This document shows positions 1-64,000 of a DNA stretch of 64,000 nucleotides, in pieces. The notes under the pieces are model-generated. The model made no database searches and had not been told where the DNA came from. It saw nothing but the letters and a program-made list of their open reading frames with translations. The position numbers and the translations under genes were made by a program. Source of the DNA: an uncultured Lachnospiraceae bacterium (GTDB taxonomy: Bacteria; Bacillota; Clostridia; Lachnospirales; Lachnospiraceae); the NCBI GenBank assembly GCA_902793335.1, contig CADBCZ010000007.1, forward strand, positions 21,068 through 85,067, given 5' to 3'. Numbering within the stretch: position 1 is the first letter of the stretch; the number at the start of each line of letters is the position of its first letter.

Positions 1-3
1 TTT

Positions 4-759
4 ATGTTTGGTTTTTTATTATTTTCTTGTCGTGTATATTCGAAAGAACCGGGTGTTCCTTCTACTGATGGAATAGTATTCGTTAAGGGAAGAAAGGATG
101 CTGTTACATTGATAGAAAGCACGCTTAAGAAGCATGGCGAGAGTGTGACGATATCCTATCCTGGAATAACAGCAGAATTCAATCGTTATAAGAAGAACAA
201 TTATTCGGATTTTTTGGATGAATTAAGTCTTCATAGTGGATATTATGCCGGTATTATTTCAGGAATGTGCATAAGCTTTGATGATTCCGTTAAAGATTCT
301 GTGACTTTTCAATTTAATTATATGACTACTAAGAAACAGGAGAAGTATATAACACGAAAGGTTAAGCGGATTGTCAAGAAGTATAGGGGACAAAGTACCT
401 ACAACAGAATTAAAGGAGCTCATGATTACATCACAAGTCATACCGTCTATGATGCAAACTATTACAATCCCTATTATGTATTTAAAAAGGGCAAGGGGAT
501 TTGTATGTCCTATGCCCTGGCGTTTCAGCGTATATTAACAGAGATGAAGATTCCATGTATATATGTTAAAGGTGATAATCACGCATGGAATATGGTCAAA
601 ATTGATGGTGACTGGTATGGCGTTGATGTTACCTGGGATGACAGTAGAGGCAGTTACAGCTGTTTTCTAAAGGGTACAGGTGATTTTGGCGGACATGACA
701 ATTCCTGTTCAAAAGTCCTTAAGAGGATTAGAAAGTCAAAGTATTCATATAAGAGATAA
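4..759 (+). CDS. Transglutaminase-like domain protein, probably exported, 5' end cut by window
   Basis: The C-terminal half has a transglutaminase/protease-like core. Cys167 lies in a GKGICMSYA context, His193 in DNHAWN and Asp208 in WYGVDVTWDD, which is the usual Cys-His-Asp triad. In bacteria such domains are often surface peptidases or cross-linking enzymes; the substrate here cannot be told. The frame is open to the left edge and the first visible Met is followed only by a short hydrophobic stretch (FGFLLFSC) without a basic n-region, so the true start and most of a signal peptide probably lie outside the window. The fold assignment rests on the triad and its spacing. The next gene has its own promoter, so this is probably the last gene of its transcript. 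Confidence 0.75.
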   Translation: MFGFLLFSCRVYSKEPGVPSTDGIVFVKGRKDAVTLIESTLKKHGESVTISYPGITAEFNRYKKNNYSDFLDELSLHSGYYAGIISGMCISFDDSVKDSVTFQFNYMTTKKQEKYITRKVKRIVKKYRGQSTYNRIKGAHDYITSHTVYDANYYNPYYVFKKGKGICMSYALAFQRILTEMKIPCIYVKGDNHAWNMVKIDGDWYGVDVTWDDSRGSYSCFLKGTGDFGGHDNSCSKVLKRIRKSKYSYKR

Positions 760-780
760 GTATTTTTTGATTTACATTTG

Positions 781-809
781 TTGAAAACATATCTCTGTTG
801 TGTTATATT
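781..809 (+). promoter_or_regulatory. Predicted sigma-A promoter of the aconitase-family gene
   Basis: TTGAAA at 781-786 and TATATT at 804-809 are separated by 17 bp. A small hairpin (GCTGTAT 848-854 with ATACAGC 864-870) sits just before the ribosome-binding region and could modulate translation; that role is a guess. Confidence 0.6.
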
Positions 810-882
810 ATTGGTAAGTTTGTAAAAATATTTTTATGAAAGGAAAAGCTGTATTTAGTTGATATACAGCAGGTAGGGTTAA

Positions 883-3165
883 GTGATACAATTATACGAA
901 AGCGGTGCTTATCTTGTTAATGGTACAGAGATTATTGCGGATGGTGCTGATTGCAAGGAACAGTTGAAGAAGTTGACAGGAAGTGAAGTTTCAAAAGAGG
1001 AGGCAGCACAGAATACAATAGCTTACAGTATTTTGAAAGCCCATAACACTTCAGGTGATATGGAGAAACTCCAGATTAAGTTTGACAAACTTACTTCACA
1101 TGATATTACATTTGTTGGTATCATACAGACAGCCAGAGCATCAGGACTTACAGAATTTCCAATTCCATATGTTTTAACGAATTGCCATAATTCGCTTTGT
1201 GCAGTAGGTGGTACTATTAATGAAGATGATCACATGTTTGGTCTTTCGTGTGCTAAGAAGTATGGTGGAGTATATGTACCTCCTCATCAGGCAGTTATTC
1301 ATCAGTTTGCCAGAGAAATGCTTGCAGAATGTGGTGGTATGATTCTTGGTTCTGATTCGCATACACGTTATGGTGCCCTTGGTACAATGGCAGTAGGTGA
1401 AGGTGGTGGAGAACTTGTTAAACAGCTTCTTTCTCAGACATATGATGTTAATATGCCGGGAGTTGTTGCTATCTATCTTGATGGTAAGCCTGAACCCGGA
1501 GTTGGACCTCAGGACGTGGCTCTTGCTATCATTGGAAAAGTATTCGGTAATGGTTATGTTAAGAATAAAGTAATGGAATTTGTTGGACCAGGTGTATCTA
1601 ATCTCTCTGCTGATTATAGGATTGGTGTTGATGTAATGACAACTGAGACAACTTGTCTTTCATCAATTTGGAGAACAGATGACAAAGTTAAAGATTTCTA
1701 TGAGATACATGGAAGAGGAGATAAGTACAAAGAACTTAATCCTGGAGCAGTTGCATATTATGATGGTGTAGTATATGTAGATCTTTCTAAGGTTAAACCG
1801 ATGATTGCTATGCCATTCCATCCAAGCAATACATATACTATTGAGGAGCTTAATGCTAACCTTATGGATATATTAGAGGATTGTGAGAAACGCGCACTTG
1901 TTAGTCTTGACGGTAAGGTTGATTTCACTCTCAAAGATAAGGTGAGAGACGGAAAGCTGTATGTTGATCAGGGAATTATCGCAGGATGTGCGGGCGGTGG
2001 TTTTGAAAATATTTGTGCAGCAGCAGATATTCTTAAGGGTGCAAGTATTGGTGCTGATGAGTTTACATTATCAGTTTATCCGGCTTCTACACCTATATAT
2101 ATGGAGCTTGCTAAGAATGGCAGACTTGCAGATCTTATGGCTACAGGTGCAATAGTTAAGACTGCATTCTGTGGACCTTGTTTTGGAGCAGGTGATACTC
2201 CTGCTAATAACGCATTTTCAATCCGCCATTCTACAAGAAACTTCCCTAACAGAGAAGGTTCTAAGGTTCAGAATGGTCAGATTTCGTCAGTTGCTCTTAT
2301 GGATGCCAGATCTATCGCAGCTACAGCTGCTAACAAGGGTTATCTTACAGCAGCTACAGACATAGATGCTAATTACAGCAATCCAAAGTATTTCTTTGAT
2401 AAATCTATATATGAGAATCGTGTATATGACGGTGTCGGTAAAGCAGATCCTTCGGTAGAGATTAAGTTTGGACCTAATATCAAGGATTGGCCGGAAATGG
2501 TTGCACTTACAGATAATCTTGTTTTAAAAGTTGCTTCAGTAATACATGATCCGGTTACTACAACAGATGAGCTTATTCCATCCGGAGAGACATCTTCTTA
2601 CAGATCTAATCCTTTAGGTCTTGCTGAATTTACATTATCCCGTAAAGATCCTGGATATGTGGCAAGAGCAAAAGAGATTCAGGCTGTCGAGAAGATTAGA
2701 GAAGAAGGAAAATGCATGGGTGAAGCTTATCCTGAGATGAAGACGGTTATGACTAAGATAAAAGAAACTTATCCTGAAGTATGTAAGGAAAACACCGGCG
2801 TAGGTTCTACTATATTTGCTGTTAAGCCTGGTGACGGTTCAGCCAGAGAACAGGCCGCATCATGTCAGAAGGTACTCGGAGGATGGGCTAATATAGCTAA
2901 GGAATATGCTACTAAGCGTTATCGTTCTAATCTTATCAACTGGGGTATGCTTCCGTTCCTTATGCCGGAAGATTATGATTTCGAGATAGGTGATTATATA
3001 TTTATTCCTGATGTTGCCAAGGCTGTTGCAGATAAGAATGATGATATTAAGGCATATGTCGTTAACAAGGATATGAAAGAACTCACTTTCCATCTTGGAG
3101 ATCTTACAGATGATGAAAGAGAAATAATATTAAAGGGTTGTCTCATTAATTATAACAAAAGATAA
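883..3165 (+). CDS. Aconitase-family hydratase (YbhJ-like)
   Basis: This 760-residue protein has aconitase-superfamily features: a GSDSHT motif near residue 156, an AVGEGGG loop shortly after it, and three cysteines placed like the [4Fe-4S] ligands of aconitase (Cys369, Cys430 and Cys433, the last two in FCGPCFG). The stretch around the first Cys reads [11 protein letters not shown] instead of the usual SCTNS of citrate-cycle aconitases. That and the length point to the YbhJ-like hydratase branch rather than classical AcnA/AcnB. It may isomerise citrate or a related tricarboxylate, but the substrate is unproven. A GTG at 883 is chosen as start because AGGTAGGG lies just before it. No citrate-cycle partners are nearby and the gene appears monocistronic. 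Confidence 0.85.
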
Positions 3166-3180
3166 TTATAGCAGCTCGTA

Positions 3181-3219
3181 ATATACAGGCTGTTCATCAT
3201 AGATGGGCAGCCTGTATTA
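3181..3219 (+). terminator. Hairpin after aconitase-family gene, weak terminator
   Basis: ATACAGGCTG (3183-3192) pairs perfectly with CAGCCTGTAT (3208-3217). The following run is TATATAGTGG, not a clean U-tract, so termination may be inefficient. Confidence 0.5.
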
Positions 3220-3319
3220 TATAGTGGGAATATAGGTTATTGAATAGTATGGGGTGCTGATCAAGAGGAGAATGTAATAGTAGTTGTGAATGTAATGTTA
3301 TGGGAAAGGATGTTATTGT

Positions 3320-5833
3320 ATGGATTTGAATCAGGTTTTTAATGAACTGGATGATATGATGCGCCGTTCGGATATAGCACGTGTAATACCTTTTCTTGAG
3401 GAAAAGTGTAAAGAGGCCGAAGCTGTGGGCGATGGTGGTGCTTTGGTATCAATACTCAATGAACTGGTTGGCTTTTGTAGAGAGACATGCCAGTATGAAA
3501 GAGCGATGGAATATGCATCGCAGGCTCTTCAGGTTATTGAGCGGATAGGGCTTAATGATACGGTTCATCACGCAACGACGTTATTGAATATTGCCAATTG
3601 TTTAAGGGCAGCTGGAAGACTGACGGAGTCACTTAACACATACCATAAGGTAGAAGCCATGTATCAGCGAATGCTTCCTGAAAATGATTTTGGATTTGCA
3701 AGTCTATATAACAATGAGAGCCTGCTTTATCAGGAAATGGGTGATTATGAAGGCGCATATGATAGTCTTATGAAAGCGCTGAAGATAAATATACTATATC
3801 CTGAAAAACAATGGGAACGCGCCGTGACTTATGCTAATCTGGCTAATACATGCCTCCAATTGAAAGCGGATTCTTTAGAGAGTGATGGGGAACAGAATTT
3901 GATAAAAGTTACAGAACAGGAGATATTGGACTATGCAGATAAATCCATTGATCTGTTCAGAAAACTTGGTGAGACGGATACACATATAGCAGCTGCGTTG
4001 GTTGCAAAGGGACAGCTTATGGAGAGACGCGGAGAGTATAATGATGCGATTTCTCTATATGAGGAAGCTCTTGATGCAATAAGAACCACTTTGGGAGAGA
4101 CAGATTTTTACAGAAGAGTTCTGAAGTATCTTAATGCGGCTGTAAGAAGAAGCGGATATGAATATAACGGCCAATATAAGAACTGTCTTGATGGTAAACC
4201 ACCTGTAGTTAAAGGTCTTTGGCTGGATAAGGAATTTTATGAGAGCATAGGAAGACATATGCTTGAAGAAAAATATCCCGACTATATTAACCAAATGACC
4301 ATAGGCATGTGTGGAGAGGGAAGTGATTGTTTTGGATTCGATGATGGTTTTTCGATGGATCATGATTGGGGACCGGGTTTTTATATATGGCTCGAAGCTG
4401 AATTGTTTAATAAGATAGGTGATTCGTTGCAGAGTGATTATAATGCACTTCCATCAGATTTTCGTGGATACAAGCGGATGAACACCGAACATGGAAAACG
4501 CAGAATAGGTGTTTGCAATGTTGATGAATTTTGCAGTTATTATCTGGGTGAAGTTGCTTATAAAGAATGGAAAGAAAAAGGTAGTATATCATCCGACATA
4601 ATGCTTATGATACCTGAATACAGGCTTGCGGCATTTTGTAATGGAGAAATATTTAGGATTCCTGATAATGGGAATGGCACCCTGATTAAACTTAGAGATT
4701 ATATATCCTCATTTTATGAAAGAAGCGCAACTGTACGGTTGTTATGTCAAAGGTTGGCGGAATTTGGACAGAATGCCCAGTATAATTACCCCAGGATGAA
4801 GAATAGAGGAGACAATACAGTGGCTATGCAACTGCTTCATACAGGTTTAAGAAGTGCGGCTAGGGCAGCATTTATCCTTAATAAACAGTATGCACCTCAT
4901 GATAAATGGATCATGAGAGCTACAGAAGGTTTTACTGTACTTAAAGAACTTCCGGAGCTTATAGATAAGATAACGGTTGCAGCTGCAAGAGAACTGGTTG
5001 ATATATACGATAAGAAAACGACCAATGAAGGCATTTCGGATGAAAATGCAGAGTCTTTAATTGAAAGACTGGCTACCATGTTATTGACAGAAGCGTTGAA
5101 ACAGGATTATATTGGCAATGCTAAGCTGGTTACACTTCCGGGTAAGGAAGGATTTTATATGGACTCATATCTTGAACACTATTCTTCTGATATGATGCTT
5201 CGTTCCCGCTTCCTCGCTATGTCAAAGGAAGAGTTGGTAGAAGAGATAGCTAAGATGGAATTTGAAGCTTTTGACGAGGTTAAGAATGAGGGGGGCAGGG
5301 CAGAATGTCAGGACGACTGGTCTACGTTCCATATAATGAGAGCGAGTCAGTATACAACCTGGAATTATGAGATGCTTGTTCAGTATGCAGTTGATTTTTC
5401 GCTTTCTGTTATAAGTGGATGGAATCCAATAATGGAAAAGTATGGTCGAATGGAGGAAAGTACCTCTCCTGAGGAATGGGAGAAGATTAAGGATAGCTTT
5501 CCGGTTATTCCTCCTGAAAAGAAACAGATAATGGAGGAGATAATTCGAATTCAGGTTAACTGGATGGAGGCTTTTGCAAATGAGTATCCGGGATTGGCGA
5601 GCCATGCAAGAAGGATACATACCAGTGAAGATATGCCGTGGGATACATCTTATGAGACTTATCTTAGAGGAGAGATGGGTACCTACAGTGATAAGATGCT
5701 TAAGCTATATGGACAATTTATTGTAGGAATTGTCAAAGAAGGTGGTAATCTTGCATACCGCATAATGAATGAGACTATCCATATGTACGGATATTCGTCC
5801 TTTGAAGAGGCAATGAAAAATCAGGACAAATAG
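3320..5833 (+). CDS. TPR protein with DUF4037-like nucleotidyltransferase region and DUF4125-like C-terminus
   Basis: An 837-residue soluble protein without a signal peptide. Residues 1 to about 290 are helical tetratricopeptide-like repeats (for example the stretch with RGEYNDAISLYEEAL). Around residue 330 the segment GEGSDCFGFDDGFSMDHDWG resembles the DUF4037 signature, a nucleotidyltransferase-like motif (GS followed by paired acidic residues). The final roughly 180 residues resemble DUF4125. This combination is seen in Clostridia but its biochemical role is not established as far as I know; transfer of a nucleotide to a protein or small molecule is possible. The flippase gene follows after 17 bp, so the two may be co-transcribed. 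Family names are from memory of the motifs, not from a search. Confidence 0.7.
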   Translation: MDLNQVFNELDDMMRRSDIARVIPFLEEKCKEAEAVGDGGALVSILNELVGFCRETCQYERAMEYASQALQVIERIGLNDTVHHATTLLNIANCLRAAGRLTESLNTYHKVEAMYQRMLPENDFGFASLYNNESLLYQEMGDYEGAYDSLMKALKINILYPEKQWERAVTYANLANTCLQLKADSLESDGEQNLIKVTEQEILDYADKSIDLFRKLGETDTHIAAALVAKGQLMERRGEYNDAISLYEEALDAIRTTLGETDFYRRVLKYLNAAVRRSGYEYNGQYKNCLDGKPPVVKGLWLDKEFYESIGRHMLEEKYPDYINQMTIGMCGEGSDCFGFDDGFSMDHDWGPGFYIWLEAELFNKIGDSLQSDYNALPSDFRGYKRMNTEHGKRRIGVCNVDEFCSYYLGEVAYKEWKEKGSISSDIMLMIPEYRLAAFCNGEIFRIPDNGNGTLIKLRDYISSFYERSATVRLLCQRLAEFGQNAQYNYPRMKNRGDNTVAMQLLHTGLRSAARAAFILNKQYAPHDKWIMRATEGFTVLKELPELIDKITVAAARELVDIYDKKTTNEGISDENAESLIERLATMLLTEALKQDYIGNAKLVTLPGKEGFYMDSYLEHYSSDMMLRSRFLAMSKEELVEEIAKMEFEAFDEVKNEGGRAECQDDWSTFHIMRASQYTTWNYEMLVQYAVDFSLSVISGWNPIMEKYGRMEESTSPEEWEKIKDSFPVIPPEKKQIMEEIIRIQVNWMEAFANEYPGLASHARRIHTSEDMPWDTSYETYLRGEMGTYSDKMLKLYGQFIVGIVKEGGNLAYRIMNETIHMYGYSSFEEAMKNQDK

Positions 5834-5850
5834 ATTGGAAATATGTAATA

Positions 5851-7509
5851 ATGAGTAAGAAGAGAAGAAAGACTAATTTCGCGATGCAGGCTACTATACT
5901 TGCCGCGGCCAGTATTATATCAAAATTAATAGGGATGGCATATAATATTCCTTTTGCAAACTTATTGGAGGAAGAAGGTAATGGCTATTACGGAATGGCC
6001 CAGACAGTATATTATCTTATTCTGTTAATAGCAACATTTTCAATTCCGCAGGCTGTTTCTAAGATTATGGCTGAGAAGATAGAAAAGGGTGAGTATAGGA
6101 ATGTAAAGCGTATATTTGATGTTTCAATGCTTTATGTTCTGGTAGTAGGAATAATAGCTTCTGGAATAACATTTTTTGGAGCGCCCGGTTTTGTATCTCC
6201 GAGTGCGGTTTTGTCACTTAGAGTACTTGCACCAACAGTATTTCTGTCTGGATTTTTGAGCGTGTACAGGGGTTATTTTCAGGCATATGGTAATATGGTG
6301 CCAACTTCTATATCACAGGTGGTCGAGCAGATTTTTAATGCGGTTTTTAGTATTTCTATGGCTGTTCTTTTTATGCACATAGCCAGAACTTCCGGAAAAG
6401 AGGATGTGCGTCAGATGTATGGTGCAGCGGGAGGTACAGTGGGTACAGGAGTGGCTGTATTGGCCGGTCTCATCTACATGATGGTGCTTTTTAAAAGAGA
6501 AAAAGGCGAACTTAATGAGAGGATGGCAAATGATACAACAGGAAATCTTTTGAGTTATAAAGAGGCTGTTAAGTTACTTCTCATGATAGCGACACCTATA
6601 ATATTCAGTTCGTTTATATACAACATTAACGGAACGATTGATATGAAGATGTTTTACGCTATCATGGATAACAAAGGCTTAACAGAGAAAGTGTATGGGG
6701 CTCAGTACGGATTGTACAGCAGATATTATCTTGTACTTGCCAACATACCTATTGCAATGGCTGCAGCGGTTGCATCAACTGTTATACCAAGAGTTTCAGC
6801 AACTCATGGTATAAAGGATATGGAAGGATGTAGAAAGAGTATTGGTAAGGCGATACAGCTTACGATGGTCCTTACTATACCTTGTGCTATCGGTTTTATG
6901 ACTCTTGGTAAGCCAATTATTAATATGTTATATCCAAGTTTGTCGAAGGCGAGTGCAAATAAGGCGGCAGGGCTTCTGCTATATGGTGGAATAGCGATTA
7001 TCTTTTATGGATTTTCAAGTGTATTAAATGGTGTTCTTCAAGGTGTGGGAAAGGTTAATTTTCCTGTTTTGTCATCATCGATAGCGTTGGTATTTCATGT
7101 GATTTTGCTGTATATAATGTTGGAATATACTGATATTGGATTATTGTCATTTATTTTTGCAACACTACTTTATGTTCTTATAATTGTTGTAATGAATTAT
7201 TGGAAGGTTAAGCAATATATCGGCTATAAGGTTGATTGGCGAAGCTCAATCTTAATGCCTTTTGTAGCTGCTGTTATGATGGGTGCTGTCTCATTATTGA
7301 TATACAGATTACTTTCATTAATTCTTGCTAAAATAATGGGAGCATATATATGTAATACCATATCTACTATTGTTGCTATTGTGTCAGCAGCAGGTACTTA
7401 TGTTGTATGTCTCTTGAAGTTTGGGGGTTATACGGAAGAGATGCTGCTTGCATTTCCTAAGGGGGCGTTTATTGCAAAAATTGCGAAGAAAATTCATCTA
7501 ATTAAGTAA
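5851..7509 (+). CDS. MurJ/SpoVB-type lipid-linked oligosaccharide flippase
   Basis: A 552-residue integral membrane protein with about 14 hydrophobic segments. The N-terminus (AASIISKLIGMAYNIPFANL followed by GNGYYGMAQTVYYLIL) is typical of the polysaccharide-biosynthesis branch of the MOP superfamily, including SpoVB and Bacillus YtgP/MurJ. Family members move undecaprenyl-linked wall precursors, chiefly lipid II, across the cytoplasmic membrane. The length fits. The translation signal is weak (GGAAATATG before ATG). Lipid II flipping versus another lipid-linked glycan cannot be decided from sequence; its distance from the glycan locus favours a general peptidoglycan role. Confidence 0.85.
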   Translation: MSKKRRKTNFAMQATILAAASIISKLIGMAYNIPFANLLEEEGNGYYGMAQTVYYLILLIATFSIPQAVSKIMAEKIEKGEYRNVKRIFDVSMLYVLVVGIIASGITFFGAPGFVSPSAVLSLRVLAPTVFLSGFLSVYRGYFQAYGNMVPTSISQVVEQIFNAVFSISMAVLFMHIARTSGKEDVRQMYGAAGGTVGTGVAVLAGLIYMMVLFKREKGELNERMANDTTGNLLSYKEAVKLLLMIATPIIFSSFIYNINGTIDMKMFYAIMDNKGLTEKVYGAQYGLYSRYYLVLANIPIAMAAAVASTVIPRVSATHGIKDMEGCRKSIGKAIQLTMVLTIPCAIGFMTLGKPIINMLYPSLSKASANKAAGLLLYGGIAIIFYGFSSVLNGVLQGVGKVNFPVLSSSIALVFHVILLYIMLEYTDIGLLSFIFATLLYVLIIVVMNYWKVKQYIGYKVDWRSSILMPFVAAVMMGAVSLLIYRLLSLILAKIMGAYICNTISTIVAIVSAAGTYVVCLLKFGGYTEEMLLAFPKGAFIAKIAKKIHLIK

Positions 7510-7550
7510 TAGTATGGATGCTTTATTGTTTTTCAGAAAGGAGAGGTTAT

Positions 7551-9146
7551 ATGAAACTAATTTTTATTGGGGCTGATCATGAGGTTACTGGAAGTTGTCA
7601 CTGCTTGCAGGGCGCAGGTAAAAACATCCTTATTGACTGTGGAATGGAACAGGGGGAGGATGTATACGAAAATCAGGATTTGCCGTTTAAACCGGGCGAG
7701 ATTGATTATGTTTTTCTGACACATGCACATATAGATCATTCAGGTCTTTTGCCGCTCATTTATGCCAGAGGATTTCGTGGAAAGGTACTTACGACAAAAG
7801 CGACTACTGATCTCTGTAACATAATGCTTCGTGATAGTGCACATATACAGGAGTTTGAGGCTGAATGGCGTAATCGTAAGGCCAGACGTGCAGGCGAAGA
7901 GGAATATGTACCGCTTTACAGTATGGATGATGCTATTGGCGTTATGGAACATTTTATACCATGTGAATATGAAGAATTATTAGATGTATGTGACGGTATT
8001 AAGGTGCGATTTTCTGATGTTGGACATTTGCTGGGATCGGCAAGTATCGAAGTATGGGTTACAGAAGGAGAAGTTACCAAAAAGATAGTTTTTTCTGGGG
8101 ACATAGGCAATATCAATCAGCCTATCATCAAGGATCCGCAGTATTTAAAGGAAGCGGATTACGTGGTTATGGAGTCAACCTATGGTGACAGAAATCACGA
8201 GGTGACACCGAATTATGAGGAAGAGCTCGCCAGAATAATTAAAGAAACATTTGATAGAGGTGGAAATCTTGTAATTCCTTCCTTTGCAGTCGGAAGAACT
8301 CAGGAACTGTTATATTTTATAAGAAAGATAAAACAGGACAATATGATTCCGGAATATGAAGGGTTTGATGTATATGTTGACAGTCCTCTTGCGGTAGAGG
8401 CTACTAATATATTTAACCGAAATGTGGAAAGCTGTTTTGATGAAGAGGCTATGGAACTGGTTAAGCAGGGAATTAATCCGATATCATTCCCGGGACTTAA
8501 AACTTCTGTTACCAGTGATGAATCTAAGTCTATCAACTTTGATATGAAACCGAAGGTTATAATATCTGCATCTGGAATGTGTGAGGCCGGAAGAATCAGG
8601 CATCATTTAAAGCATAATCTGTGGAGAAAAGACAGTACTATTCTTTTTGTAGGATATCAGGCGCACGGAACTCTTGGTAGAAGCTTGCTGGAGGGAGCCC
8701 CGAGTGTTAAGCTTTTTGGAGAACAGATAGATGTACAGGCAAGAATAATGAAGCTTGATGGAATAAGCGGACATGCGGACCAGGAAGGATTGCTCAAATG
8801 GTTGCGTTCTTTTGAACCAAAACCGAAGGTGTTTGTAGTACACGGTGAGGATTCAGTGTGCGAGCATTTCAAGAAAATAATTCATAAAGAGGGATATGAG
8901 GCAGTAGCACCATTTTCCGGTGCAGAATTTGACTTGATTGCAGATTCACTTATATTCCAGGGAGTTACTACCAAAAAGGTTAAGATTAGTCAGAAGGCAT
9001 TTCGGGCACAAGCTATCTTTGATCGTCTTGTTGCTGCAGGTAACAGATTGCTTGTGGTCATTGCTCATAACAGGGGAGGTGCCAATAAAGATCTTATTAA
9101 GTTTACAGATCAGATTAACAACCTCTGTGATAGATGGGATAGATGA
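7551..9146 (+). CDS. Beta-CASP metallo-beta-lactamase-fold RNA-processing nuclease
   Basis: 531 residues. The N-terminal metallo-beta-lactamase motif LTHAHIDHSG (HxHxDH) lies near residue 60; later metal ligands appear in DVGHLLGSAS and FSGDIG. The middle has beta-CASP features (VIPSFAVGRTQELLYF; SASGMCEAGRIRHHL) and the SGHAD and VHGE motifs mark the RNA-specificity domain. Relatives are CPSF-73/Ysh1-like RNA nucleases. About 65 residues follow the conserved core. The ATG at 7551 is preferred because AGAAAGGAGAGG precedes it; an upstream in-frame start at 7518 has no such site. A clear terminator follows. Confidence 0.9.
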   Translation: MKLIFIGADHEVTGSCHCLQGAGKNILIDCGMEQGEDVYENQDLPFKPGEIDYVFLTHAHIDHSGLLPLIYARGFRGKVLTTKATTDLCNIMLRDSAHIQEFEAEWRNRKARRAGEEEYVPLYSMDDAIGVMEHFIPCEYEELLDVCDGIKVRFSDVGHLLGSASIEVWVTEGEVTKKIVFSGDIGNINQPIIKDPQYLKEADYVVMESTYGDRNHEVTPNYEEELARIIKETFDRGGNLVIPSFAVGRTQELLYFIRKIKQDNMIPEYEGFDVYVDSPLAVEATNIFNRNVESCFDEEAMELVKQGINPISFPGLKTSVTSDESKSINFDMKPKVIISASGMCEAGRIRHHLKHNLWRKDSTILFVGYQAHGTLGRSLLEGAPSVKLFGEQIDVQARIMKLDGISGHADQEGLLKWLRSFEPKPKVFVVHGEDSVCEHFKKIIHKEGYEAVAPFSGAEFDLIADSLIFQGVTTKKVKISQKAFRAQAIFDRLVAAGNRLLVVIAHNRGGANKDLIKFTDQINNLCDRWDR

Positions 9147-9169
9147 ATATATAATTGATTATAAAGTAA

Positions 9170-9200
9170 GGCAGGGCATTAAATTTGCCCTGCCGTTTTT
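9170..9200 (+). terminator. Intrinsic terminator between convergent genes
   Basis: GGCAGGGCA (9170-9178) pairs with TGCCCTGCC (9186-9194), followed by GTTTTT. It ends the plus-strand nuclease gene; read from the other side it may also serve the phosphofructokinase gene, although the T-run there is weaker. Confidence 0.85.
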
Positions 9201-9202
9201 GG

Positions 9203-10444
9203 TTATTTTGAACTGTCAAGATGATTGATTGATAGATATACAGGAAGTCCGTCTTTATATTTGACATTTGTTTCTCCGACAATGAGAGGAGACATATATC
9301 TGATTAATTCAGGTGTGACATCGTTGCCTGAAGCATTTATCCATTCTCTTGGAATTGGTTTGTCTTTGTTGGCAATTGAAAGTATATCAGCACTTTCAAT
9401 TGCAGTAGTATATGGAGAGTCAGATACTCTTTTAATGGTTAGCATACATTTGGTGTAACCTTTATCTGAGAATTCAAGCGCTGTCTGACCTAATTTAAAG
9501 GATTCATTTATGTCGGTAAGAGATGCCTGATGTGAGGCACATCTTTGCAGAACATTAAGTTCAATTGATCTTACTTTGATATTGATGTTTTCTTTGACAA
9601 GATATTCAAGACTTTTTCCGGTTCCTGATAACTGTTTGTGACCGAACTGATCATTTACTGCAGTCGAGGCACTGATGTACTGACCGTCCTTATCGCGGAT
9701 TCCTTCTGATACTGCAATTATCACATTGTTTCTGATTTTTAACTGTTCTTTAATATCATTTATAAATGCTTCTTTATCGAATGCTACCTCAGGGAAATAT
9801 ATTAAATGAGGAGCGGTATTATATTCGTTTCTTGCAAGAGCAGCGGCGGCTGTAAGCCAACCTGCATCACGGCCCATTATCTCAACTATGGTTACACTTG
9901 GAACACTGTATATATATGTATCGTGTGATATCTCAAGCATAGATGTGGCAATATATTTTGCGGCTGAACCATATCCGGGTGTGTGATCTGTCAAACAAAG
10001 GTCGTTGTCGATGGTTTTCGGTATACCGATAATACGAATATCGCTACCTATTTGTTCGCCATAATGGCTAAGCTTCAATGTAGTATCCATTGAATCGTTA
10101 CCGCCTATATAGAAAAAAGCACCGATATTATATTTCTCGAACTGGTTGAAAATAGTAGTGTAAGGTGTCGGGTCATCCTCGTATGTGGGAAGCTTATGAC
10201 GACATGAGCCCAAGTACATTGCTGGACTTACTTTAAGAGTATCTATAAAATCAGAATCACCTTCTGCTTTTTGAGTAAGATCAATGAGATTGTCATTTAA
10301 TATTCCAAGGATTCCGTATATTGAACCGTATACCTTATCATAATTATCGTTACCTAGTGCAGCAGATATTACACCTGCCAAAGACGCATTGATGGCTACA
10401 GTCGGTCCTCCTGATTGAGCAACAATTATATTTTTCATTGACAT
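9203..10444 (-). CDS. pfp: Diphosphate-dependent 6-phosphofructokinase
   Basis: Phosphorylates fructose 6-phosphate in glycolysis. The 413-residue protein starts with the phosphofructokinase nucleotide-loop motif IIVAQSGGPT. The phosphoryl-donor site reads GGNDSMDT, with Asp117 where ATP enzymes have Gly, and IPKTIDND has Lys143 where ATP enzymes have Gly. Those two changes are the known hallmark of pyrophosphate-using enzymes, so PPi rather than ATP is predicted as donor. The ATG at 10444 follows CGGAGGATATAAT. The gene is alone on the minus strand and has a predicted promoter at 10499-10527. Confidence 0.92.
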   Translation of the reverse strand: MSMKNIIVAQSGGPTVAINASLAGVISAALGNDNYDKVYGSIYGILGILNDNLIDLTQKAEGDSDFIDTLKVSPAMYLGSCRHKLPTYEDDPTPYTTIFNQFEKYNIGAFFYIGGNDSMDTTLKLSHYGEQIGSDIRIIGIPKTIDNDLCLTDHTPGYGSAAKYIATSMLEISHDTYIYSVPSVTIVEIMGRDAGWLTAAAALARNEYNTAPHLIYFPEVAFDKEAFINDIKEQLKIRNNVIIAVSEGIRDKDGQYISASTAVNDQFGHKQLSGTGKSLEYLVKENINIKVRSIELNVLQRCASHQASLTDINESFKLGQTALEFSDKGYTKCMLTIKRVSDSPYTTAIESADILSIANKDKPIPREWINASGNDVTPELIRYMSPLIVGETNVKYKDGLPVYLSINHLDSSK

Positions 10445-10498
10445 ATTATATCCTCCGATTTTTGTTGAATTTAGTAGAAATTTTAGTCGAACACAACT

Positions 10499-10527
10499 TA
10501 TATAACATAATTGTAAATAAAATACAA
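10499..10527 (-). promoter_or_regulatory. Predicted promoter of the phosphofructokinase gene
   Basis: Read on the minus strand, TTGTAT (10527-10522) and TATATA (10504-10499) are separated by 17 bp, about 55 bp upstream of the start codon. Confidence 0.5.
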
Positions 10528-10575
10528 GAAGTACTATTTAAAAAGAAAAAAATTGTTAAATATAGTATTTTTTTC

Positions 10576-10604
10576 TTGTGTTTTATGTAAAGTTGGTGTA
10601 TAAT
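10576..10604 (+). promoter_or_regulatory. Predicted promoter of 6S RNA
   Basis: TTGTGT (10576-10581) and a perfect TATAAT (10599-10604) are 17 bp apart, placing transcription start near 10611, about 20 bases before the closing stem of the RNA. Confidence 0.6.
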
Positions 10605-10632
10605 TTTAACATATAGAAGAAAAGATAATAAT

Positions 10633-10816
10633 GTAGAACTTCTGAGGTGTTCGATAATTCTTGCTATTTTGAACCTACATTTTTTTTCATGGGAGATTGA
10701 TATTTATAAGTGGATGTCATGCCTGCTTTGACTGGACGGCAGAAGCTTATGTGAGATTACCCACCTAGCTTGGCTAGGACTCAAAAGGCAGGAACCGGCA
10801 CACTCGGTTGTTCTAC
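10633..10816 (+). ncRNA. ssrS: 6S RNA, Firmicutes type
   Basis: The roughly 184-nt segment is closed by a terminal stem, GTAGAAC (10633-10639) with GTTCTAC (10810-10816). It carries the sequence marks I associate with clostridial 6S RNA: CTGAGGTGTTCG near the 5' end and ACCGGCACACTCGGTTGTTC near the 3' end, with a long interrupted hairpin between. 6S RNA mimics an open promoter and sequesters the sigma-A RNA polymerase holoenzyme. No open reading frame explains the region. The ends are estimated from pairing; the identification is from memory of the family rather than a covariance search. Confidence 0.82.
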
Positions 10817-10858
10817 TTTATTTTGTACATAAGATATTTTAAGGCACTTAAGATGAGG

Positions 10859-10903
10859 AGCAGCATTAGGCGGGTTGTCCGGATGCTGCTTTAGCTTTGT
10901 TTA
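10859..10903 (+). terminator. Intrinsic terminator after 6S RNA
   Basis: AGCAGCAT (10859-10866) pairs with ATGCTGCT (10883-10890), followed by TTTAGCTTTGTTT. It lies between the RNA gene and the next coding region. Confidence 0.7.
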
Positions 10904-10946
10904 ATCAGATTTTTTATTGAAAAATACAATGGAAGGACAGGCTGTT

Positions 10947-13262
10947 ATGGGAAGAGGATTTAAGAAGTCATCCGGCAAAGGCGGCAATAAGATAAGACAC
11001 AAAGGATTGATTATATTCCTTGCAGTATTGGTTGTTTTGGGAATAACAGGCGGAACGCTTATAAAACTTGGCATCTTTCAGAAGCTGATAAATCAAAGGT
11101 ATATGCCAACAGAGGAAGCTAATAGACTTATTAGCTATCTTGGCGTAAGCGACTATGAGTATGCAGATAGTTGGGGTTCTTCATTTACTGTTAATGATAC
11201 CAAGAAACTTATTAAGGCATCCAAAGTAGATGCGGGTAAGTTTGAAGGTGGTATGCCCAAGTCGCCGGGATTTATGCCAATTACACGTGAATTGTTTGAA
11301 TCATATTATGAAACACTAATCAAAGAGTTAGAGATTGACAGATTATCAAAACAAAGCATATACATATACGGCATAGATGAAAAAGGTGATATGGAGCTTA
11401 ACGGTGTGGTTTACGAACTGATCAACACCAGTGCAGGCGATTGCTACATGGAGAAGAAATATGGTTTCCCGCGAGAGTATATCGGTAAGATTGTCAGTGT
11501 ATATCTTTCTAATAATGAGTTGATTCTCTGTATGGGCGAGAGCAGCGCTGAGGTTACAGTCAAAAATGCGTTTGCTACAGGTATTGGTGATAAAGATGGT
11601 GCGAGAGTTCTGAATGCATATGTTGACTCGACTCTGCATGAATTTCCACTTAATAAGTCGTATAACGGTTCGGTGCCTGAAAATGGATATTTGTGTGATA
11701 TCACTATGACTAATAAAGGTGTTGTGAAAACGGTGGATCACAACAAGGAGCTTGTCGAGGCGAAGGTCGTATCTTATAGTGACGGTCTTTTATATGTGGA
11801 GGGTTCTGATGAACCGTTTTATATTTCGGATAGTTTCAATGTATATAAATTGGTCGGGTTATTTAAGGCTTCAAGATCTGCCGGAATTCTGGTCGGATAT
11901 GACAATGTGTCGTTATACATGAAGGATAACATGGTAGAGGCTGCATTACTTACAGGAGAGATTAATTCCCGAAATATCAGAGTGATAATAAGTAATTCTG
12001 ACTATTCAAGTTACTATAACAGTCAGGTTGCAATTACATCTGAGACTGATTTTACCATTACATATGGCGATAAGGTCGAGGAGTATACTGCTGGAGAGAA
12101 ACTGCTTTTTAGTAATGGTAGTGAACAGTTAAAACATGGACCGGCCAAGATAGTTTCAAAAGAAGAAGACGGAAGAATTATAATATCGTCAATAGAGCGT
12201 CAAAAAGGTGCACCTTCATATAGAGGTACTATTGAGTTGTCCAGAGATGATAAGGGTGTTTTGATAGTAAATGAGCTCCCTGTTGAACAGTATCTCTACG
12301 GCGTGGTTCCAAGTGAAATGCCATCGTCTTATGATTTGGAGGCATTAAAAGCACAGGCTATATGTGCAAGAGCTTATGCATTTAGACAGATGCAAAGTGA
12401 TAATTATGATCAGTACGGAGCGGATCTTGATGATAGTATAGCATGTCAGGTATATAATAATGTTGAAGAAGATGAGCGTTCCATGTTTGCTGTAGATGAT
12501 ACTTATGGAATAGTACCATGTTATAATAATCAGGTTATTGAAGCATTTTTCTTCTCTACTTCTTGTGGAACTACCAGCAATAATACTGCTGTATGGGGCG
12601 GAAATCAGGAACCGTATTTACTTGACACCAGAGAAACGGATATTAATGATTTTGCAGACTATTCTGATGAAAATCAATTTATTGAATTCATAAACAGCGA
12701 AGATACAGAAGAGTATATTGAGCACGATGAACCGTTTTTTAGATGGAGAGTTGAATTTTCTCAGAAAGAATTGACAGCTGCGATTAATAGTCATTTATAC
12801 GATAGAATAGAAGCTATGCCGGAATATATACTCGCAAAGAATTCTTCGGGAGAATTTGTGAAGAAGAGTATTAATTCTATCGGTGAGCTTGAAAGTATTC
12901 AAGTGACAAAACGAGGAGATAGTGGTATTATTGAAGAGTTAATTATAACAGGTTCGTCTGAAACTATTCTGGTTAAAGGGCAGGCTAATGCAAGAATGTT
13001 GCTAAGTCCAGAAAAGGTTTCTATCAGAAAACAGGACGGTTCTACTCTTACCGGGTGGAATACACTTCCAAGTGCATATTTTTATATTGAAGAAAATGAT
13101 GGTGGATATACTGTTAAAGGCGGAGGCTTTGGACACGGAGTGGGAATGAGCCAAAACGGTGCTAATGATATGGCGAGGAATGGTTACTATGCTACCGATA
13201 TTATCTCGCATTATTATATAGGAGTTGAACTTAAGGATATGTACAGTGTGATGGGTAATTAA
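10947..13262 (+). CDS. SpoIID/LytB-domain membrane-anchored cell-wall protein
   Basis: 771 residues. A basic N-terminus is followed by one membrane anchor (about residues 20-42), so the bulk should be outside the membrane. The C-terminal third has the SpoIID/LytB signature, including LPVEQYLYGVVPSEMP, LKAQAICARAYAFRQM near residue 465 and a final GGGFGHGVGMSQNGAN. SpoIID is a lytic transglycosylase acting on denuded peptidoglycan; LytB-type members modify amidase activity. The middle part (about 50-420) has no family I recognise. ATG 10947 is preferred over a TTG at 10917 because GGAAGGA lies 9 bp before it. The membrane protein gene follows after 11 bp, suggesting an operon. Confidence 0.85.
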   Translation: MGRGFKKSSGKGGNKIRHKGLIIFLAVLVVLGITGGTLIKLGIFQKLINQRYMPTEEANRLISYLGVSDYEYADSWGSSFTVNDTKKLIKASKVDAGKFEGGMPKSPGFMPITRELFESYYETLIKELEIDRLSKQSIYIYGIDEKGDMELNGVVYELINTSAGDCYMEKKYGFPREYIGKIVSVYLSNNELILCMGESSAEVTVKNAFATGIGDKDGARVLNAYVDSTLHEFPLNKSYNGSVPENGYLCDITMTNKGVVKTVDHNKELVEAKVVSYSDGLLYVEGSDEPFYISDSFNVYKLVGLFKASRSAGILVGYDNVSLYMKDNMVEAALLTGEINSRNIRVIISNSDYSSYYNSQVAITSETDFTITYGDKVEEYTAGEKLLFSNGSEQLKHGPAKIVSKEEDGRIIISSIERQKGAPSYRGTIELSRDDKGVLIVNELPVEQYLYGVVPSEMPSSYDLEALKAQAICARAYAFRQMQSDNYDQYGADLDDSIACQVYNNVEEDERSMFAVDDTYGIVPCYNNQVIEAFFFSTSCGTTSNNTAVWGGNQEPYLLDTRETDINDFADYSDENQFIEFINSEDTEEYIEHDEPFFRWRVEFSQKELTAAINSHLYDRIEAMPEYILAKNSSGEFVKKSINSIGELESIQVTKRGDSGIIEELIITGSSETILVKGQANARMLLSPEKVSIRKQDGSTLTGWNTLPSAYFYIEENDGGYTVKGGGFGHGVGMSQNGANDMARNGYYATDIISHYYIGVELKDMYSVMGN

Positions 13263-13273
13263 TTAGGAGTAAT

Positions 13274-14182
13274 ATGAAAAAAAGAGGTTTTAAGTACAGA
13301 CTTAAGATAATTGTGGCATATGGAAATCGTTTTTTTGATGCTGTTTTTGACAATTATACTGCAGCTTGTGCAGCTCAGGCGGCATTTTTTATGCTACTAT
13401 CGATTGTTCCAATGGCATCACTGATCTTGGCTGTGACTACTTACCTGCCTATTTCTCAGCAGGATGTATATAGTATTTTGATGAGTTTTGTTCCACACGA
13501 TCTGTCGAAATATGTGGAAGGAATTATTAATGATTTATATGGTAGGGCGAGTTCCACTGTTATTTCATTAGCTGCTATTACTATGCTCTGGTCTGCATCT
13601 ACGGGAATCGCATCGCTTATGGATGGATTTAATTCAATGTACAAGATTCGTAATGAGAACAGATACTGGAAGTTTCGCCCCATAGCTATTATTTATACTA
13701 TTATATTTATAGCACTTTTAGCATTGATAACAACGTTTTATATATTTGTAAGTCATTATTATCAGTCCTATATTAAAAAGGCATTTGCAATAGGTTCAAC
13801 GTTGCGACATATATTTTTATTTGTGCGTTATTTGATGGGATGGCTGTTATATTATTTCTTTATATTAATGTTGTATGTTGTTTTGCCCGGAGGTTTTGGT
13901 ATACCTATGGGAAAAGAAGAACATATTTATTTTACTAAGAGAGTGAAATCACAGATGCCGGGAGCTGCATTTACTTCTGTCGCATGGCTGGCTATTTCAA
14001 GACTTGTTCTTGTGTATGTTGATGTATTCCCCAATATTTCAATTATGTACGGCTCGCTGGCGGGTATAGTTATAATTATGTTGTGGTTATATTTTTGTAT
14101 GTATTTCCTACTTATTGGAGCGATGTTTAATTATTTCTGTTCAAAGGGATACTTGACACGCGTCAAAAAAATGTTAAAATGA
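13274..14182 (+). CDS. YihY/BrkB-family inner membrane protein
   Basis: 302 residues with about six hydrophobic segments. The early segment DNYTAACAAQAAFFMLLSIV and the later MYGSLAGIVIIMLWLYFCMY match the YihY/UPF0761 family, once mislabelled ribonuclease BN. The function of the family is not settled. The start follows AGGAG, and the gene lies 11 bp after the SpoIID-like gene, so the two are probably co-transcribed. Confidence 0.85.
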   Translation: MKKRGFKYRLKIIVAYGNRFFDAVFDNYTAACAAQAAFFMLLSIVPMASLILAVTTYLPISQQDVYSILMSFVPHDLSKYVEGIINDLYGRASSTVISLAAITMLWSASTGIASLMDGFNSMYKIRNENRYWKFRPIAIIYTIIFIALLALITTFYIFVSHYYQSYIKKAFAIGSTLRHIFLFVRYLMGWLLYYFFILMLYVVLPGGFGIPMGKEEHIYFTKRVKSQMPGAAFTSVAWLAISRLVLVYVDVFPNISIMYGSLAGIVIIMLWLYFCMYFLLIGAMFNYFCSKGYLTRVKKMLK

Positions 14183-14209
14183 GATGCATAATAAGAATTC
14201 TCAATAATA

Positions 14210-14535
14210 AAAAAACAAGCGACTATGATGGTGCAAAAGAATACAGAAAACCTCCAGAGATAAGAAGTCGATGGCTGTGAGCTTCTTTAGGTAATTTCGT
14301 ATTTTAATTTCACACCGGAGTCTTCAGGGTTGAAAGCTTTTATTTCATAACCGGATATATAGATTATTTGGGCATGTTGGAAGCGAAGTGTGTAGATTCT
14401 GACGTGTAATGTACGTTACGACATTAATGAGAGTCAGGTAGAAAGCATGAAGCAATTAGTTTTTCTATCTGGAATTAGGGTGGTATCGCGAGCAGTCTCG
14501 TCCCTTTGGGGATGGCTGCTCTTTCTTTGTTTTGC
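14210..14535 (+). promoter_or_regulatory. T-box riboswitch, phenylalanine specific, controlling pheS
   Basis: The 3' part has the T-box core AGGGTGGTATCGCG (about 14477-14490), which base-pairs with the CCA end of uncharged tRNA. The 5' Stem I is formed by GACT near 14222 and AGTC near 14320 with inner pairs GGTG/CACC. The 3' side of the specifier bulge contains TTC at 14309-14311, a phenylalanine codon matching the downstream enzyme. An overlapping terminator (GAGCAG 14489-14494 with CTGCTC 14516-14521, then TTTCTTTGTTTT) is predicted to form when tRNA-Phe is charged. The specifier assignment is by eye. This element accounts for most of the 393-base gap before pheS. Confidence 0.93.
14489..14535 (+). 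terminator. T-box attenuator terminator
   Basis: GAGCAG and CTGCTC form the stem base, with further pairing of the intervening TCTCGTCCCTTTGGGGAT region, followed by a T-rich run. It competes with the antiterminator that includes the T-box core. Confidence 0.85.
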
Positions 14536-14575
14536 AAACGCCTAAAATCAAAAATAATATAAAAGGAGATAAATT

Positions 14576-15595
14576 ATGAAAGAGAAATTGGAAGCAATTA
14601 AAGCTGAAGCACTTTCAAAGATTGAGAATGCAGGTAGTCTCGATAGTCTCAATGATATCAAAGTAGCTGTGCTTGGAAAGAAGGGAGAACTTACTGCTGT
14701 TCTTAAATCTATGAAGGACGTTGCACCGGAGGATAGGCCTAAGGTTGGACAGATGGTAAATGAAGCAAGAGCAGTTATTGAGGCTAAGATGGAGGAAGAA
14801 CGTACTAAACTTCAGAGACAGTTAAGAACTGAGAAGATGAAGAGAGAGACTATTGATGTTACGCTTCCTGGAAGAAGACCTATGAGAGGTCACAGACATC
14901 CAAATCAGATAGCTTTAGAGGATCTAGAGAGAGTATTTATAGGAATGGGATATGAAGTTGTTGATGGCCCAGAGGTAGAATATGACAGATATAATTTTGA
15001 GCTTTTGAATATTCCTGCCGATCATCCGGCAAAGGACGAACAGGATACTTTCTATATTACAAAAGATATTTTATTAAGAACTCAGACATCTCCTGTACAG
15101 GCAAGAGTTATGGAAAAGGGAAAGCTCCCTATCAGAATGATTTCGCCGGGACGTGTGTTTAGAGCGGATGAGGTGGATGCAACACATTCACCATCATTCC
15201 ATCAGTTAGAAGGACTTGTAATTGATAAGGGAATTACTTTTGCAGATCTTAAGGGAACTCTTGAACAGTTTGCAAAAGAATTTTTCGGTAAGAAGACTAA
15301 GGTAAAATTCAGACCACATCATTTCCCATTTACAGAGCCATCAGCAGAGGTTGACATAACTTGTTTTAAATGTGGCGGTAAGGGCTGTCGTATGTGTAAG
15401 GGAAGTGGTTGGATTGAGATACTTGGTTGTGGAATGGTTCATCCGAATGTCCTTGATATGTGTGGAATTGATAAAAATGAATACCAGGGATTTGCGTTTG
15501 GTATAGGACTTGAACGAGTAACACTTCTTAAGTACGAGATTGATGATATGCGTCTTCTTTATGAAAATGATACCAGATTTCTAAATCAATTTTAG
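14576..15595 (+). CDS. pheS: Phenylalanine-tRNA ligase alpha subunit
   Basis: Catalytic subunit of the alpha2-beta2 enzyme that charges tRNA-Phe. The 339-residue length is normal. An N-terminal coiled-coil region (about 1-90) precedes class II motifs: HPNQIALEDLERVFIGMGY, the motif 2 region RVFRADEVDATHSPSFHQLE, and the C-terminal motif 3 GIGLERVTLLKY. A cysteine cluster, CFKCGGKGCRMCKG, lies at about residues 263-276, as in many Firmicutes PheS proteins. The start follows AAAGGAGA. It is regulated by the upstream T-box and transcribed with pheT. Confidence 0.97.
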   Translation: MKEKLEAIKAEALSKIENAGSLDSLNDIKVAVLGKKGELTAVLKSMKDVAPEDRPKVGQMVNEARAVIEAKMEEERTKLQRQLRTEKMKRETIDVTLPGRRPMRGHRHPNQIALEDLERVFIGMGYEVVDGPEVEYDRYNFELLNIPADHPAKDEQDTFYITKDILLRTQTSPVQARVMEKGKLPIRMISPGRVFRADEVDATHSPSFHQLEGLVIDKGITFADLKGTLEQFAKEFFGKKTKVKFRPHHFPFTEPSAEVDITCFKCGGKGCRMCKGSGWIEILGCGMVHPNVLDMCGIDKNEYQGFAFGIGLERVTLLKYEIDDMRLLYENDTRFLNQF

Positions 15596-15707
15596 CCACG
15601 CAAAAGAAAAACAAGCAGCTGCGAAGCAGATATTTGTTTTTCATGGTGGCTAAACGAGCAAGCGTCTGTCGAAGACAGACAGTAAAGTCTCGAAGAGACG
15701 GGCTTGT
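15591..15707 (+). repeat. Compound palindromic element between pheS and pheT
   Basis: Two adjacent folded units fill the gap. The first has nine-base arms TTTAGCCAC (15591-15599) and GTGGCTAAA (15646-15654), inner arms AAAAACAA and TTGTTTTT, and an apical CTGC-GAA-GCAG hairpin. The second is closed by CAAGC (15659-15663) and GCTTG (15702-15706) around two perfect hairpins, GTCTGTC-GAA-GACAGAC (15664-15680) and GTCTC-GAA-GAGAC (15687-15699). Three stems share a GAA loop. This resembles REP- or MITE-like small palindromic repeats. It overlaps the pheS stop codon and lacks a T-run, so it is not a typical terminator. Confidence 0.7.
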
Positions 15708-15789
15708 GAGTGTAAAAGCGCAAGAAAAAAAGAGTTTAAAGAGACATTTTTATAAATATAATAAGCAAATATGGAAAGGATTATAGATT

Positions 15790-18213
15790 ATGAATACACC
15801 GATTTCTTGGATTAAAGCCTATGTACCTGATCTTGATGTGGATGTACAGGAATTTGTAGATAAAATGACATTATCAGGTTCACATGTAGAAGGCTATGAA
15901 CAGAAAGATAAGAATCTTAAAAATATAGTAGTAGGTAAAATCGATACAATGGAGAAGCATCCGGATGCTGACAAACTTGTTGTATGTCAGGTTGATGTTG
16001 GAAAAGAAAAGCTCCAGATTGTAACCGGTGCGAAAAATGTGAAGGTTGGAGATGTGATTCCACTTGTTCTTGATGGCGGTAAAGTTGCTGCAGCTCATGG
16101 GGATGACAAGGAATATCCTGACGGAATTGATATCAAAAAAGGAAAACTTCGTGGCGTTGAGAGTAATGGAATGATGTGTGGTATTGAAGAACTTGGATCT
16201 TCAAGAGATTTTTATCCGGAAGCACCGGAAGATGGTGTATATGTATTTTCAGAGGATTCGGGCGTTAAGCCGGGGGATGACGCAGTTCACGCATTAGGTC
16301 TTGATGATACGATTGTCGAGTACGAGATTACCTCTAACAGAGTTGACTGTTTCTCTATGATCGGTATGGCAAGAGAAGTAGCGGCTACATTTAATAAACC
16401 ATTTATTGCACCTGAAGTTAAGGAGACAGGTAACGAAAAAGATGTTAATGATTTTATAAATGTGACAGTTGAGGATGAAGAACTCTGTAAACGTTACTGT
16501 GCAAGAGTAGTTGAGAATATTAAGATAGGACCAAGTCCTAAGTGGATGCAGGATAGACTTCGTGCAATGGGAATACGTTCAATTAATAATTTGGTTGACA
16601 TAACTAATTATGTTATGGAAGAGTACGGTCAGCCGATGCATGCATTTGACTTATCAACTATTGCTGGAAATAAGATAGTTGTTAAGCGTGCAAAGGATGG
16701 AGATAAGTTTGTTACACTTGATGGTCAGGAGAGAAATTTAGATTCAGATGTCTTAATGATAAATGATGGTGAAAAGCCTGTTGCAATTGCAGGAATAATG
16801 GGTGGAGAGAATTCCATGATAACAGATGAGGTTAAGACAGTTCTTTTTGAGTCGGCATGTTTTGATGGAACTAATATCAGACTTTCTTCAAAGAGAATCG
16901 GCCTTCAGACAGATTCGTCATTTAAGTTTACAAAGGGTCTTGATCCTAATAATGCAATGGATGCAATTAACCGTGCATGTCAATTGGTTGAAGAAATGGG
17001 ATGCGGTGATGTTGTAGGTGGTGTTGTAGATGTATATCCTAATCCTGTTAAAGAGAAAGTTCTTCAGTTTGAGCCTGAAAGATATAACAGACTTCTTGGA
17101 ACTGAAATCGCTCGAGAGGATATGCTAAAGATTTTTGAGAAGTTAGAGCTTAAATATAACGAAGCAGATAATACACTTACTATTCCTACTTTTCGCCAGG
17201 ATCTTGGCTGTATGGCTGATCTTGCTGAGGAAGTTGCAAGATTCTATGGCTATGACAACATTCCTGTTTCGCTTCCTAAGGGAGAGGCTACAGTTGGAAA
17301 GAAACCATTTAATCAGATGGTTGATGATGTGGCAAGAGAAATCTGTGAGAGAAATGGTTTTTCTGGTGGTATGACATACTCTTTTGAAAGTCCAAAGGTG
17401 TTTGATAAATTATTACTTCCTGAGGATGCTAAAGAGAGACAGGCAATCGTTATTAGTAACCCTCTGGGTGAGGACTTTTCAATTATGAGAACAGTATCGC
17501 TTAATGGTATGCTTACCTCGCTTGCTACTAACTACAATAGAAGAAATAAAGTTGCCAGACTTTATGAACTTGGTAATATTTATCTTCCAAAGGCACTTCC
17601 TATAACAGAGCTTCCTGAAGAAAAGATGAGACTTACACTTGGAATGTACGGGGAGGGTGATTTCTTCGACTTAAAGGGTGTTGTGTTTGAATTGTTTGAT
17701 AAGCTGGGTGTTGCAGGAGCTGAATGTGAGCCATGTAACGATATCCCATATCTGCATCCGGGACGTCAGGCTAAGATTATGAAAGGAAAACTTGATCTTG
17801 GTTTCATAGGACAGGTTCATCCTGAGGTTGGAGACAACTACAATATTAAGACTGATGCATATGTTGCGGTTCTCAATATGGAAGTACTTACTATGATAGC
17901 TACATTTGATCGTAAGTATGAGGGTATAGCAAAATTCCCTGCAAGTACAAGAGACCTTTCAATGATAATGGATAAGAGTGTATTTGTTGGACAGATTGAG
18001 CATGTAATAGCTAAGAATGCAGGAAAGATTCTTGAAAGCTGTGAACTGTTCGATGTTTATGAAGGAGAACAGCTCGGTGAGGGTAAGAAGTCTGTTGCAT
18101 TCTCACTTATCTTCCGTGCAAAAGACAGAAATCTTGAGTCTGCAGAGGTAGATAAGGCTGTTGATAAGGTGCTTGCGGCACTTAAAGATTTGGGAATTGA
18201 ACTTAGAAGCTAA
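15790..18213 (+). CDS. pheT: Phenylalanine-tRNA ligase beta subunit
   Basis: 807 residues, the full-length bacterial form. The N-terminal tRNA-binding OB-fold (about 40-155) is recognisable from KHPDADKLVVCQVDVG. The B3/B4 editing region (about 210-380, with NLVDITNYVM and HAFD) and B5 region (about 410-480) follow. The C-terminal FDX-ACB anticodon-binding domain begins with KFPASTRDLSMIMDKSV near residue 717. It completes the synthetase with PheS and edits mischarged Tyr-tRNA. The start follows GGAAAGGA. The gap from pheS holds the palindromic element rather than a promoter I can see. Confidence 0.97.
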   Translation: MNTPISWIKAYVPDLDVDVQEFVDKMTLSGSHVEGYEQKDKNLKNIVVGKIDTMEKHPDADKLVVCQVDVGKEKLQIVTGAKNVKVGDVIPLVLDGGKVAAAHGDDKEYPDGIDIKKGKLRGVESNGMMCGIEELGSSRDFYPEAPEDGVYVFSEDSGVKPGDDAVHALGLDDTIVEYEITSNRVDCFSMIGMAREVAATFNKPFIAPEVKETGNEKDVNDFINVTVEDEELCKRYCARVVENIKIGPSPKWMQDRLRAMGIRSINNLVDITNYVMEEYGQPMHAFDLSTIAGNKIVVKRAKDGDKFVTLDGQERNLDSDVLMINDGEKPVAIAGIMGGENSMITDEVKTVLFESACFDGTNIRLSSKRIGLQTDSSFKFTKGLDPNNAMDAINRACQLVEEMGCGDVVGGVVDVYPNPVKEKVLQFEPERYNRLLGTEIAREDMLKIFEKLELKYNEADNTLTIPTFRQDLGCMADLAEEVARFYGYDNIPVSLPKGEATVGKKPFNQMVDDVAREICERNGFSGGMTYSFESPKVFDKLLLPEDAKERQAIVISNPLGEDFSIMRTVSLNGMLTSLATNYNRRNKVARLYELGNIYLPKALPITELPEEKMRLTLGMYGEGDFFDLKGVVFELFDKLGVAGAECEPCNDIPYLHPGRQAKIMKGKLDLGFIGQVHPEVGDNYNIKTDAYVAVLNMEVLTMIATFDRKYEGIAKFPASTRDLSMIMDKSVFVGQIEHVIAKNAGKILESCELFDVYEGEQLGEGKKSVAFSLIFRAKDRNLESAEVDKAVDKVLAALKDLGIELRS

Positions 18214-18251
18214 TTATTAATATAAATAATGATTTATTTGACTCATGAAAT

Positions 18252-18280
18252 AAAGACTCGCTATCACGGCGGGTCTTTAT
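18252..18280 (+). terminator. Hairpin after pheT, probable terminator
   Basis: AAAGACTCGC (18252-18261) pairs with GCGGGTCTTT (18269-18278) with one G-T pair. The following bases are ATTGGG, so it is a weak intrinsic terminator. Confidence 0.55.
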
Positions 18281-18362
18281 TGGGAGATATAAGATGGAAA
18301 AAATAGTATTAATAATAGATGAAAGAATGTTGTGTTATGTATAAATGAAGGAGTAAGTTGAT

Positions 18363-19211
18363 ATGGCGTTTATGGCAATGGCTGTTGCTTCAATATTGTT
18401 AATTGTAATTGCTGTCGGTTTATTTATCCTTTTACTGGGTCTTATTTTCGATATCAGGTGGAAGGTTAAGGAGCGAAAACAGGAAAAAGTATCAAAAGTA
18501 TTTAAGGGATTTGCTATAGTTTTTACGATCTGGGGTATTATTCAGGGAATAGGTCCTATTGCGCTTTTAGGTGCAATGAATCTTAAACAGAAACATGACT
18601 ATAAAGCTGAGTTGTCCGATCTTCCGAAGGAATCGATCATTTACTTGAACAATTACGATGAAATCGAAAATGGTTTTGATTTTCAAGGAGTTCACTATGT
18701 GAGTGATACAGAATTGCATCCTCAGGTTTCACATGGTAATTTCAAAACATCAAAAGCCGGAGCGATAGTGTTTGATAGCGGGAAACATAATATAATGGAA
18801 AAGATTGAAAATGACCTTGATATAAATGTTTTTCAAATGGGTCTTATATCAGATCCGTATGTTCCGGAGTCAGAGCTGTCTGTTATTAATGATTATTACA
18901 GAAATAAAGCACCGCTTTATTGTGAAGTCATTAATGATCTTTCGAAAGATGACAAGAAGATAATAGATGATATTGATGCGGAAAAGATTAGGAAAATAAG
19001 AGAAAGTATTGAACAGCCGGGATTAAAGTCACCTATAGATACTGATAATGATATGGACGATGTATATCTGTTCTTTTATTCTTTTGATGATATGTATTGT
19101 CTGGATTTTTCTTGTAAGGATACAGATCAGGGTTTTGTTGTAGAATATTTGGGAGATGAAAAGATAATAACTGAGGAAGATGCAGAATATCTTAAGTCAA
19201 TTATTAATTAA
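18363..19211 (+). CDS. Membrane protein of unknown function
   Basis: 282 residues, no family recognised. Two hydrophobic segments (about 1-30 and 54-75) are separated by a basic loop (RWKVKERKQEKVSKVFKG). The rest, about 200 residues, is acidic and hydrophilic with many Asp, Glu and Lys residues. It is probably a small membrane-anchored protein with a C-terminal soluble domain. The start is supported by GAAGGAG. It stands alone between the pheT hairpin and a long inverted-repeat terminator. Confidence 0.75.
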   Translation: MAFMAMAVASILLIVIAVGLFILLLGLIFDIRWKVKERKQEKVSKVFKGFAIVFTIWGIIQGIGPIALLGAMNLKQKHDYKAELSDLPKESIIYLNNYDEIENGFDFQGVHYVSDTELHPQVSHGNFKTSKAGAIVFDSGKHNIMEKIENDLDINVFQMGLISDPYVPESELSVINDYYRNKAPLYCEVINDLSKDDKKIIDDIDAEKIRKIRESIEQPGLKSPIDTDNDMDDVYLFFYSFDDMYCLDFSCKDTDQGFVVEYLGDEKIITEEDAEYLKSIIN

Positions 19212-19218
19212 GAAAAAA

Positions 19219-19302
19219 GTGGCAGTTACAATGTATTGACCACCGATGGTTAGACTTTATATCAAACTATTGGTGATTGATACGGGTAGCTGCCACTCTT
19301 TT
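19219..19302 (+). terminator. Long bidirectional hairpin terminator
   Basis: GTGGCAG (19219-19225) pairs with CTGCCAC (19290-19296), and pairing continues inward through GTATTGACCACCGATGGTT against AACTATTGGTGATTGATAC, mostly with G-T wobble pairs. AAAAAA lies on the left and TCTTTT on the right, so it can act in both directions between the convergent genes. The stem is unusually long and imperfect for a simple terminator. Confidence 0.75.
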
Positions 19303-19329
19303 ATATTTAGTTAAATGTCAATTACTATA

Positions 19330-19875
19330 TTAATAGTTTTCTGCATGAACCTCAAAATATGCCTGTGGATGAGCACAAACAGGACAAACCTCCGGAGCGT
19401 TGGTTCCAACAACGATATGTCCGCAGTTTCTACATTCCCAAACCTTTACTTCGCTCTTCGCAAATACTTCCTGCATTTCGATGTTCTTAAGAAGTGCGCG
19501 ATAGCGTTCCTCGTGGTGTTTCTCAATCTCTCCGACAGCCCTAAACTTTGCTGCTAATTCAGGGAATCCCTCTTCCTCAGCTGTTTTTGCAAAGCCTTCA
19601 TACATGTCTGTCCATTCATAGTTCTCTCCGTTAGCGGCTGCTTCAAGATTATCTGTTGTAGAGCCGATGCCGTTAAGCTCTTTGAACCACATTTTGGCAT
19701 GCTCCTTCTCATTATCAGCAGTTTTTAAGAAGAGAGCTGCTATCTGCTCGTAACCTTCTTTTTTTGCTTTAGATGCAAAATAAGTGTATTTGTTTCTTGC
19801 TTCTGACTCGCCTGAAAATGCAGCTTGAAGATTTTTCTCAGTCTGAGTACCGGCGTATGGATTATTATTGTTCAT
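19330..19875 (-). CDS. rbr: Rubrerythrin
   Basis: 181-residue peroxide-reducing non-haem iron protein of anaerobes. The N-terminal ferritin-like diiron domain has metal-binding Glu residues in [24 protein letters not shown] and [10 protein letters not shown]. The C-terminus is a rubredoxin-type iron centre with two C-x2-C pairs (CRNCG and CPVC). The ATG at 19875 is chosen because TTGGAGGAAATTAAA precedes it; a longer reading up to 19938 has no such site. The promoter at 19907-19935 places it in its own transcript. Confidence 0.95.
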
Positions 19876-19906
19876 TTTAATTTCCTCCAATAAAAAAGAT
19901 ATGTTT

Positions 19907-19935
19907 ATTATATCAGTAAATGAAGAATGGTACAA
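19907..19935 (-). promoter_or_regulatory. Predicted promoter of rubrerythrin
   Basis: On the minus strand TTGTAC (19935-19930) and a perfect TATAAT (19912-19907) are 17 bp apart, just upstream of the ribosome-binding site. This also supports the shorter start of the gene. Confidence 0.7.
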
Positions 19936-20016
19936 CAAATAAAAAAACTATTGCCTTTTACAAAAATAGGTGGCAAAATAGGAGTAATGATTATAGGATA
20001 GAGAGGAATTGTCAAT

Positions 20017-21042
20017 ATGCAATTGTCAGATTTTAATTATGATCTACCGCAGGAATTAATAGCTCAGGATCCGCTTGAAAAGAGAAGCGATTCAAGATTA
20101 ATGATCGTAGGTAGAGAAGATGGCTCAATAGAACATAAGCATTTCTATGATATTATAGATTATGTAAACCCGGGCGATTGCCTGGTTATAAATGATACTA
20201 AGGTAATCCCTGCAAGGCTAATGGGTGTTAAGGAGGATACCGGCGCATCGATCGAAGTACTTCTCTTAAAAAGAAGAGAAGAAAAGGTATGGGAGACTTT
20301 GGTAAAACCAGGAAAGAAGGCAAGAGTCGGTGCAAGAATATCCTTTGGCGATGGATTGCTGGTTGGAGAAGTTATAGATATTGTAGAAGAGGGAAATCGA
20401 CTTATACGTTTTGAATATGAGGGGATATGGGAGGAGCTTCTTGATAAATTAGGTCAGATGCCGCTTCCGCCTTATATTACTCATAAATTACAAGATAGAA
20501 ACAGATATCAGACCGTATACGCGAAAAATGATGGCTCGGCTGCTGCGCCAACTGCAGGATTGCATTTTACAAAGGAACTGTTAGAGCAGTTGAAAGAAAA
20601 GGGTGTGGAGATAGCACACGTAACACTTCATGTTGGACTTGGAACTTTCCGTCCGGTAAAAGTAGACAATATTTTAGAGCATCATATGCATTCAGAATTT
20701 TATGTTGTTGAGCAGGAAGAAGCGGACAAGATAAATGCTGCTAAAGCAAATGGAAAGCGCATAATTTCTGTGGGAACTACAAGTACAAGAACCTTAGAAT
20801 CCGTGGCTGATGAGAACGGTATTGTCAGAGCAGGCAGCGGTTGGACGGACATATTCATTTATCCGGGATATAAATTCAAGGTTGTTGATTGCCTGATAAC
20901 GAATTTCCATTTGCCTGAATCAACTCTTTTAATGCTTGTATCAGCATTTTCTTCTAGAGAGAATATGCTTAATGCATACGAGGTAGCCGTTTCGGAGAGA
21001 TATAGATTCTTTTCGTTCGGTGATGCAATGTTCATACAGTAA
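20017..21042 (+). CDS. queA: S-adenosylmethionine:tRNA ribosyltransferase-isomerase
   Basis: 341 residues, normal length. It transfers and rearranges the ribosyl part of S-adenosylmethionine onto 7-aminomethyl-7-deazaguanine in tRNA, giving epoxyqueuosine. Typical QueA motifs are visible: [14 protein letters not shown] at the start, [38 protein letters not shown] and [20 protein letters not shown]. The start follows GAGAGGA. Other queuosine genes are not in the window, and a terminator follows directly. Confidence 0.97.
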
Positions 21043-21074
21043 ACTTTGATGTGAAAGTTTTCATAAATTAAAAA

Positions 21075-21132
21075 GACAGTTGCGAAACTTTGAGGTGTCC
21101 CCTCGTATTGAGTTTCACAACTGCCTTTTTTA
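21075..21132 (+). terminator. Bidirectional terminator between queA and aroA
   Basis: CAGTTGCGAAACT (21077-21089) pairs with AGTTTCACAACTG (21111-21123) with one mismatch, followed by CCTTTTTT. A run of A on the left allows use by the convergent aroA gene, whose stop codon overlaps the T-run. Confidence 0.85.
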
Positions 21133-22419
21133 TTTGGTTAGATTATATAAGTCATTGTAGAAGCTTGGATACGAAATGTTAACACACTCGGCACCTGTTA
21201 TTTCTGTATCACCATCGGCTAAACCACCGGCTATTGCAAAACTCATAGCTATTCTGTGATCTAGTTTGGAATCTATTACAGCACCGTGAAGAGGCTTGCC
21301 ACCGTTAATGATCATTCCGTCTTCTGTAGGTTCTATATCACAGCCCATTAACTTTAGGTTGGTTGACATAACGTCAATTCTGTTGGATTCTTTAACCTTT
21401 AATTCCTGTGCATCTTTTATTATAGTAGTACCTTCGGCAAAAGCAGCCATTATAGCTATAATAGGTATTTCATCTATCAATTTCGGTATAATATCGCCTT
21501 CTATAGTACATCCGTGGAGTGTTGTTGTTGAAACAGTGATATCGGCAACAGGTTCTCCAATGTCGTCTTTAATATTTGAATATTTGATATCAGCTCCCAT
21601 CATCTTACATACTGTAAGTATTCCGTCTCTTGTTGGATTGATTCCTACATTCTTGATAGTAATCTCTGAATTAGGGGTAATAAGTCCTGCTGCTATGAAA
21701 TATGCGGCAGAGGAAATATCTCCCGGTACATGGATGTGTTGAGCCATCAGTTTGTTGCCTGAGTTAACGGTTACAGTCTTACCTGAATTAGTAACCTTAA
21801 TATCTACCCCGAAAGATTCAAACATTAATTCTGTATGATTTCTCGAAAGAGCAGGTTCCGTTACTGTGGTAGAACCTTCTGCATACAATCCTGCCAATAA
21901 GATTGAAGATTTAACCTGGGCAGATGCAACAGGTGAATTATAGTTAATTCCATGAAGATTTCCTCCGTGTATGATATATGGGGCACATTTGTCATTGGAA
22001 AGACATTCGAAAGATGCCCCCATCTCTGATAAAGGAGTGATTATTCTACCCATGGGGCGTTTTCTTATTGATGCATCGCCATCAACTTTTGAAGGAAATG
22101 ATTGTGCAGCCAGTATTCCGGACATGAGTCTTGTGGTAGTCCCGCTATTGCCTACATCTAAAACTTCTTTTGGTGCTGTTAAACCATGTAATCCTTTTCC
22201 ATGGATTTTGACGATGTTAGTTTTGCAATTGTTTTCAATCTCTATTCCCAGTTTTTTGAAGCAGGCTATGGATGACAGACAATCTGCTCCTTGAAGAAAA
22301 CCGGAAACTTCAGTAGTTCCTGAGGCGAGTGCCCCTAACATGATACTTCTGTGTGAGATGGATTTATCTCCTGGAATATTGATTTCACCATGTAGGTTTG
22401 ATAAATGTGATATTTTCAT
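21130..22419 (-). CDS. aroA: 3-phosphoshikimate 1-carboxyvinyltransferase (EPSP synthase)
   Basis: Shikimate-pathway enzyme that joins phosphoenolpyruvate and shikimate 3-phosphate. 429 residues, normal length. Motifs include PGDKSISHRSIMLGALASG at the N-terminus, DVGNSGTTTRLMSG, the RKRPMGR phosphate-binding segment and KVKESNRIDVM towards the C-terminus. The start follows AGAGGAG. It lies 153 bp after tyrA on the same strand, forming an aromatic amino acid pair. No regulatory RNA was recognised in that gap. Confidence 0.96.
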   Translation of the reverse strand: MKISHLSNLHGEINIPGDKSISHRSIMLGALASGTTEVSGFLQGADCLSSIACFKKLGIEIENNCKTNIVKIHGKGLHGLTAPKEVLDVGNSGTTTRLMSGILAAQSFPSKVDGDASIRKRPMGRIITPLSEMGASFECLSNDKCAPYIIHGGNLHGINYNSPVASAQVKSSILLAGLYAEGSTTVTEPALSRNHTELMFESFGVDIKVTNSGKTVTVNSGNKLMAQHIHVPGDISSAAYFIAAGLITPNSEITIKNVGINPTRDGILTVCKMMGADIKYSNIKDDIGEPVADITVSTTTLHGCTIEGDIIPKLIDEIPIIAIMAAFAEGTTIIKDAQELKVKESNRIDVMSTNLKLMGCDIEPTEDGMIINGGKPLHGAVIDSKLDHRIAMSFAIAGGLADGDTEITGAECVNISYPSFYNDLYNLTK

Positions 22420-22572
22420 TTGTTTCTCCTCTTAGTATAGTTCTGGAAAATTGATAAAAAATGTGATAGTATACTCGCATTGTTATAGCTTATATGTGCA
22501 ATATGTTGCTGTATGTATTGAAAAATAGAGTTTGTAATATCTGAAAAAATGTGATGATGATAATTGGTGACA

Positions 22573-23673
22573 TTATCTTTCGTAAATCTGATAATTTAAA
22601 CTCTTTAATAGTTCTGCAGCGGTTATTGCACTGTCATTATCATAGAAAGATAAGCGTAATACACCCTCATTATCTTCACGGTTATGTGTTATACCGATAT
22701 TTTTAAGATTGATTCCTGCATTACCAACATGAGATACGGCAGTGGCAAGAGCATTTGGTTCATCCGGAATATCAAGATAGACATCGTAATTCATTCTTAT
22801 AACACCGGTAGGATGATCGGGAACGGAATTTCTGTAGTCCTTAGCCGTATCAAAGAAATTGTATATGTTTCTTGCATCTTCGGTTTCTATATAGGTAATC
22901 ATATCATTGATTTCATCATTGAATTTTCGCAGACCTGATACAACATTTTTAGGATTGCTAAGCAGGATATGCTCCCAGACAACAGGATTAGAAGATGCTA
23001 TTCTGGTAATATCCTTAAATCCTCCTGCAGCAAGTTGTTTGAGTATTCCGTTTTCATCCTCTTTGTCAGCTACAAGATTAACAAGTGATGAGGCGATGAC
23101 ATGAGGAATGTGACTGATGTAGGCAGTAATCTCGTCGTGTTCTTCAGGACTATAGACGATTGGAATTGAGCCCAGGTCTTCCAAAAGCATTCTGAAGTTT
23201 TCGACTTTATCATTGTCAACGGTGGCAGAAGGTGTCACAAAATAATAGGCATTTTCAATCAGCCTGTCATTCGCTGCATCAAATCCGCTACGTTCAGAGC
23301 CTACCATAGGATGTCCGCCAATGAAATAATCTTCTAAATGGTATTCGTGGATAGCTTTGTAAATATCGCTTTTCACACTACCAACATCAGTTAGAATACA
23401 ATCGTTGTGAATGATCCCCTTTATAATAGGAAGATATGCAATATTATAATGTACCGGAGCGCATAGAAAAATGTAGTCACAGTCTTTCATAGCCTCAATT
23501 GATGTGACGATTTTGGTTAATGTTTTTTCGGACAGTGCAAGAGACAATGCTTGTTGATCAACGTCAAAGCCTAATATTTCCGTATCCGGGAAAACCCTTC
23601 TGATTGATTTTGCTATAGAGCCTCCTATAAGTCCAAGACCGATGAATCCGATACATAGTTGATTGTTGTTCAT
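22573..23673 (-). CDS. tyrA: Prephenate dehydrogenase with C-terminal ACT domain
   Basis: 366 residues. It oxidises prephenate to 4-hydroxyphenylpyruvate for tyrosine synthesis. The N-terminal NAD-binding motif is GFIGLGLIGGSIAKSIR; GGHPMVGSERSGFDAA is a conserved substrate-site segment. From about residue 295 the sequence (LDIPDEPNALATAVSHVGNA) looks like an ACT regulatory domain, which in this family mediates tyrosine feedback. It is followed by aroA. Its promoter overlaps the end of the preceding pseudouridine synthase gene. Confidence 0.93.
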   Translation of the reverse strand: MNNNQLCIGFIGLGLIGGSIAKSIRRVFPDTEILGFDVDQQALSLALSEKTLTKIVTSIEAMKDCDYIFLCAPVHYNIAYLPIIKGIIHNDCILTDVGSVKSDIYKAIHEYHLEDYFIGGHPMVGSERSGFDAANDRLIENAYYFVTPSATVDNDKVENFRMLLEDLGSIPIVYSPEEHDEITAYISHIPHVIASSLVNLVADKEDENGILKQLAAGGFKDITRIASSNPVVWEHILLSNPKNVVSGLRKFNDEINDMITYIETEDARNIYNFFDTAKDYRNSVPDHPTGVIRMNYDVYLDIPDEPNALATAVSHVGNAGINLKNIGITHNREDNEGVLRLSFYDNDSAITAAELLKSLNYQIYER

Positions 23674-23728
23674 CCAGATATCCCCCTGTTATATTAATTC
23701 ATTAACTAAATTGATTTGAATAAATAGT

Positions 23729-23757
23729 ATTTTAATATGTTGTACTTTGTGTGTCAA
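23729..23757 (-). promoter_or_regulatory. Predicted promoter of tyrA (and possibly aroA)
   Basis: On the minus strand a consensus TTGACA (23757-23752) and TAAAAT (23734-23729) are 17 bp apart. The -35 box overlaps the stop codon of the upstream gene. Confidence 0.6.
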
Positions 23758-24572
23758 CACTTTAAATCGGTAAAGTGCAAAAGAGGGATTATATCTTCAT
23801 GTAAGAGTTGTTTACACTCGCCTGTTCGAAGGTCGTTTGGTATTTTGAGTTTTCCAAAAGAAATGCGTCTTAAATAAAGTACATTTGCTTCGACGGCTTT
23901 AAACATACGTTTGACCTGGTGATATTTTCCCTCCTGTATTGTTATCAAGACGAAGCAAAATTGCTCGTGGTCGTTGTAGCCTGCAAGGTTAATGTCTTCC
24001 GATAAGAAAGGAAATTGTTCGTTATAGTAGGATGAATCAAAAGAAAGAGGATTATCTAAGCATTTGACAACAGCAGGCATGGCTGTAAAGGGCTCATCAT
24101 CGTGTATTTCGATACCGTCAGATAAACATTTTATATCATGATCATCAATTTGCTTGTCCAAGACAGCGTAATAAGTCTTATCGACATGGTATTTTGGAGA
24201 TAAAAGCTTATGAGTAAGTTCCCCATCATTGGTTATAAGGAGTAATCCTTCTGTATCTTTATCCAATCTGCCGACAGGCGCTAAATCTTTGCGTGGTGAT
24301 TTGATCAAAGACATTACTGTGGGATTGATATTGTCTTTCCTGGCGGTTACATATCCGGCAGGTTTGTTTAAAATATAGTATTCGTACGTTGTTAAAGAAA
24401 CAACATTTCCTTTATAAGTTACTGTATCTTCTGTAAGTGATACTTTCTGTTCGGGAACGGTCGAAATTATCCCGTTTACCATTATCATTTTCTGCCTGAT
24501 TATGTTTTTTACCTGTGAGCGACTTCCTATACCGGCGTCGGCCAGATACTTATCCAATCGTATTTTAGACAT
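23754..24572 (-). CDS. RsuA/RluB-family rRNA pseudouridine synthase
   Basis: 272 residues. An N-terminal S4 RNA-binding domain (IRLDKYLADAGIGSRSQVKN) is followed by the catalytic motif GRLDKDTEGLLLITNDG with the essential Asp, and the C-terminal segment GKYHQVKRMFKAV typical of the RsuA/RluB/E/F families. It converts specific rRNA uridines to pseudouridine. The one-domain build resembles RsuA (16S U516), but the target position cannot be assigned. The ATG at 24572 is preferred, with AGGAG 7 bp before it, over a longer reading up to 24647. Confidence 0.9.
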   Translation of the reverse strand: MSKIRLDKYLADAGIGSRSQVKNIIRQKMIMVNGIISTVPEQKVSLTEDTVTYKGNVVSLTTYEYYILNKPAGYVTARKDNINPTVMSLIKSPRKDLAPVGRLDKDTEGLLLITNDGELTHKLLSPKYHVDKTYYAVLDKQIDDHDIKCLSDGIEIHDDEPFTAMPAVVKCLDNPLSFDSSYYNEQFPFLSEDINLAGYNDHEQFCFVLITIQEGKYHQVKRMFKAVEANVLYLRRISFGKLKIPNDLRTGECKQLLHEDIIPLLHFTDLKC

Positions 24573-24751
24573 ACCTATACTCCTGTGTCGAAATAAATTG
24601 TATTTTTTTTGATACAAATGTGTATAACCCAAAGGTATAATGCACAAAATTGTAATGCTATCTTATCATATTCATCAATAAAAGAATATGATTTTTATAA
24701 AAAAGTACTGTTTACATGGAAATGTAAATATATGGTAAAAAGGTGGAGAAC

Positions 24752-24780
24752 TTGACATTTAATTTGTTAAATGATATATT
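24752..24780 (+). promoter_or_regulatory. Predicted promoter of the 3D-domain protein
   Basis: Consensus TTGACA (24752-24757) and TATATT (24775-24780) with a 17-bp spacer, about 60 bp before the start codon. Confidence 0.75.
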
Positions 24781-24838
24781 ACGCTTTGTAACAAGTTTGT
24801 AACATTTTCGTGTGTGTTGTTTAATGGAGGAAATGAAT

Positions 24839-26563
24839 ATGCGTCATAACAGAAGAGCTGTGATGGCTGAACACTACAAACTTTATTTGAAAAAGAATAT
24901 ATTTAATGGAAGATATTTTGTAAGAAACGTTCAGATTGTTTTTTGTGCATTGATCGTATTTGCACTGCTTTTTACAGTTGTTGCATTATCAGGTAATGAT
25001 AAGGAGGCTAAGAAAACAGCCGGTGCTAATAAGAAGATAAGTGTTAAGGAAGCATTATTTGGTAATAATGAAGTTACAGAGTCGGAAATTACATCATCTA
25101 CTGAAGCTGTTGTAGCAGTTTCGGAAGAAGTGGCAACGATGGAAGCAACTACAGAGGCGGATGAAGTGGCAACTGAGATTTCTGAGGAAACAACTGTTAA
25201 TGCTGATGACACCCCGGCTGATGCTGTTATAGAGAGTGTATCGGCAGAGAATGTGGATTCATCGGGAAAAGCTACAGATGATACTGATAACGTAAATGAC
25301 AATACAAATGATAAAGTGGTAGCTGAGGTATCTGATGAAACTGTGAAAAGTGAATTCGAAGACAGATGTATTGCGAATGTAGATGAAACTTTGAATGTCA
25401 GAAAAGATCCGAGTGCAGATGCAGAATTTGTAGGTTCTATGTCAAAAGGTTCAATTGCTACAGTTGAAGGCAGAGAAGGTGAATGGACTAAGATTAAATC
25501 AGGTGATGTTGAAGGCTACGTTCTTACAGAATATATTTTGACCGGTAAGATTGCGGAGGCATTTGCTAAAGATTATGTTACGATTTTGGGAACTGCCAAA
25601 GAAGATGGAATTAATATTCGTAAAGAGCGTTCGGTAGAATCAGACATACTTAAGGTATTAGATAAAGGTGATTCTGTTTCGATTATCGAGGAAGCAAAAG
25701 AGGATGAATCTGATAAAACGGAAAAATTTGTTGAGAATACAACAGAAGAAGCTATTGAAAATAGCACAGAAGCGACTACAGAGAATAATATAGAAGTAAC
25801 TACAGAGAATAATACAGAAGTAACTACTGAAGGTATTACAGAGGAAACATCGGAAAGTATTGTAGTGGATAATACCGAGGAAAATGTTGGAAACGGTACA
25901 GAGGAAACAACAGAGCAGGCAATAAAGGAAAAATCGGAGACGACAGAGTATGCCGGGGAAAAAGCTGCTCAAAAAGATATTAACTGGCTTACAGTGATGT
26001 TAGATGATGGACAGGTTGGATATGTTTCAAAAGATTATATAGAGGTTGATAGATTATATACTCTTGCTGTATCTGCAGAGGAACTTCAGAGAAGAGAAGA
26101 AGAACGCCTGGAGGCAGAACGCGCAGCGGCTGAGGCAGCAGCAGAGGCAGAAAGACTTAAACAGCAGCAGGCGGCGCAAGCAACGCAGACGGCATCGAGT
26201 TCAACAACATCTTCTAAGAGTGATTCTTCATCAAGCTATGAGGGTGCTAAGACTACACCGGTAACTGCAACAGAGTCAGGTGAATCGCTTGGCAAGTTTT
26301 ATATTACAGCATATTGTGGATGTAAGAAGTGTAGCGGAGGACATAATAAGACAGCTAGTGGAACAACACCTACACAAGGTAGAACGATTGCGGCAGATAC
26401 AAGTGTTCTTCCATTTGGAACACAGGTTGTTATTGATGGAGTTGTATATACGGTTGAAGACAGAGGAAGCGGAGTTTGTGGTAATCATATAGATATATTC
26501 TTTGCAACTCATGAAGATGCATTAGCATTTGGCTCTAAGACAGTGACTGTGTATAAGTATTAA
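24839..26563 (+). CDS. Membrane-anchored SH3b and 3D-domain cell-wall protein
   Basis: 574 residues. A basic N-terminus and one membrane segment (about 31-51) lead to an outside part rich in Thr, Glu and Ser. Two SH3-like segments contain LNVRKDPSADAEFVGSMSKG and INIRKERSVESDILKVLDKG. Between SH3 elements lies a low-complexity block with TTENN/EVTTE-type units. A Glu/Ala-rich helix follows, and the last roughly 90 residues form a 3D domain (TAYCGCKKCSGG, AADTSVLPFGT, VEDRGSG, NHIDIFF) with its conserved Asp residues, as in Rpf/MltA-like wall lytic enzymes. ATG 24839 follows GGAGG at 8 bp. Likely peptidoglycan-binding hydrolase; monocistronic. Confidence 0.87.
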   Translation: MRHNRRAVMAEHYKLYLKKNIFNGRYFVRNVQIVFCALIVFALLFTVVALSGNDKEAKKTAGANKKISVKEALFGNNEVTESEITSSTEAVVAVSEEVATMEATTEADEVATEISEETTVNADDTPADAVIESVSAENVDSSGKATDDTDNVNDNTNDKVVAEVSDETVKSEFEDRCIANVDETLNVRKDPSADAEFVGSMSKGSIATVEGREGEWTKIKSGDVEGYVLTEYILTGKIAEAFAKDYVTILGTAKEDGINIRKERSVESDILKVLDKGDSVSIIEEAKEDESDKTEKFVENTTEEAIENSTEATTENNIEVTTENNTEVTTEGITEETSESIVVDNTEENVGNGTEETTEQAIKEKSETTEYAGEKAAQKDINWLTVMLDDGQVGYVSKDYIEVDRLYTLAVSAEELQRREEERLEAERAAAEAAAEAERLKQQQAAQATQTASSSTTSSKSDSSSSYEGAKTTPVTATESGESLGKFYITAYCGCKKCSGGHNKTASGTTPTQGRTIAADTSVLPFGTQVVIDGVVYTVEDRGSGVCGNHIDIFFATHEDALAFGSKTVTVYKY

Positions 26564-26593
26564 GAGTGTAATAACAGAATGTGAATATGTTTA

Positions 26594-26622
26594 GCGTACA
26601 TCATTGTGGATGTACGCTTTTT
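26594..26622 (+). terminator. Strong intrinsic terminator before the glycan locus
   Basis: GCGTACATC (26594-26602) pairs perfectly with GATGTACGC (26609-26617), followed by TTTTT. Confidence 0.9.
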
Positions 26623-26645
26623 CATGCAAACAGATTGTTTGTTTT

Positions 26646-26674
26646 TTGACACATATATTATAATGTGTTATTAT
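26646..26674 (+). promoter_or_regulatory. Predicted promoter of the glycan export locus
   Basis: TTGACA (26646-26651) and TATTAT (26669-26674) are 17 bp apart, between the strong terminator and the first exporter gene. Confidence 0.75.
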
Positions 26675-26704
26675 GTAGCGGATATTGATTTGGAGGTGTT
26701 TTTA

Positions 26705-27496
26705 ATGACACGCTTTTGGAATGATTTGAAAAAATACTATAAATATGAGGTGAGAGCTGCTAAGTCTGAGCTTAAGACTGAGGTTGCAAACTCATATCTG
26801 AACTGGATATGGTGGGTGTTGGATCCTCTCTTCACGATGATGATATATTACCTCATATTTGGTGTCGTTTTTAAAGCTAAAGAGGAGTACTTTACGACTT
26901 TCCTTTTTATCGGACAAACTATGTGGGCGTTCTTTAACAAGAATGTTGTTCAGAGCGTAAGAATGATTAAGAGAAATAAGAGCATTGTTGCGAGGGTTTA
27001 TATTCCTAAGTTTGTACTGCTTGTCTCTAATATGATGATCAATGGATTTAAAATGGCAATATCATGGGTTATAGTTGTTATTATGATGATTGCTACAAAA
27101 GTCCCGTTATCTTCACATTTGATTTGTTTTATTCCGATATTATTGGTTATGGTATTGGTGACATTTGCAGTTTCAATCAACCTGATGCACTTTGGTGTGT
27201 TTATTGAGGATTTGGGAAATGTTATCAATATAGCAATGAAGCTGTTGCTTTATATGACAGGTATTTTTTATAGCATAGAGACTAGACTCGGACCTGATCA
27301 TCCGTTGATTGCAAAGATAATTCTTCACGGCAATCCAATGGCGTTGCTTATAACAGATATGCGTAATGTTGTTTTATATGATAAAGCACCACATTGGATA
27401 TGGCTGCTTATATGGACAGTTATTTCACTTATATTCTCAATAATAGGAATTAAAACAATATATAAGAATGAGAATACATATGCTAAGGTTATTTAA
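26705..27496 (+). CDS. wzm: ABC-2 type polysaccharide export permease (exporter 1)
   Basis: 263 residues with about six membrane segments. The N-terminal cytoplasmic segment (residues 1-30) and NSYLNWIWWVLDPLFTMMIY match the Wzm/TagG/RfbA permease family, which forms the channel for lipid-linked polysaccharides or teichoic acids. ATG 26705 is preferred because GGAGG lies 8 bp before it; an upstream reading from 26606 has no such site. The ATPase gene follows closely. It starts the long plus-strand glycan gene series. Confidence 0.9.
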   Translation: MTRFWNDLKKYYKYEVRAAKSELKTEVANSYLNWIWWVLDPLFTMMIYYLIFGVVFKAKEEYFTTFLFIGQTMWAFFNKNVVQSVRMIKRNKSIVARVYIPKFVLLVSNMMINGFKMAISWVIVVIMMIATKVPLSSHLICFIPILLVMVLVTFAVSINLMHFGVFIEDLGNVINIAMKLLLYMTGIFYSIETRLGPDHPLIAKIILHGNPMALLITDMRNVVLYDKAPHWIWLLIWTVISLIFSIIGIKTIYKNENTYAKVI

Positions 27497-27540
27497 TTAT
27501 ATTAGTGTCTCGAAAGGATAATAATTATTTAGGTGAGAAG

Positions 27541-28332
27541 ATGAGTAATAATACAGATGTCATAAAAAAAACTGAAACTGATAACAGTAATAACAAGTCC
27601 CTGTCAGAGGAAATCGCAATAGAAGTCAAGGATTTATGGATTGGTTACAAAGATATTCAGGCATATTCCATCAAGAAGAGTCTGTTGAAGTTAAAGAAGG
27701 CTCATGTTGAGGAGTTTCAGGCAGTAAGAGGTGTTTCATATACTGTCAGAAGAGGAGAAATTCTCGGAATTATTGGTAAGAACGGAAGTGGAAAGTCGAC
27801 AATGCTCAAAGCTTTGGCTGGAATATTCTGCGCTGATAAGGGTTCTATTGATCTTAAGGGCAATTCTGTTTCACTGCTTTCAATCGGTGTGGGATTTCAA
27901 AAGGAGATAACAGGTCGGGAGAATATTCTTCTTTCCGGAATGCTTCTTGGTTTTTCAGAAGAAGAGATACGTGAAAAGATGCCTGACATTATCGAATTTG
28001 CCGAACTAGGAAAATTCATTGACAAACCGGTCAAGACATATTCAAGCGGTATGTACTCTAAGCTGGCATTTTCGATCACTGCTGTTTTGCAGACAGAAAT
28101 TATGCTTATCGATGAGGTGTTATCTGTAGGTGATGCAAAGTTTAAAAAGAAGAGTTATCGTAAGATGAAAGAGCTGATTTCTAATAAGGACAGAACGGTT
28201 GTAATTGTTTCACATAATGAACAGACATTGTTAGAGCTTTGTGACAGGGTTATGTGGATGCATGATGGAGAAATCAAACGTATTGGTGACCCTAAAGAAG
28301 TTTTAGAGGAATATGCGGAGTTTATGAAATGA
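27541..28332 (+). CDS. wzt: ABC polysaccharide export ATPase (exporter 1)
   Basis: 263 residues. Walker A is GIIGKNGSGKST, the ABC signature region is YSSGMYSKLAFSI and Walker B is IMLIDEVLSVGDAKF. The N-terminal WIGYKDIQAYSIKKSLL segment is typical of the Wzt/TagH subfamily. It ends soon after the nucleotide-binding domain, so it lacks the C-terminal glycan-binding domain present in the second exporter's ATPase. ATG 27541 follows AGGTGAG. The 3' end overlaps the next gene by 4 bp (ATGA). Confidence 0.9.
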   Translation: MSNNTDVIKKTETDNSNNKSLSEEIAIEVKDLWIGYKDIQAYSIKKSLLKLKKAHVEEFQAVRGVSYTVRRGEILGIIGKNGSGKSTMLKALAGIFCADKGSIDLKGNSVSLLSIGVGFQKEITGRENILLSGMLLGFSEEEIREKMPDIIEFAELGKFIDKPVKTYSSGMYSKLAFSITAVLQTEIMLIDEVLSVGDAKFKKKSYRKMKELISNKDRTVVIVSHNEQTLLELCDRVMWMHDGEIKRIGDPKEVLEEYAEFMK

Positions 28333-30488
28333 ATATAAAAAATAGTATTCTTAAATTGCCGTTTGTGCAATCGCTAAAGGCAGAAAAGATACATTCACAA
28401 TTGAAGGCAGAGGAAAAACAAAAGAAGCTTAATTATAAGGACAACAGGTTTAGTCCGGATGATTCGAAAGCAAGCCCCTCTGTCTCTATCATTATATACT
28501 CGGAAAATGTATCCGGAAAATTAGATAATTTGTTACATTCGTTGAGAGATTGTCAGTCTTATGATAACTATGAGGTTGTTATCGCTACTAAGAGAGCTGA
28601 CGAAGCTTCTCGTGCGTATATTGGAAAATTTGATAATGAGATTAACATAAGATTGGTTGAGACTGCTGATAATGAAAGTATATCTGAGATATATAATGAA
28701 GCGGTTAAAGAAACGGAAGGTGATTATCTTCTGTTTATGGATAATAATCTTAAGATAACTGATGGCTGGCTTGATGAATTGTTAAAGACAGCTTTTTTAA
28801 GTGAACATATCGGAGCTGTCGGAGCAAGACTTATATATCCGAAGATTCCTGAAAACTACGAAGGCAAGGACACTTCATGGAAAGTTATGCATGCAGGGGT
28901 TTCATTTAAGGATAAAACAGTTAATAAGAGTTATTTTATTCAGCCAATCGATAGAACTATTCGTGTTTCTGATGAAAAGAATTATAAATGTGCTGCAGTG
29001 TCAGGTAAGCTTATGCTCGTTTCACGTAAAGCATTTGAAAGCGTTGAAGGCTTTGATACAAAGTATTTGGATAGTTACTGGGATATTGATTTTTGTCTTA
29101 AGTTATCAAAGAATGGATTTGACAACTATTATTGTGACGACTGTCTTGCGTATTATTGCGATTCAGATATATATTATGCTTCTCAAAATGATGTACCACA
29201 GAATGATGTGGATGTATTTAGGGGAAAATGGCAGAAATTATTAAGTGATGCAATATTTGATGATAAGATTAACAATCATTTGTTTTATACAGAAGATAAA
29301 CTGACTGTCAAAATAGTAACTTCAAAAGATGTTGACGAAGAACGTGTTACAAAGATAAAAAATACACTCTTGGAAAATGGCTACATTGTAAAGCTTCAAT
29401 CAAGGGAAAAGGATAAGGAATACAATATAGGTGTAGCAACAGATGTGGTGTTGTGTCTTGATCCTGACTACGATATTTCTGCCATTAAAAAATGCAAGGG
29501 TGACATAGTGATTATTGACAGTGAGATTGATGATAAAGTAGATAGAATTAAAGATTATCTTAGAACTCTCTGTGATAAAGAACTGTGTGATAAAGAAATT
29601 GATATATTGGGAGCAATGCCTGATAATGATACCACAAAATTCTGGGGAGATTATCACTATGCACTTGCACTCAAAAAAGAATTTGAAAAACAGGGTTATA
29701 AGGCTAACATACTTTCAAGAGAGAAGTGGTATAATAAGAGTACAGCGAAGTATGTGATTGTTTTACGAGGTCTTAGAAAATTCTATCCGGGATATAATGA
29801 CGGACGAAAGTACATCATGTGGAACATATCCCATCCTGCTGATGTATTGGTTGAAGAGTATGAATTGTACGATTATGTATTCTTTGCTTCAGAACATATG
29901 CAGAATATGTACAAGGATAAAATAAGTGTTCCAAGCGGAGTTCTTCAGCAATGTACGGACCCGGCAGTTATGAAGAGTGTGGAAAACGGAGAAAAGACTT
30001 ACGAGCTTTTGTTTGTCGGAAACAGCAGACATGTATTTCGTCGCATTCTTAAGGATTTACTGCCTACAACATACAAACTTACTGTATATGGCAGACATTG
30101 GGAGGAGTTTCCGGTTCAGGAATATGTTGTCAATGACTATATTGACAATAATGTCGTTGGACAGGCCTATCATGATGCAAAGATATTGCTAAATGATCAC
30201 TGGGATGATATGCGTGAATATGGTATCATTTCAAACCGCATTTTTGATGCCCTTTCAGCAGGTGCATTTGTTATTAGCGATGATGTTCCCGGTCTTGATG
30301 AACTTTTGGACGGAAGTGTTGTGACTTATACCACTCCTGAAGATCTCAAAGAAAAGATTGACTACTATATGAATCATGGTGAAGAAAGAAATGCTAAGGC
30401 TTTAGCAGGTCAGAAGATAGTGCTGAGTAAGCATACATTTGCCAACAGAGTGGAAGAAATCATAAATGTTATTAACGAATTGAAGTAG
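28329..30488 (+). CDS. Two-domain glycosyltransferase (GT2-like plus CgeB-like GT-B)
   Basis: 719 residues. Residues about 50-270 form a GT2-like domain (SVSIIIYSENVSG, GDYLLFMDNN, GAVGARLIYPK, SYWDIDFCLKLSKNG). The usual DD of the nucleotide-sugar site reads DNN. The C-terminal half has a GT-B type segment (ELLFVGNSRHVFRRI and SNRIFDALSAGAFVISDDVP) like the Glyco_trans_1_2/CgeB group. Both probably act in the cytoplasm on the growing glycan. Translationally coupled to the exporter ATPase by a 4-bp overlap. Donor and acceptor unknown. Confidence 0.85.
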   Translation: MNIKNSILKLPFVQSLKAEKIHSQLKAEEKQKKLNYKDNRFSPDDSKASPSVSIIIYSENVSGKLDNLLHSLRDCQSYDNYEVVIATKRADEASRAYIGKFDNEINIRLVETADNESISEIYNEAVKETEGDYLLFMDNNLKITDGWLDELLKTAFLSEHIGAVGARLIYPKIPENYEGKDTSWKVMHAGVSFKDKTVNKSYFIQPIDRTIRVSDEKNYKCAAVSGKLMLVSRKAFESVEGFDTKYLDSYWDIDFCLKLSKNGFDNYYCDDCLAYYCDSDIYYASQNDVPQNDVDVFRGKWQKLLSDAIFDDKINNHLFYTEDKLTVKIVTSKDVDEERVTKIKNTLLENGYIVKLQSREKDKEYNIGVATDVVLCLDPDYDISAIKKCKGDIVIIDSEIDDKVDRIKDYLRTLCDKELCDKEIDILGAMPDNDTTKFWGDYHYALALKKEFEKQGYKANILSREKWYNKSTAKYVIVLRGLRKFYPGYNDGRKYIMWNISHPADVLVEEYELYDYVFFASEHMQNMYKDKISVPSGVLQQCTDPAVMKSVENGEKTYELLFVGNSRHVFRRILKDLLPTTYKLTVYGRHWEEFPVQEYVVNDYIDNNVVGQAYHDAKILLNDHWDDMREYGIISNRIFDALSAGAFVISDDVPGLDELLDGSVVTYTTPEDLKEKIDYYMNHGEERNAKALAGQKIVLSKHTFANRVEEIINVINELK

Positions 30489-30552
30489 TGTCAGGTGACA
30501 AAGGATTATAATACCATTAACGGGATGTGTATTTGAGGCTTGGTAGAAAATA

Positions 30553-32565
30553 ATGACAGATAAAAACAATAAAAAATCTAAAAACATCATATCTATTATG
30601 TTGCAGTTATTAATCCTAGCTATTTTGTGTATGCTTATATACAAATCGCAGGTGGAGTATGGCGGTGATACAAGAATAAAATATACTCTTATGGCTACAC
30701 ATAAGGATAACGGACAGATTGTGCTTTCTAAGGATAATCCGGTGATTTATCAGGATTTTGTCTGTAATGTTCCGGATCTTAAGAAACTACAGATAGAAGG
30801 AGCAGTTAACGGTTCTCTTTCAAATAGCAATCTCATGGTAGAAGTTGTCGGTCTTGATAACGGAAAAACTTATTACAAGAAAACAGGAGCGCTGACTTCG
30901 TTCTATAACAATAAGAAAAAGAAGAAGGTCTATAAGCTTAAGGATATGCCTGAAAAGACTGAAGGCGCGATGCTTAGGGTTATAATGACGCTTGAAACGG
31001 AATTGGACGGAGAACTTATTCTTACTGCTAATACAAAACCGGGAACAACTACCGCTTTTAACGGAAATGGTGACGATCACACTAACATTATATATAGAAT
31101 GAGGTATGGAAGGTTATCTGATATTTCAGGACTGTTCTGGTTTATCTGTATATGGCTGATGGCATCAATGGCTATATTATATGTTTTGATAGTGGTAAAA
31201 CATTATGCACCGGAAAAATGGTTCTTTGTAGCTGCTATGCTCATAGGAATGGCAGTGCAGTGGGTGATTCCGGTATATGGTGTTCCTGATGAACCCTGGC
31301 ATATGGATACGGCTTATAATCTGTCTAACATTATAATGAGAGCCGATAAGGAGCCTCAGTATGGAACTGTATTAAAGCGCGAGTGTGATGTTATTACATC
31401 TGATCTTCTTGCAAATGATGTGGAATCCAATTCGTATTATCAGTTATTGCATGACTCGTTTGACAAACCTGATAATACCGGACTTATAAGAGTAGCTTAT
31501 GTGGATTCCGGTAATCAGGTGCCGGATATAGTATATCTTCCGGCAGCGCTTGGAATAATCACAGGCCGCGTGTTTGGATTGTCAGGAATTATGACATATC
31601 AGTTAGCAAGAATATTCTCGCTTATTGTTTATGCGCTAATAGTGTGGGTTGCTATAAGAATAATTCCGTTTTGTAATTCCTTGCTTTCAATGGTGGGGTT
31701 ATCTCTTATTGCTTTACAGCAGGGTGCATCTGCATCATATGATTCGGTTATAAATGCATTTATGCTACTGTTCATTTCATTGTGCTTTAATCTGGCTTAT
31801 GGGAAGCAGGAAAAAAATAACAAGAACACCAAAATATATATTGTGCTTTTAGTTGTAACGGCATTGTTTATTGCAACTGTTAAAGGTGGAGTATACACAC
31901 CGTTGCTTTTGCTCATGTTTTTAATATATAACAAAAAACACATTAAGAAGACAAATAATAAAAAAGTATTAAACAGGACTTTAATATTTGCAGGTGTGAT
32001 TGTTGTGGTGGTGGGAGTGGTATTATGGAGATTCTACCCGACGCTTACATCTATTTTTGCCGGAGAAACCTTGTCTGACGGAAGTAATTATTCATTATCA
32101 TATGTGTTAAAGCATCCGGCGGCAGTCATTTATACTTTCTGGCGGACAATTATGAAACATGGTGGAACGTACATGCTTGGATTGTTTGGAGGAGTTCTGG
32201 GATGGCACAATGTTAAAATATCCTGGATTTTTATCCTGCCTGTAGTAATCGGATTGTTGCTTTTGGTACATGTCGAAAATGAAAGACCGCCTAAGGATAA
32301 ATTGTATAGAATAATATCTTTGGGAATTTCAGCCGTAACTACATTGCTTGTTATGCTTGCGATGCTTCTGGCATTTACATCAACCGAAGATTCAACTATA
32401 TGGGGAATACAGGGCAGATATTTTATCACATTTCTGCCATTGGTATTGTCTGCTTTATCTACTAAAATGATAAATGTCAGCAAAGAGCGTGCGAACGGAA
32501 TTGTATATATCATGTTGAGTTCGCAGATGATTGCTCTATTGCAGGTGGTTGTAGCTTATATATAG
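30553..32565 (+). CDS. DUF2142 membrane protein, probable GT-C-like glycosyltransferase (copy 1)
   Basis: 670 residues. One N-terminal membrane segment, an outside domain (about 35-180) and then about ten membrane segments. The conserved acidic motif after the second membrane segment reads VPDEPWHMDTAY, and SASYDSVINA, GVLGWHNV and GIQGRYFITFLP match the DUF2142 family. That family is thought to include membrane glycosyltransferases that use polyprenyl-phosphate sugars on the outer face. It is clearly related to the protein at 52188-54206. It opens the first GtrABC-like module. The catalytic role is inferred from topology and neighbours. Confidence 0.85.
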   Translation: MTDKNNKKSKNIISIMLQLLILAILCMLIYKSQVEYGGDTRIKYTLMATHKDNGQIVLSKDNPVIYQDFVCNVPDLKKLQIEGAVNGSLSNSNLMVEVVGLDNGKTYYKKTGALTSFYNNKKKKKVYKLKDMPEKTEGAMLRVIMTLETELDGELILTANTKPGTTTAFNGNGDDHTNIIYRMRYGRLSDISGLFWFICIWLMASMAILYVLIVVKHYAPEKWFFVAAMLIGMAVQWVIPVYGVPDEPWHMDTAYNLSNIIMRADKEPQYGTVLKRECDVITSDLLANDVESNSYYQLLHDSFDKPDNTGLIRVAYVDSGNQVPDIVYLPAALGIITGRVFGLSGIMTYQLARIFSLIVYALIVWVAIRIIPFCNSLLSMVGLSLIALQQGASASYDSVINAFMLLFISLCFNLAYGKQEKNNKNTKIYIVLLVVTALFIATVKGGVYTPLLLLMFLIYNKKHIKKTNNKKVLNRTLIFAGVIVVVVGVVLWRFYPTLTSIFAGETLSDGSNYSLSYVLKHPAAVIYTFWRTIMKHGGTYMLGLFGGVLGWHNVKISWIFILPVVIGLLLLVHVENERPPKDKLYRIISLGISAVTTLLVMLAMLLAFTSTEDSTIWGIQGRYFITFLPLVLSALSTKMINVSKERANGIVYIMLSSQMIALLQVVVAYI

Positions 32566-32661
32566 TAAACGACTATGCTAAGCTCATCTGTCGCCCTGTG
32601 GGCTTGGCTTCTTGGACTTTCAAAGTATAATGCCCCAAAGACACTGGTGAGGAGTCTTGAT

Positions 32662-33483
32662 ATGGAAAATGAAAACATTAAACATACTTTTGTTATTTGT
32701 GCATATAAGGAGAGCCCGTACTTAGAGGAATGCATTAAGTCCTTAAAGCATCAAAAGACAAAGAGTGTAATAAAACTTGCAACATCGACGCCTTGTAAAT
32801 ATCTTGAGTCGATGTGTGAAAAGTATGATATAGAGTACTGTGTAAGGGATGGTATATCAGGTATAGCTGCTGATTGGAATTATGCTTATTCCTTGGCGGA
32901 TACCGAGTATATAACAATTGCCCATCAGGACGATGTATATCACCCTGAATATGTCAGATGCATATTGGACTATATGGAAAGAAACAGGAAGGTGTTAATC
33001 GCATTTACTGACTATTCTGAGATGAGAAATGGAAAAGAATGCATAGGTGGCCTTAATCTTTACATTAAACGATTTCTGCTGGTTCCGTTAAGAAATATTG
33101 ACAGCAGTTATAAAAAATGGAGAAAAAGGGCTGTTATAAGATTTGGAAATGCAATATGTTGTCCTTCGGTGACTTACAATAAAAAAGAACTGGATGCTTT
33201 ACTTGAGAAGGAAAACAGGACAAATCTTTTCAGAGAGCATTTTCGAAGTAATCTTGATTGGGAGATTTGGGAATGGCTCAGCAAAAAGGAAGGAAGATTT
33301 GTATATATTAATAAGCTGCTTATGTCACATAGGATTCACGAAGAGAGTGAAACTTCTGCCACTATAATGGAGAATATGAGAAGAAAAGAGGACTATGAGA
33401 TGTTTTGCAGATTCTGGCCTGATTGGATAGCGAAGATCATGTCAGGTGTATATGGGGAAAGTGAAAAAAGTAATAAAGTATAA
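32662..33483 (+). CDS. GT2-family glycosyltransferase (copy 1)
   Basis: 273 residues, one GT2-like domain starting with HTFVICAYKESPYLEECIKS. The nucleotide-sugar motif is AHQDDVYHPEY. The ATG at 32662 is preferred, with GGTGAGGAG 7 bp before it; a longer reading from 32575 has no ribosome-binding site and an atypical N-terminus. It closely resembles the protein at 56647-57435 throughout (CAYKESPYLEECIKSL, AHQDDVYxP, RMxHRIHE-type ends), so the two are paralogues. Sugar specificity is unknown. Confidence 0.85.
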   Translation: MENENIKHTFVICAYKESPYLEECIKSLKHQKTKSVIKLATSTPCKYLESMCEKYDIEYCVRDGISGIAADWNYAYSLADTEYITIAHQDDVYHPEYVRCILDYMERNRKVLIAFTDYSEMRNGKECIGGLNLYIKRFLLVPLRNIDSSYKKWRKRAVIRFGNAICCPSVTYNKKELDALLEKENRTNLFREHFRSNLDWEIWEWLSKKEGRFVYINKLLMSHRIHEESETSATIMENMRRKEDYEMFCRFWPDWIAKIMSGVYGESEKSNKV

Positions 33484-33502
33484 TAAGAGGATAATTATTA
33501 AA

Positions 33503-34027
33503 ATGATAAAAGCTATTGGAATGTTATTATGGAATATAATCGTCACAATTGCACATGCGGTTTTAACCGTTCTTTACAAGATAATTGGAAAAGAATTGAC
33601 CGATGAGGCCTTTGACGGATGGATACAATTTGTAAAGTTTGGAATGGTCGGTGTGCTTAATACAGTGCTCAGCTATCTGATAACAGAAGGTGGATATTTT
33701 GCTCTTAGGAAACCTCTAGGTAGCGAAACTCTTGCACTTCAGATATCACAGACTGCTGCATTTATAATAACGGTATTTATATCTTATCTTATCAACAGTA
33801 CACTTGTTTTTAAGAAAGAGGAAGGTAAGGAGAGAAATCCGTGGAAGACGTTAATTAAGACGTATATAGCATATTCATTTACAGGAATATTATTGAATAA
33901 TGTGCTTATTTACATAGAAGTTGAATTGTTGCATTTTTCACCGCTCATTGCTCCGTTATTAAATCTTATAATAGATGTGCCTGTCAACTTCTTTATGAAT
34001 AAGCTGTGGGCGTATAGGACGGAGTAG
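33503..34027 (+). CDS. GtrA-family membrane protein
   Basis: 174 residues with four membrane segments (for example FVKFGMVGVLNTVLSYLITE and FIITVFISYLINSTLVFK), matching the GtrA family. GtrA proteins are proposed to flip undecaprenyl-phosphate sugars for glycan side-chain addition. The start is uncertain: ATG 33503 after AAGAGG is chosen, but in-frame starts at 33452 or 33446 inside the preceding gene are possible. A GtrB-like transferase gene follows, fitting a GtrABC-type set. Confidence 0.85.
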   Translation: MIKAIGMLLWNIIVTIAHAVLTVLYKIIGKELTDEAFDGWIQFVKFGMVGVLNTVLSYLITEGGYFALRKPLGSETLALQISQTAAFIITVFISYLINSTLVFKKEEGKERNPWKTLIKTYIAYSFTGILLNNVLIYIEVELLHFSPLIAPLLNLIIDVPVNFFMNKLWAYRTE

Positions 34028-34046
34028 GGACAAGGAGTCGTATCGG

Positions 34047-34091
34047 TTGTAAAATATATTTATTTGTGATACAATGACTTTTATGTATAAT
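34047..34091 (+). promoter_or_regulatory. Predicted internal promoter before GtrB-like gene (module 1)
   Basis: TTGTAA (34047-34052) and TACAAT (34070-34075) are 17 bp apart. An alternative uses TTGTGA (34064-34069) and a perfect TATAAT (34086-34091) with 16 bp. The equivalent site in module 2 (54210-54238) also has TTGTAA with 17 bp. Confidence 0.5.
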
Positions 34092-34126
34092 CGGGGAACG
34101 ATTGGACTATTTAAGGAGGCTAGCGT

Positions 34127-34843
34127 ATGCGTCTGCTGATGATTATACCGGCTTATAATGAAGAAGATAATATAGTTAATGTTGTGAATGCTATTAAGAA
34201 GGAATATCCTGAATATGATTATATAATAATCAATGATGGTTCAACTGATCATACTTCAAGAAGATGCCATCGCGAAGGTTTTGAGATTATTGACCTGCCT
34301 ACTAACATAGGATTGGCGGGAGCATTTCAAACAGGACTTAAGTATGCATATTCGCGAGGCTATGACTGTGCCCTGCAATTCGATGCTGATGGTCAGCACA
34401 GACCTGAGTATATTGAGAGTATGTTGAAGAAGCTTGATGAGGGATATGATATAGTAATAGGCTCCAGATTCATCAAAAGAAAAAAAGATAAGACTTTTCG
34501 AATGTTAGGTGCAAGAATTTTAACTGTAGCTATTAAACTTACAACAGGTAAGCGTATAGCTGATCCTACATCGGGAATGAGGATGTTTAATCGTGCGATG
34601 ATCAAGGAATTTGCGGTTAATATCAATTACGGGCCTGAACCGGATACAATTTCTTATCTGCTTAAAAATGGTGCTTCAATTGCTGAGGTGCAGGTTGAGA
34701 TGGACGAGCGTATAAGCGGAGCAAGTTATCTTAACTGGAGTCAGTCTGCAATGTATATGTTCCGTATGCTTGCTTCGATTTTGTTTATACAGAATTTCAG
34801 GAAACGAGATTCGAGGCATGTTGTTATGAAACGTGGACAATAA
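34127..34843 (+). CDS. Polyprenyl-phosphate glycosyltransferase, GtrB/DPM1-like (copy 1)
   Basis: 238 residues. A GT2 domain like dolichol-phosphate mannose synthase: MIIPAYNEEDNI, INDGSTDHTS, LQFDADGQHRPEYI with the metal-binding DAD, IGSRF and DPTSGMRMFN. It probably loads a sugar from a nucleotide donor onto undecaprenyl phosphate in the cytoplasm. Unlike longer GtrB proteins it has no C-terminal membrane pair; the DUF2304 protein downstream may supply membrane attachment. The start follows AAGGAGG. Confidence 0.88.
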   Translation: MRLLMIIPAYNEEDNIVNVVNAIKKEYPEYDYIIINDGSTDHTSRRCHREGFEIIDLPTNIGLAGAFQTGLKYAYSRGYDCALQFDADGQHRPEYIESMLKKLDEGYDIVIGSRFIKRKKDKTFRMLGARILTVAIKLTTGKRIADPTSGMRMFNRAMIKEFAVNINYGPEPDTISYLLKNGASIAEVQVEMDERISGASYLNWSQSAMYMFRMLASILFIQNFRKRDSRHVVMKRGQ

Positions 34844-34858
34844 TGAGAGGTATATAAT

Positions 34859-35230
34859 ATGTCTGTAACACTTAGAATACTTTTGATAACATTATCGGTG
34901 TTGGCTCTTGGATATATTATCAGAAAGATAAGATTTTCCAAGATGCAGATAGAGTACGCACTTTTTTGGATAGTGCTTTCGATCATTTTCATTGTACTTG
35001 CAGTTTTTCCGTCTATTGCATATTGGGCTACAGAAATGCTGGGAGTGATGTCTGCTGCCAATCTTATATTTCTGGTAATAATAGGAATACTGCTGCTTAA
35101 GGTGTTTATGATGACGATAGAAATATCTGTTCTGGAGAATAAAGTAAGAGATTTGGTTCAACAACTTGGTATTGACGAGAAGAATAACAGGGATGAATAT
35201 AAAAGAATTCATAATACGGACGATAAGTAA
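34859..35230 (+). CDS. DUF2304 small membrane protein (copy 1)
   Basis: 123 residues, three membrane segments (about 3-20, 33-54 and 66-88) and a charged C-terminal coiled-coil-like tail. This layout and its position right after a DPM1-like transferase fit the DUF2304 family. Function unproven; a membrane partner of the transferase is a reasonable inference. The paralogue at 54975-55337 has the same neighbour. Confidence 0.85.
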   Translation: MSVTLRILLITLSVLALGYIIRKIRFSKMQIEYALFWIVLSIIFIVLAVFPSIAYWATEMLGVMSAANLIFLVIIGILLLKVFMMTIEISVLENKVRDLVQQLGIDEKNNRDEYKRIHNTDDK

Positions 35231-35277
35231 TACAATTGACTGAGACGAAAAACATACAACATAGAGGTAATATTATA

Positions 35278-37437
35278 ATGACTACAGCGTTAATAAGGGA
35301 TGGTTTAAAGTGTCTTAAAAGAGAGGGAATACGCTCTTTCATGTATAAGACGCATGTATATCTTAATAGAAGAAATCAATACGAAATGTGGATGGAGGAG
35401 AATGAAAAGAATCTGTCAGCAGTGACAGAGCTTTCGTATAATCCTCTTATTTCTGTTGTTGTGCCTGTTTATAATGTAAGAAGTGATATGCTTACGGAAT
35501 GTATAGAATCTGTAAGGAATCAGACTTATAAAAACTGGGAACTGGTGTTGGTTGATGATTGTTCTACACAGGAGCAGGTAGGTAAGACATTAAAGAAATA
35601 CGAGAACACAGATAAGATTAAGGTTATCTATAGAGAAGAAAACGGTCATATATCAAGAGCAACCAATACAGGAATAGAAGCAGCTACAGGAGAGTTCATA
35701 GGACTTATGGATTGTGATGATGTGCTTTCTATCAATGCTTTATATGAGATGGCTAAGAAATTAAATGAAAACCGTGAATATGATTTCATTTACAGTGACG
35801 AAGATAAACTGTCAGAGGACGGAAAGAAAAGAAAAGATCCGTTTTTTAAGCCTGACTGGTCACCGGATACATTTATGTCACTGATGTATACTTGTCATTT
35901 TTCTGTTTTCAGAAAGACCTTGATAGATGAACTTGGTGGTCTTAGAGTTGGATTTGAGGGATCGCAGGATTATGATTTGGTTCTTCGACTTATGGAAAAG
36001 ACTGATAGAATCGGTCATGTGCCAAAGATTCTGTATCACTGGAGAGAACGTAAGGAATCTACGGCAAGTTCTATGACGGCTAAGCCGTATATTGTTGAAT
36101 CGACAAAGAAAGCTAAGGAAGAGGCTCTACAAAGACGTGGACTTTCAGGACATCTTGAATGGATAGAGAATGTAGCACAGTTCCGTGTGGTATATGAGCC
36201 GATGAACAATCCGAAAGTAAGTATCGTAATACCATCAAAAGATAATTATAATGTACTTTTGCAATGTTTCAAATCTCTGGCGGAAGTTACAAAGTATGAT
36301 AATTATGAAATCATACTCGTAGATAATGGCAGTAATGATGAGAACAAGAAGCTTTATGAAGAGCTGTGCAAGAATTACAATGCACATTACGAGTATCGTC
36401 CGATGGAATTTAATTTCTCGGCTATGTGTAATATTGGCGCTTCTCTTGCTTTGGGAGATTATCTTCTGTTTTTAAATGATGATATAGAAATAAGAGGAGA
36501 AGAGTGGTTATCCAGATTATTGGGTCAGGCACAGGTGCCGCATACAGGTGCAGTCGGAGCAAGGCTCATTTATCCTAAGGATAATCTTATTCAGCATTGT
36601 GGAGTGCTTAATCTTCCGATAGGACCGGGACATGCTTTTCATCAGATAGATGATGATATTAACCTGTATTGGGGAAGAAACATTGTTGATTATAATTTCT
36701 CAATAGTTACCGGTGCATGTCTGATGATATCTAAAGAGAAGTTTGATGAGGTTGGAGGTTTTGAAGAAGACCTTCCCGTTGCATACAATGATGTAGAGTT
36801 GTGTTTCAAACTTTTAGAAAAGGGATATCACAATGTATTGAGAAATGATGTAAGAATGATACATCACGAATCAATCAGCCGCGGTTATGATGAGAAATCA
36901 AAAGAAAAACATAAGCGGCAGCTTCGTGAGATGGCGAAGTTATATGAAATGCATCCGAAATTCAAAGGCGGATATGATCCATGTTACAATCCTAATCTTG
37001 TAAGGGATAGGGGAGACTTTTCTTTTGATATGAGTAAAAAAGGCGAAATTCAAGAGCCTAAGTTATTAGAGAAAAAATATGATTTAGGCGGCCTTGAACC
37101 AACCTTGAGTGGCGCTGAATATAAAGGTTTATTATATGGAATAGATGCAATTAATTATGGAGATTGTATCAATGTCATTGGCTGGGCATTTTTCAAAGAT
37201 AAGAAGGTGACGGGAGCAGTAAAACTATTACTGGTTAGTGAAAGTGATGAGCAGTACATAGTAGAAACAGAGGTTGAACAAAGGTATGATCTCAAATATT
37301 TATATATGTCAAATAATTTGAGAAATGCAGGTTTTGTGTCATATATTAGTTGGAAATTGTCTAGCGGAAAATACCATATATATGTAGTTCTTGATGATAA
37401 GATTGTCAATACTACATATGATGTAGTTATTAATTAG
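35278..37437 (+). CDS. Tandem GT2 glycosyltransferase
   Basis: 719 residues with two GT2 domains. The first begins PLISVVVPVYNVRSDMLTEC (about residue 58) with GLMDCDDVLS; the second begins KVSIVIPSKDNYNVLLQC (about 312) with LLFLNDDIEI and AYNDVELCFKL. About 100 C-terminal residues after 580 form a separate beta-rich part (YGIDAINYGDCINVIGWAFF). Such two-domain enzymes often add alternating or repeated sugars, as in rhamnan synthesis. ATG 35278 follows AGAGG at 10 bp. The base composition becomes more A+T rich in the last 400 bp. Confidence 0.88.
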   Translation: MTTALIRDGLKCLKREGIRSFMYKTHVYLNRRNQYEMWMEENEKNLSAVTELSYNPLISVVVPVYNVRSDMLTECIESVRNQTYKNWELVLVDDCSTQEQVGKTLKKYENTDKIKVIYREENGHISRATNTGIEAATGEFIGLMDCDDVLSINALYEMAKKLNENREYDFIYSDEDKLSEDGKKRKDPFFKPDWSPDTFMSLMYTCHFSVFRKTLIDELGGLRVGFEGSQDYDLVLRLMEKTDRIGHVPKILYHWRERKESTASSMTAKPYIVESTKKAKEEALQRRGLSGHLEWIENVAQFRVVYEPMNNPKVSIVIPSKDNYNVLLQCFKSLAEVTKYDNYEIILVDNGSNDENKKLYEELCKNYNAHYEYRPMEFNFSAMCNIGASLALGDYLLFLNDDIEIRGEEWLSRLLGQAQVPHTGAVGARLIYPKDNLIQHCGVLNLPIGPGHAFHQIDDDINLYWGRNIVDYNFSIVTGACLMISKEKFDEVGGFEEDLPVAYNDVELCFKLLEKGYHNVLRNDVRMIHHESISRGYDEKSKEKHKRQLREMAKLYEMHPKFKGGYDPCYNPNLVRDRGDFSFDMSKKGEIQEPKLLEKKYDLGGLEPTLSGAEYKGLLYGIDAINYGDCINVIGWAFFKDKKVTGAVKLLLVSESDEQYIVETEVEQRYDLKYLYMSNNLRNAGFVSYISWKLSSGKYHIYVVLDDKIVNTTYDVVIN

Positions 37438-37463
37438 TAATATATATTATTGGAGAGACTGTT

Positions 37464-40217
37464 ATGGTTAATGTAAGTGTTATTTTTGCTACATATAATA
37501 GAGAAGATGTTATAGGCGCTGTTCTGGATAAATGGAAAGTTGTAAAAGAAAAATCACATTACACTTTTGAAATAATATGTTCTGATGATGCATCTGGTGA
37601 TAAGACAGTGGATATTATTAGAAAATATGAGAATGAGTTACCTATACATATTATAAATAATGAGCATGGTGGCGCTGGTAAGGCAAGAAATAAAGCGTTG
37701 GAAATGGCTTCGGGTGAATTAGTTATATTTACAGGAGACGACATTTTCCCTGATTACAATTTTATAGACAAACATTATGAAAACTATCTAAAGCATGGTG
37801 ATGATTATTGTACATTAGGAAGAATTGAATGGCATGATGAAATTAAATTAAACCATCTTATGCATCATATAACAAATATTGGTTGTGAACAGTTTGGTTT
37901 TGCAGGATTACCACCGTATTCAATAGTTGATTTTAGGCATTTTTATACTTCAAATATTAGTGTTCCCAAGAAGGCATTGGATAATTTGGACTACTATTTT
38001 GATTTGACATTTGATAGATATGGGTTTGAAGATATTGAATTGGGTTATAGAATTCATAAAAACGGAGTGAAGATTTATTATGATCCGGATATAGTAGCAT
38101 GGCATCATCATATTTATGACAGTGTTGAAAAATTTTGTAACAGACAGTTTTCGGCAGGTGATCAATTAGTTGTATTTGGTCAATTACATCCGGAAATTAT
38201 GACTAACCCTATGATTCCTCCGATAAAAGAGTTTGATATTTTCCTTCATAAAATATCAGATGCTTATGGTGAGAAAGAATCGAATATAGGTAATGATATA
38301 CTTGAATGGATTAATAGATCAAAACAAAGAATTGAAGAACTAGAAAGACTAATCGATGAAACAGATAACAATAAAGACAGAATAGAGTGTTCAGCTTTAT
38401 ATCAATTAATATTTCAATTGTACCTGTACATGGGAATAGGAAATAGAATTATTGAATCTAAAATGATGAAGCAGAGTGTGTTGGCTGAGGCAGCGTACAT
38501 GTTTCTTAATAAAGGAATTTTTCAGATATTCTATTCGGGTAATAATGATTTTTACGAAGAAGCATCATATAAATACAATGTTGATAGCGGACATATAGTT
38601 GTAGAGAAGGATTTTGGACAAATAACCACATTACGTATTGATCCGCTAGATTCGCCTTGTGTTTTAAAAGAGTTAAACATTTATTCTAATGGAGATAAAA
38701 TTGATAATATAGAAACCAATGGCGAGAGCAACAACAAATTAGACTTTTCAAAATGTAGCGATCCTCAAGTATTTGTTACTGGATTTGATCCAACTAAGTC
38801 TTATCAAATTAAGATTGATATGTATCTTGATGTCAGCAAGATGATAGAAGACAGGATACAACAAAGAATTGCTGAAGAACTAGCGATTGGAAGAAGTTAT
38901 AAAGAGAGTGTATACCAGGACCGAAGAATAGTTATACAATTAAAAGAAAAAGATTTAGCTTCTCTAGCTGAATCATATAACAAGGTTATTATGCCAATGT
39001 ATGGGGATAAAGTGCGAATTGATACAGTTGGCAAGGATGTTTTGTTTGAAACCCCATATATTTACGAAATAGAAGAAAAACCTCTTTCAGCAAAGGAATT
39101 TGGTTGTTTAGTTGATATACTTTATACAAAATATGTAGATGGTGTTCCGTTAGATAATGGAAGCGTATTTTGTGAATGTTTAAATGCTAATGGAAAAGAT
39201 ATAATAAAGAAAGATTTTACAGAGCTAAATAATAATACATTAAAAGGGATTAACAGTAAGTTATTTAATATTGATGAGCCACTACTATCAGTAATTATTC
39301 CTAGTTATAATCATGAAAAATATATCAAGATAGCGATAGATAGTGTATTAGGACAAAGCTACAGAAATCTTGAATTGATTATTGTAGATGATGGTTCTAA
39401 AGATAATTCTGTCGAGATAATAAAAGAATATAAAGATGATAGAATAACCTTAGTTGTTCAGGAAAATGCCGGTGCCCATAATGCTATAAACAGAGGAATT
39501 GAGTTATCAAAAGGAAAATACATTGCAATACTTAATTCTGATGACTATTATTCATATGATAGATTTAGAATTATGATCGACAGTATTAAAAAAGAAAGCA
39601 AAGTCAGATTTGCATGTTCTTATATTCAAGTTATTGATTCGGATGGAAATAAACTTGGCGTAAAAGAAGGATGGCATAATATGGAGCCGTGGCAGATAAA
39701 AAATGCTAATCTATCATATAAGATGACAAATGATTTTGATTTAAATCTGTTAATAAGTAATTTTACATCGACGACAAGTAATTTTTTGTTTGAACGTTCA
39801 TTATATGAAGAGATTGGTGGAATGAGAAATCTGAGATTTGTTCATGACTGGGATTTTGCACTTAGGGCTGCGGAAGTTACAGAGTGTAAAATGATTGAAG
39901 AACCATTGATGTATTATAGAGTACATAGTACTAATACAATATCTTCTAATCGAAAATGGATGTTATTTGAGATTGCATGGATTTGGGCCGCTAATATTAA
40001 TAGATTTTTTGGCGGAAAGATATTCAGAGAGGAGGACGATAACGTAAGTATAGTTGAATTGGCAGAATCATTGAATTTACAGGGGAATGACAAAGTATTT
40101 TGGATGATTTTGCTTTATATTTCGGCTAAGAAGAAGTGTGGAGTAAAGAAACCCGAAGAGATTTTGCTTGATGATGAACAGTTAAGAAGTCATTTTATTG
40201 ACTATGTTATAGAATAA
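37464..40217 (+). CDS. Tandem GT2 glycosyltransferase with inserted beta-sandwich-like module
   Basis: 917 residues. Domain 1 (about 1-270) is GT2: NVSVIFATYNREDVI, ICSDDASGDKT and IFTGDDIFPDY. Residues about 350-460 hold a module with TTLRIDPLDSPCVLKELNI and CSDPQVFV, similar to modules in three other proteins of this locus. Domain 2 (about 606-917) is again GT2: LLSVIIPSYNHEKYIKIAI, IVDDGSKDNS and ILNSDDYYSY. It probably adds two kinds of linkage to the export glycan; the inserted module may bind glycan. TTA, ATA and AAT codons are much more frequent than in genes before 37 kb. Confidence 0.87.
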   Translation: MVNVSVIFATYNREDVIGAVLDKWKVVKEKSHYTFEIICSDDASGDKTVDIIRKYENELPIHIINNEHGGAGKARNKALEMASGELVIFTGDDIFPDYNFIDKHYENYLKHGDDYCTLGRIEWHDEIKLNHLMHHITNIGCEQFGFAGLPPYSIVDFRHFYTSNISVPKKALDNLDYYFDLTFDRYGFEDIELGYRIHKNGVKIYYDPDIVAWHHHIYDSVEKFCNRQFSAGDQLVVFGQLHPEIMTNPMIPPIKEFDIFLHKISDAYGEKESNIGNDILEWINRSKQRIEELERLIDETDNNKDRIECSALYQLIFQLYLYMGIGNRIIESKMMKQSVLAEAAYMFLNKGIFQIFYSGNNDFYEEASYKYNVDSGHIVVEKDFGQITTLRIDPLDSPCVLKELNIYSNGDKIDNIETNGESNNKLDFSKCSDPQVFVTGFDPTKSYQIKIDMYLDVSKMIEDRIQQRIAEELAIGRSYKESVYQDRRIVIQLKEKDLASLAESYNKVIMPMYGDKVRIDTVGKDVLFETPYIYEIEEKPLSAKEFGCLVDILYTKYVDGVPLDNGSVFCECLNANGKDIIKKDFTELNNNTLKGINSKLFNIDEPLLSVIIPSYNHEKYIKIAIDSVLGQSYRNLELIIVDDGSKDNSVEIIKEYKDDRITLVVQENAGAHNAINRGIELSKGKYIAILNSDDYYSYDRFRIMIDSIKKESKVRFACSYIQVIDSDGNKLGVKEGWHNMEPWQIKNANLSYKMTNDFDLNLLISNFTSTTSNFLFERSLYEEIGGMRNLRFVHDWDFALRAAEVTECKMIEEPLMYYRVHSTNTISSNRKWMLFEIAWIWAANINRFFGGKIFREEDDNVSIVELAESLNLQGNDKVFWMILLYISAKKKCGVKKPEEILLDDEQLRSHFIDYVIE

Positions 40218-40231
40218 TTTAGGAGTTGTAG

Positions 40232-41905
40232 ATGGATTTATTATTTAACTTATTTAAAAGGAATACAAAACATGAAGACAAATCAAAAACAATTCAAATA
40301 AAGGTTTGTTGGTCGGACGACTCACTGATAAATAAATATAAAGATAAATGTTTTTTGTTAAGTGATAATGTAAGTTTTGTTAATTCTTTTGATAAAAAAA
40401 CAGAATACAAGTATGTATATAATCCTAAGAACAAACCGATGGACCCGAATCAATTTTTCCAGGCAGTTTTATCTTTAATATGGAGAAATATAGATTATGT
40501 AGTAGTTTCGGGAACATTAGATGATTATCCTTTGATTGGAACATCATGTATAGAGGATTCTATTATTTATAATGTTACAACTTGTAAGGACCTTGATACA
40601 ATACAAAAAGGTAATCAGAGTTTGTGTGGTAGGTTATTAAGATTACCGGGAGTTAATGATTGTGAAACAGTCATTGATATTAACGGATTAATAAAAAATG
40701 CCCGGATTGAATATGAAAGTTTTATAATGACCGGTGATAATTCGATCCCACAATCCGCAACTCCGTTAATTACAAAAAAATATAATAAAACTAAAAAACT
40801 TATATTTGTAATGCCTATTTTTATGGCTGTTGGCGGAGTTGAAAGAAATACTATTGAAGTAATGAGGGCATTAAAAGACAAATATGATTTTTGCGTAATT
40901 ACTACGGAAAGGCATAGTAAAGCACAAGGTTCTCTTAATTATCAATTGGATGGATTATGTTTATTTAATATAGATTTACGTGAGCTTGTTGAGTTTAGTG
41001 ATTACCTTCAAGTGTTAAATGTATTAAAAACAATTTACGAGCCTGATGTTGTTTGGTTATGTAACAATTCTCCATGGTTAGAGGATAATTTATTACAATT
41101 CAGAGACGTATTTGCAGATCAGCTAATTGTAGCGCAGGATGTATATGATACTAAATACGGTTGGATTGAATATTATAACACTGAGGGAATTCACTCATTA
41201 GACAGGTATATAGCGGTAAATGAGAAAATCAAGGATACATTTATGGATAAATATAATATCGATGAATCCAAAATCAAAGTTATTTATTCTTTGGTGAATG
41301 ATAAAAAAATAAGAGATGTACTATCGGCGGAATTGGATAAATATTTATTGTTAGATAAATATGGATTGTCTTCCGGAAAGAAACATGTTGCACTTATTGG
41401 AAGAATGACATCTCAAAAGGATCCAATTCGTTTCTTGGAAATAATAAATAATACAATAAATACTATAAAAGACATAGAGTATGTTATTGTAGGAGACGGT
41501 GAATTATCCGGTGAAGTAGACTCTTATATAGAAAAGCATAATTTGGGTGAACATGTTAAACATATTAAATTTGTTGATAGTACTCCTGAGTTATTCCAAG
41601 TATTAGATGGGTTAGTGTTGACATCGGTTTATGAAGGTTTGGCAATAGTAAGTATTGAAGCTATGAGCATTGGTGTTCCTGTTTTCTCTACAGATACCGG
41701 AGATTTGGGTTTGTTTATTTCAAAAACGAACGGCGGACTTATAATTGATGATAGTAAATCAGATATAGATAACTTTGAACAGTGGTATTCAAATATGAAT
41801 GAATATAGAATTAATGCAACAAAACATGCTCCGGAAATGTTAGATTTCTTTTCGGCTAGCAGTATATCTAAGCAATATGAAGAACTATTTGACGTTAATA
41901 AATAA
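40232..41905 (+). CDS. GT4-family glycosyltransferase (GT-B fold)
   Basis: 557 residues. The C-terminal half is a typical GT4 domain: HVALIGRMTSQKDPIRFLEI, IVGDGELSGEV and the EGLAIVSIEAMSIGVPVFS segment with the conserved Glu pair for the nucleotide sugar. The N-terminal acceptor-binding domain begins near residue 187 (KLIFVMPIFMAVGGVERNT). The first roughly 185 residues are an extension I do not recognise. The start follows TAGGAG. Probably acts on the same glycan as its neighbours. Confidence 0.87.
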   Translation: MDLLFNLFKRNTKHEDKSKTIQIKVCWSDDSLINKYKDKCFLLSDNVSFVNSFDKKTEYKYVYNPKNKPMDPNQFFQAVLSLIWRNIDYVVVSGTLDDYPLIGTSCIEDSIIYNVTTCKDLDTIQKGNQSLCGRLLRLPGVNDCETVIDINGLIKNARIEYESFIMTGDNSIPQSATPLITKKYNKTKKLIFVMPIFMAVGGVERNTIEVMRALKDKYDFCVITTERHSKAQGSLNYQLDGLCLFNIDLRELVEFSDYLQVLNVLKTIYEPDVVWLCNNSPWLEDNLLQFRDVFADQLIVAQDVYDTKYGWIEYYNTEGIHSLDRYIAVNEKIKDTFMDKYNIDESKIKVIYSLVNDKKIRDVLSAELDKYLLLDKYGLSSGKKHVALIGRMTSQKDPIRFLEIINNTINTIKDIEYVIVGDGELSGEVDSYIEKHNLGEHVKHIKFVDSTPELFQVLDGLVLTSVYEGLAIVSIEAMSIGVPVFSTDTGDLGLFISKTNGGLIIDDSKSDIDNFEQWYSNMNEYRINATKHAPEMLDFFSASSISKQYEELFDVNK

Positions 41906-41922
41906 TTAAGGATAAATATATT

Positions 41923-42852
41923 ATGGAAATTATTATTATAGGTGGTTGTGGTTTTATTGGCACTAATTTATCAAAGAAGTTAGTTGGTATGGGATATGAT
42001 GTATTAGTGGTTGATAGGAATGATTGTCTGCCGGAGGATTATCCTGTTTCAGTAGATTATTCAAAATGTGATTTTGTCTCCGGAGAAGGACTTGAAGATG
42101 TTATTAGTGAAGATTCTGTTGTCATACATCTTGTAAGTACTAGTGTTCCTAACTCCTCTAATATGCACATTTTAGAAGATGCTATGAACAATATTATTCC
42201 ATCAGTTAGACTTATTGATATTTGTGCAAAGAAAAAGGTTCGGAAATTGGTATATTCTTCATCGGGAGGACAAATATATGGTATCCCTAATACATTACCA
42301 ATAAATGAACATCATGAAACTAATCCACAGAGCGCATATGGAATTCAAAAATTAGCAATAGAAAAATATATGCAATTGTATAAAAAAATGTATGGATTGA
42401 ATATAGCAATAATGAGAATAGCAAATCCATATGGACACGGGCAACAACCATATCGAGGACAGGGTGTTATTGCTACTTTTTTGGCGAGCGCTTTTGAGGG
42501 GCGTGAAATAGAAATCTGGGGTGACGGGACATCAGTTAGAGATTATATTTATATCGATGATTTGATGGATGCATTCTTAAAAGTTATAAAATATGACGGG
42601 GATGAAGAAATTTTCAATATAGGTAGTGGAATTGGTACATCGGTTAATGCGATTTTAGAGGATATTGAAGCTATAACTGATAAAACAATTAACAAACGGT
42701 ATATACCTATAAAAACAGAAAATATAAATGCTAATGTATTGGATTGTGAAAAAGCATATTCTGAGCTTGGATGGAGGGCATACACTCCTATATATGAGGG
42801 AATTAAGAATATGGCGCAGTTTTGGAATTTTGAGAAGCGTAAATTTGATTGA
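41923..42852 (+). CDS. NAD-dependent sugar epimerase/dehydratase (SDR family)
   Basis: 309 residues. Rossmann motif IIGGCGFIGTNLSKKL at the N-terminus, SSSGGQIYG, the catalytic YxxxK in SAYGIQKLAIEKY and GDGTSVRDYIYIDDLMDAF near the C-terminus. These mark an extended short-chain dehydrogenase of the UDP-glucose 4-epimerase type. The nucleotide sugar is not identifiable; it presumably supplies a precursor for this glycan. It is the only obvious sugar-nucleotide enzyme in the locus, so other precursors must come from elsewhere. Confidence 0.88.
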   Translation: MEIIIIGGCGFIGTNLSKKLVGMGYDVLVVDRNDCLPEDYPVSVDYSKCDFVSGEGLEDVISEDSVVIHLVSTSVPNSSNMHILEDAMNNIIPSVRLIDICAKKKVRKLVYSSSGGQIYGIPNTLPINEHHETNPQSAYGIQKLAIEKYMQLYKKMYGLNIAIMRIANPYGHGQQPYRGQGVIATFLASAFEGREIEIWGDGTSVRDYIYIDDLMDAFLKVIKYDGDEEIFNIGSGIGTSVNAILEDIEAITDKTINKRYIPIKTENINANVLDCEKAYSELGWRAYTPIYEGIKNMAQFWNFEKRKFD

Positions 42853-42870
42853 TTGGAGCGAAGAATTAAA

Positions 42871-44229
42871 ATGACAAAAAAATATATTGCGGTAGCGTTA
42901 TTAGTAAGTATAATTATAGCAGTTTTAGTTGGAATAGTAATGCCTAAAGAGGTTGCCTATAAGAAAAATGATATAGAAGTCGACATAGAAACAAGGTTAG
43001 ACAGTGATTCTGAGTTGGCGCTATATTATTTAACTCAAGATGATACGGATTTTAATGAAGGTCATGTTATAAAACAAACTATAAAAAAGAGTGACAGTTT
43101 CGAAACAGTCAGATTTATATTAGATGAATCATCTATCAAATCAATCAGACTTGATTGTGATGCGTCAGTTTCGTATTGGGATATAAAAAATATAACATTA
43201 AAATCAGATGAAACAGAAACATTAGGCGTAGATGATTTAAGTAGCTTTTATTTCAATGATATAAAAAATACAGAAATAGATGGAGATTATCTCTGCATAT
43301 CTACAGGTGATCTTGATCCGTTTATCAGCAAAGATATAGATGTTAAAGTTGAATATATCAGAAACGAAACTAAACGAATTATAACAATATGTATTATTTG
43401 TTTGTTTTTATTTATAATCATGATGTGGAATTGGCGTATTGTACAGGATATGCTTGTGGGAATTTTTGTTTCAAGAAAACAGATAAAGTCTCTTGCAATC
43501 AGTGATTTTAAAAGTCATTATTCAGGTTCTTATTTAGGAATTGTTTGGGGAATTATTCAACCTTTGATGACAATAATTCTCTTTTGGTTTGTATTCCAAA
43601 AGGCGTTTCACTCAAATCCTGTTTCGAATGCACCATTTATTTTATGGTTGATTGCGGGAATGATTCCATGGAACTTTTTCTCAGATGCATGGGTTAGCGG
43701 TACCAGTTCTTTTATATCTTATAATTATATTGTTAAAAAATTAGTATTTAATATAGATATAATACCTTTAGTAAAGATAATGGGTTCATCGATCATAAAC
43801 TTGATTTTTAATGGAATTTTATTAGTTATATATACATTATATGGCTGGTTCCCGGGAGTTCATTTGATTGATATGTTGTACTTTTCAATATGTGTTACAT
43901 TGTATGCATGGGGACTCTCAATGATAACAGCTACTCTTAATGTTTTTATGAAGGATGTTGGACAATTGTTGAGCGTTGTAATACAGTTTTTGATGTGGCT
44001 GACTCCTGTTATGTGGGATTATCATATGTTGGATGCCCATAGCTTCCTTTATTTAATGAATCCATTGTTTTATATAGTCAATGGTTACAGAGAAGCATTG
44101 ATTGATGGACAGTGGTTTTTCCATCAATATAATTTGATGCTGTATTTTTGGTTTGTAACAATAATTGTAAATATAATCGGTATTCGATTAATGAAAAAGT
44201 TAAGGCCGCACTTTGCGGATGTTTTGTAA
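42871..44229 (+). CDS. wzm: ABC-2 polysaccharide export permease with extra N-terminal outside domain (exporter 2)
   Basis: 452 residues, far longer than the usual roughly 260. Residues about 5-27 are an extra membrane segment; 30-168 form an outside domain containing SIKSIRLDCDASVSYWDI, similar to modules elsewhere in the locus; about 169-188 is a second membrane segment. From about 195 the normal permease follows (FKSHYSGSYLGIVWGIIQPL, LWLIAGMIPWNFFSD) with six segments. It probably exports the polymer, and the outside domain may contact it. ATG 42871 is favoured over TTG 42853. Its ATPase partner is next. Confidence 0.87.
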   Translation: MTKKYIAVALLVSIIIAVLVGIVMPKEVAYKKNDIEVDIETRLDSDSELALYYLTQDDTDFNEGHVIKQTIKKSDSFETVRFILDESSIKSIRLDCDASVSYWDIKNITLKSDETETLGVDDLSSFYFNDIKNTEIDGDYLCISTGDLDPFISKDIDVKVEYIRNETKRIITICIICLFLFIIMMWNWRIVQDMLVGIFVSRKQIKSLAISDFKSHYSGSYLGIVWGIIQPLMTIILFWFVFQKAFHSNPVSNAPFILWLIAGMIPWNFFSDAWVSGTSSFISYNYIVKKLVFNIDIIPLVKIMGSSIINLIFNGILLVIYTLYGWFPGVHLIDMLYFSICVTLYAWGLSMITATLNVFMKDVGQLLSVVIQFLMWLTPVMWDYHMLDAHSFLYLMNPLFYIVNGYREALIDGQWFFHQYNLMLYFWFVTIIVNIIGIRLMKKLRPHFADVL

Positions 44230-44247
44230 TAGTTTGAGGTGAATATA

Positions 44248-45540
44248 ATGGCAGAAAGTGTAATACAAGTAGATCATTTATCAAAAATGTATAGATTATA
44301 TGACAATAATATAGATAGGGTAAAAGAAGCATTAAATCCTAGAAAAGTTAATTTACATAAAGAGCATTATGCATTGAATGATATTAATTTTACTGTAGAG
44401 AAGGGTGAAACAGTTGGAATAATAGGTACCAACGGATCTGGTAAATCTACGTTGTTAAAAATAATTACAGGAGTTCTTACACCTACATCAGGTGCTGTAA
44501 ATGTCAATGGCAGAATATCTGCATTGCTTGAATTGGGTGCTGGTTTTAATCCTGATTATACGGGAATAGAAAATGTATATTTAAATGGTGCAATGCTTGG
44601 ATTTTCTAAGCAGGAAATGGATGAAAAACTAGATGAGATTCTTGAATTTGCAGATATAGGTGATTTTGTTAATCAGCCAGTTAAGACATATTCATCGGGT
44701 ATGTTTGTAAGACTTGCATTTGCTGTTGCTATTAATATTGAGCCAGAGGTTCTTATAGTTGATGAAGCTTTATCTGTTGGAGATATATTCTTTCAAGCAA
44801 AGTGTTTTAGAAAATTTGAAGAATTTAAAAAGGAAAATAAAACTATTCTTTTTGTAAGTCATGACTTAGGAAGTATTAATAAATACTGTGATAGAGTAAT
44901 CCTTTTAAATTCGGGAAATGTTGTAAAAGAGGGTAAACCAAAAGAAATTATAGATATTTATAAAAAGATTTTGGTAAACCAATATGATGAAGATGCAGAT
45001 GTTGAGAATGATGAACAAGAACAAGATGAAAACATTTCTCAGGAAATTATTAATGAAAATGATACTCAGGAATGGAAGACACAATTCAATATCAATCCTA
45101 ATGTCGTAGAGTATGGCGACAAAAAGGGAGAAATAGTTGATTTTTGTATAATGGACTCAAACGGAGTAATAACAAACAGTGTTGAAAAGGGTAAGGATTT
45201 TTATGTTAAAATGAGAATCCAATTTCATGGTGATATATATGAACCAATATTTGCATATACGATAAAAGATCGTATGGGTACAGAATTAGCAGGAACAAAC
45301 ACATTATATGAAGACATTCCGGTAGGAGAAAAACATGATGGCGATATGGTCGAGGTGACTTTCAAACAACGAATGAATCTTCATGGTGGTGAATATTTGA
45401 TATCATTTGGATGTACAAGTTATGAGCAAATGGATTTTGTTGTATATCATAGATTATATGACGCATGCAATATAACGGTGATATCATCTAAAAATTCAGT
45501 TGGCTATTTCGATTTAAATAGTCAAATAACCATTAAGTGA
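44248..45540 (+). CDS. wzt: ABC polysaccharide export ATPase with Wzt C-terminal glycan-binding domain (exporter 2)
   Basis: 430 residues. Walker A GIIGTNGSGKST, signature YSSGMFVRLAFAVAI and Walker B VLIVDEALSVGDIFF. An acidic linker near 250-270 (DEDADVENDEQEQDENI) leads to a beta-rich C-terminal domain (about 280-430: IVDFCIMDSNGVITNSVEKG and YLISFGCTSYEQMDFVVYHR) of the Wzt-C type. In E. coli O8/O9a this domain recognises the modified non-reducing end of the polymer before export. ATG 44248 follows GAGGTGA. The following methyltransferase and kinase-like genes fit that mechanism. Confidence 0.9.
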   Translation: MAESVIQVDHLSKMYRLYDNNIDRVKEALNPRKVNLHKEHYALNDINFTVEKGETVGIIGTNGSGKSTLLKIITGVLTPTSGAVNVNGRISALLELGAGFNPDYTGIENVYLNGAMLGFSKQEMDEKLDEILEFADIGDFVNQPVKTYSSGMFVRLAFAVAINIEPEVLIVDEALSVGDIFFQAKCFRKFEEFKKENKTILFVSHDLGSINKYCDRVILLNSGNVVKEGKPKEIIDIYKKILVNQYDEDADVENDEQEQDENISQEIINENDTQEWKTQFNINPNVVEYGDKKGEIVDFCIMDSNGVITNSVEKGKDFYVKMRIQFHGDIYEPIFAYTIKDRMGTELAGTNTLYEDIPVGEKHDGDMVEVTFKQRMNLHGGEYLISFGCTSYEQMDFVVYHRLYDACNITVISSKNSVGYFDLNSQITIK

Positions 45541-45547
45541 TATGTTT

Positions 45548-45558
45548 GGGGGGTGATC
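45548..45558 (+). promoter_or_regulatory. Extended Shine-Dalgarno deciding a TTG start
   Basis: GGGGGGTGATC matches the 16S rRNA 3' end over an unusually long stretch (GGTGATC perfect) two bases before TTG 45561. It argues for that TTG as the methyltransferase start. Confidence 0.75.
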
Positions 45559-45560
45559 TC

Positions 45561-46487
45561 TTGAAAGAAAAAATAGGTGGAGTAAGTTTAAATTATGAGT
45601 ATTACTCTGGAAAAGATTTTTATTCTGATGGAATGATAGAAGATGTATTGTTAGATATTGTAAAAAATAATTCTAAAGATAAGTATGACCATATAATATA
45701 CGAAAAATCAGAATGGCCAATATTGTACCATCTTTCACCTGTTAGAGAGAATATTATAGAGTGGATTCCGTTTAAAGAAAATGCAAAAGTTCTTGAAATA
45801 GGTTCCGGATGCGGAGCCATTACAGGTAAGTTGGCCGAAAAAAGCGGTAATGTCACTTGCGTAGAGTTATCAAAAAAAAGAAGCCTGATAAATGCATATC
45901 GTAATAAAGAAAAAAATAATATAGAAATAATGGTTGGTAATTTTCAGGATATTGAAAAAAATCTGGATGATGACTATGACTATATCTTATTGATTGGTGT
46001 TTTAGAGTATGCTGCATCATATATAAAAAGTAATTCTCCTTATAGAGAATTTTTGGATATTATAAAAAAACATCTTTCAACTAATGGCAAAATTATAGTG
46101 GCTATTGAAAATAAATACGGTTTAAAGTATTGGGCCGGTTGTAAAGAAGATCATGTCAGTCTGTTTTATGAAGGGATAGAGGATTATATTCATACGAATA
46201 GTGTAAGAACATTTTCGAAGAAAGAATTGATATCTCTACATGAATCATGTGGATTAAATATACAAGCATTTTATTATCCATATCCGGACTACAAATTGCC
46301 ATTGCAGATATTTTCAGATGAATATCTTCCTAAATGCGGGGATTTGACAAATAATCTTTTGGCTCTTGATAATGATAGAATTGTCTCGTTTGATGAATCA
46401 AGAGTATATGATAGTCTTATACGTGATGGGATGTTTCAAGATTTTTCTAATTCTTTTCTGATAATATCAGGAATGGAGGAGTTATAA
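45561..46487 (+). CDS. SAM-dependent methyltransferase, possible glycan chain-capping enzyme
   Basis: 308 residues. Class I methyltransferase core: AKVLEIGSGCGAITGKLAE (SAM-binding motif I), VTCVELSKKRS (acidic residue after strand 2) and YILLIGVLEYAASY. About 40 residues precede the core. The TTG start is supported by a very strong Shine-Dalgarno. The gene ends 0 bp before the kinase-like gene and follows the Wzt with a glycan-binding domain. This order suggests it methylates the chain end, like the methyltransferase half of WbdD. Other substrates are possible. Confidence 0.82.
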   Translation: MKEKIGGVSLNYEYYSGKDFYSDGMIEDVLLDIVKNNSKDKYDHIIYEKSEWPILYHLSPVRENIIEWIPFKENAKVLEIGSGCGAITGKLAEKSGNVTCVELSKKRSLINAYRNKEKNNIEIMVGNFQDIEKNLDDDYDYILLIGVLEYAASYIKSNSPYREFLDIIKKHLSTNGKIIVAIENKYGLKYWAGCKEDHVSLFYEGIEDYIHTNSVRTFSKKELISLHESCGLNIQAFYYPYPDYKLPLQIFSDEYLPKCGDLTNNLLALDNDRIVSFDESRVYDSLIRDGMFQDFSNSFLIISGMEEL

Positions 46488-48296
46488 ATGAAAAATAATA
46501 TTTATACTAAATATTCAATCGAGCGAAAAGAAGAATTTAAAATAAAAACATGTATTTATGAAGAAAATGGCTTAAAATGGGTTGAAAAAAACGCAGAGAA
46601 TGAAAAATCCATAGCCCATATTAAGAAATTAAATAGTAATTATAAAAAGTTATCAGCTATCTTCGACAAGGATGTTTTAGTTAATGAATGTGTTGATAAG
46701 GGAGATAAATTAAATTTTCAATTTGTTAATGGACAAACACTTGAAGAAATGATGGATGATTGTATAAAAAATGAAGACTATGATGAGGTAGTCAACTTAA
46801 TGAAAAGCTATTATCAAAAAATAGTTTGTAAATTACCATCAGCTGAGAAAAAAATTACTACAGAATTTATAGATATATTTGGGAATGTAGAGGATTTAGA
46901 ACTAAATTACGTTTCTCCGTCTCCGATAGATATCGTTTTTTCCAATGTAATTATTGATGATAATTGGAATATTATTGATTATGAGTGGACATTTGATTTT
47001 CCGGTACCTGCCAATTTTATATTATACAGGGCAGTTGTTGATTATCTGTATAAATCAAATAAAAGAACGATTCTTTGGGATAAGAGTATTCTTGAACAAT
47101 TAGGTATAGATGAAAAACAACAGATAGTATTTAGAAAAATGGATCAGCATTTTCATGAATATGTAAATGGTGATTGCGTGAGCCTGGGGTTGATGAGTCA
47201 ACGGTTCAATCATAATAAATATGATTTGTTATCTTTGCAGAACAAGTACGTTCCCGGAAAAATTCAAGTGTTCTTTGACTATGGTGGTGGCTTTAGCGAA
47301 GATAAATCAAAATATATTAATGGTTTATGTAATAATGATGGAAGTTTTACTATTGATATTGAAATACCTAAGGATGTTAAATCAATCAGAATTGATCCGG
47401 CAGACAGGGAATGTATAATTAAGATTAACAAGTTTCAGTATGATGGCTGTGATTGTAGTTATATTGACAATGGAATCGAGCTGGAAAAAAATCTCAAATT
47501 ATATCAAACAGACGATCCACAATGGATTTTGAATAATTTAAAAGAAGAGAAAAAAATATCTATAGATTTTTTCGTTTGTGATATAACAAAACAAATTGCC
47601 GAATATCTTAATTTACATTATTTGAAAGAAGAGAACAAACTGCCATTAGGGATGATACAGGCTTTCTTTGATGAAGGGAAAGGCTTTTGTGAGGAGTCAT
47701 CAAAATTTATTCAGTGTAAAAAAGACGAAAAAGGTTTCTATAGTACGACGATAGAGATTGATAATGAAACAGTAGCTTTACGTATTGATCCTATTGATAG
47801 ACAATGCATTATTAAAATTAATAAAATTTCTACTAATGAAACAGATTTAGAATTTGATAATAATGGAATATCGTTAGACTACAATTTATTCATGTATAAT
47901 ACAGATGATCCACAATGGATTATTAAAGATTTGAAGCAGGGAGATAGTATCTATATAGAATTCTGTATAGAAGATATTTCTTCAGAGATGTCAAATATAT
48001 TATGTGATTATATAAGCATTAACGATAAAAAACACAGGATAGCACAGGATAAAATAGCTAGACAGATGGATGAAATCAAAAGATTAAATAATATAACTGA
48101 AGACTTAGATACTCAGATTGAAAAGTTGAGATCTGGTATAGAAAAAGCAGATAATGAGATTGCCGGTTTGAAGAATGAATTGTTATCAAAAGAAAATACT
48201 ATTAATGAAATACAAAACTCATTATCATGGAGAATTACAAAGGGGTTAAGGGTTGCCGGAGGAATAATTCTTGAAAAGGACGAAGAAAAAGAGTAA
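46488..48296 (+). CDS. Kinase-like protein with two beta-sandwich modules and C-terminal coiled coil (WbdD-like ruler candidate)
   Basis: 602 residues. Residues 1-245 resemble a small-molecule/protein kinase fold: GLKWVEKNAEN, a hinge-like FQFVNGQTLEEMM, and DIVFSNVII with NIIDYEW as the catalytic and metal-loop candidates; the usual HGD is not clear. Two repeats follow (about 254-374 and 384-504), each with QxFFDxGxGF, LRIDP/IRIDP and TDDPQWI. A coiled coil (about 511-577) and an amphipathic SLSWRITKGLRVAGG end complete it. With the methyltransferase gene just upstream, the order methyltransferase-kinase-coiled coil matches WbdD, which caps chains and sets their length. Function inferred. 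Confidence 0.7.
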   Translation: MKNNIYTKYSIERKEEFKIKTCIYEENGLKWVEKNAENEKSIAHIKKLNSNYKKLSAIFDKDVLVNECVDKGDKLNFQFVNGQTLEEMMDDCIKNEDYDEVVNLMKSYYQKIVCKLPSAEKKITTEFIDIFGNVEDLELNYVSPSPIDIVFSNVIIDDNWNIIDYEWTFDFPVPANFILYRAVVDYLYKSNKRTILWDKSILEQLGIDEKQQIVFRKMDQHFHEYVNGDCVSLGLMSQRFNHNKYDLLSLQNKYVPGKIQVFFDYGGGFSEDKSKYINGLCNNDGSFTIDIEIPKDVKSIRIDPADRECIIKINKFQYDGCDCSYIDNGIELEKNLKLYQTDDPQWILNNLKEEKKISIDFFVCDITKQIAEYLNLHYLKEENKLPLGMIQAFFDEGKGFCEESSKFIQCKKDEKGFYSTTIEIDNETVALRIDPIDRQCIIKINKISTNETDLEFDNNGISLDYNLFMYNTDDPQWIIKDLKQGDSIYIEFCIEDISSEMSNILCDYISINDKKHRIAQDKIARQMDEIKRLNNITEDLDTQIEKLRSGIEKADNEIAGLKNELLSKENTINEIQNSLSWRITKGLRVAGGIILEKDEEKE

Positions 48297-50514
48297 TAAT
48301 CATGTAATTGTATATATTTTGTATATTTTTCTCGGGGAAATTATTATACTAAACAGCCTTTTGTTTTGGCTGTCAGTCACATGGCATAATCTTAATGTTG
48401 ATGAAATAATGTTTCATTTGAGTAATCCTATTGAAGGAACGAATAAGGATGTTATTTATAATGCATTACTATATGTGATTATAGGAATATTGGTTTACGT
48501 TCCTTTTATTTTTGTGTTGAAAAAAATAAAGGAAAAGGATTTTAATAAATATATTGTTGTTATATATTCAATCATATTGTTCTTTTTAATTTTGTTTTGT
48601 TTTAAACTACAAAATACGGTGAATTTATTCTCTTATGTACAAAACCAATATATTGATTCAACTTTTATTAAAAAAAATTATGTCTCTCCGGAAGAAACAC
48701 AAATAACGTTTCCTGATAAAAAAAGGAATTTAATATATATATATCTTGAGTCGATGGAAGTTAGTTATGCAAATAAAGAAAATGGTGGTGGGTTTGATGA
48801 GAATTATATACCTGAACTGACACAATTAGCGAAATCAAATATTTGTTTTACGGATAATGACAATATAAATGGAGCATATTCATTGTATGGAACAACTTGG
48901 ACTATGGGAGGTATGTTTGCAGAGTCTACAGGGTTACCTTTAAAAACCAATGTGTATAATAGTATGGAAAAACAAGATGATTTTTTTCCTAATATTGTTT
49001 CTATTGGAGATGTTTTAAAAGAACAGGGATATAATAATGAAATTATTGTTGGCTCAGATATAGTATTTGGTGGAAGAGAAAAATTTTATAAAACACATGG
49101 TGATTATTCCATTTTTGACTATATATACGCTAAAGATAATAATTATATTCCAGAGGATTATTACGAGTTTTGGGGTTTTGAAGATGAAAAACTTTTTGAA
49201 TATGCAAAACAGGAGTTACGGAAATTGTCAACTTCAAAAGAACCATTTAATCTAACTCTGCTTACTGTTGATACCCACTTTGAAGATGGATATGTTTGTC
49301 GTTTATGTAACAAGGAATATGGTGATAATCAGTATGCAAATGTTATAAGATGTTCAAGTAGACAGGTTTATGATTTTGTTGAATGGATAAAAGAGCAGGA
49401 TTTTTATGATAATACGACAATTGTTTTATCAGGTGATCATCCGACAATGGACACAGATTTTTGTGATTCACTGAACTCTGATTACCAAAGAAGAGTTTAT
49501 ACGGCATATATTAATTCTCCCAAAGAACCAATCAATAATACATACAGATTATATTCTACTTTTGATTACTTTCCAACAACTATATCTGCACTGGGAGCAG
49601 ATATATCAGGTGGAAAATTAGGTTTGGGTGTTGATCTGTTTTCTAATGAGGAGACTATTGTTGAGCGATACGGATATGATAAATGCATGGTGGAATTGTC
49701 GAGAAAATCGGATTTTTATGATGAATTAGAGAGCGTTGAACTGACTGATGAATTAATACAAAATCTCGAAAATGAATCATGTATCAACATTAATAGGGAT
49801 AGTGAGAATTGGGATATTAATGTACAGTTAGCTTTTCCGGTACACAGTATAAGTTTATATAAAGGATTATATATTAGATATAAAGATAGTAATGATAAAT
49901 CCAAGTATACAGAGAAAAAAATATATGTGTCTGATGAAACAATAACTGATTATAATTTTAAAATTAATAATAAAAAAATCCCAAGTGGTAAAATTGATGT
50001 TCAAATAGTTATAAAAACAAATGATAAAAACGAATACATAATTCTTTCTTATTATGATATCGCTGATTCGACAGATTTTGAGACGTTTCTTTCACAAATT
50101 GATACTAAAAAGTATTCTGTTTTTATTTCGGCACGTGACGAAGCTGCAACTAATTTATCAAATGAAGTAATGAACAAACTGCACGAAATGGGTATTAATA
50201 CTCAGATTAATATAGATGGATTTAGAAAAAGCTATTACGCAATAATAGTTGACGGGAAAGTGGTTGAGGACTTAAGAGAAGATAAATTAAAAATAGTAGG
50301 CGGTGATAAACGATATAATTTAGAGTACGAGGTGATTAGCGAGGGATACGATAGTGGAAACTATAGTTCTATCATTATAAACAATAAAGAGTATTCAATG
50401 AATATGCGAGGATTAAATATAGTATTATATGATAATGAAGCAAAGAGAGTTGTCAAATCTGTAAATTATGATACATATCTTGATTCGGCTTGTAGAATGA
50501 TGGAAGTAGATTGA
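48271..50514 (+). CDS. LTA synthase-like phosphoglycerol transferase (copy 1, intact)
   Basis: 747 residues. Three membrane segments at the N-terminus, then an outside sulfatase-fold domain: LIYIYLESMEVSY (metal Glu), SLYGTTWTMGGMFAESTGLP with the probable catalytic Thr, LTVDTHFEDGY and LSGDHPTMD. These match LtaS/MdoB-type enzymes that move glycerol phosphate from phosphatidylglycerol to a glycan. About 270 residues follow the catalytic domain, without a recognised family. The TTG start follows GGAGGA at 7 bp and lies inside the end of the preceding gene (26-bp overlap), so translation is likely coupled. Confidence 0.87.
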   Translation: MKRTKKKSNNHVIVYILYIFLGEIIILNSLLFWLSVTWHNLNVDEIMFHLSNPIEGTNKDVIYNALLYVIIGILVYVPFIFVLKKIKEKDFNKYIVVIYSIILFFLILFCFKLQNTVNLFSYVQNQYIDSTFIKKNYVSPEETQITFPDKKRNLIYIYLESMEVSYANKENGGGFDENYIPELTQLAKSNICFTDNDNINGAYSLYGTTWTMGGMFAESTGLPLKTNVYNSMEKQDDFFPNIVSIGDVLKEQGYNNEIIVGSDIVFGGREKFYKTHGDYSIFDYIYAKDNNYIPEDYYEFWGFEDEKLFEYAKQELRKLSTSKEPFNLTLLTVDTHFEDGYVCRLCNKEYGDNQYANVIRCSSRQVYDFVEWIKEQDFYDNTTIVLSGDHPTMDTDFCDSLNSDYQRRVYTAYINSPKEPINNTYRLYSTFDYFPTTISALGADISGGKLGLGVDLFSNEETIVERYGYDKCMVELSRKSDFYDELESVELTDELIQNLENESCININRDSENWDINVQLAFPVHSISLYKGLYIRYKDSNDKSKYTEKKIYVSDETITDYNFKINNKKIPSGKIDVQIVIKTNDKNEYIILSYYDIADSTDFETFLSQIDTKKYSVFISARDEAATNLSNEVMNKLHEMGINTQINIDGFRKSYYAIIVDGKVVEDLREDKLKIVGGDKRYNLEYEVISEGYDSGNYSSIIINNKEYSMNMRGLNIVLYDNEAKRVVKSVNYDTYLDSACRMMEVD

Positions 50515-50562
50515 ATAAAAGGTATGTTTTTTATTATTTGAAATAGTAGGGAGTAATGAATT

Positions 50563-52149
50563 TTGAAAAAGTTGAATTATATTACACTTTTTTTGGTCTC
50601 ATTATTTATAAGTATAATATTTTTTTATACTGAAATTGAAGCAAAACAAACGACGGTTTGTTATTTGATAAAAGGTGAAATTAAAGATGTCCCAATAGAT
50701 TTTTACAATGGCAATTATTTTTACAAGTCAACTAATGTTAAGGTTCTTAAATTTACAGACACAGGAAAGATGAAAGCTTTAAAAAGTGGAAACGCTACTG
50801 TAATATTAACGCACTTTGACGCTAACAATAAACCAATCAGGAAAAAGATTAAAGTAAAAGTACAGGATAAAGTTCAAGGACTTAAATTGAAAAATAAGAT
50901 TAAGACTCTTAATCTTGGTGAAGAACATGATTATGAATTGGGATATAAAGTAAAATCTAAGAAAAACATAGTTTTTAAATGGAGTTCTTCTAATCCGGCA
51001 GTGGCAGCTGTAGATCAGAATGGAAAAGTAACAGCCATAAGTGTAGGAACTGCGAAAATAAAATGTGGTGTCGAGGGACAGAAAAAAGCATCAGTATCAA
51101 CTAAAATTAAGGTTGTTACGGTGCCGGTAAAAGAACTTAAAGTAGAAAAGAATGAACTTACAATGAAGCTTGATTCATGCTATAACATTAACGAAAAGGT
51201 TTCAGTATATCCGGAGAATGCAACCAATAAGCTTTTGGAAACAAGTTCGCAGAACGAGAATGTGGTTAAGGTGGAGTATGGTGTTTTATATGCGGTTGAG
51301 AAAGGACAAACTACCGTAACGATTGAAGCTGCTGATGGTTCAGGATGTAAACAGGTAGTTAATGTGATCGTAGATGATTGGATAGAACGTGATGATGTAC
51401 ATTTTGTTGCTCATAGGGGATTAAGCGGGGAAGCTCCGGAAAATTCACTAAGAGCATTTGAACTGGCAGGAAAAAATGGTTTCTATGAAACAGAATGTGA
51501 TATATGGATTAGTAAGGATGGGCAATTTGTTATAAGTCATGATGGTAATTTGTATCGTATGTGTGGTGTGAACAAGGAGATTAGAGATCTTACTTACGAT
51601 GAGATTTGTAAATTACCTATTAAGTGTGGTTGCAATTACCTCAATTATAAAGATGATAAAATGGCAACAACAATACCAACACTGAAACAATATCTTGAAA
51701 TATGTAAGTTTTATAACATGGTACCGATGATTGAGATTAAGTTTTCTGCGGGTAATGCAGAAATGGCTGATAGTAACGTGTTATATAGATTATATACAGA
51801 AATTAATGCCGTAATGGGTGATGCAAGTGTTTCTGTAATTTCGTTTAATCAGGATATTATTAAGAATATGAATGAGATTATAAAAAAGAAGCAAGCATCT
51901 AATATTAAACTTTATTTGCTTGGAGGTAATTATACTGATGTATCTGATATACCGGATTATAGATATTATATTCAGAATAATATAGGTTTTTCTCTTGAAC
52001 AGCATACAAGTGAAAATGTAATTCATCAAATGATTGAAGATGGTGCAAAGGTGGGCTTGTGGACTGTTGATAGTCCTGATAATGTTAAAAAATATATTGG
52101 TTGGAAAGTAGATTTTATTGTTTCTGATTGTGTTTTATGGAAGCAATAG
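50563..52149 (+). CDS. Secreted Ig-like/BIG2 and glycerophosphodiester phosphodiesterase protein
   Basis: 528 residues. Signal peptide (about 1-27, KKLNYITLFLVSLFISIIFF). Three Ig-like bacterial domains follow (about 30-280; for example FKWSSSNPAVAAVDQNGKVT). The C-terminal 250 residues are a GDPD barrel: VAHRGLSGEAPENSLRAF, ETECDIWISKDG, VISHDGNLYRM and MIEIKF contain the expected His, Glu and Asp residues. It could cleave glycerol phosphate from glycans or phospholipids outside the cell. The TTG start follows AGGGAG. It sits next to a phosphoglycerol transferase gene. Confidence 0.87.
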   Translation: MKKLNYITLFLVSLFISIIFFYTEIEAKQTTVCYLIKGEIKDVPIDFYNGNYFYKSTNVKVLKFTDTGKMKALKSGNATVILTHFDANNKPIRKKIKVKVQDKVQGLKLKNKIKTLNLGEEHDYELGYKVKSKKNIVFKWSSSNPAVAAVDQNGKVTAISVGTAKIKCGVEGQKKASVSTKIKVVTVPVKELKVEKNELTMKLDSCYNINEKVSVYPENATNKLLETSSQNENVVKVEYGVLYAVEKGQTTVTIEAADGSGCKQVVNVIVDDWIERDDVHFVAHRGLSGEAPENSLRAFELAGKNGFYETECDIWISKDGQFVISHDGNLYRMCGVNKEIRDLTYDEICKLPIKCGCNYLNYKDDKMATTIPTLKQYLEICKFYNMVPMIEIKFSAGNAEMADSNVLYRLYTEINAVMGDASVSVISFNQDIIKNMNEIIKKKQASNIKLYLLGGNYTDVSDIPDYRYYIQNNIGFSLEQHTSENVIHQMIEDGAKVGLWTVDSPDNVKKYIGWKVDFIVSDCVLWKQ

Positions 52150-52187
52150 GATTTGAAATTATTTTATAAGAGGTTTTAAAGGTTTTT

Positions 52188-54206
52188 ATGATTAAGTTAA
52201 GATATTTTTTCTGGAAAAATAAAAAGATAAGTTGTAAGATTGCAGGCTTTTTATTTTTGATCCTATTGATTATAGTATGTTCATGTTTTACATACTTTAA
52301 TTATATTATTCCGGCATCTCAAAGGACAGACACTGTAGCAATAGTTGATACTTTGGGCGTTGAGAATAATAGTGAAGTATATATCAATGATGGTGTGGAA
52401 GCTTATCAAACATTTGTGGGAGAGAAGTATGGTATTTCAACTATTAAAATAAGAGTTAATACCGACGGTAAAAAAGAAAATGGTAATCTTATAATTAGTT
52501 TGGAGGATCAAACTAATAATGAAATTATAAATAAATGGGATAAAAAAATATCTAAAATTAATTCTGACGGCATAATCAAGTTAAAACTGAAAAAACAGAT
52601 AAAAGATGCATCTGCAAAAACCTATTGTTTAAGAATAGAAGGGGAAGGACTTGATAAAAACAAAGTATCTATATATGAATCAGAAGAGGATGCTTTTGCA
52701 AGTGGACAGTTATTTGTAGATGATAACCCGACAGCAGGAGATATGCTGTTTGCTGTTATTCCTTCTAAGGTAAATAATCATTTCATTTTAAAATACTATA
52801 AATGTGTAATACTGTTTTTGGCAATTGTACTGATTTTGATATGGTTTATGGTATTTGCAAGAAAAGAATATGCAATAGAACGTGTTTTTCTTATTTTTAC
52901 TTTGACTTTCGGTATGGCATATCTTCTTGTAATGCCCGCATATTCGGCACCGGATGAAATTGCACATTTTGCAACGGCATACAGACTGTCTAATAAAATG
53001 ATGCATGTTGAGGGGGATAATGACGAAGAATATGCTTTATGTAGACAGGAAGATACCATAAAAAGAGAACTGAATTTCACTACAACATTAGAAACGTATA
53101 GATATATCAGATTAAATCTGTTTACAAAGAATGATAATAAAGATAATGCGGTCTTTACCGGTGCAAAAGTGTTGCAGAACACATCGGTAGTTGCACATTT
53201 AGCTCAAGCGACAGGAATATCAATTGCCAGAGCCTTGAATTTAAGCGATGTGGCACTGTGTTTTTTGGGACAATTTTGTGTATTTATCTTTTATACGATA
53301 TTGGTCTTTTTCGCTATTAAGATAACGCCGGTAGGTAAGCAGATATTTTTTGCTATCTCCTCATTTCCGATGGTTATGAGTATTGTTCCGTCATTTTCAT
53401 ATGATCCGGTGATTTACGGATTGTCGTTTATTTTAATAGCCATTATTTTAAGACTGATATATGGTGTTGAGAAGGTAACGCTTAAAGATTGCATTATATG
53501 TATAATATTTTCACTGTTATTAGCACCGTGTAAAATGGTCTACAGTTTTATATCTTTGTTGGTTATTCTGATACCTGACAGGAAATTCAAGAATAAGAAA
53601 AGTGCAAATCTCTTTAAGATTATTACTGTAGTTGCATCAATAGTATATGCATTTATATCTAATGCATCTGCGGTTGCAGACAGTTCTTCGGGTGTCAAGA
53701 TGATAGAATGGGCCGGTGCTCAGGGATTTACTTTGACTGATCTTTTAAGTGACATTCCGGGAACAATTAATATGTATTTAATGACCATACATGAATACAT
53801 GGGGTATTATCTTAATACCATGATTGGCGGCGAGCTGGGTTGGTTAAATGTTATTATGCCGATGGATATAATTATATTATCATTAATAGTATTGGTGTTG
53901 TCGCTTAGGGAAGAAAGAGTTAAGAGAATAACTGATATACAGAAGGTTATTTATGTATGTGATTTTTTACTGATTGCGGCTCTTATATGTACGTCTTTAT
54001 TGCTGGGATGGACGCATATATACAGTAAAGTTATTTTAGGAATACAGGGTAGATATTTTATTCCAATCCTTCCATTGTTGCTGCTTCCGTTTGTCGGAGC
54101 AACAAAAAAAGAGGAGATTAATGCGCGCAAATGGGTTATTATGGGAGCGTGTATGATTAACTTTTTTGTTGTTTTAAGAGTGTTTGAAATTAATGTTTTA
54201 AGATAA
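52188..54206 (+). CDS. DUF2142 membrane protein, probable GT-C-like glycosyltransferase (copy 2)
   Basis: 672 residues. One N-terminal membrane segment, an outside domain (about 45-195) and about ten more segments. YSAPDEIAHFATAYRLSN, SFSYDPVIYG, GELGWLNVIMP and GIQGRYFIPILP align by eye with the DUF2142 paralogue at 30553. The acidic PDE motif faces outside, as expected for an enzyme using a polyprenyl-phosphate sugar. It opens the second side-group module. The outside domain differs from that of copy 1, so specificity may differ. Confidence 0.85.
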   Translation: MIKLRYFFWKNKKISCKIAGFLFLILLIIVCSCFTYFNYIIPASQRTDTVAIVDTLGVENNSEVYINDGVEAYQTFVGEKYGISTIKIRVNTDGKKENGNLIISLEDQTNNEIINKWDKKISKINSDGIIKLKLKKQIKDASAKTYCLRIEGEGLDKNKVSIYESEEDAFASGQLFVDDNPTAGDMLFAVIPSKVNNHFILKYYKCVILFLAIVLILIWFMVFARKEYAIERVFLIFTLTFGMAYLLVMPAYSAPDEIAHFATAYRLSNKMMHVEGDNDEEYALCRQEDTIKRELNFTTTLETYRYIRLNLFTKNDNKDNAVFTGAKVLQNTSVVAHLAQATGISIARALNLSDVALCFLGQFCVFIFYTILVFFAIKITPVGKQIFFAISSFPMVMSIVPSFSYDPVIYGLSFILIAIILRLIYGVEKVTLKDCIICIIFSLLLAPCKMVYSFISLLVILIPDRKFKNKKSANLFKIITVVASIVYAFISNASAVADSSSGVKMIEWAGAQGFTLTDLLSDIPGTINMYLMTIHEYMGYYLNTMIGGELGWLNVIMPMDIIILSLIVLVLSLREERVKRITDIQKVIYVCDFLLIAALICTSLLLGWTHIYSKVILGIQGRYFIPILPLLLLPFVGATKKEEINARKWVIMGACMINFFVVLRVFEINVLR

Positions 54207-54209
54207 TAT

Positions 54210-54238
54210 TTGTAAATTCAGTATGCTTATGTTATTAT
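54210..54238 (+). promoter_or_regulatory. Predicted internal promoter before GtrB-like gene (module 2)
   Basis: TTGTAA (54210-54215) and TATTAT (54233-54238) are 17 bp apart, in the same place relative to the transferase gene as the promoter of module 1. Confidence 0.55.
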
Positions 54239-54275
54239 CCTAGACGTAGATTTATGTGATTTAGAGGTGGCACTA

Positions 54276-54965
54276 GTGAAAAAATTGGTTATTATTCCTG
54301 CGTTTAATGAGCAGGCAAGTATTCAAAAAACAGTTCAGGACATTAAGGATAATGCTCCTGATTTTGATTACATAGTAATAAATGATTGCTCCACAGATGA
54401 TACACTTAAGGTCTGTGAAGAGAATGGTATTAATGTATTGAAGTTACCGGTTAATCTGGGGATTGGCGGCGCTGTTCAGTCGGGATATCTATATGCATAT
54501 AGGAATGGTTATGACGTTGCTGTACAGTTTGATGGCGATGGTCAGCACAGTGCAAAGTACCTGGGTGAGATGGCAAAAACTCTCACAGATAATGAGGCTG
54601 ATATGGTAATAGGTTCTAGATTTATTACTAATGAAGGTTTTCAGTCATCTTTTATGAGAAGAGTTGGAATCAAGCATTTTAATGTACTGATTAAAATGCT
54701 AACCGGAGCAACGGTTACGGATCCTACTTCAGGAATGCGTATGGTAAATCGTGATATAATTAAATTGTTTTCATTGGATTATCCAAAGGATTATCCTGAA
54801 CCGGAAAGTGTAGTACAGATTATATCTATGGGTAAAAAAGTTGTAGATGTACCTGTTATTATGAATGAAAGAACAGAGGGAGTATCTTCTATTTCTCCGG
54901 GAAAATCTATTTATTATATGATTAAAGTTACTATAGCAATGATAATTGCTCGTATTAGAAAGTAG
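54276..54965 (+). CDS. Polyprenyl-phosphate glycosyltransferase, GtrB/DPM1-like (copy 2)
   Basis: 229 residues from a GTG start that follows AGAGGTGG; this start gives the N-terminus MKKLVIIPAFNEQ, in line with its paralogue. Motifs are INDCSTDDTLK, VQFDGDGQHSAKYL (metal-binding DGD), IGSRF and DPTSGMRMVN. Predicted to load a sugar onto undecaprenyl phosphate. It is clearly related to the protein at 34127 and is likewise followed by a DUF2304 gene. Confidence 0.88.
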   Translation: MKKLVIIPAFNEQASIQKTVQDIKDNAPDFDYIVINDCSTDDTLKVCEENGINVLKLPVNLGIGGAVQSGYLYAYRNGYDVAVQFDGDGQHSAKYLGEMAKTLTDNEADMVIGSRFITNEGFQSSFMRRVGIKHFNVLIKMLTGATVTDPTSGMRMVNRDIIKLFSLDYPKDYPEPESVVQIISMGKKVVDVPVIMNERTEGVSSISPGKSIYYMIKVTIAMIIARIRK

Positions 54966-54974
54966 GTGTGACAA

Positions 54975-55337
54975 ATGACAATTCGACTTCAGATAGTGAT
55001 AGGAATAATGCTTGCAATTGCGGTTGTTTCGATAATTAACATGATAAGAAAGAAGAAGTTTGATTTAAGATATGGATTAAGCTGGTTATGTATGCTGGTA
55101 GTTGCACTTGTTCTGGATATTTTTCCGGGTATAGTTTTTGGACTGGCTCATCTTATAGGCATTGATTTACCGTCTAATATGGTATTCTTCGTTGGCTTGA
55201 TATTTGCAATTTTACTGATTTTTACAACTGCAGTATCAGTAAGCAGAATGTCTGACAGAATGAAGAAGCTTACACAGGAACTCGCTTTGGTACAAAAAGA
55301 GTTGGATGAATTAAAGAAACATCAAGAGGATAAATAA
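54975..55337 (+). CDS. DUF2304 small membrane protein (copy 2)
   Basis: 120 residues with three membrane segments and a charged tail (QELALVQKELDELKKHQ) that could form a coiled coil. Same layout and context as the protein at 34859. Probably a partner of the transferase encoded 9 bp upstream. Confidence 0.85.
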   Translation: MTIRLQIVIGIMLAIAVVSIINMIRKKKFDLRYGLSWLCMLVVALVLDIFPGIVFGLAHLIGIDLPSNMVFFVGLIFAILLIFTTAVSVSRMSDRMKKLTQELALVQKELDELKKHQEDK

Positions 55338-55352
55338 TAGATTGGAATTATT

Positions 55353-56628
55353 ATGATGATTGATTGGATTATTGGAAAGAAGCAGCCTGATGACAGGCAG
55401 CTTTTTCTTTGGAATATGATAGGTAGCGGAATATATGCGTTATCATCGATGGTGTTGACATATCTGACAATCAGAGTTGTAGGTGCTGACGATGGTGGAA
55501 TATATGCAATTATATGCAATAGGACTTACGTTAGCTCAGATGTTCATTTATATTGCGTATTATGAGATGCGTAATTTTGAAGTCACAGATGCCAAAGATT
55601 TATACACATTTACAGATTATCATATGGTTAAGCTTGTTAATTGTTTTATTATGATGATTGTAAGTGCTGGATATGTGCTATTAAAGAATTACGATTTTAA
55701 TAAGGCACTGATAATAGCTCTGGTGTGTCTTTATAGAATGCTCGATGGATATGCTGATGTATATGAGGCACAGTTTCATAAAGATGGCAGACTTGATCTT
55801 GCAGGAAAGTCAATGGCATATCGTACAATAGTTTCTGTTGGCATATATTTTGCTATTCTGATCGTGACTAAAGATTTAATCATTGCATTATGCGGAGCAG
55901 TAATTAGCGGCATAATAAGTCTTATAATTTGCGATATTCTTGTATTTAAGACACTTGATAAGATTAGATTTGAGTTTAACATTAAAGCGATGACGGGTAT
56001 ATGGAAAGACTGTTTTCCGTTATTTGTTGGAATGTTTCTATGGACATATCTGTTAAGTGCATCAAGAATAGCTGTTGATGATGTTATGACAAGTGAGTAT
56101 CAGTCATATTATCAGGTTCTTTTTATGCCGGTCAGTGTAATTAATCTTTTTGCCGGTTTTCTGATTAGACCTAGTCTTATACCGCTTACAGATAATCTCA
56201 AAAACAAGGAGTTTGGTAAGTTCTGGAAAACAATAGGAAAGATATTACTTGAACTTACTGGAATTACAGTAGTATGCATGTTGGGAGCTTATCTGATAGG
56301 AATTCCGGTGCTTTCAATTATTGTGGGTTGTGAGCTTACACAATATAGAGGATTATTGACATTCTTAATATTCGCTGGCGGCTTTAATGCGGCGGCATAT
56401 ACACTATACTATGTATTGACAATATATAGAGACAGAATAAGTATTATTCTTGGTTTTGGTATATCGTCTGTAATAGCATTTTTAATTTCAAAGCCACTTA
56501 CCCGTTCATACGAATTAAATGGTGCGGCCTGGAGTTATTGTATATCAGTTGTGGTGCTGACTGTAATATTTGTGGTAAGAATTATAGTTAATAATAAGAA
56601 AAAAAGTTTTGGTGAGAAACAAGCATAA
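55353..56628 (+). pseudogene. Wzx-like oligosaccharide flippase, frameshifted by a 10-bp duplication
   Basis: Two overlapping reading frames (55353-55565 and about 55483-56628) together encode one MOP-superfamily flippase of about 420 residues with some 12 membrane segments. The N-terminal part ends RVVGADDGGIYAI and the second frame continues IGLTLAQMFIYIAYYEMRNF. Between them TATATGCAAT occurs twice in direct tandem (55501-55520). Removing one copy restores a single frame reading GGIYAIGLTLAQM. It would flip a lipid-linked sugar for the surrounding module, where a GtrA protein is absent. As written the product is truncated. A reversible on/off switch is possible but a two-copy repeat is short for that. 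Confidence 0.85.
55501..55520 (+). repeat. Perfect 10-bp tandem duplication in flippase gene
   Basis: TATATGCAAT at 55501-55510 is repeated exactly at 55511-55520. Ten bases shift the frame by one, breaking the gene; removing one unit repairs it. Confidence 0.95.
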
Positions 56629-56646
56629 AAATCGGAGGAATAGCTC

Positions 56647-57435
56647 ATGAAAGAACAACATACATTTGTGGTTTGTGCGTATAAGGAGAGCCCTTATCTT
56701 GAGGAATGTATTAAGTCGTTGGAGAAGCAGAAAGTAAAAAGTATAATTAAGATTGTTACTTCAACACCTTGTGATTATATTCAGAAAATAGCAGATAAAC
56801 ACGGAATTCCATGTATAGTTAATACAGGTAAAACAGGTATATCTGAAGATTGGAATTTTGCATATAGTCAGGCGGATACTCCATACATGACAATCGCTCA
56901 TCAGGATGATGTGTATCTTCCCGATTATACAAGAGCTTTTATGAAATATATTGAGACAGAAAAGAAACCGCTTATATTCTTTACTGATTACGCAGAGCTT
57001 AGAGACGGAGAAGTAGTTAAGAATAATGAGCTTCTTAATGTTAAGAGAATGATGCTTGTTCCGCTTAAAAGCAGGATGTTCTGGAAAAGCAGATGGATGA
57101 GAAGAAGGGTTCTCTCTTTTGGTTCACCGATATGTTGTCCGTCTGTAGGTTATTGCAAGGATAATCTGCCGGATGTGGTATTTAAGCAGCATTTCAGAAG
57201 TTGTGAAGACTGGGAAGCGTGGGAGATGCTGTCAAAGCTTAAAGGTAGCTTTGTATATTGTAATAAAATATTGACTTATCATAGAATTCATGAAGGTTCT
57301 GAGACAACAGCAATTATTCAGGATAATGGAAGAAGTGCTGAAGAGTTAGAGATGTATAGAAAATTCTGGCCATTACCGATTGCAAAGTTGTTGGTTAAGA
57401 TGTATGCAAGAGGACAGAAGTCGAATGGAATTTAA
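56647..57435 (+). CDS. GT2-family glycosyltransferase (copy 2)
   Basis: 262 residues starting HTFVVCAYKESPYLEECIKS, with AHQDDVYLPDYTRAF as the nucleotide-sugar motif. Closely related to the protein at 32662. The start follows CGGAGGAA. It belongs to the second side-group module and overlaps the next gene by 11 bp, indicating coupled translation. Sugar unknown. Confidence 0.86.
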   Translation: MKEQHTFVVCAYKESPYLEECIKSLEKQKVKSIIKIVTSTPCDYIQKIADKHGIPCIVNTGKTGISEDWNFAYSQADTPYMTIAHQDDVYLPDYTRAFMKYIETEKKPLIFFTDYAELRDGEVVKNNELLNVKRMMLVPLKSRMFWKSRWMRRRVLSFGSPICCPSVGYCKDNLPDVVFKQHFRSCEDWEAWEMLSKLKGSFVYCNKILTYHRIHEGSETTAIIQDNGRSAEELEMYRKFWPLPIAKLLVKMYARGQKSNGI

Positions 57436-58918
57436 AAATGGTATTTTGAGGGCTTGTATATTGCTCTTTGTTATGTTAATTTCATTGTCATTTTCTCCAA
57501 AGTTAATGGCAACAAGTCGCATAACTAATGTTTACATGACAGCTGGAGAAACTTCAAAGCTTCCGAAGGAAGCTCGTTGTAAGGGATACGCATATAAAAT
57601 ATCCAATAACGGGCTTTTACAAGTTTCTTCTAAAGGAAAAATGTATGCGAAAAAAAGAGGGAATGTTATTGTTACGGCAATATATAACAACGGGAGTACG
57701 ACGGTAAATAAGAAATACAGAGTCAGAATTCATGATAAAGTTAAAAAACTCAAATGGATAGATAAAGCTGATGAGATACTCATAGATGATCAATATAAGT
57801 GTGTTATAAGTTATAAAGTGAAATCAAAGAAAAATGTATCATTTAAATGGCACAGCACAGATAAAAATGTTGCTGAAGTAGATAAGAATGGAATTGTAAA
57901 AGGAATTAACGCAGGTGAAACTATTATCAGCTGTACAGTTAAAGGCCAGAAAAAAGCTAAAATATCGTTCAAACTTAAGGTAAATGAAAAGTATGTTCAG
58001 ACCTTTAAATCAGACAATGATAATAGCACAAAAAAGCTCTTTGAATTAAGTAATCTTCATAATGGAGATGCTAAGTTTTTTGGAGATGAAATTATAACGA
58101 GTGTGAATGGAAAACTTAATATAATTGGGTTGGATGGAGAGCTTATTAAGAAATTTGATAGTGTTAAAGCGAACTGGCTGGATTGTGTTAGTGATGAACG
58201 AATAATAATATATGGTAATTTTGATAAAGAAATAGGTATAGTTTCTTTAGATGAAAAATATAATCTGAGCTTTAATAACATTATTCTGGAATCTGATAAT
58301 TTACTTATAGATCCAACAATTAATAAGATCGAAGACAGGTATTATATTACGGTTACTGAAATAAAAGGGACAGTCAATAATTCAAATCCATCTTCTAAAA
58401 ATGGAGAGTATTGGATTCATTTATACGAATCCGATAACCTAAGAACATGGAATTATATAACTGATATAGAACACAGGAATAATAATCTTGAAGACATAGA
58501 CATGATATATAATGATGATATGTTTTATGCTATATATGAGATAGAAGAGCTTGATAAAGGAAATTCATCGATTGTATTACGCTCATCAGAAGATAAAGGA
58601 AAAACATGGTCAGAACCAAAGATTCTGATAGAATCAGATTGTGATCATGAACCGGTGGGTGCATACAAGGATTTTGATAAGTATATATTATGTTATAGTT
58701 GTGATAAAGAATGCCCTGGCAAATCATACATGGGTAGTAAGGCATATTACTCTGTATTTGATAAAAACTGGAATTGTATAAAAAAAGATATAAATATAGC
58801 AACTGAAAGTGAAAAAGGTATATTATGGTATGACTATATGATTTTTGATAATAAAGAATATTTTTTGTTTTCAAAAGATTATTTTACTACTTGTGATATG
58901 GTTGTTGAGTATAGATAG
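57425..58918 (+). CDS. Secreted Ig-like/BIG2 protein with sialidase-like beta-propeller
   Basis: 497 residues. Signal peptide about 1-29 (ending SPKLMA). Two Ig-like domains (about 30-200) share YKVKSKKNxxFKW, VAEVDKNGIVKGI and KGQKKAKISFK with the GDPD protein at 50563. From about 215 a beta-propeller-like part carries an Asp-box, SSEDKGKTWSEP, as in sialidases and some GH43-like enzymes. The enzymatic residues cannot be assigned, so it may bind or cleave surface glycan. ATG 57425 follows AGAGGA; longer readings run inside the previous gene. Confidence 0.8.
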   Translation: MEFKNGILRACILLFVMLISLSFSPKLMATSRITNVYMTAGETSKLPKEARCKGYAYKISNNGLLQVSSKGKMYAKKRGNVIVTAIYNNGSTTVNKKYRVRIHDKVKKLKWIDKADEILIDDQYKCVISYKVKSKKNVSFKWHSTDKNVAEVDKNGIVKGINAGETIISCTVKGQKKAKISFKLKVNEKYVQTFKSDNDNSTKKLFELSNLHNGDAKFFGDEIITSVNGKLNIIGLDGELIKKFDSVKANWLDCVSDERIIIYGNFDKEIGIVSLDEKYNLSFNNIILESDNLLIDPTINKIEDRYYITVTEIKGTVNNSNPSSKNGEYWIHLYESDNLRTWNYITDIEHRNNNLEDIDMIYNDDMFYAIYEIEELDKGNSSIVLRSSEDKGKTWSEPKILIESDCDHEPVGAYKDFDKYILCYSCDKECPGKSYMGSKAYYSVFDKNWNCIKKDINIATESEKGILWYDYMIFDNKEYFLFSKDYFTTCDMVVEYR

Positions 58919-58959
58919 AATATGCATTAGCGAGATTTAAATAGTTATTAAAAGTTGCG

Positions 58960-59002
58960 AAAAAGAGCATTCGTTGATACAATATCGGCAGGTGTTCTTT
59001 TT
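58960..59002 (+). terminator. Intrinsic terminator inside the glycan locus
   Basis: AAAAAGAGCA (58960-58969) pairs with TGTTCTTTTT (58993-59002), with inner pairing of GTTGATA and TATCGGC. It ends the transcript of the second module and implies a new start for the genes after 59 kb. Confidence 0.75.
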
Positions 59003-59111
59003 GACTTTAAGAGAAAATCGAATTTGGGTTTATTTAAAAGTCAAAATGTTCGCTAAAATATGTTGACAATTTGAATGAAGTATAATAGTTGAAATGTGGA
59101 GAAATAATAAT

Positions 59112-60353
59112 ATGGGTAAATATTTGAATCCGGGGAATGAAGCATTTACTACAATAGTAAATGGGGATTATATTGACAAGAGCGGTGTGATAGAAATAAT
59201 TAATAGAACCATTAACACATCCAATAAATTGACTTGTATTTCCAGACCAAGGCGTTTTGGAAAATCATTTACAGCTAACATGTTGTGTGCATATTATGAT
59301 TGTTCCTGCGATTCGCATAATCTTTTTGATGAATTAAAGATAAGCAAGTCAGAAACTTATGAAGAGTATCTTAATAAATATAATGTTGTTCTTGTAGATG
59401 TTACCGGTTTCACTTCGACGGTAAAACAGACTAATGGTAAAAAGAATATATCAGAAGTTCCTGAAATGATAGCTAATGCAATAAGAGAAGATATTATTGA
59501 AAGTTGCCCTCAATTAACGAAATATACAAAATTAGAGGATTGTCTTTATGAGTTTGTAAAAATAACAGGTCGAAAGATTGTTTTTATTATTGATGAATGG
59601 GATGCCTTGATACGTGAGGCTAAGGATGATAATAAGACACAGGAAGCATTTCTTAATATGCTCCGTGGTCTTTTCAAGAACAGTAATTTCACTCCATATG
59701 TTGTGGCTGCAGCTTATATGACTGGTATTCTTCCGATAAAGAAAGATGGATCACAGTCGGCAATATCGGATTTTGAAGAGTATACCATTCTGGATCCGGC
59801 AGTATTTACTAAATTTACCGGGTTTACAGAGGATGAGGTAAGAGAAATATGTAGTATCAACAATATGAGCTTTGATGACGCAAAGAATTGGTATGATGGA
59901 TATTCTTTTGGTGATGTTTCTATATATAATCCATATTCCGTTATGACTGCGATGAAACGAAAAAAGTATAGATCGTATTGGAGAAAAACTTCTGCGGCAG
60001 ATTCATTAGAGACATATGTGAATATGGACTTTGATGGATTGAAAGAGGATGTAATACGTCTAATATCGGGTGAAAAGATAGAAGTAAGTACATTTGGTTT
60101 TGCTAACGATTTTCGTTCCTTCAAATCTAAGGATGATGTTCTTACACTTATGATACATTTAGGCTATCTGACATATGATGAAGAAAATGAACTTGCTTTT
60201 ATACCTAATGAAGAGGTGAGATCGGAATTTATTAAACTGCTAGAGAATGGAGAACAGACGAGACTTGCAGAATTAATAATAGATTCAAAAAAACTTTTAT
60301 CAGATACGATATCAGGAAATGAAGAGTCGGTTGCTTTGGCTATTGAAAAATAA
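59112..60353 (+). CDS. AAA-ATPase-like protein (PF09820 type) lacking the usual C-terminal nuclease domain
   Basis: 413 residues. The N-terminus has the familiar pattern YIDKSGVIEIIN followed by a P-loop-like SRPRRFGKSFTANML, and later IVFIIDEWDALIRE as Walker B. Family members in anaerobes normally continue for another 120-150 residues into a PD-(D/E)XK nuclease-like domain. Here the protein stops just after EESVALAIEK with no homologous continuation downstream, so it looks truncated. The family's role is uncertain, perhaps mobile-element or defence related. Start ATG 59112 follows GGAGA. It separates two parts of the glycan locus. Confidence 0.8.
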   Translation: MGKYLNPGNEAFTTIVNGDYIDKSGVIEIINRTINTSNKLTCISRPRRFGKSFTANMLCAYYDCSCDSHNLFDELKISKSETYEEYLNKYNVVLVDVTGFTSTVKQTNGKKNISEVPEMIANAIREDIIESCPQLTKYTKLEDCLYEFVKITGRKIVFIIDEWDALIREAKDDNKTQEAFLNMLRGLFKNSNFTPYVVAAAYMTGILPIKKDGSQSAISDFEEYTILDPAVFTKFTGFTEDEVREICSINNMSFDDAKNWYDGYSFGDVSIYNPYSVMTAMKRKKYRSYWRKTSAADSLETYVNMDFDGLKEDVIRLISGEKIEVSTFGFANDFRSFKSKDDVLTLMIHLGYLTYDEENELAFIPNEEVRSEFIKLLENGEQTRLAELIIDSKKLLSDTISGNEESVALAIEK

Positions 60354-60396
60354 CTAAAAAGTTAATATAATAATCAGATTATTTATGGAGTTTAAA

Positions 60397-61305
60397 ATGT
60401 CAAAAGTAGCAATCCTTTTATCCTCATTCAATGGGGAAGAATATATAAAAGAACAGATAGAGAGTATATACAGTCAGACATTTACTGATTTTCATCTCTA
60501 TATCAGGGATGATGGATCAAATGATAAATGCATTGAGATGCTTAAAACCCTAAGTAAACAATATGGTTTCACTCTGTATACGGGTGAAAATCTTGGTTTT
60601 GTCGGAAGCTTTATGTGGCTACTTAGAAATGTAAATGACGCCGATTATTATGCATTTGCCGATCAGGATGATATATGGAAGGTAGAAAAGCTTGAAAAAG
60701 CGTTTTCATGGTTTGAACAATCTATAGAAAAAGGCATAGTCAATTCTAGGAGACCTGCCCTTTATCACAGTGCCTATGATGTGGTCGATGATGAAGGTAA
60801 AACTGTTGACCATTTCTTCTTTCCGGATAAGGGCTATGATTTTAGAAGGACGATTACAGAAAATCACTATTCGGGTTTTTCTATGATGATTAATAAGCCC
60901 CTACGGAATCTTATGATCAGGGGAGAGGACACTAAGATTGGCTATCATGACTGGTGGGCTGCCATGATTGTTCATGCATTTGGTGTGGCTCATTCTGACG
61001 CAGAGGTTATGGCATATCATAGAGCACACGGTGACAATGTGACGACATTTAATCTGCTTACCCGTATTAGATGGTTGAATGCAAGCCTTAAAGAGGAGTC
61101 GGACATTCATAAACGTGCATTGGAATTTGATAGATGTTTTGGTGCTAAGTTAAAACATAGTGATAAGAAGTATATTGAAATGTTTTGTGACGAACAATAT
61201 AATATAGCACATGCGTTAAAGAAGTGCTTATATCATAGAAGATGGCGTCCGATAATCTCATCGGAGATTGTAGTGAGATTATTGATGCTGTGTGGAAGGA
61301 TATAA
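60397..61305 (+). CDS. GT2-family glycosyltransferase (tandem pair, first)
   Basis: 302 residues, one GT2 domain beginning VAILLSSFNGEEYIKEQIES, with IRDDGSND and FADQDDIWKVEKL as the nucleotide-sugar motifs, typical of rhamnosyl- or related transferases. ATG 60397 is preferred to 60385 because GGAG is correctly spaced 6 bp before it. It is directly followed by a paralogue (2-bp gap before the next start). Confidence 0.87.
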   Translation: MSKVAILLSSFNGEEYIKEQIESIYSQTFTDFHLYIRDDGSNDKCIEMLKTLSKQYGFTLYTGENLGFVGSFMWLLRNVNDADYYAFADQDDIWKVEKLEKAFSWFEQSIEKGIVNSRRPALYHSAYDVVDDEGKTVDHFFFPDKGYDFRRTITENHYSGFSMMINKPLRNLMIRGEDTKIGYHDWWAAMIVHAFGVAHSDAEVMAYHRAHGDNVTTFNLLTRIRWLNASLKEESDIHKRALEFDRCFGAKLKHSDKKYIEMFCDEQYNIAHALKKCLYHRRWRPIISSEIVVRLLMLCGRI

Positions 61306-61306
61306 T

Positions 61307-62203
61307 ATGATTTCAATTCTTATTTCAACCTATAATGGTGAACGATATATAGAAGAACAATTAGATAGTATATTTGCACAGACCTACGAGGATTTTCATG
61401 TATATATCAGAGATGACGGTTCATCTGATAATACGTGTTCGGTCATTGATGAGTATATCGAGAAGAATGGTGTCTATGACATGATATCATTTGAAAAAGG
61501 CGAAAACATAGGCTTTTGTGCCAGTTTTATGAAATTGTTAAGCCAGGCTAAGGATGGTGACTGTTGGGCGTTTTGTGACCAGGATGACGTGTGGTTGCCT
61601 GAGAAATTGGAATATGCACATCAGTGGATGGAGGTAAATGATAATTCAAAACCATTACTTTATCACAGTGGTTTTGAAGTTTCCAATGAGGACTTAAGTG
61701 TACGCAACGTATATCCACGTTCAGATTTTGATTACAGATTTTATAATTCTATTACAGGTAATATTTTCTTTGGATTTTCGGTGGTTATTAACGGAACACT
61801 TCGAAAGCTGTTGCTTAAGGCAAGCCCTGAAAATATTAAGTATCACGACTGGTTCGCGGCTATGATAACGGCTGCTTTCGGGAAGTATCATTTATCTACT
61901 AAGATAGAGGCGATTCACAGACAATATGAAAAGAATGCTTCGCCACTATATTTTTTCAAAAAGATCCCTCACGGCTTCAAATTAGTCGCTGGAGAGAAAT
62001 TTTATAACATGCAGGCAAAGGAATTTATGAGATTGTTTGGTGATTATTTATCACCAAAGGACAGAAAGATTTTAGAATGGTTTACAGCAGACAGATACAG
62101 TTTTAAAAATGCCTGTAGAAAGGCTTTTTACAGAAAACGCTGGAATCCTCAGATTAAAGTGGAGATAATTCTAAGAGGATTGATGCTTTTCGGATTTATT
62201 TAA
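61307..62203 (+). CDS. GT2-family glycosyltransferase (tandem pair, second)
   Basis: 298 residues beginning MISILISTYNGERYIEEQLD, with IRDDGSSDNT and FCDQDDVWLPEKL. It matches the preceding gene along its length, including the closing RxxWxPxIxxEIxxRxLML region, so the two arose by tandem duplication. ATG 61307 follows AAGGA at 6 bp. Probably adds a related sugar or linkage. Confidence 0.87.
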   Translation: MISILISTYNGERYIEEQLDSIFAQTYEDFHVYIRDDGSSDNTCSVIDEYIEKNGVYDMISFEKGENIGFCASFMKLLSQAKDGDCWAFCDQDDVWLPEKLEYAHQWMEVNDNSKPLLYHSGFEVSNEDLSVRNVYPRSDFDYRFYNSITGNIFFGFSVVINGTLRKLLLKASPENIKYHDWFAAMITAAFGKYHLSTKIEAIHRQYEKNASPLYFFKKIPHGFKLVAGEKFYNMQAKEFMRLFGDYLSPKDRKILEWFTADRYSFKNACRKAFYRKRWNPQIKVEIILRGLMLFGFI

Positions 62204-62225
62204 AATAATTATGGAATGAATCAAG

Positions 62226-63917
62226 ATGAAAATATTAGATAACTTAGGTATTGATAAAAATGATGATACCAATAAAAACACAAAGACTAACAACAAAAGA
62301 ATAATATCAATTTTCATAGTGGTGGATATATTGCTTATATTAGCATGCTGTTTTATTATCATTTATTGTATGAGACTTTCGGACAGTATGAGGCTCAATG
62401 TGTATTTTGGAGAAAGTCATGCCGGACAAAGTAATATAGCTCAGCTTTTCTATGCAGAAAATCCGGATGATTTTTCGGAAAATGATGTTTTGACTGAGGT
62501 ATTCGAAGATGACATGGTTTCGTTTTATGTGAACGAACTTGATTTCAAAAATGATATTATAAGATTAGATCCTTTTAACAGAAAAAGAGAGTTTTCCATC
62601 ACGAAGATAGAATTACTTATAGGAGAACACGGTGTCTTTACTGTAAAAGGCAAAGAAATAAAATCATATGTTGATGATATTAAAGGAATGAAAGCCGAGG
62701 TTACAGATGACGGTCTTTTGTGTAAATCAAAGAAAAATAATCCGAGGTTAATTTTCAAAAAAAGTTTTTCCAAACAAATATATCGCTGGTATCTGTTACT
62801 TAACAGGGCAGTGTATGTTGTGGTTGGTATACTTTTGGTGTGCATAGGGATAATTGAGGTTTTACAGGTTACAAAAGAAAGTAAAAAAACTGATATTTTT
62901 TACGTCATAATTACAGAGTTGCTAATGGTTATAGGAACGATATTTGTTTATGCAGTTCGTTATTTTGAGAATCATTTCGGACAGGTTCCATTTGGTCAGC
63001 TTATCTATCATCTGCATACACCCTTAGACGGAACGGATGTTTCTTCATATATAGATGTTATAGTTGCAGGATTAGTTATTGTATTGCTGTTAGGTATTCT
63101 TAATCTGATTATATACAAGCTTCTGAAAAAGAAATGTTTACATTTTGGATATGTATTATGGATGATGAGTGTGGCAGTAGTGATCATATCGTGCTCTTGT
63201 TACCGCTTTATTGAGCATTTTGAGGTTGTGGATTATTATCACTATACTCATGAAAGTACGACGTTATATGAAGATAATTATGTTGACGGAAGAGATATAA
63301 ATCTTAAATTTCCGGAAAAGAAGAGAAATCTTATATACATTTTCCTTGAATCTATGGAAGTATCATTTTCTGATACCGGAGATGGCGGTGCGATGGGAGA
63401 TAACCTGATCTCTAATCTGACAAAGCTTGCGCTTGAAAATGACTGCTTCTCAGATGGCAGTAGACTAAATGGAGCCTATCATGTTTCAGGGGCAACATAT
63501 ACAATGGGAGCTCTCGCCGCACAGACAAGTGCTGTTCCGATTAATGAAGCTATAGTCAGTAATGAGACCTTAAACGGAAGCTGGGAATCTGAAAACAACT
63601 ATCTTCCGGGTGTGTGGTCACTCGGTGATGTATTGGAAAAGGAAGGTTATAATCAGGAGTTTCTTATTGGCTCAAAAGGAGAGTTCGCAGGTCGTTCATC
63701 ATATTTCAAGGGACACGGTGGATATAAGATAGAGGATTATGATGCTGCAATTGAAGAAAATAGGATTCCCCAGGATTATAAGGTGTGGTGGGGTTATGAA
63801 GATGAAAAGCTTTTTCAATTTGCAAAAGAAGACCTCATAAGTCTTTCTAAAGAGGACAAACCATTTAACCTGACAATGCTGACGGTAGATACACATTTTA
63901 CAGGAGACCAGCTATGA
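62226..63917 (+). CDS. LTA synthase-like phosphoglycerol transferase (copy 2), truncated
   Basis: 563 residues visible. One membrane segment (about 25-48), an outside module (about 55-165, with IIRLDPFNRKREFSITKI, similar to modules elsewhere in the locus), further membrane segments (about 186-345), then an LtaS-like domain (LIYIFLESMEVSFSDTGDGG and VSGATYTMGALAAQTSAVP with the catalytic Thr). Homology to copy 1 stops at LTMLTVDTHF; the next codons are unrelated and soon reach a stop. The missing part carries essential metal ligands (the GDH motif), so the product should be inactive. An insertion at about 63904 is the likely cause. Confidence 0.82.
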   Translation: MKILDNLGIDKNDDTNKNTKTNNKRIISIFIVVDILLILACCFIIIYCMRLSDSMRLNVYFGESHAGQSNIAQLFYAENPDDFSENDVLTEVFEDDMVSFYVNELDFKNDIIRLDPFNRKREFSITKIELLIGEHGVFTVKGKEIKSYVDDIKGMKAEVTDDGLLCKSKKNNPRLIFKKSFSKQIYRWYLLLNRAVYVVVGILLVCIGIIEVLQVTKESKKTDIFYVIITELLMVIGTIFVYAVRYFENHFGQVPFGQLIYHLHTPLDGTDVSSYIDVIVAGLVIVLLLGILNLIIYKLLKKKCLHFGYVLWMMSVAVVIISCSCYRFIEHFEVVDYYHYTHESTTLYEDNYVDGRDINLKFPEKKRNLIYIFLESMEVSFSDTGDGGAMGDNLISNLTKLALENDCFSDGSRLNGAYHVSGATYTMGALAAQTSAVPINEAIVSNETLNGSWESENNYLPGVWSLGDVLEKEGYNQEFLIGSKGEFAGRSSYFKGHGGYKIEDYDAAIEENRIPQDYKVWWGYEDEKLFQFAKEDLISLSKEDKPFNLTMLTVDTHFTGDQL

Positions 63918-64000
63918 AAAGTCAAGTATAAATTAGCAAAAAATTTCTTTTTCATATCGATGGTAAAAAAGGGTAACTTTAATAGAGCTCCCTAAAGGTG
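63904..64000 (+). mobile_element. Possible left end of an insertion element
   Basis: Similarity to the paralogous phosphoglycerol transferase gene ends abruptly near 63903 within a conserved motif, and the remaining 97 bp carry no coding match. The sequence (for example GTCAAGTATAAATTAGC) recalls the ends of IS21-type elements, but no transposase gene is visible before the window ends, so the family is a guess. Confidence 0.35.

Follow-up and report, generated by a model that had tools for sequence, protein, structure and literature searches.

Probable methyl-phosphate capping of an exported surface glycan by a Lachnospiraceae ABC-transporter locus

How chain termination is coupled to export is understood mostly from Gram-negative O antigens, and to our knowledge little is known about the surface glycans of Lachnospiraceae. 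The locus described here, from an uncultured member of this family that is kin of common gut species, raises the question of whether a Gram-positive lineage caps its exported glycans in a comparable manner: a methyltransferase gene (MT) and a gene coding for a composite protein (P7) follow an ABC transporter whose ATPase bears a Wzt_C domain.

Layout of the exporter locus and fold of P7

The genes wzm, wzt (with Wzt_C), MT and P7 are arranged head to tail in the window, i.e. the whole 64,000-nt stretch that was analysed (Table 1). The first-pass annotation had placed MT directly before P7 and both after a Wzt with Wzt_C, and the open reading frames and the Pfam match bear out this order and its coordinates. 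P7 starts with an ATG preceded by ggagg, while MT starts with a TTG that has a run of G immediately upstream, in a frame open from 45537. The Wzt_C domain also matched the PDB entries 8dky (E 2e-6), 6o14 (E 2.5e-6) and 2r5o (E 4.3e-6), the last of which we take to be the C-terminal domain of E. coli O9a Wzt. Further upstream, a two-domain GT2 protein is a possible candidate for the polymerase. No Rfam match was found within positions 22000-64000 of the window, and a promoter scan performed no better than on shuffled sequences.

Table 1. Features of the exporter locus (window positions; P7 domain limits are approximate and follow the model)
Feature	Position	Strand	Basis
Two-domain GT2 protein, beta module between its GT domains	37464..40217	+	
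Wzm-like ABC permease, 458 aa	42853..44229	+	Pfam ABC2_membrane, E 5e-19
Wzt-like ABC ATPase, 433 aa	44239..45540	+	Pfam ABC_tran, E 5e-26
Wzt_C domain, Wzt aa 290-426	45106..45516	+	Pfam PF14524, E 9.5e-41
Class I SAM methyltransferase (MT)	45561..46487	+	Pfam Methyltransf_12, E 1e-8
P7, 602 aa: predicted kinase, two beta domains, coiled coil	46488..48296	+	AlphaFold2 model
Predicted APH-type kinase domain, P7 aa 1-235	46488..47192	+	Foldseek and invariant residues
Predicted beta domain 1, P7 aa 256-365	47253..47582	+	AlphaFold2 model
Predicted beta domain 2, P7 aa 387-495	47646..47972	+	AlphaFold2 model
Long helix, proposed coiled-coil spacer, P7 aa 499-589 (91 residues)	47982..48254	+	AlphaFold2 model
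C-terminal SLSWRITKGLR, P7 aa 578-588	48219..48251	+	

Comparison of P7 with Pfam and NCBIfam returned nothing above cut-off, and its only match among PDB sequences was at chance level (E 0.67). The AlphaFold2 model (mean pLDDT 84.8, pTM 0.55) reproduced the layout read earlier from the sequence, with a kinase-like part, two beta domains and a single C-terminal helix. Foldseek searches with this model retrieved aminoglycoside phosphotransferases (APH), the best being APH(3')-Ia (E 5.7e-6), and WbdD was absent among the 50 rows listed. Residues K34, D148, N153, D164, E166 and W167 were invariant in all 30 aligned rows. The kinase-like fold previously proposed for residues 1-245 is thus retained by structure prediction, as an APH-type kinase rather than the eukaryote-like kinase of WbdD, and on this ground we rejected P7 as carrying a WbdD orthologue. 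Since the kinase is of APH type, the closest characterised enzyme is ORF6 of Klebsiella pneumoniae O7, not WbdD.

Pairing of MT and kinase with one class of Wzt_C

Among 150 genomes of the same family, the window's own included, 71 carried MT, of which 70 also carried Wzt_C (the exception being G076) and 70 a P7 match (the exception being G117). When Wzt_C domains were divided at 130 bits, a cut set after the scores were seen, MT lay at most 6 kb downstream of 66 of the 76 high-scoring domains, the class to which the window belongs, compared to 0 of the 36 low-scoring ones; counting P7 matches as well brought the former to 71 of 76. The MT-kinase pair is therefore near-exclusively tied to one Wzt_C class. 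These counts uphold the earlier proposal of a chain-terminator pair linked to a Wzt with Wzt_C in a Gram-positive lineage, whereas the comparison with WbdD holds only by half, the kinase being APH-type.

The pair also holds together across loci. All 120 other loci examined, chosen by a match to either MT or P7, contained both partners, fused or as neighbours, indicating that their adjacency is not due to chance. A strict adjacency rule was satisfied by 107 of 121 loci (the window and the 120 others), the other 14 being split pairs whose stop-to-stop frames overlap by more than 30 nt. Wzt_C was found in 117 of the 121 and was not seen in the available stretch of L040, L064, L072 and L140. A kinase accompanied MT in 80/80 loci found with the MT alignment (56 fused, 24 adjoining), which is not an unbiased test because these were the best 80 of 539 and the alignment derives from P7; a strict test placed Wzt_C upstream in 76 of them, and it is visible on the map in three of the remaining four. 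The alignment itself comprises the window MT and 21 relatives picked for strong matches (50-62% identity), taken from loci found with P7 and keeping only MT matches with E up to 1e-100, so that MT conservation as well as the 80/80 result is biased. Starting from P7, 7 of 40 family neighbourhoods, mostly the higher scorers among 82 genomes with a P7 match, had no MT match at E < 1e-40, with a weaker one present in all; four of the 82 (G007, G016, G047 and G096) matched the beta or coil part only.

Fusion, beta modules and the coiled coil

Duplicate loci (L084, L074, L152 and L122) were removed for the tree and for counts over 117 distinct loci, and kept in 121-row counts. MT and kinase, separate genes in the window, were fused in 73 of the 117. 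The first-pass annotation had described the parts as divided over two genes; the best MT tree (107 rows, leaving out 10 rows without a long MT) needs 12 fused/split changes, with weak support (stars on 24 of its 104 inner branches; L060, L069, L055, L064 and L071 on long branches), and we rejected the split as a special arrangement in favour of a common alternation. By raw counts, 43 of the 44 split loci have a coil and 15 of the 73 fused ones do, coils being called by a home-made, uncalibrated heptad rule. Fusion as the cause of coil loss was also rejected, as a single fused clade of 50 rows lacks the coil in 49, and an independent-pairs test yielded four pairs, on starred branches, and had no power.

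Of the 117 distinct loci, 100 have a beta module after the kinase and 20 a GT domain, and two beta modules occurred in 3 of 121 rows, including the window. By analogy, beta domain 1 may be CBM-like; no CBM match was obtained for the P7 beta domains, and their profile comparison with Wzt_C was negative. The window Wzm carries an N-terminal extension (about residues 1-190), and a profile built from 12 extensions of this kind showed kinship with the beta module (hhalign, probability 95.7; E 8.5e-9 in a single comparison). Three proteins from the same family of bacteria (L170, L171 and L173) have no kinase and combine the same beta module and a coil with a methyltransferase different from the window MT (Methyltransf_23 best). 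The natural fused homologue from Clostridium puniceum (L078) models as MT-kinase-beta-coil (pLDDT 88.3), and in the Foldseek list for this model WbdD came 17th and 22nd (E 4.9e-9 and 6.2e-9, low TM-scores) over 560 and 548 columns. Such long alignments are not unique to WbdD, since Rickettsia PKMT2, which is no MT-kinase, aligned over about 600 columns.

As for the coil, 58 of 117 distinct loci were fused, coil-less by the same rule and devoid of a C-terminal GT, and the nearest relative, L073, has no coil either; the coil is thus not needed for the module. Where present, it bears tandem repeats in 8 of 61 coding stretches (58 distinct, duplicate loci included), with periods of 21, 42 or 84 nt, all whole-heptad. 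Copy numbers come from draft genomes and may include assembly errors, and because the periodicity of the coil itself favours whole-heptad periods, the repeats are weak evidence. L096 and L103 share 94.6% identity, and the difference between them within the coil amounts to exactly 7 residues, one heptad. Of 38 distinct rows with a coil and no GT, 10 carry an S-SW--T motif, among them the window with its C-terminal SLSWRITKGLR. The heptad repeats and the L096/L103 pair make the earlier suggestion of a length ruler plausible, whereas the coil-less clade and L073 deny it generality.

Proposed capping mechanism and known terminators

We consider it likely that the gene pair terminates the chains of a surface glycan whose export depends on an ABC transporter. 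In the cytoplasm, GT proteins would extend a lipid-linked chain until the APH-type kinase of P7 phosphorylates its non-reducing end; MT, perhaps in a complex with P7, is proposed to methylate this phosphate, thereby stopping growth, after which Wzt_C would read the cap and let the finished chain pass through Wzm. A probable role of the beta domains is to bind the chain as it grows, and that of the coiled coil is probably to keep the catalytic head at a distance from the membrane or polymerase, which would restrict capping to chains that have reached a minimum length. We are aware of neither a glycan structure nor an enzyme assay for any of the loci.

Kinase and MT could instead act on different groups at the chain end, placing a phosphate, perhaps cyclic, on one hydroxyl and an O-methyl on another, or the sugar could be methylated while the kinase acts elsewhere. 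Precedents for either cap alone appear in excerpts of two papers, on the Clostridioides difficile SLCT-11 S-layer glycan, whose terminal residue is a cyclic phospho-rhamnose that bears no methyl (PMC6254364), and on WsaE of Geobacillus stearothermophilus, which caps rhamnose with 2-O-methyl (PMC2943079), and L170, L171 and L173 do without a kinase in the same family. Their methyltransferase differs from the window MT, however, P7 matches accompany MT in all but one MT-bearing genome, and for the ORF6-O7 enzyme, a presumed homologue, methylation of the phosphate is described in excerpts of PMC11231755; we regard this alternative as unlikely. Quite unlikely, too, is a target away from the chain end, whether every repeat unit, a primer or the carrier lipid, with Wzt_C reading another feature: the genes around the pair include GT genes and probable decoration genes, but its near-exclusive pairing with one Wzt_C class argues against this, as does recognition of the terminal moiety of the glycan by the transporter CBM in the characterised systems (excerpts of PMC11231755). 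A further alternative concerns the ruler only and overlaps in probability with the terminator reading: capping would be right and the coil would serve merely for oligomerisation or anchoring. With the coil missing from 49 rows of the 50-row clade and from L073, this has a substantial, somewhat less than even chance, against which stand, weakly, the heptad-period repeats and the L096/L103 difference.

If the terminator reading is true, a methyl-phosphate end group is predicted, a kinase missed by Pfam and NCBIfam acquires a function, and natural coil-length variants could be used for testing the ruler idea. A close counterpart of Gram-negative terminators, in a layout already known from Klebsiella and E. 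coli, recurs across many Lachnospiraceae genera. Far more tentatively, about half of the sampled genera might make a phosphate-capped, length-measured surface polymer, their terminators being exchangeable catalytic heads, either MT with the APH-type kinase or a different methyltransferase by itself, on a shared beta-module and coil frame whose ruler evolves by whole-heptad duplication; with the beta module also on the GT protein and the Wzm extension, one domain type would handle the chain in growth, capping and export. No Lachnospiraceae methyltransferase-kinase terminator was named in the titles and abstract openings found; the 2019 survey by Mann, Kimber and Whitfield (Glycobiology, doi 10.1093/glycob/cwz066), reportedly the most relevant, may already report such loci.

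Among known systems, the SLCT-11 glycan as described is, like the one proposed for the window, Gram-positive and exported by an ABC transporter, and it carries a phosphate at its non-reducing end, which its authors connect with termination; it differs in that this end is a cyclic phospho-rhamnose (excerpts of PMC6254364), and the words methyltransferase and kinase have 0 occurrences in the main text. WsaE shares a Gram-positive host, a methyltransferase-made cap and Wzm/Wzt export, but its cap is an O-methyl and its three domains include two rhamnosyltransferases, with no kinase in the excerpted description (PMC2943079). WbdD of E. coli O9a and K. pneumoniae O3 has the same MT-kinase-coil order, spread over two genes in the window, and the proposed methyl-phosphate cap, cap-reading Wzt and ruler. 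In excerpts of PMC3482155 its kinase is likened to eukaryotic protein kinases, in contrast to the APH-type kinase of P7, and beta domains are not mentioned.

Of the characterised systems, ORF6 of K. pneumoniae O7 comes closest, linked to the window pair via a proxy from Pseudomonas asturiensis. Encoded directly after an ABC permease and ATPase, the proxy has the six SAM-site residues Y28, Y66, G91, G93, E112 and Y158 at the positions numbered in excerpts of PMC11231755. It shares 30.5% identity with the window MT over 90% (E 2e-32 in a two-sequence set); its kinase region reaches only 35 bits, with F at position 441 and the aligned Asp at 443. According to the same excerpts, ORF6 adds methyl-phosphate in vitro, loses kinase activity upon D441A substitution, and is ordered as MT, APH/AmiN-like kinase, Ig-like domain, coiled coil and GT2s; orthologues ending after the coil exist, so the GT2 part does not strictly define the type. 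The GT domain that follows the kinase in 20 of the 117 distinct loci is a further likeness of those loci to ORF6. The window may share this domain order up to the coil, with its predicted beta domains as putative counterparts of the Ig-like domain; it has in common with ORF6 the predicted APH/AmiN-like kinase with its catalytic Asp (D148) and a proposed ABC-transporter-dependent glycan, and differs in being Gram-positive, in having two beta domains and in encoding MT and kinase as separate genes with no GT2 on P7.

Gene set in the window and the fold of its kinase

Four genes, lying head to tail on the + strand at 42853-48296, code for a Wzm-like permease, a Wzt-like ATPase with a Wzt_C domain, a class I SAM methyltransferase (MT) and a 602-residue protein (P7), and thereby confirm the gene order and the Wzt extension proposed in the first-pass annotation. 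P7 gave no Pfam or NCBIfam match above cut-off and one chance-level match in a PDB sequence search; its own genome holds one P7 match, while MT finds itself and one weak other (E 1.3e-4). The AlphaFold2 model of P7 (30-row alignment; mean pLDDT 84.8, pTM 0.55) comprises a kinase domain, two beta domains and a single helix at residues 499-589, as had been described from sequence. Foldseek against PDB placed APH(3')-Ia at the top (E 5.7e-6, 13% identity); except for one Bud32-Kae1 entry, all 50 matches listed are antibiotic phosphotransferases. WbdD is absent from these, and the kinase is APH-type rather than a member of the WbdD family. Residues K34, D148, N153, D164, E166 and W167, invariant in 30/30 alignment rows, include what we take by motif to be the lysine that binds ATP, the catalytic Asp, and the Asn and Asp that bind metal.

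A beta module comes after the kinase in 100/117 distinct loci, and another is found on a GT2 protein of the window. The profile of the Wzm N-terminal extension also matches the beta-module profile (hhalign E 8.5e-9, one comparison); the same comparison with Wzt_C gave no match. This extension, seen in 13/121 loci including the window, L078 and L081, would by a guess from sequence lie outside the cell, where it could be a glycan-binding part of the exporter.

Features of the window and of loci from relatives
Feature	Coordinates	Remarks
Second ABC-2 type permease and ATPase	26606-28332	275-aa ATPase without Wzt_C match
DUF2142 membrane protein, GT2, DUF2304	30553-35230	plus GtrA-type and extra GT2 genes; looks like an extracytoplasmic glycosylation system
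Wzm with N-terminal extension	42853-44229	
MT	45561-46487	TTG start, as in the first-pass annotation; run of G immediately 5'; stop abuts P7
P7	46488-48296	ATG start
Sulfatase-fold protein	48271-50514	resembles phosphoglycerol transferase I; ILEI matches
GDPD protein with Big_2 repeats	50563-52149	next gene; with the preceding, possible glycerophosphate decoration and removal
Second DUF2142, GT2, DUF2304 set	52188-55337	looks like an extracytoplasmic glycosylation system
L153, Citrobacter braakii plasmid MT protein	11923-13872	FEREW in kinase part where the family has IDYEW; plasmid also has ABC permease and ATPase, dTDP-rhamnose genes
L170, kinase-less protein	4699-6114	450-472 aa (range for L170, L171, L173)
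L171, kinase-less protein	5479-6867	as L170
L173, kinase-less protein	11978-13327	as L170
L174, fused MT-kinase	7579-9414	upstream of its Wzt_C ATPase, usual order reversed
L045, L051, L062, L078, L079, L081, L103, L133, tandem repeats		stretch after kinase or beta module

Spread of the module and its pairing with Wzt_C

Of 150 same-family genomes, sampled at one per genus and counting that of the window, 82 have P7 matches, four through the beta or coil part only, and 71 have MT at E 1e-20. The family is taken to be Lachnospiraceae, to which Anaerosacchariphilus and Roseburia belong, as kinase proteins of this set recur unchanged on named contigs. Across the phylum, 10 of 299 sampled genomes carry MT, and six of the 10 fall outside the family; a small number of relatives, e.g. 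C. puniceum, are Clostridium sensu stricto. Within the window's genus, P7 matches were limited to 5/26 genomes, counting that of the window, and the module is thus patchy at species level.

We examined 120 other loci (40 family-genome neighbourhoods and the best 80 of 539 by MT alignment) together with the window. MT is fused to the kinase or adjoins its gene in 121/121, the ORFs of split pairs ranging from an overlap of 249 nt to a gap of 19 nt. Wzt_C and Wzm matches lie somewhere in the stretch in 117 and 113 loci, respectively, the usual order being Wzm, Wzt with Wzt_C, MT, kinase and GT2 genes. The best 80 of 539 comprise 56 fused and 24 split loci; 76/80 have an upstream Wzt_C by a strict rule, and since the gene maps of L097, L113 and L124 do show the domain, L140 alone remains without it. 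The rule is passed by 36/40 family loci, L061 being a further overlap case; no Wzt_C was seen in L040, L064 and L072.

By score, the Wzt_C domains of the 150 genomes separate into a high class (76 domains, ≥134 bits) and a low class (36 domains, ≤121 bits). MT lies within 6 kb downstream of 66/76 high-scoring domains (57 of them within 500 bp) and of 0/36 low-scoring ones (Fisher p 1.4e-20, in a test that ignores relatedness); five more high-scoring domains have a P7 match within 6 kb downstream. At 71/76 versus 0/36, Wzt_C class and enzymes are associated, which would be expected of a domain that reads the enzymes' product. The low-scoring class is not wholly free of MT-kinase, since in G023 a fused protein (that of L174) lies immediately upstream.

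Twenty loci were taken from the surroundings of low-scoring Wzt_C domains or of beta-only matches, and six proteins from them were scanned with Pfam. Those of L170, L171 and L173 combine a different methyltransferase (Methyltransf_23 best) with a beta module as in the P7 family and a coil-like tail bearing S-SWK-T or a similar motif. The kinase-protein profile matches only the beta part of L170 and L171 (starting at residue 239) and finds no match in L173, hence no kinase is seen in these proteins. Directly downstream of Wzt in L170 and L171, and upstream of it with one GT gene between in L173, they are perhaps other chain terminators.

The coil and the ruler proposal

The first-pass annotation proposed the coil as a chain-length ruler. 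Coil length varies widely between loci (by an uncalibrated coil rule), and 8/61 coil-coding stretches (58 distinct) contain tandem repeats whose period is 21, 42 or 84 nt. The alignment of L096 and L103 (94.6% identical) has one gap of 7 aa within the coil, and the tree neighbours L078 and L081 differ there by 14 gap columns. Such whole-heptad differences would be expected of a ruler tuned in heptad steps, but heptad-sized changes are also the ones that coiled coils in general accommodate most readily. L073, whose MT is nearest to that of the window (63% identity), has the split arrangement and a kinase protein of 415 aa lacking a coil, and a 50-row clade is fused in 50/50 and coil-less in 49/50. 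The repeats and gaps fit a ruler, these absences count against it, and we rate its chances as about even. Because of that clade, the association of coil with split state (43/44 split versus 15/73 fused loci) is not independent evidence; the best MT tree (107 rows) requires 12 changes of fused/split state and 8 of coil state.

Comparison with known chain terminators

WbdD combines a methyltransferase with a kinase similar to the protein kinases of eukaryotes, and ends in a coil (excerpt of PMC3482155). For a model of the fused homologue in L078 (pLDDT 88.3, pTM 0.76), structure matches included WbdD twice, at rank 17 over 560 alignment columns and at rank 22 over 548, long enough to span both domains. 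TM-scores are low (0.16-0.29) and rmsd is 19, the top matches are mostly lone methyltransferases, and the Rickettsia PKMT2 alignment is as long as that of WbdD. Of the WbdD likeness first proposed, the parts hold up and a WbdD-like working of the pair is likely; the kinase is of another type.

K. pneumoniae O7 ORF6 comprises a methyltransferase, an AmiN-like kinase, an Ig-like CBM, a coiled coil and two GT2 domains, and adds methyl-phosphate in vitro, phosphorylation being abolished by D441A (excerpts of PMC11231755). We compared it through a proxy, a 1457-aa Pseudomonas asturiensis plasmid protein directly following an ABC permease and ATPase. The proxy has Y28, Y66, G91, G93, E112 and Y158 at the positions numbered for ORF6-O7 in the same excerpts; the window MT counterparts, aligned by eye, are Y29, Y64, G89, G91, E110 and Y158. 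It scores 201 bits with the MT profile and only 35 bits with the kinase-beta profile, its IDAVPQN aligning to the D148 region; the aligned Asp is 443, and position 441 is F, unlike D441 of ORF6-O7. The C. braakii protein matches MT (207 bits) and hardly the kinase (0.1 bits), with none of the six residues at ORF6-O7 numbers. According to the excerpted text, no CBM was known in other terminators; our beta module is a putative CBM.

MT is 50-62% identical to the window copy in 21 rows, picked for strong matches, and the kinase protein only 23-32% in 29 rows. Better conservation of MT would be expected if the phosphate is constant and the sugar bearing it differs.

Capping in Gram-positives is not new: Geobacillus stearothermophilus WsaE caps with 2-O-methyl rhamnose (excerpt of PMC2943079), and the Clostridioides difficile SLCT-11 S-layer glycan ends in a cyclic phospho-rhamnose, for which the authors suggested a termination role (excerpt of PMC6254364). 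The pairing of MT with an APH-type kinase may be new there. We consider the predicted capping model reasonably likely, and the module is probably a methyl-phosphate chain terminator like that of K. pneumoniae O7, in Gram-positive bacteria. It is split, as first proposed, and the split recurs among relatives. By analogy, the kinase-less and MT-kinase proteins would be similar to two K. pneumoniae terminators, methyl for O5 and phospho-methyl for O3 (excerpt of PMC11231755). Whereas ORF6-O7 is one protein, the window divides methyltransferase and kinase over two separate genes.
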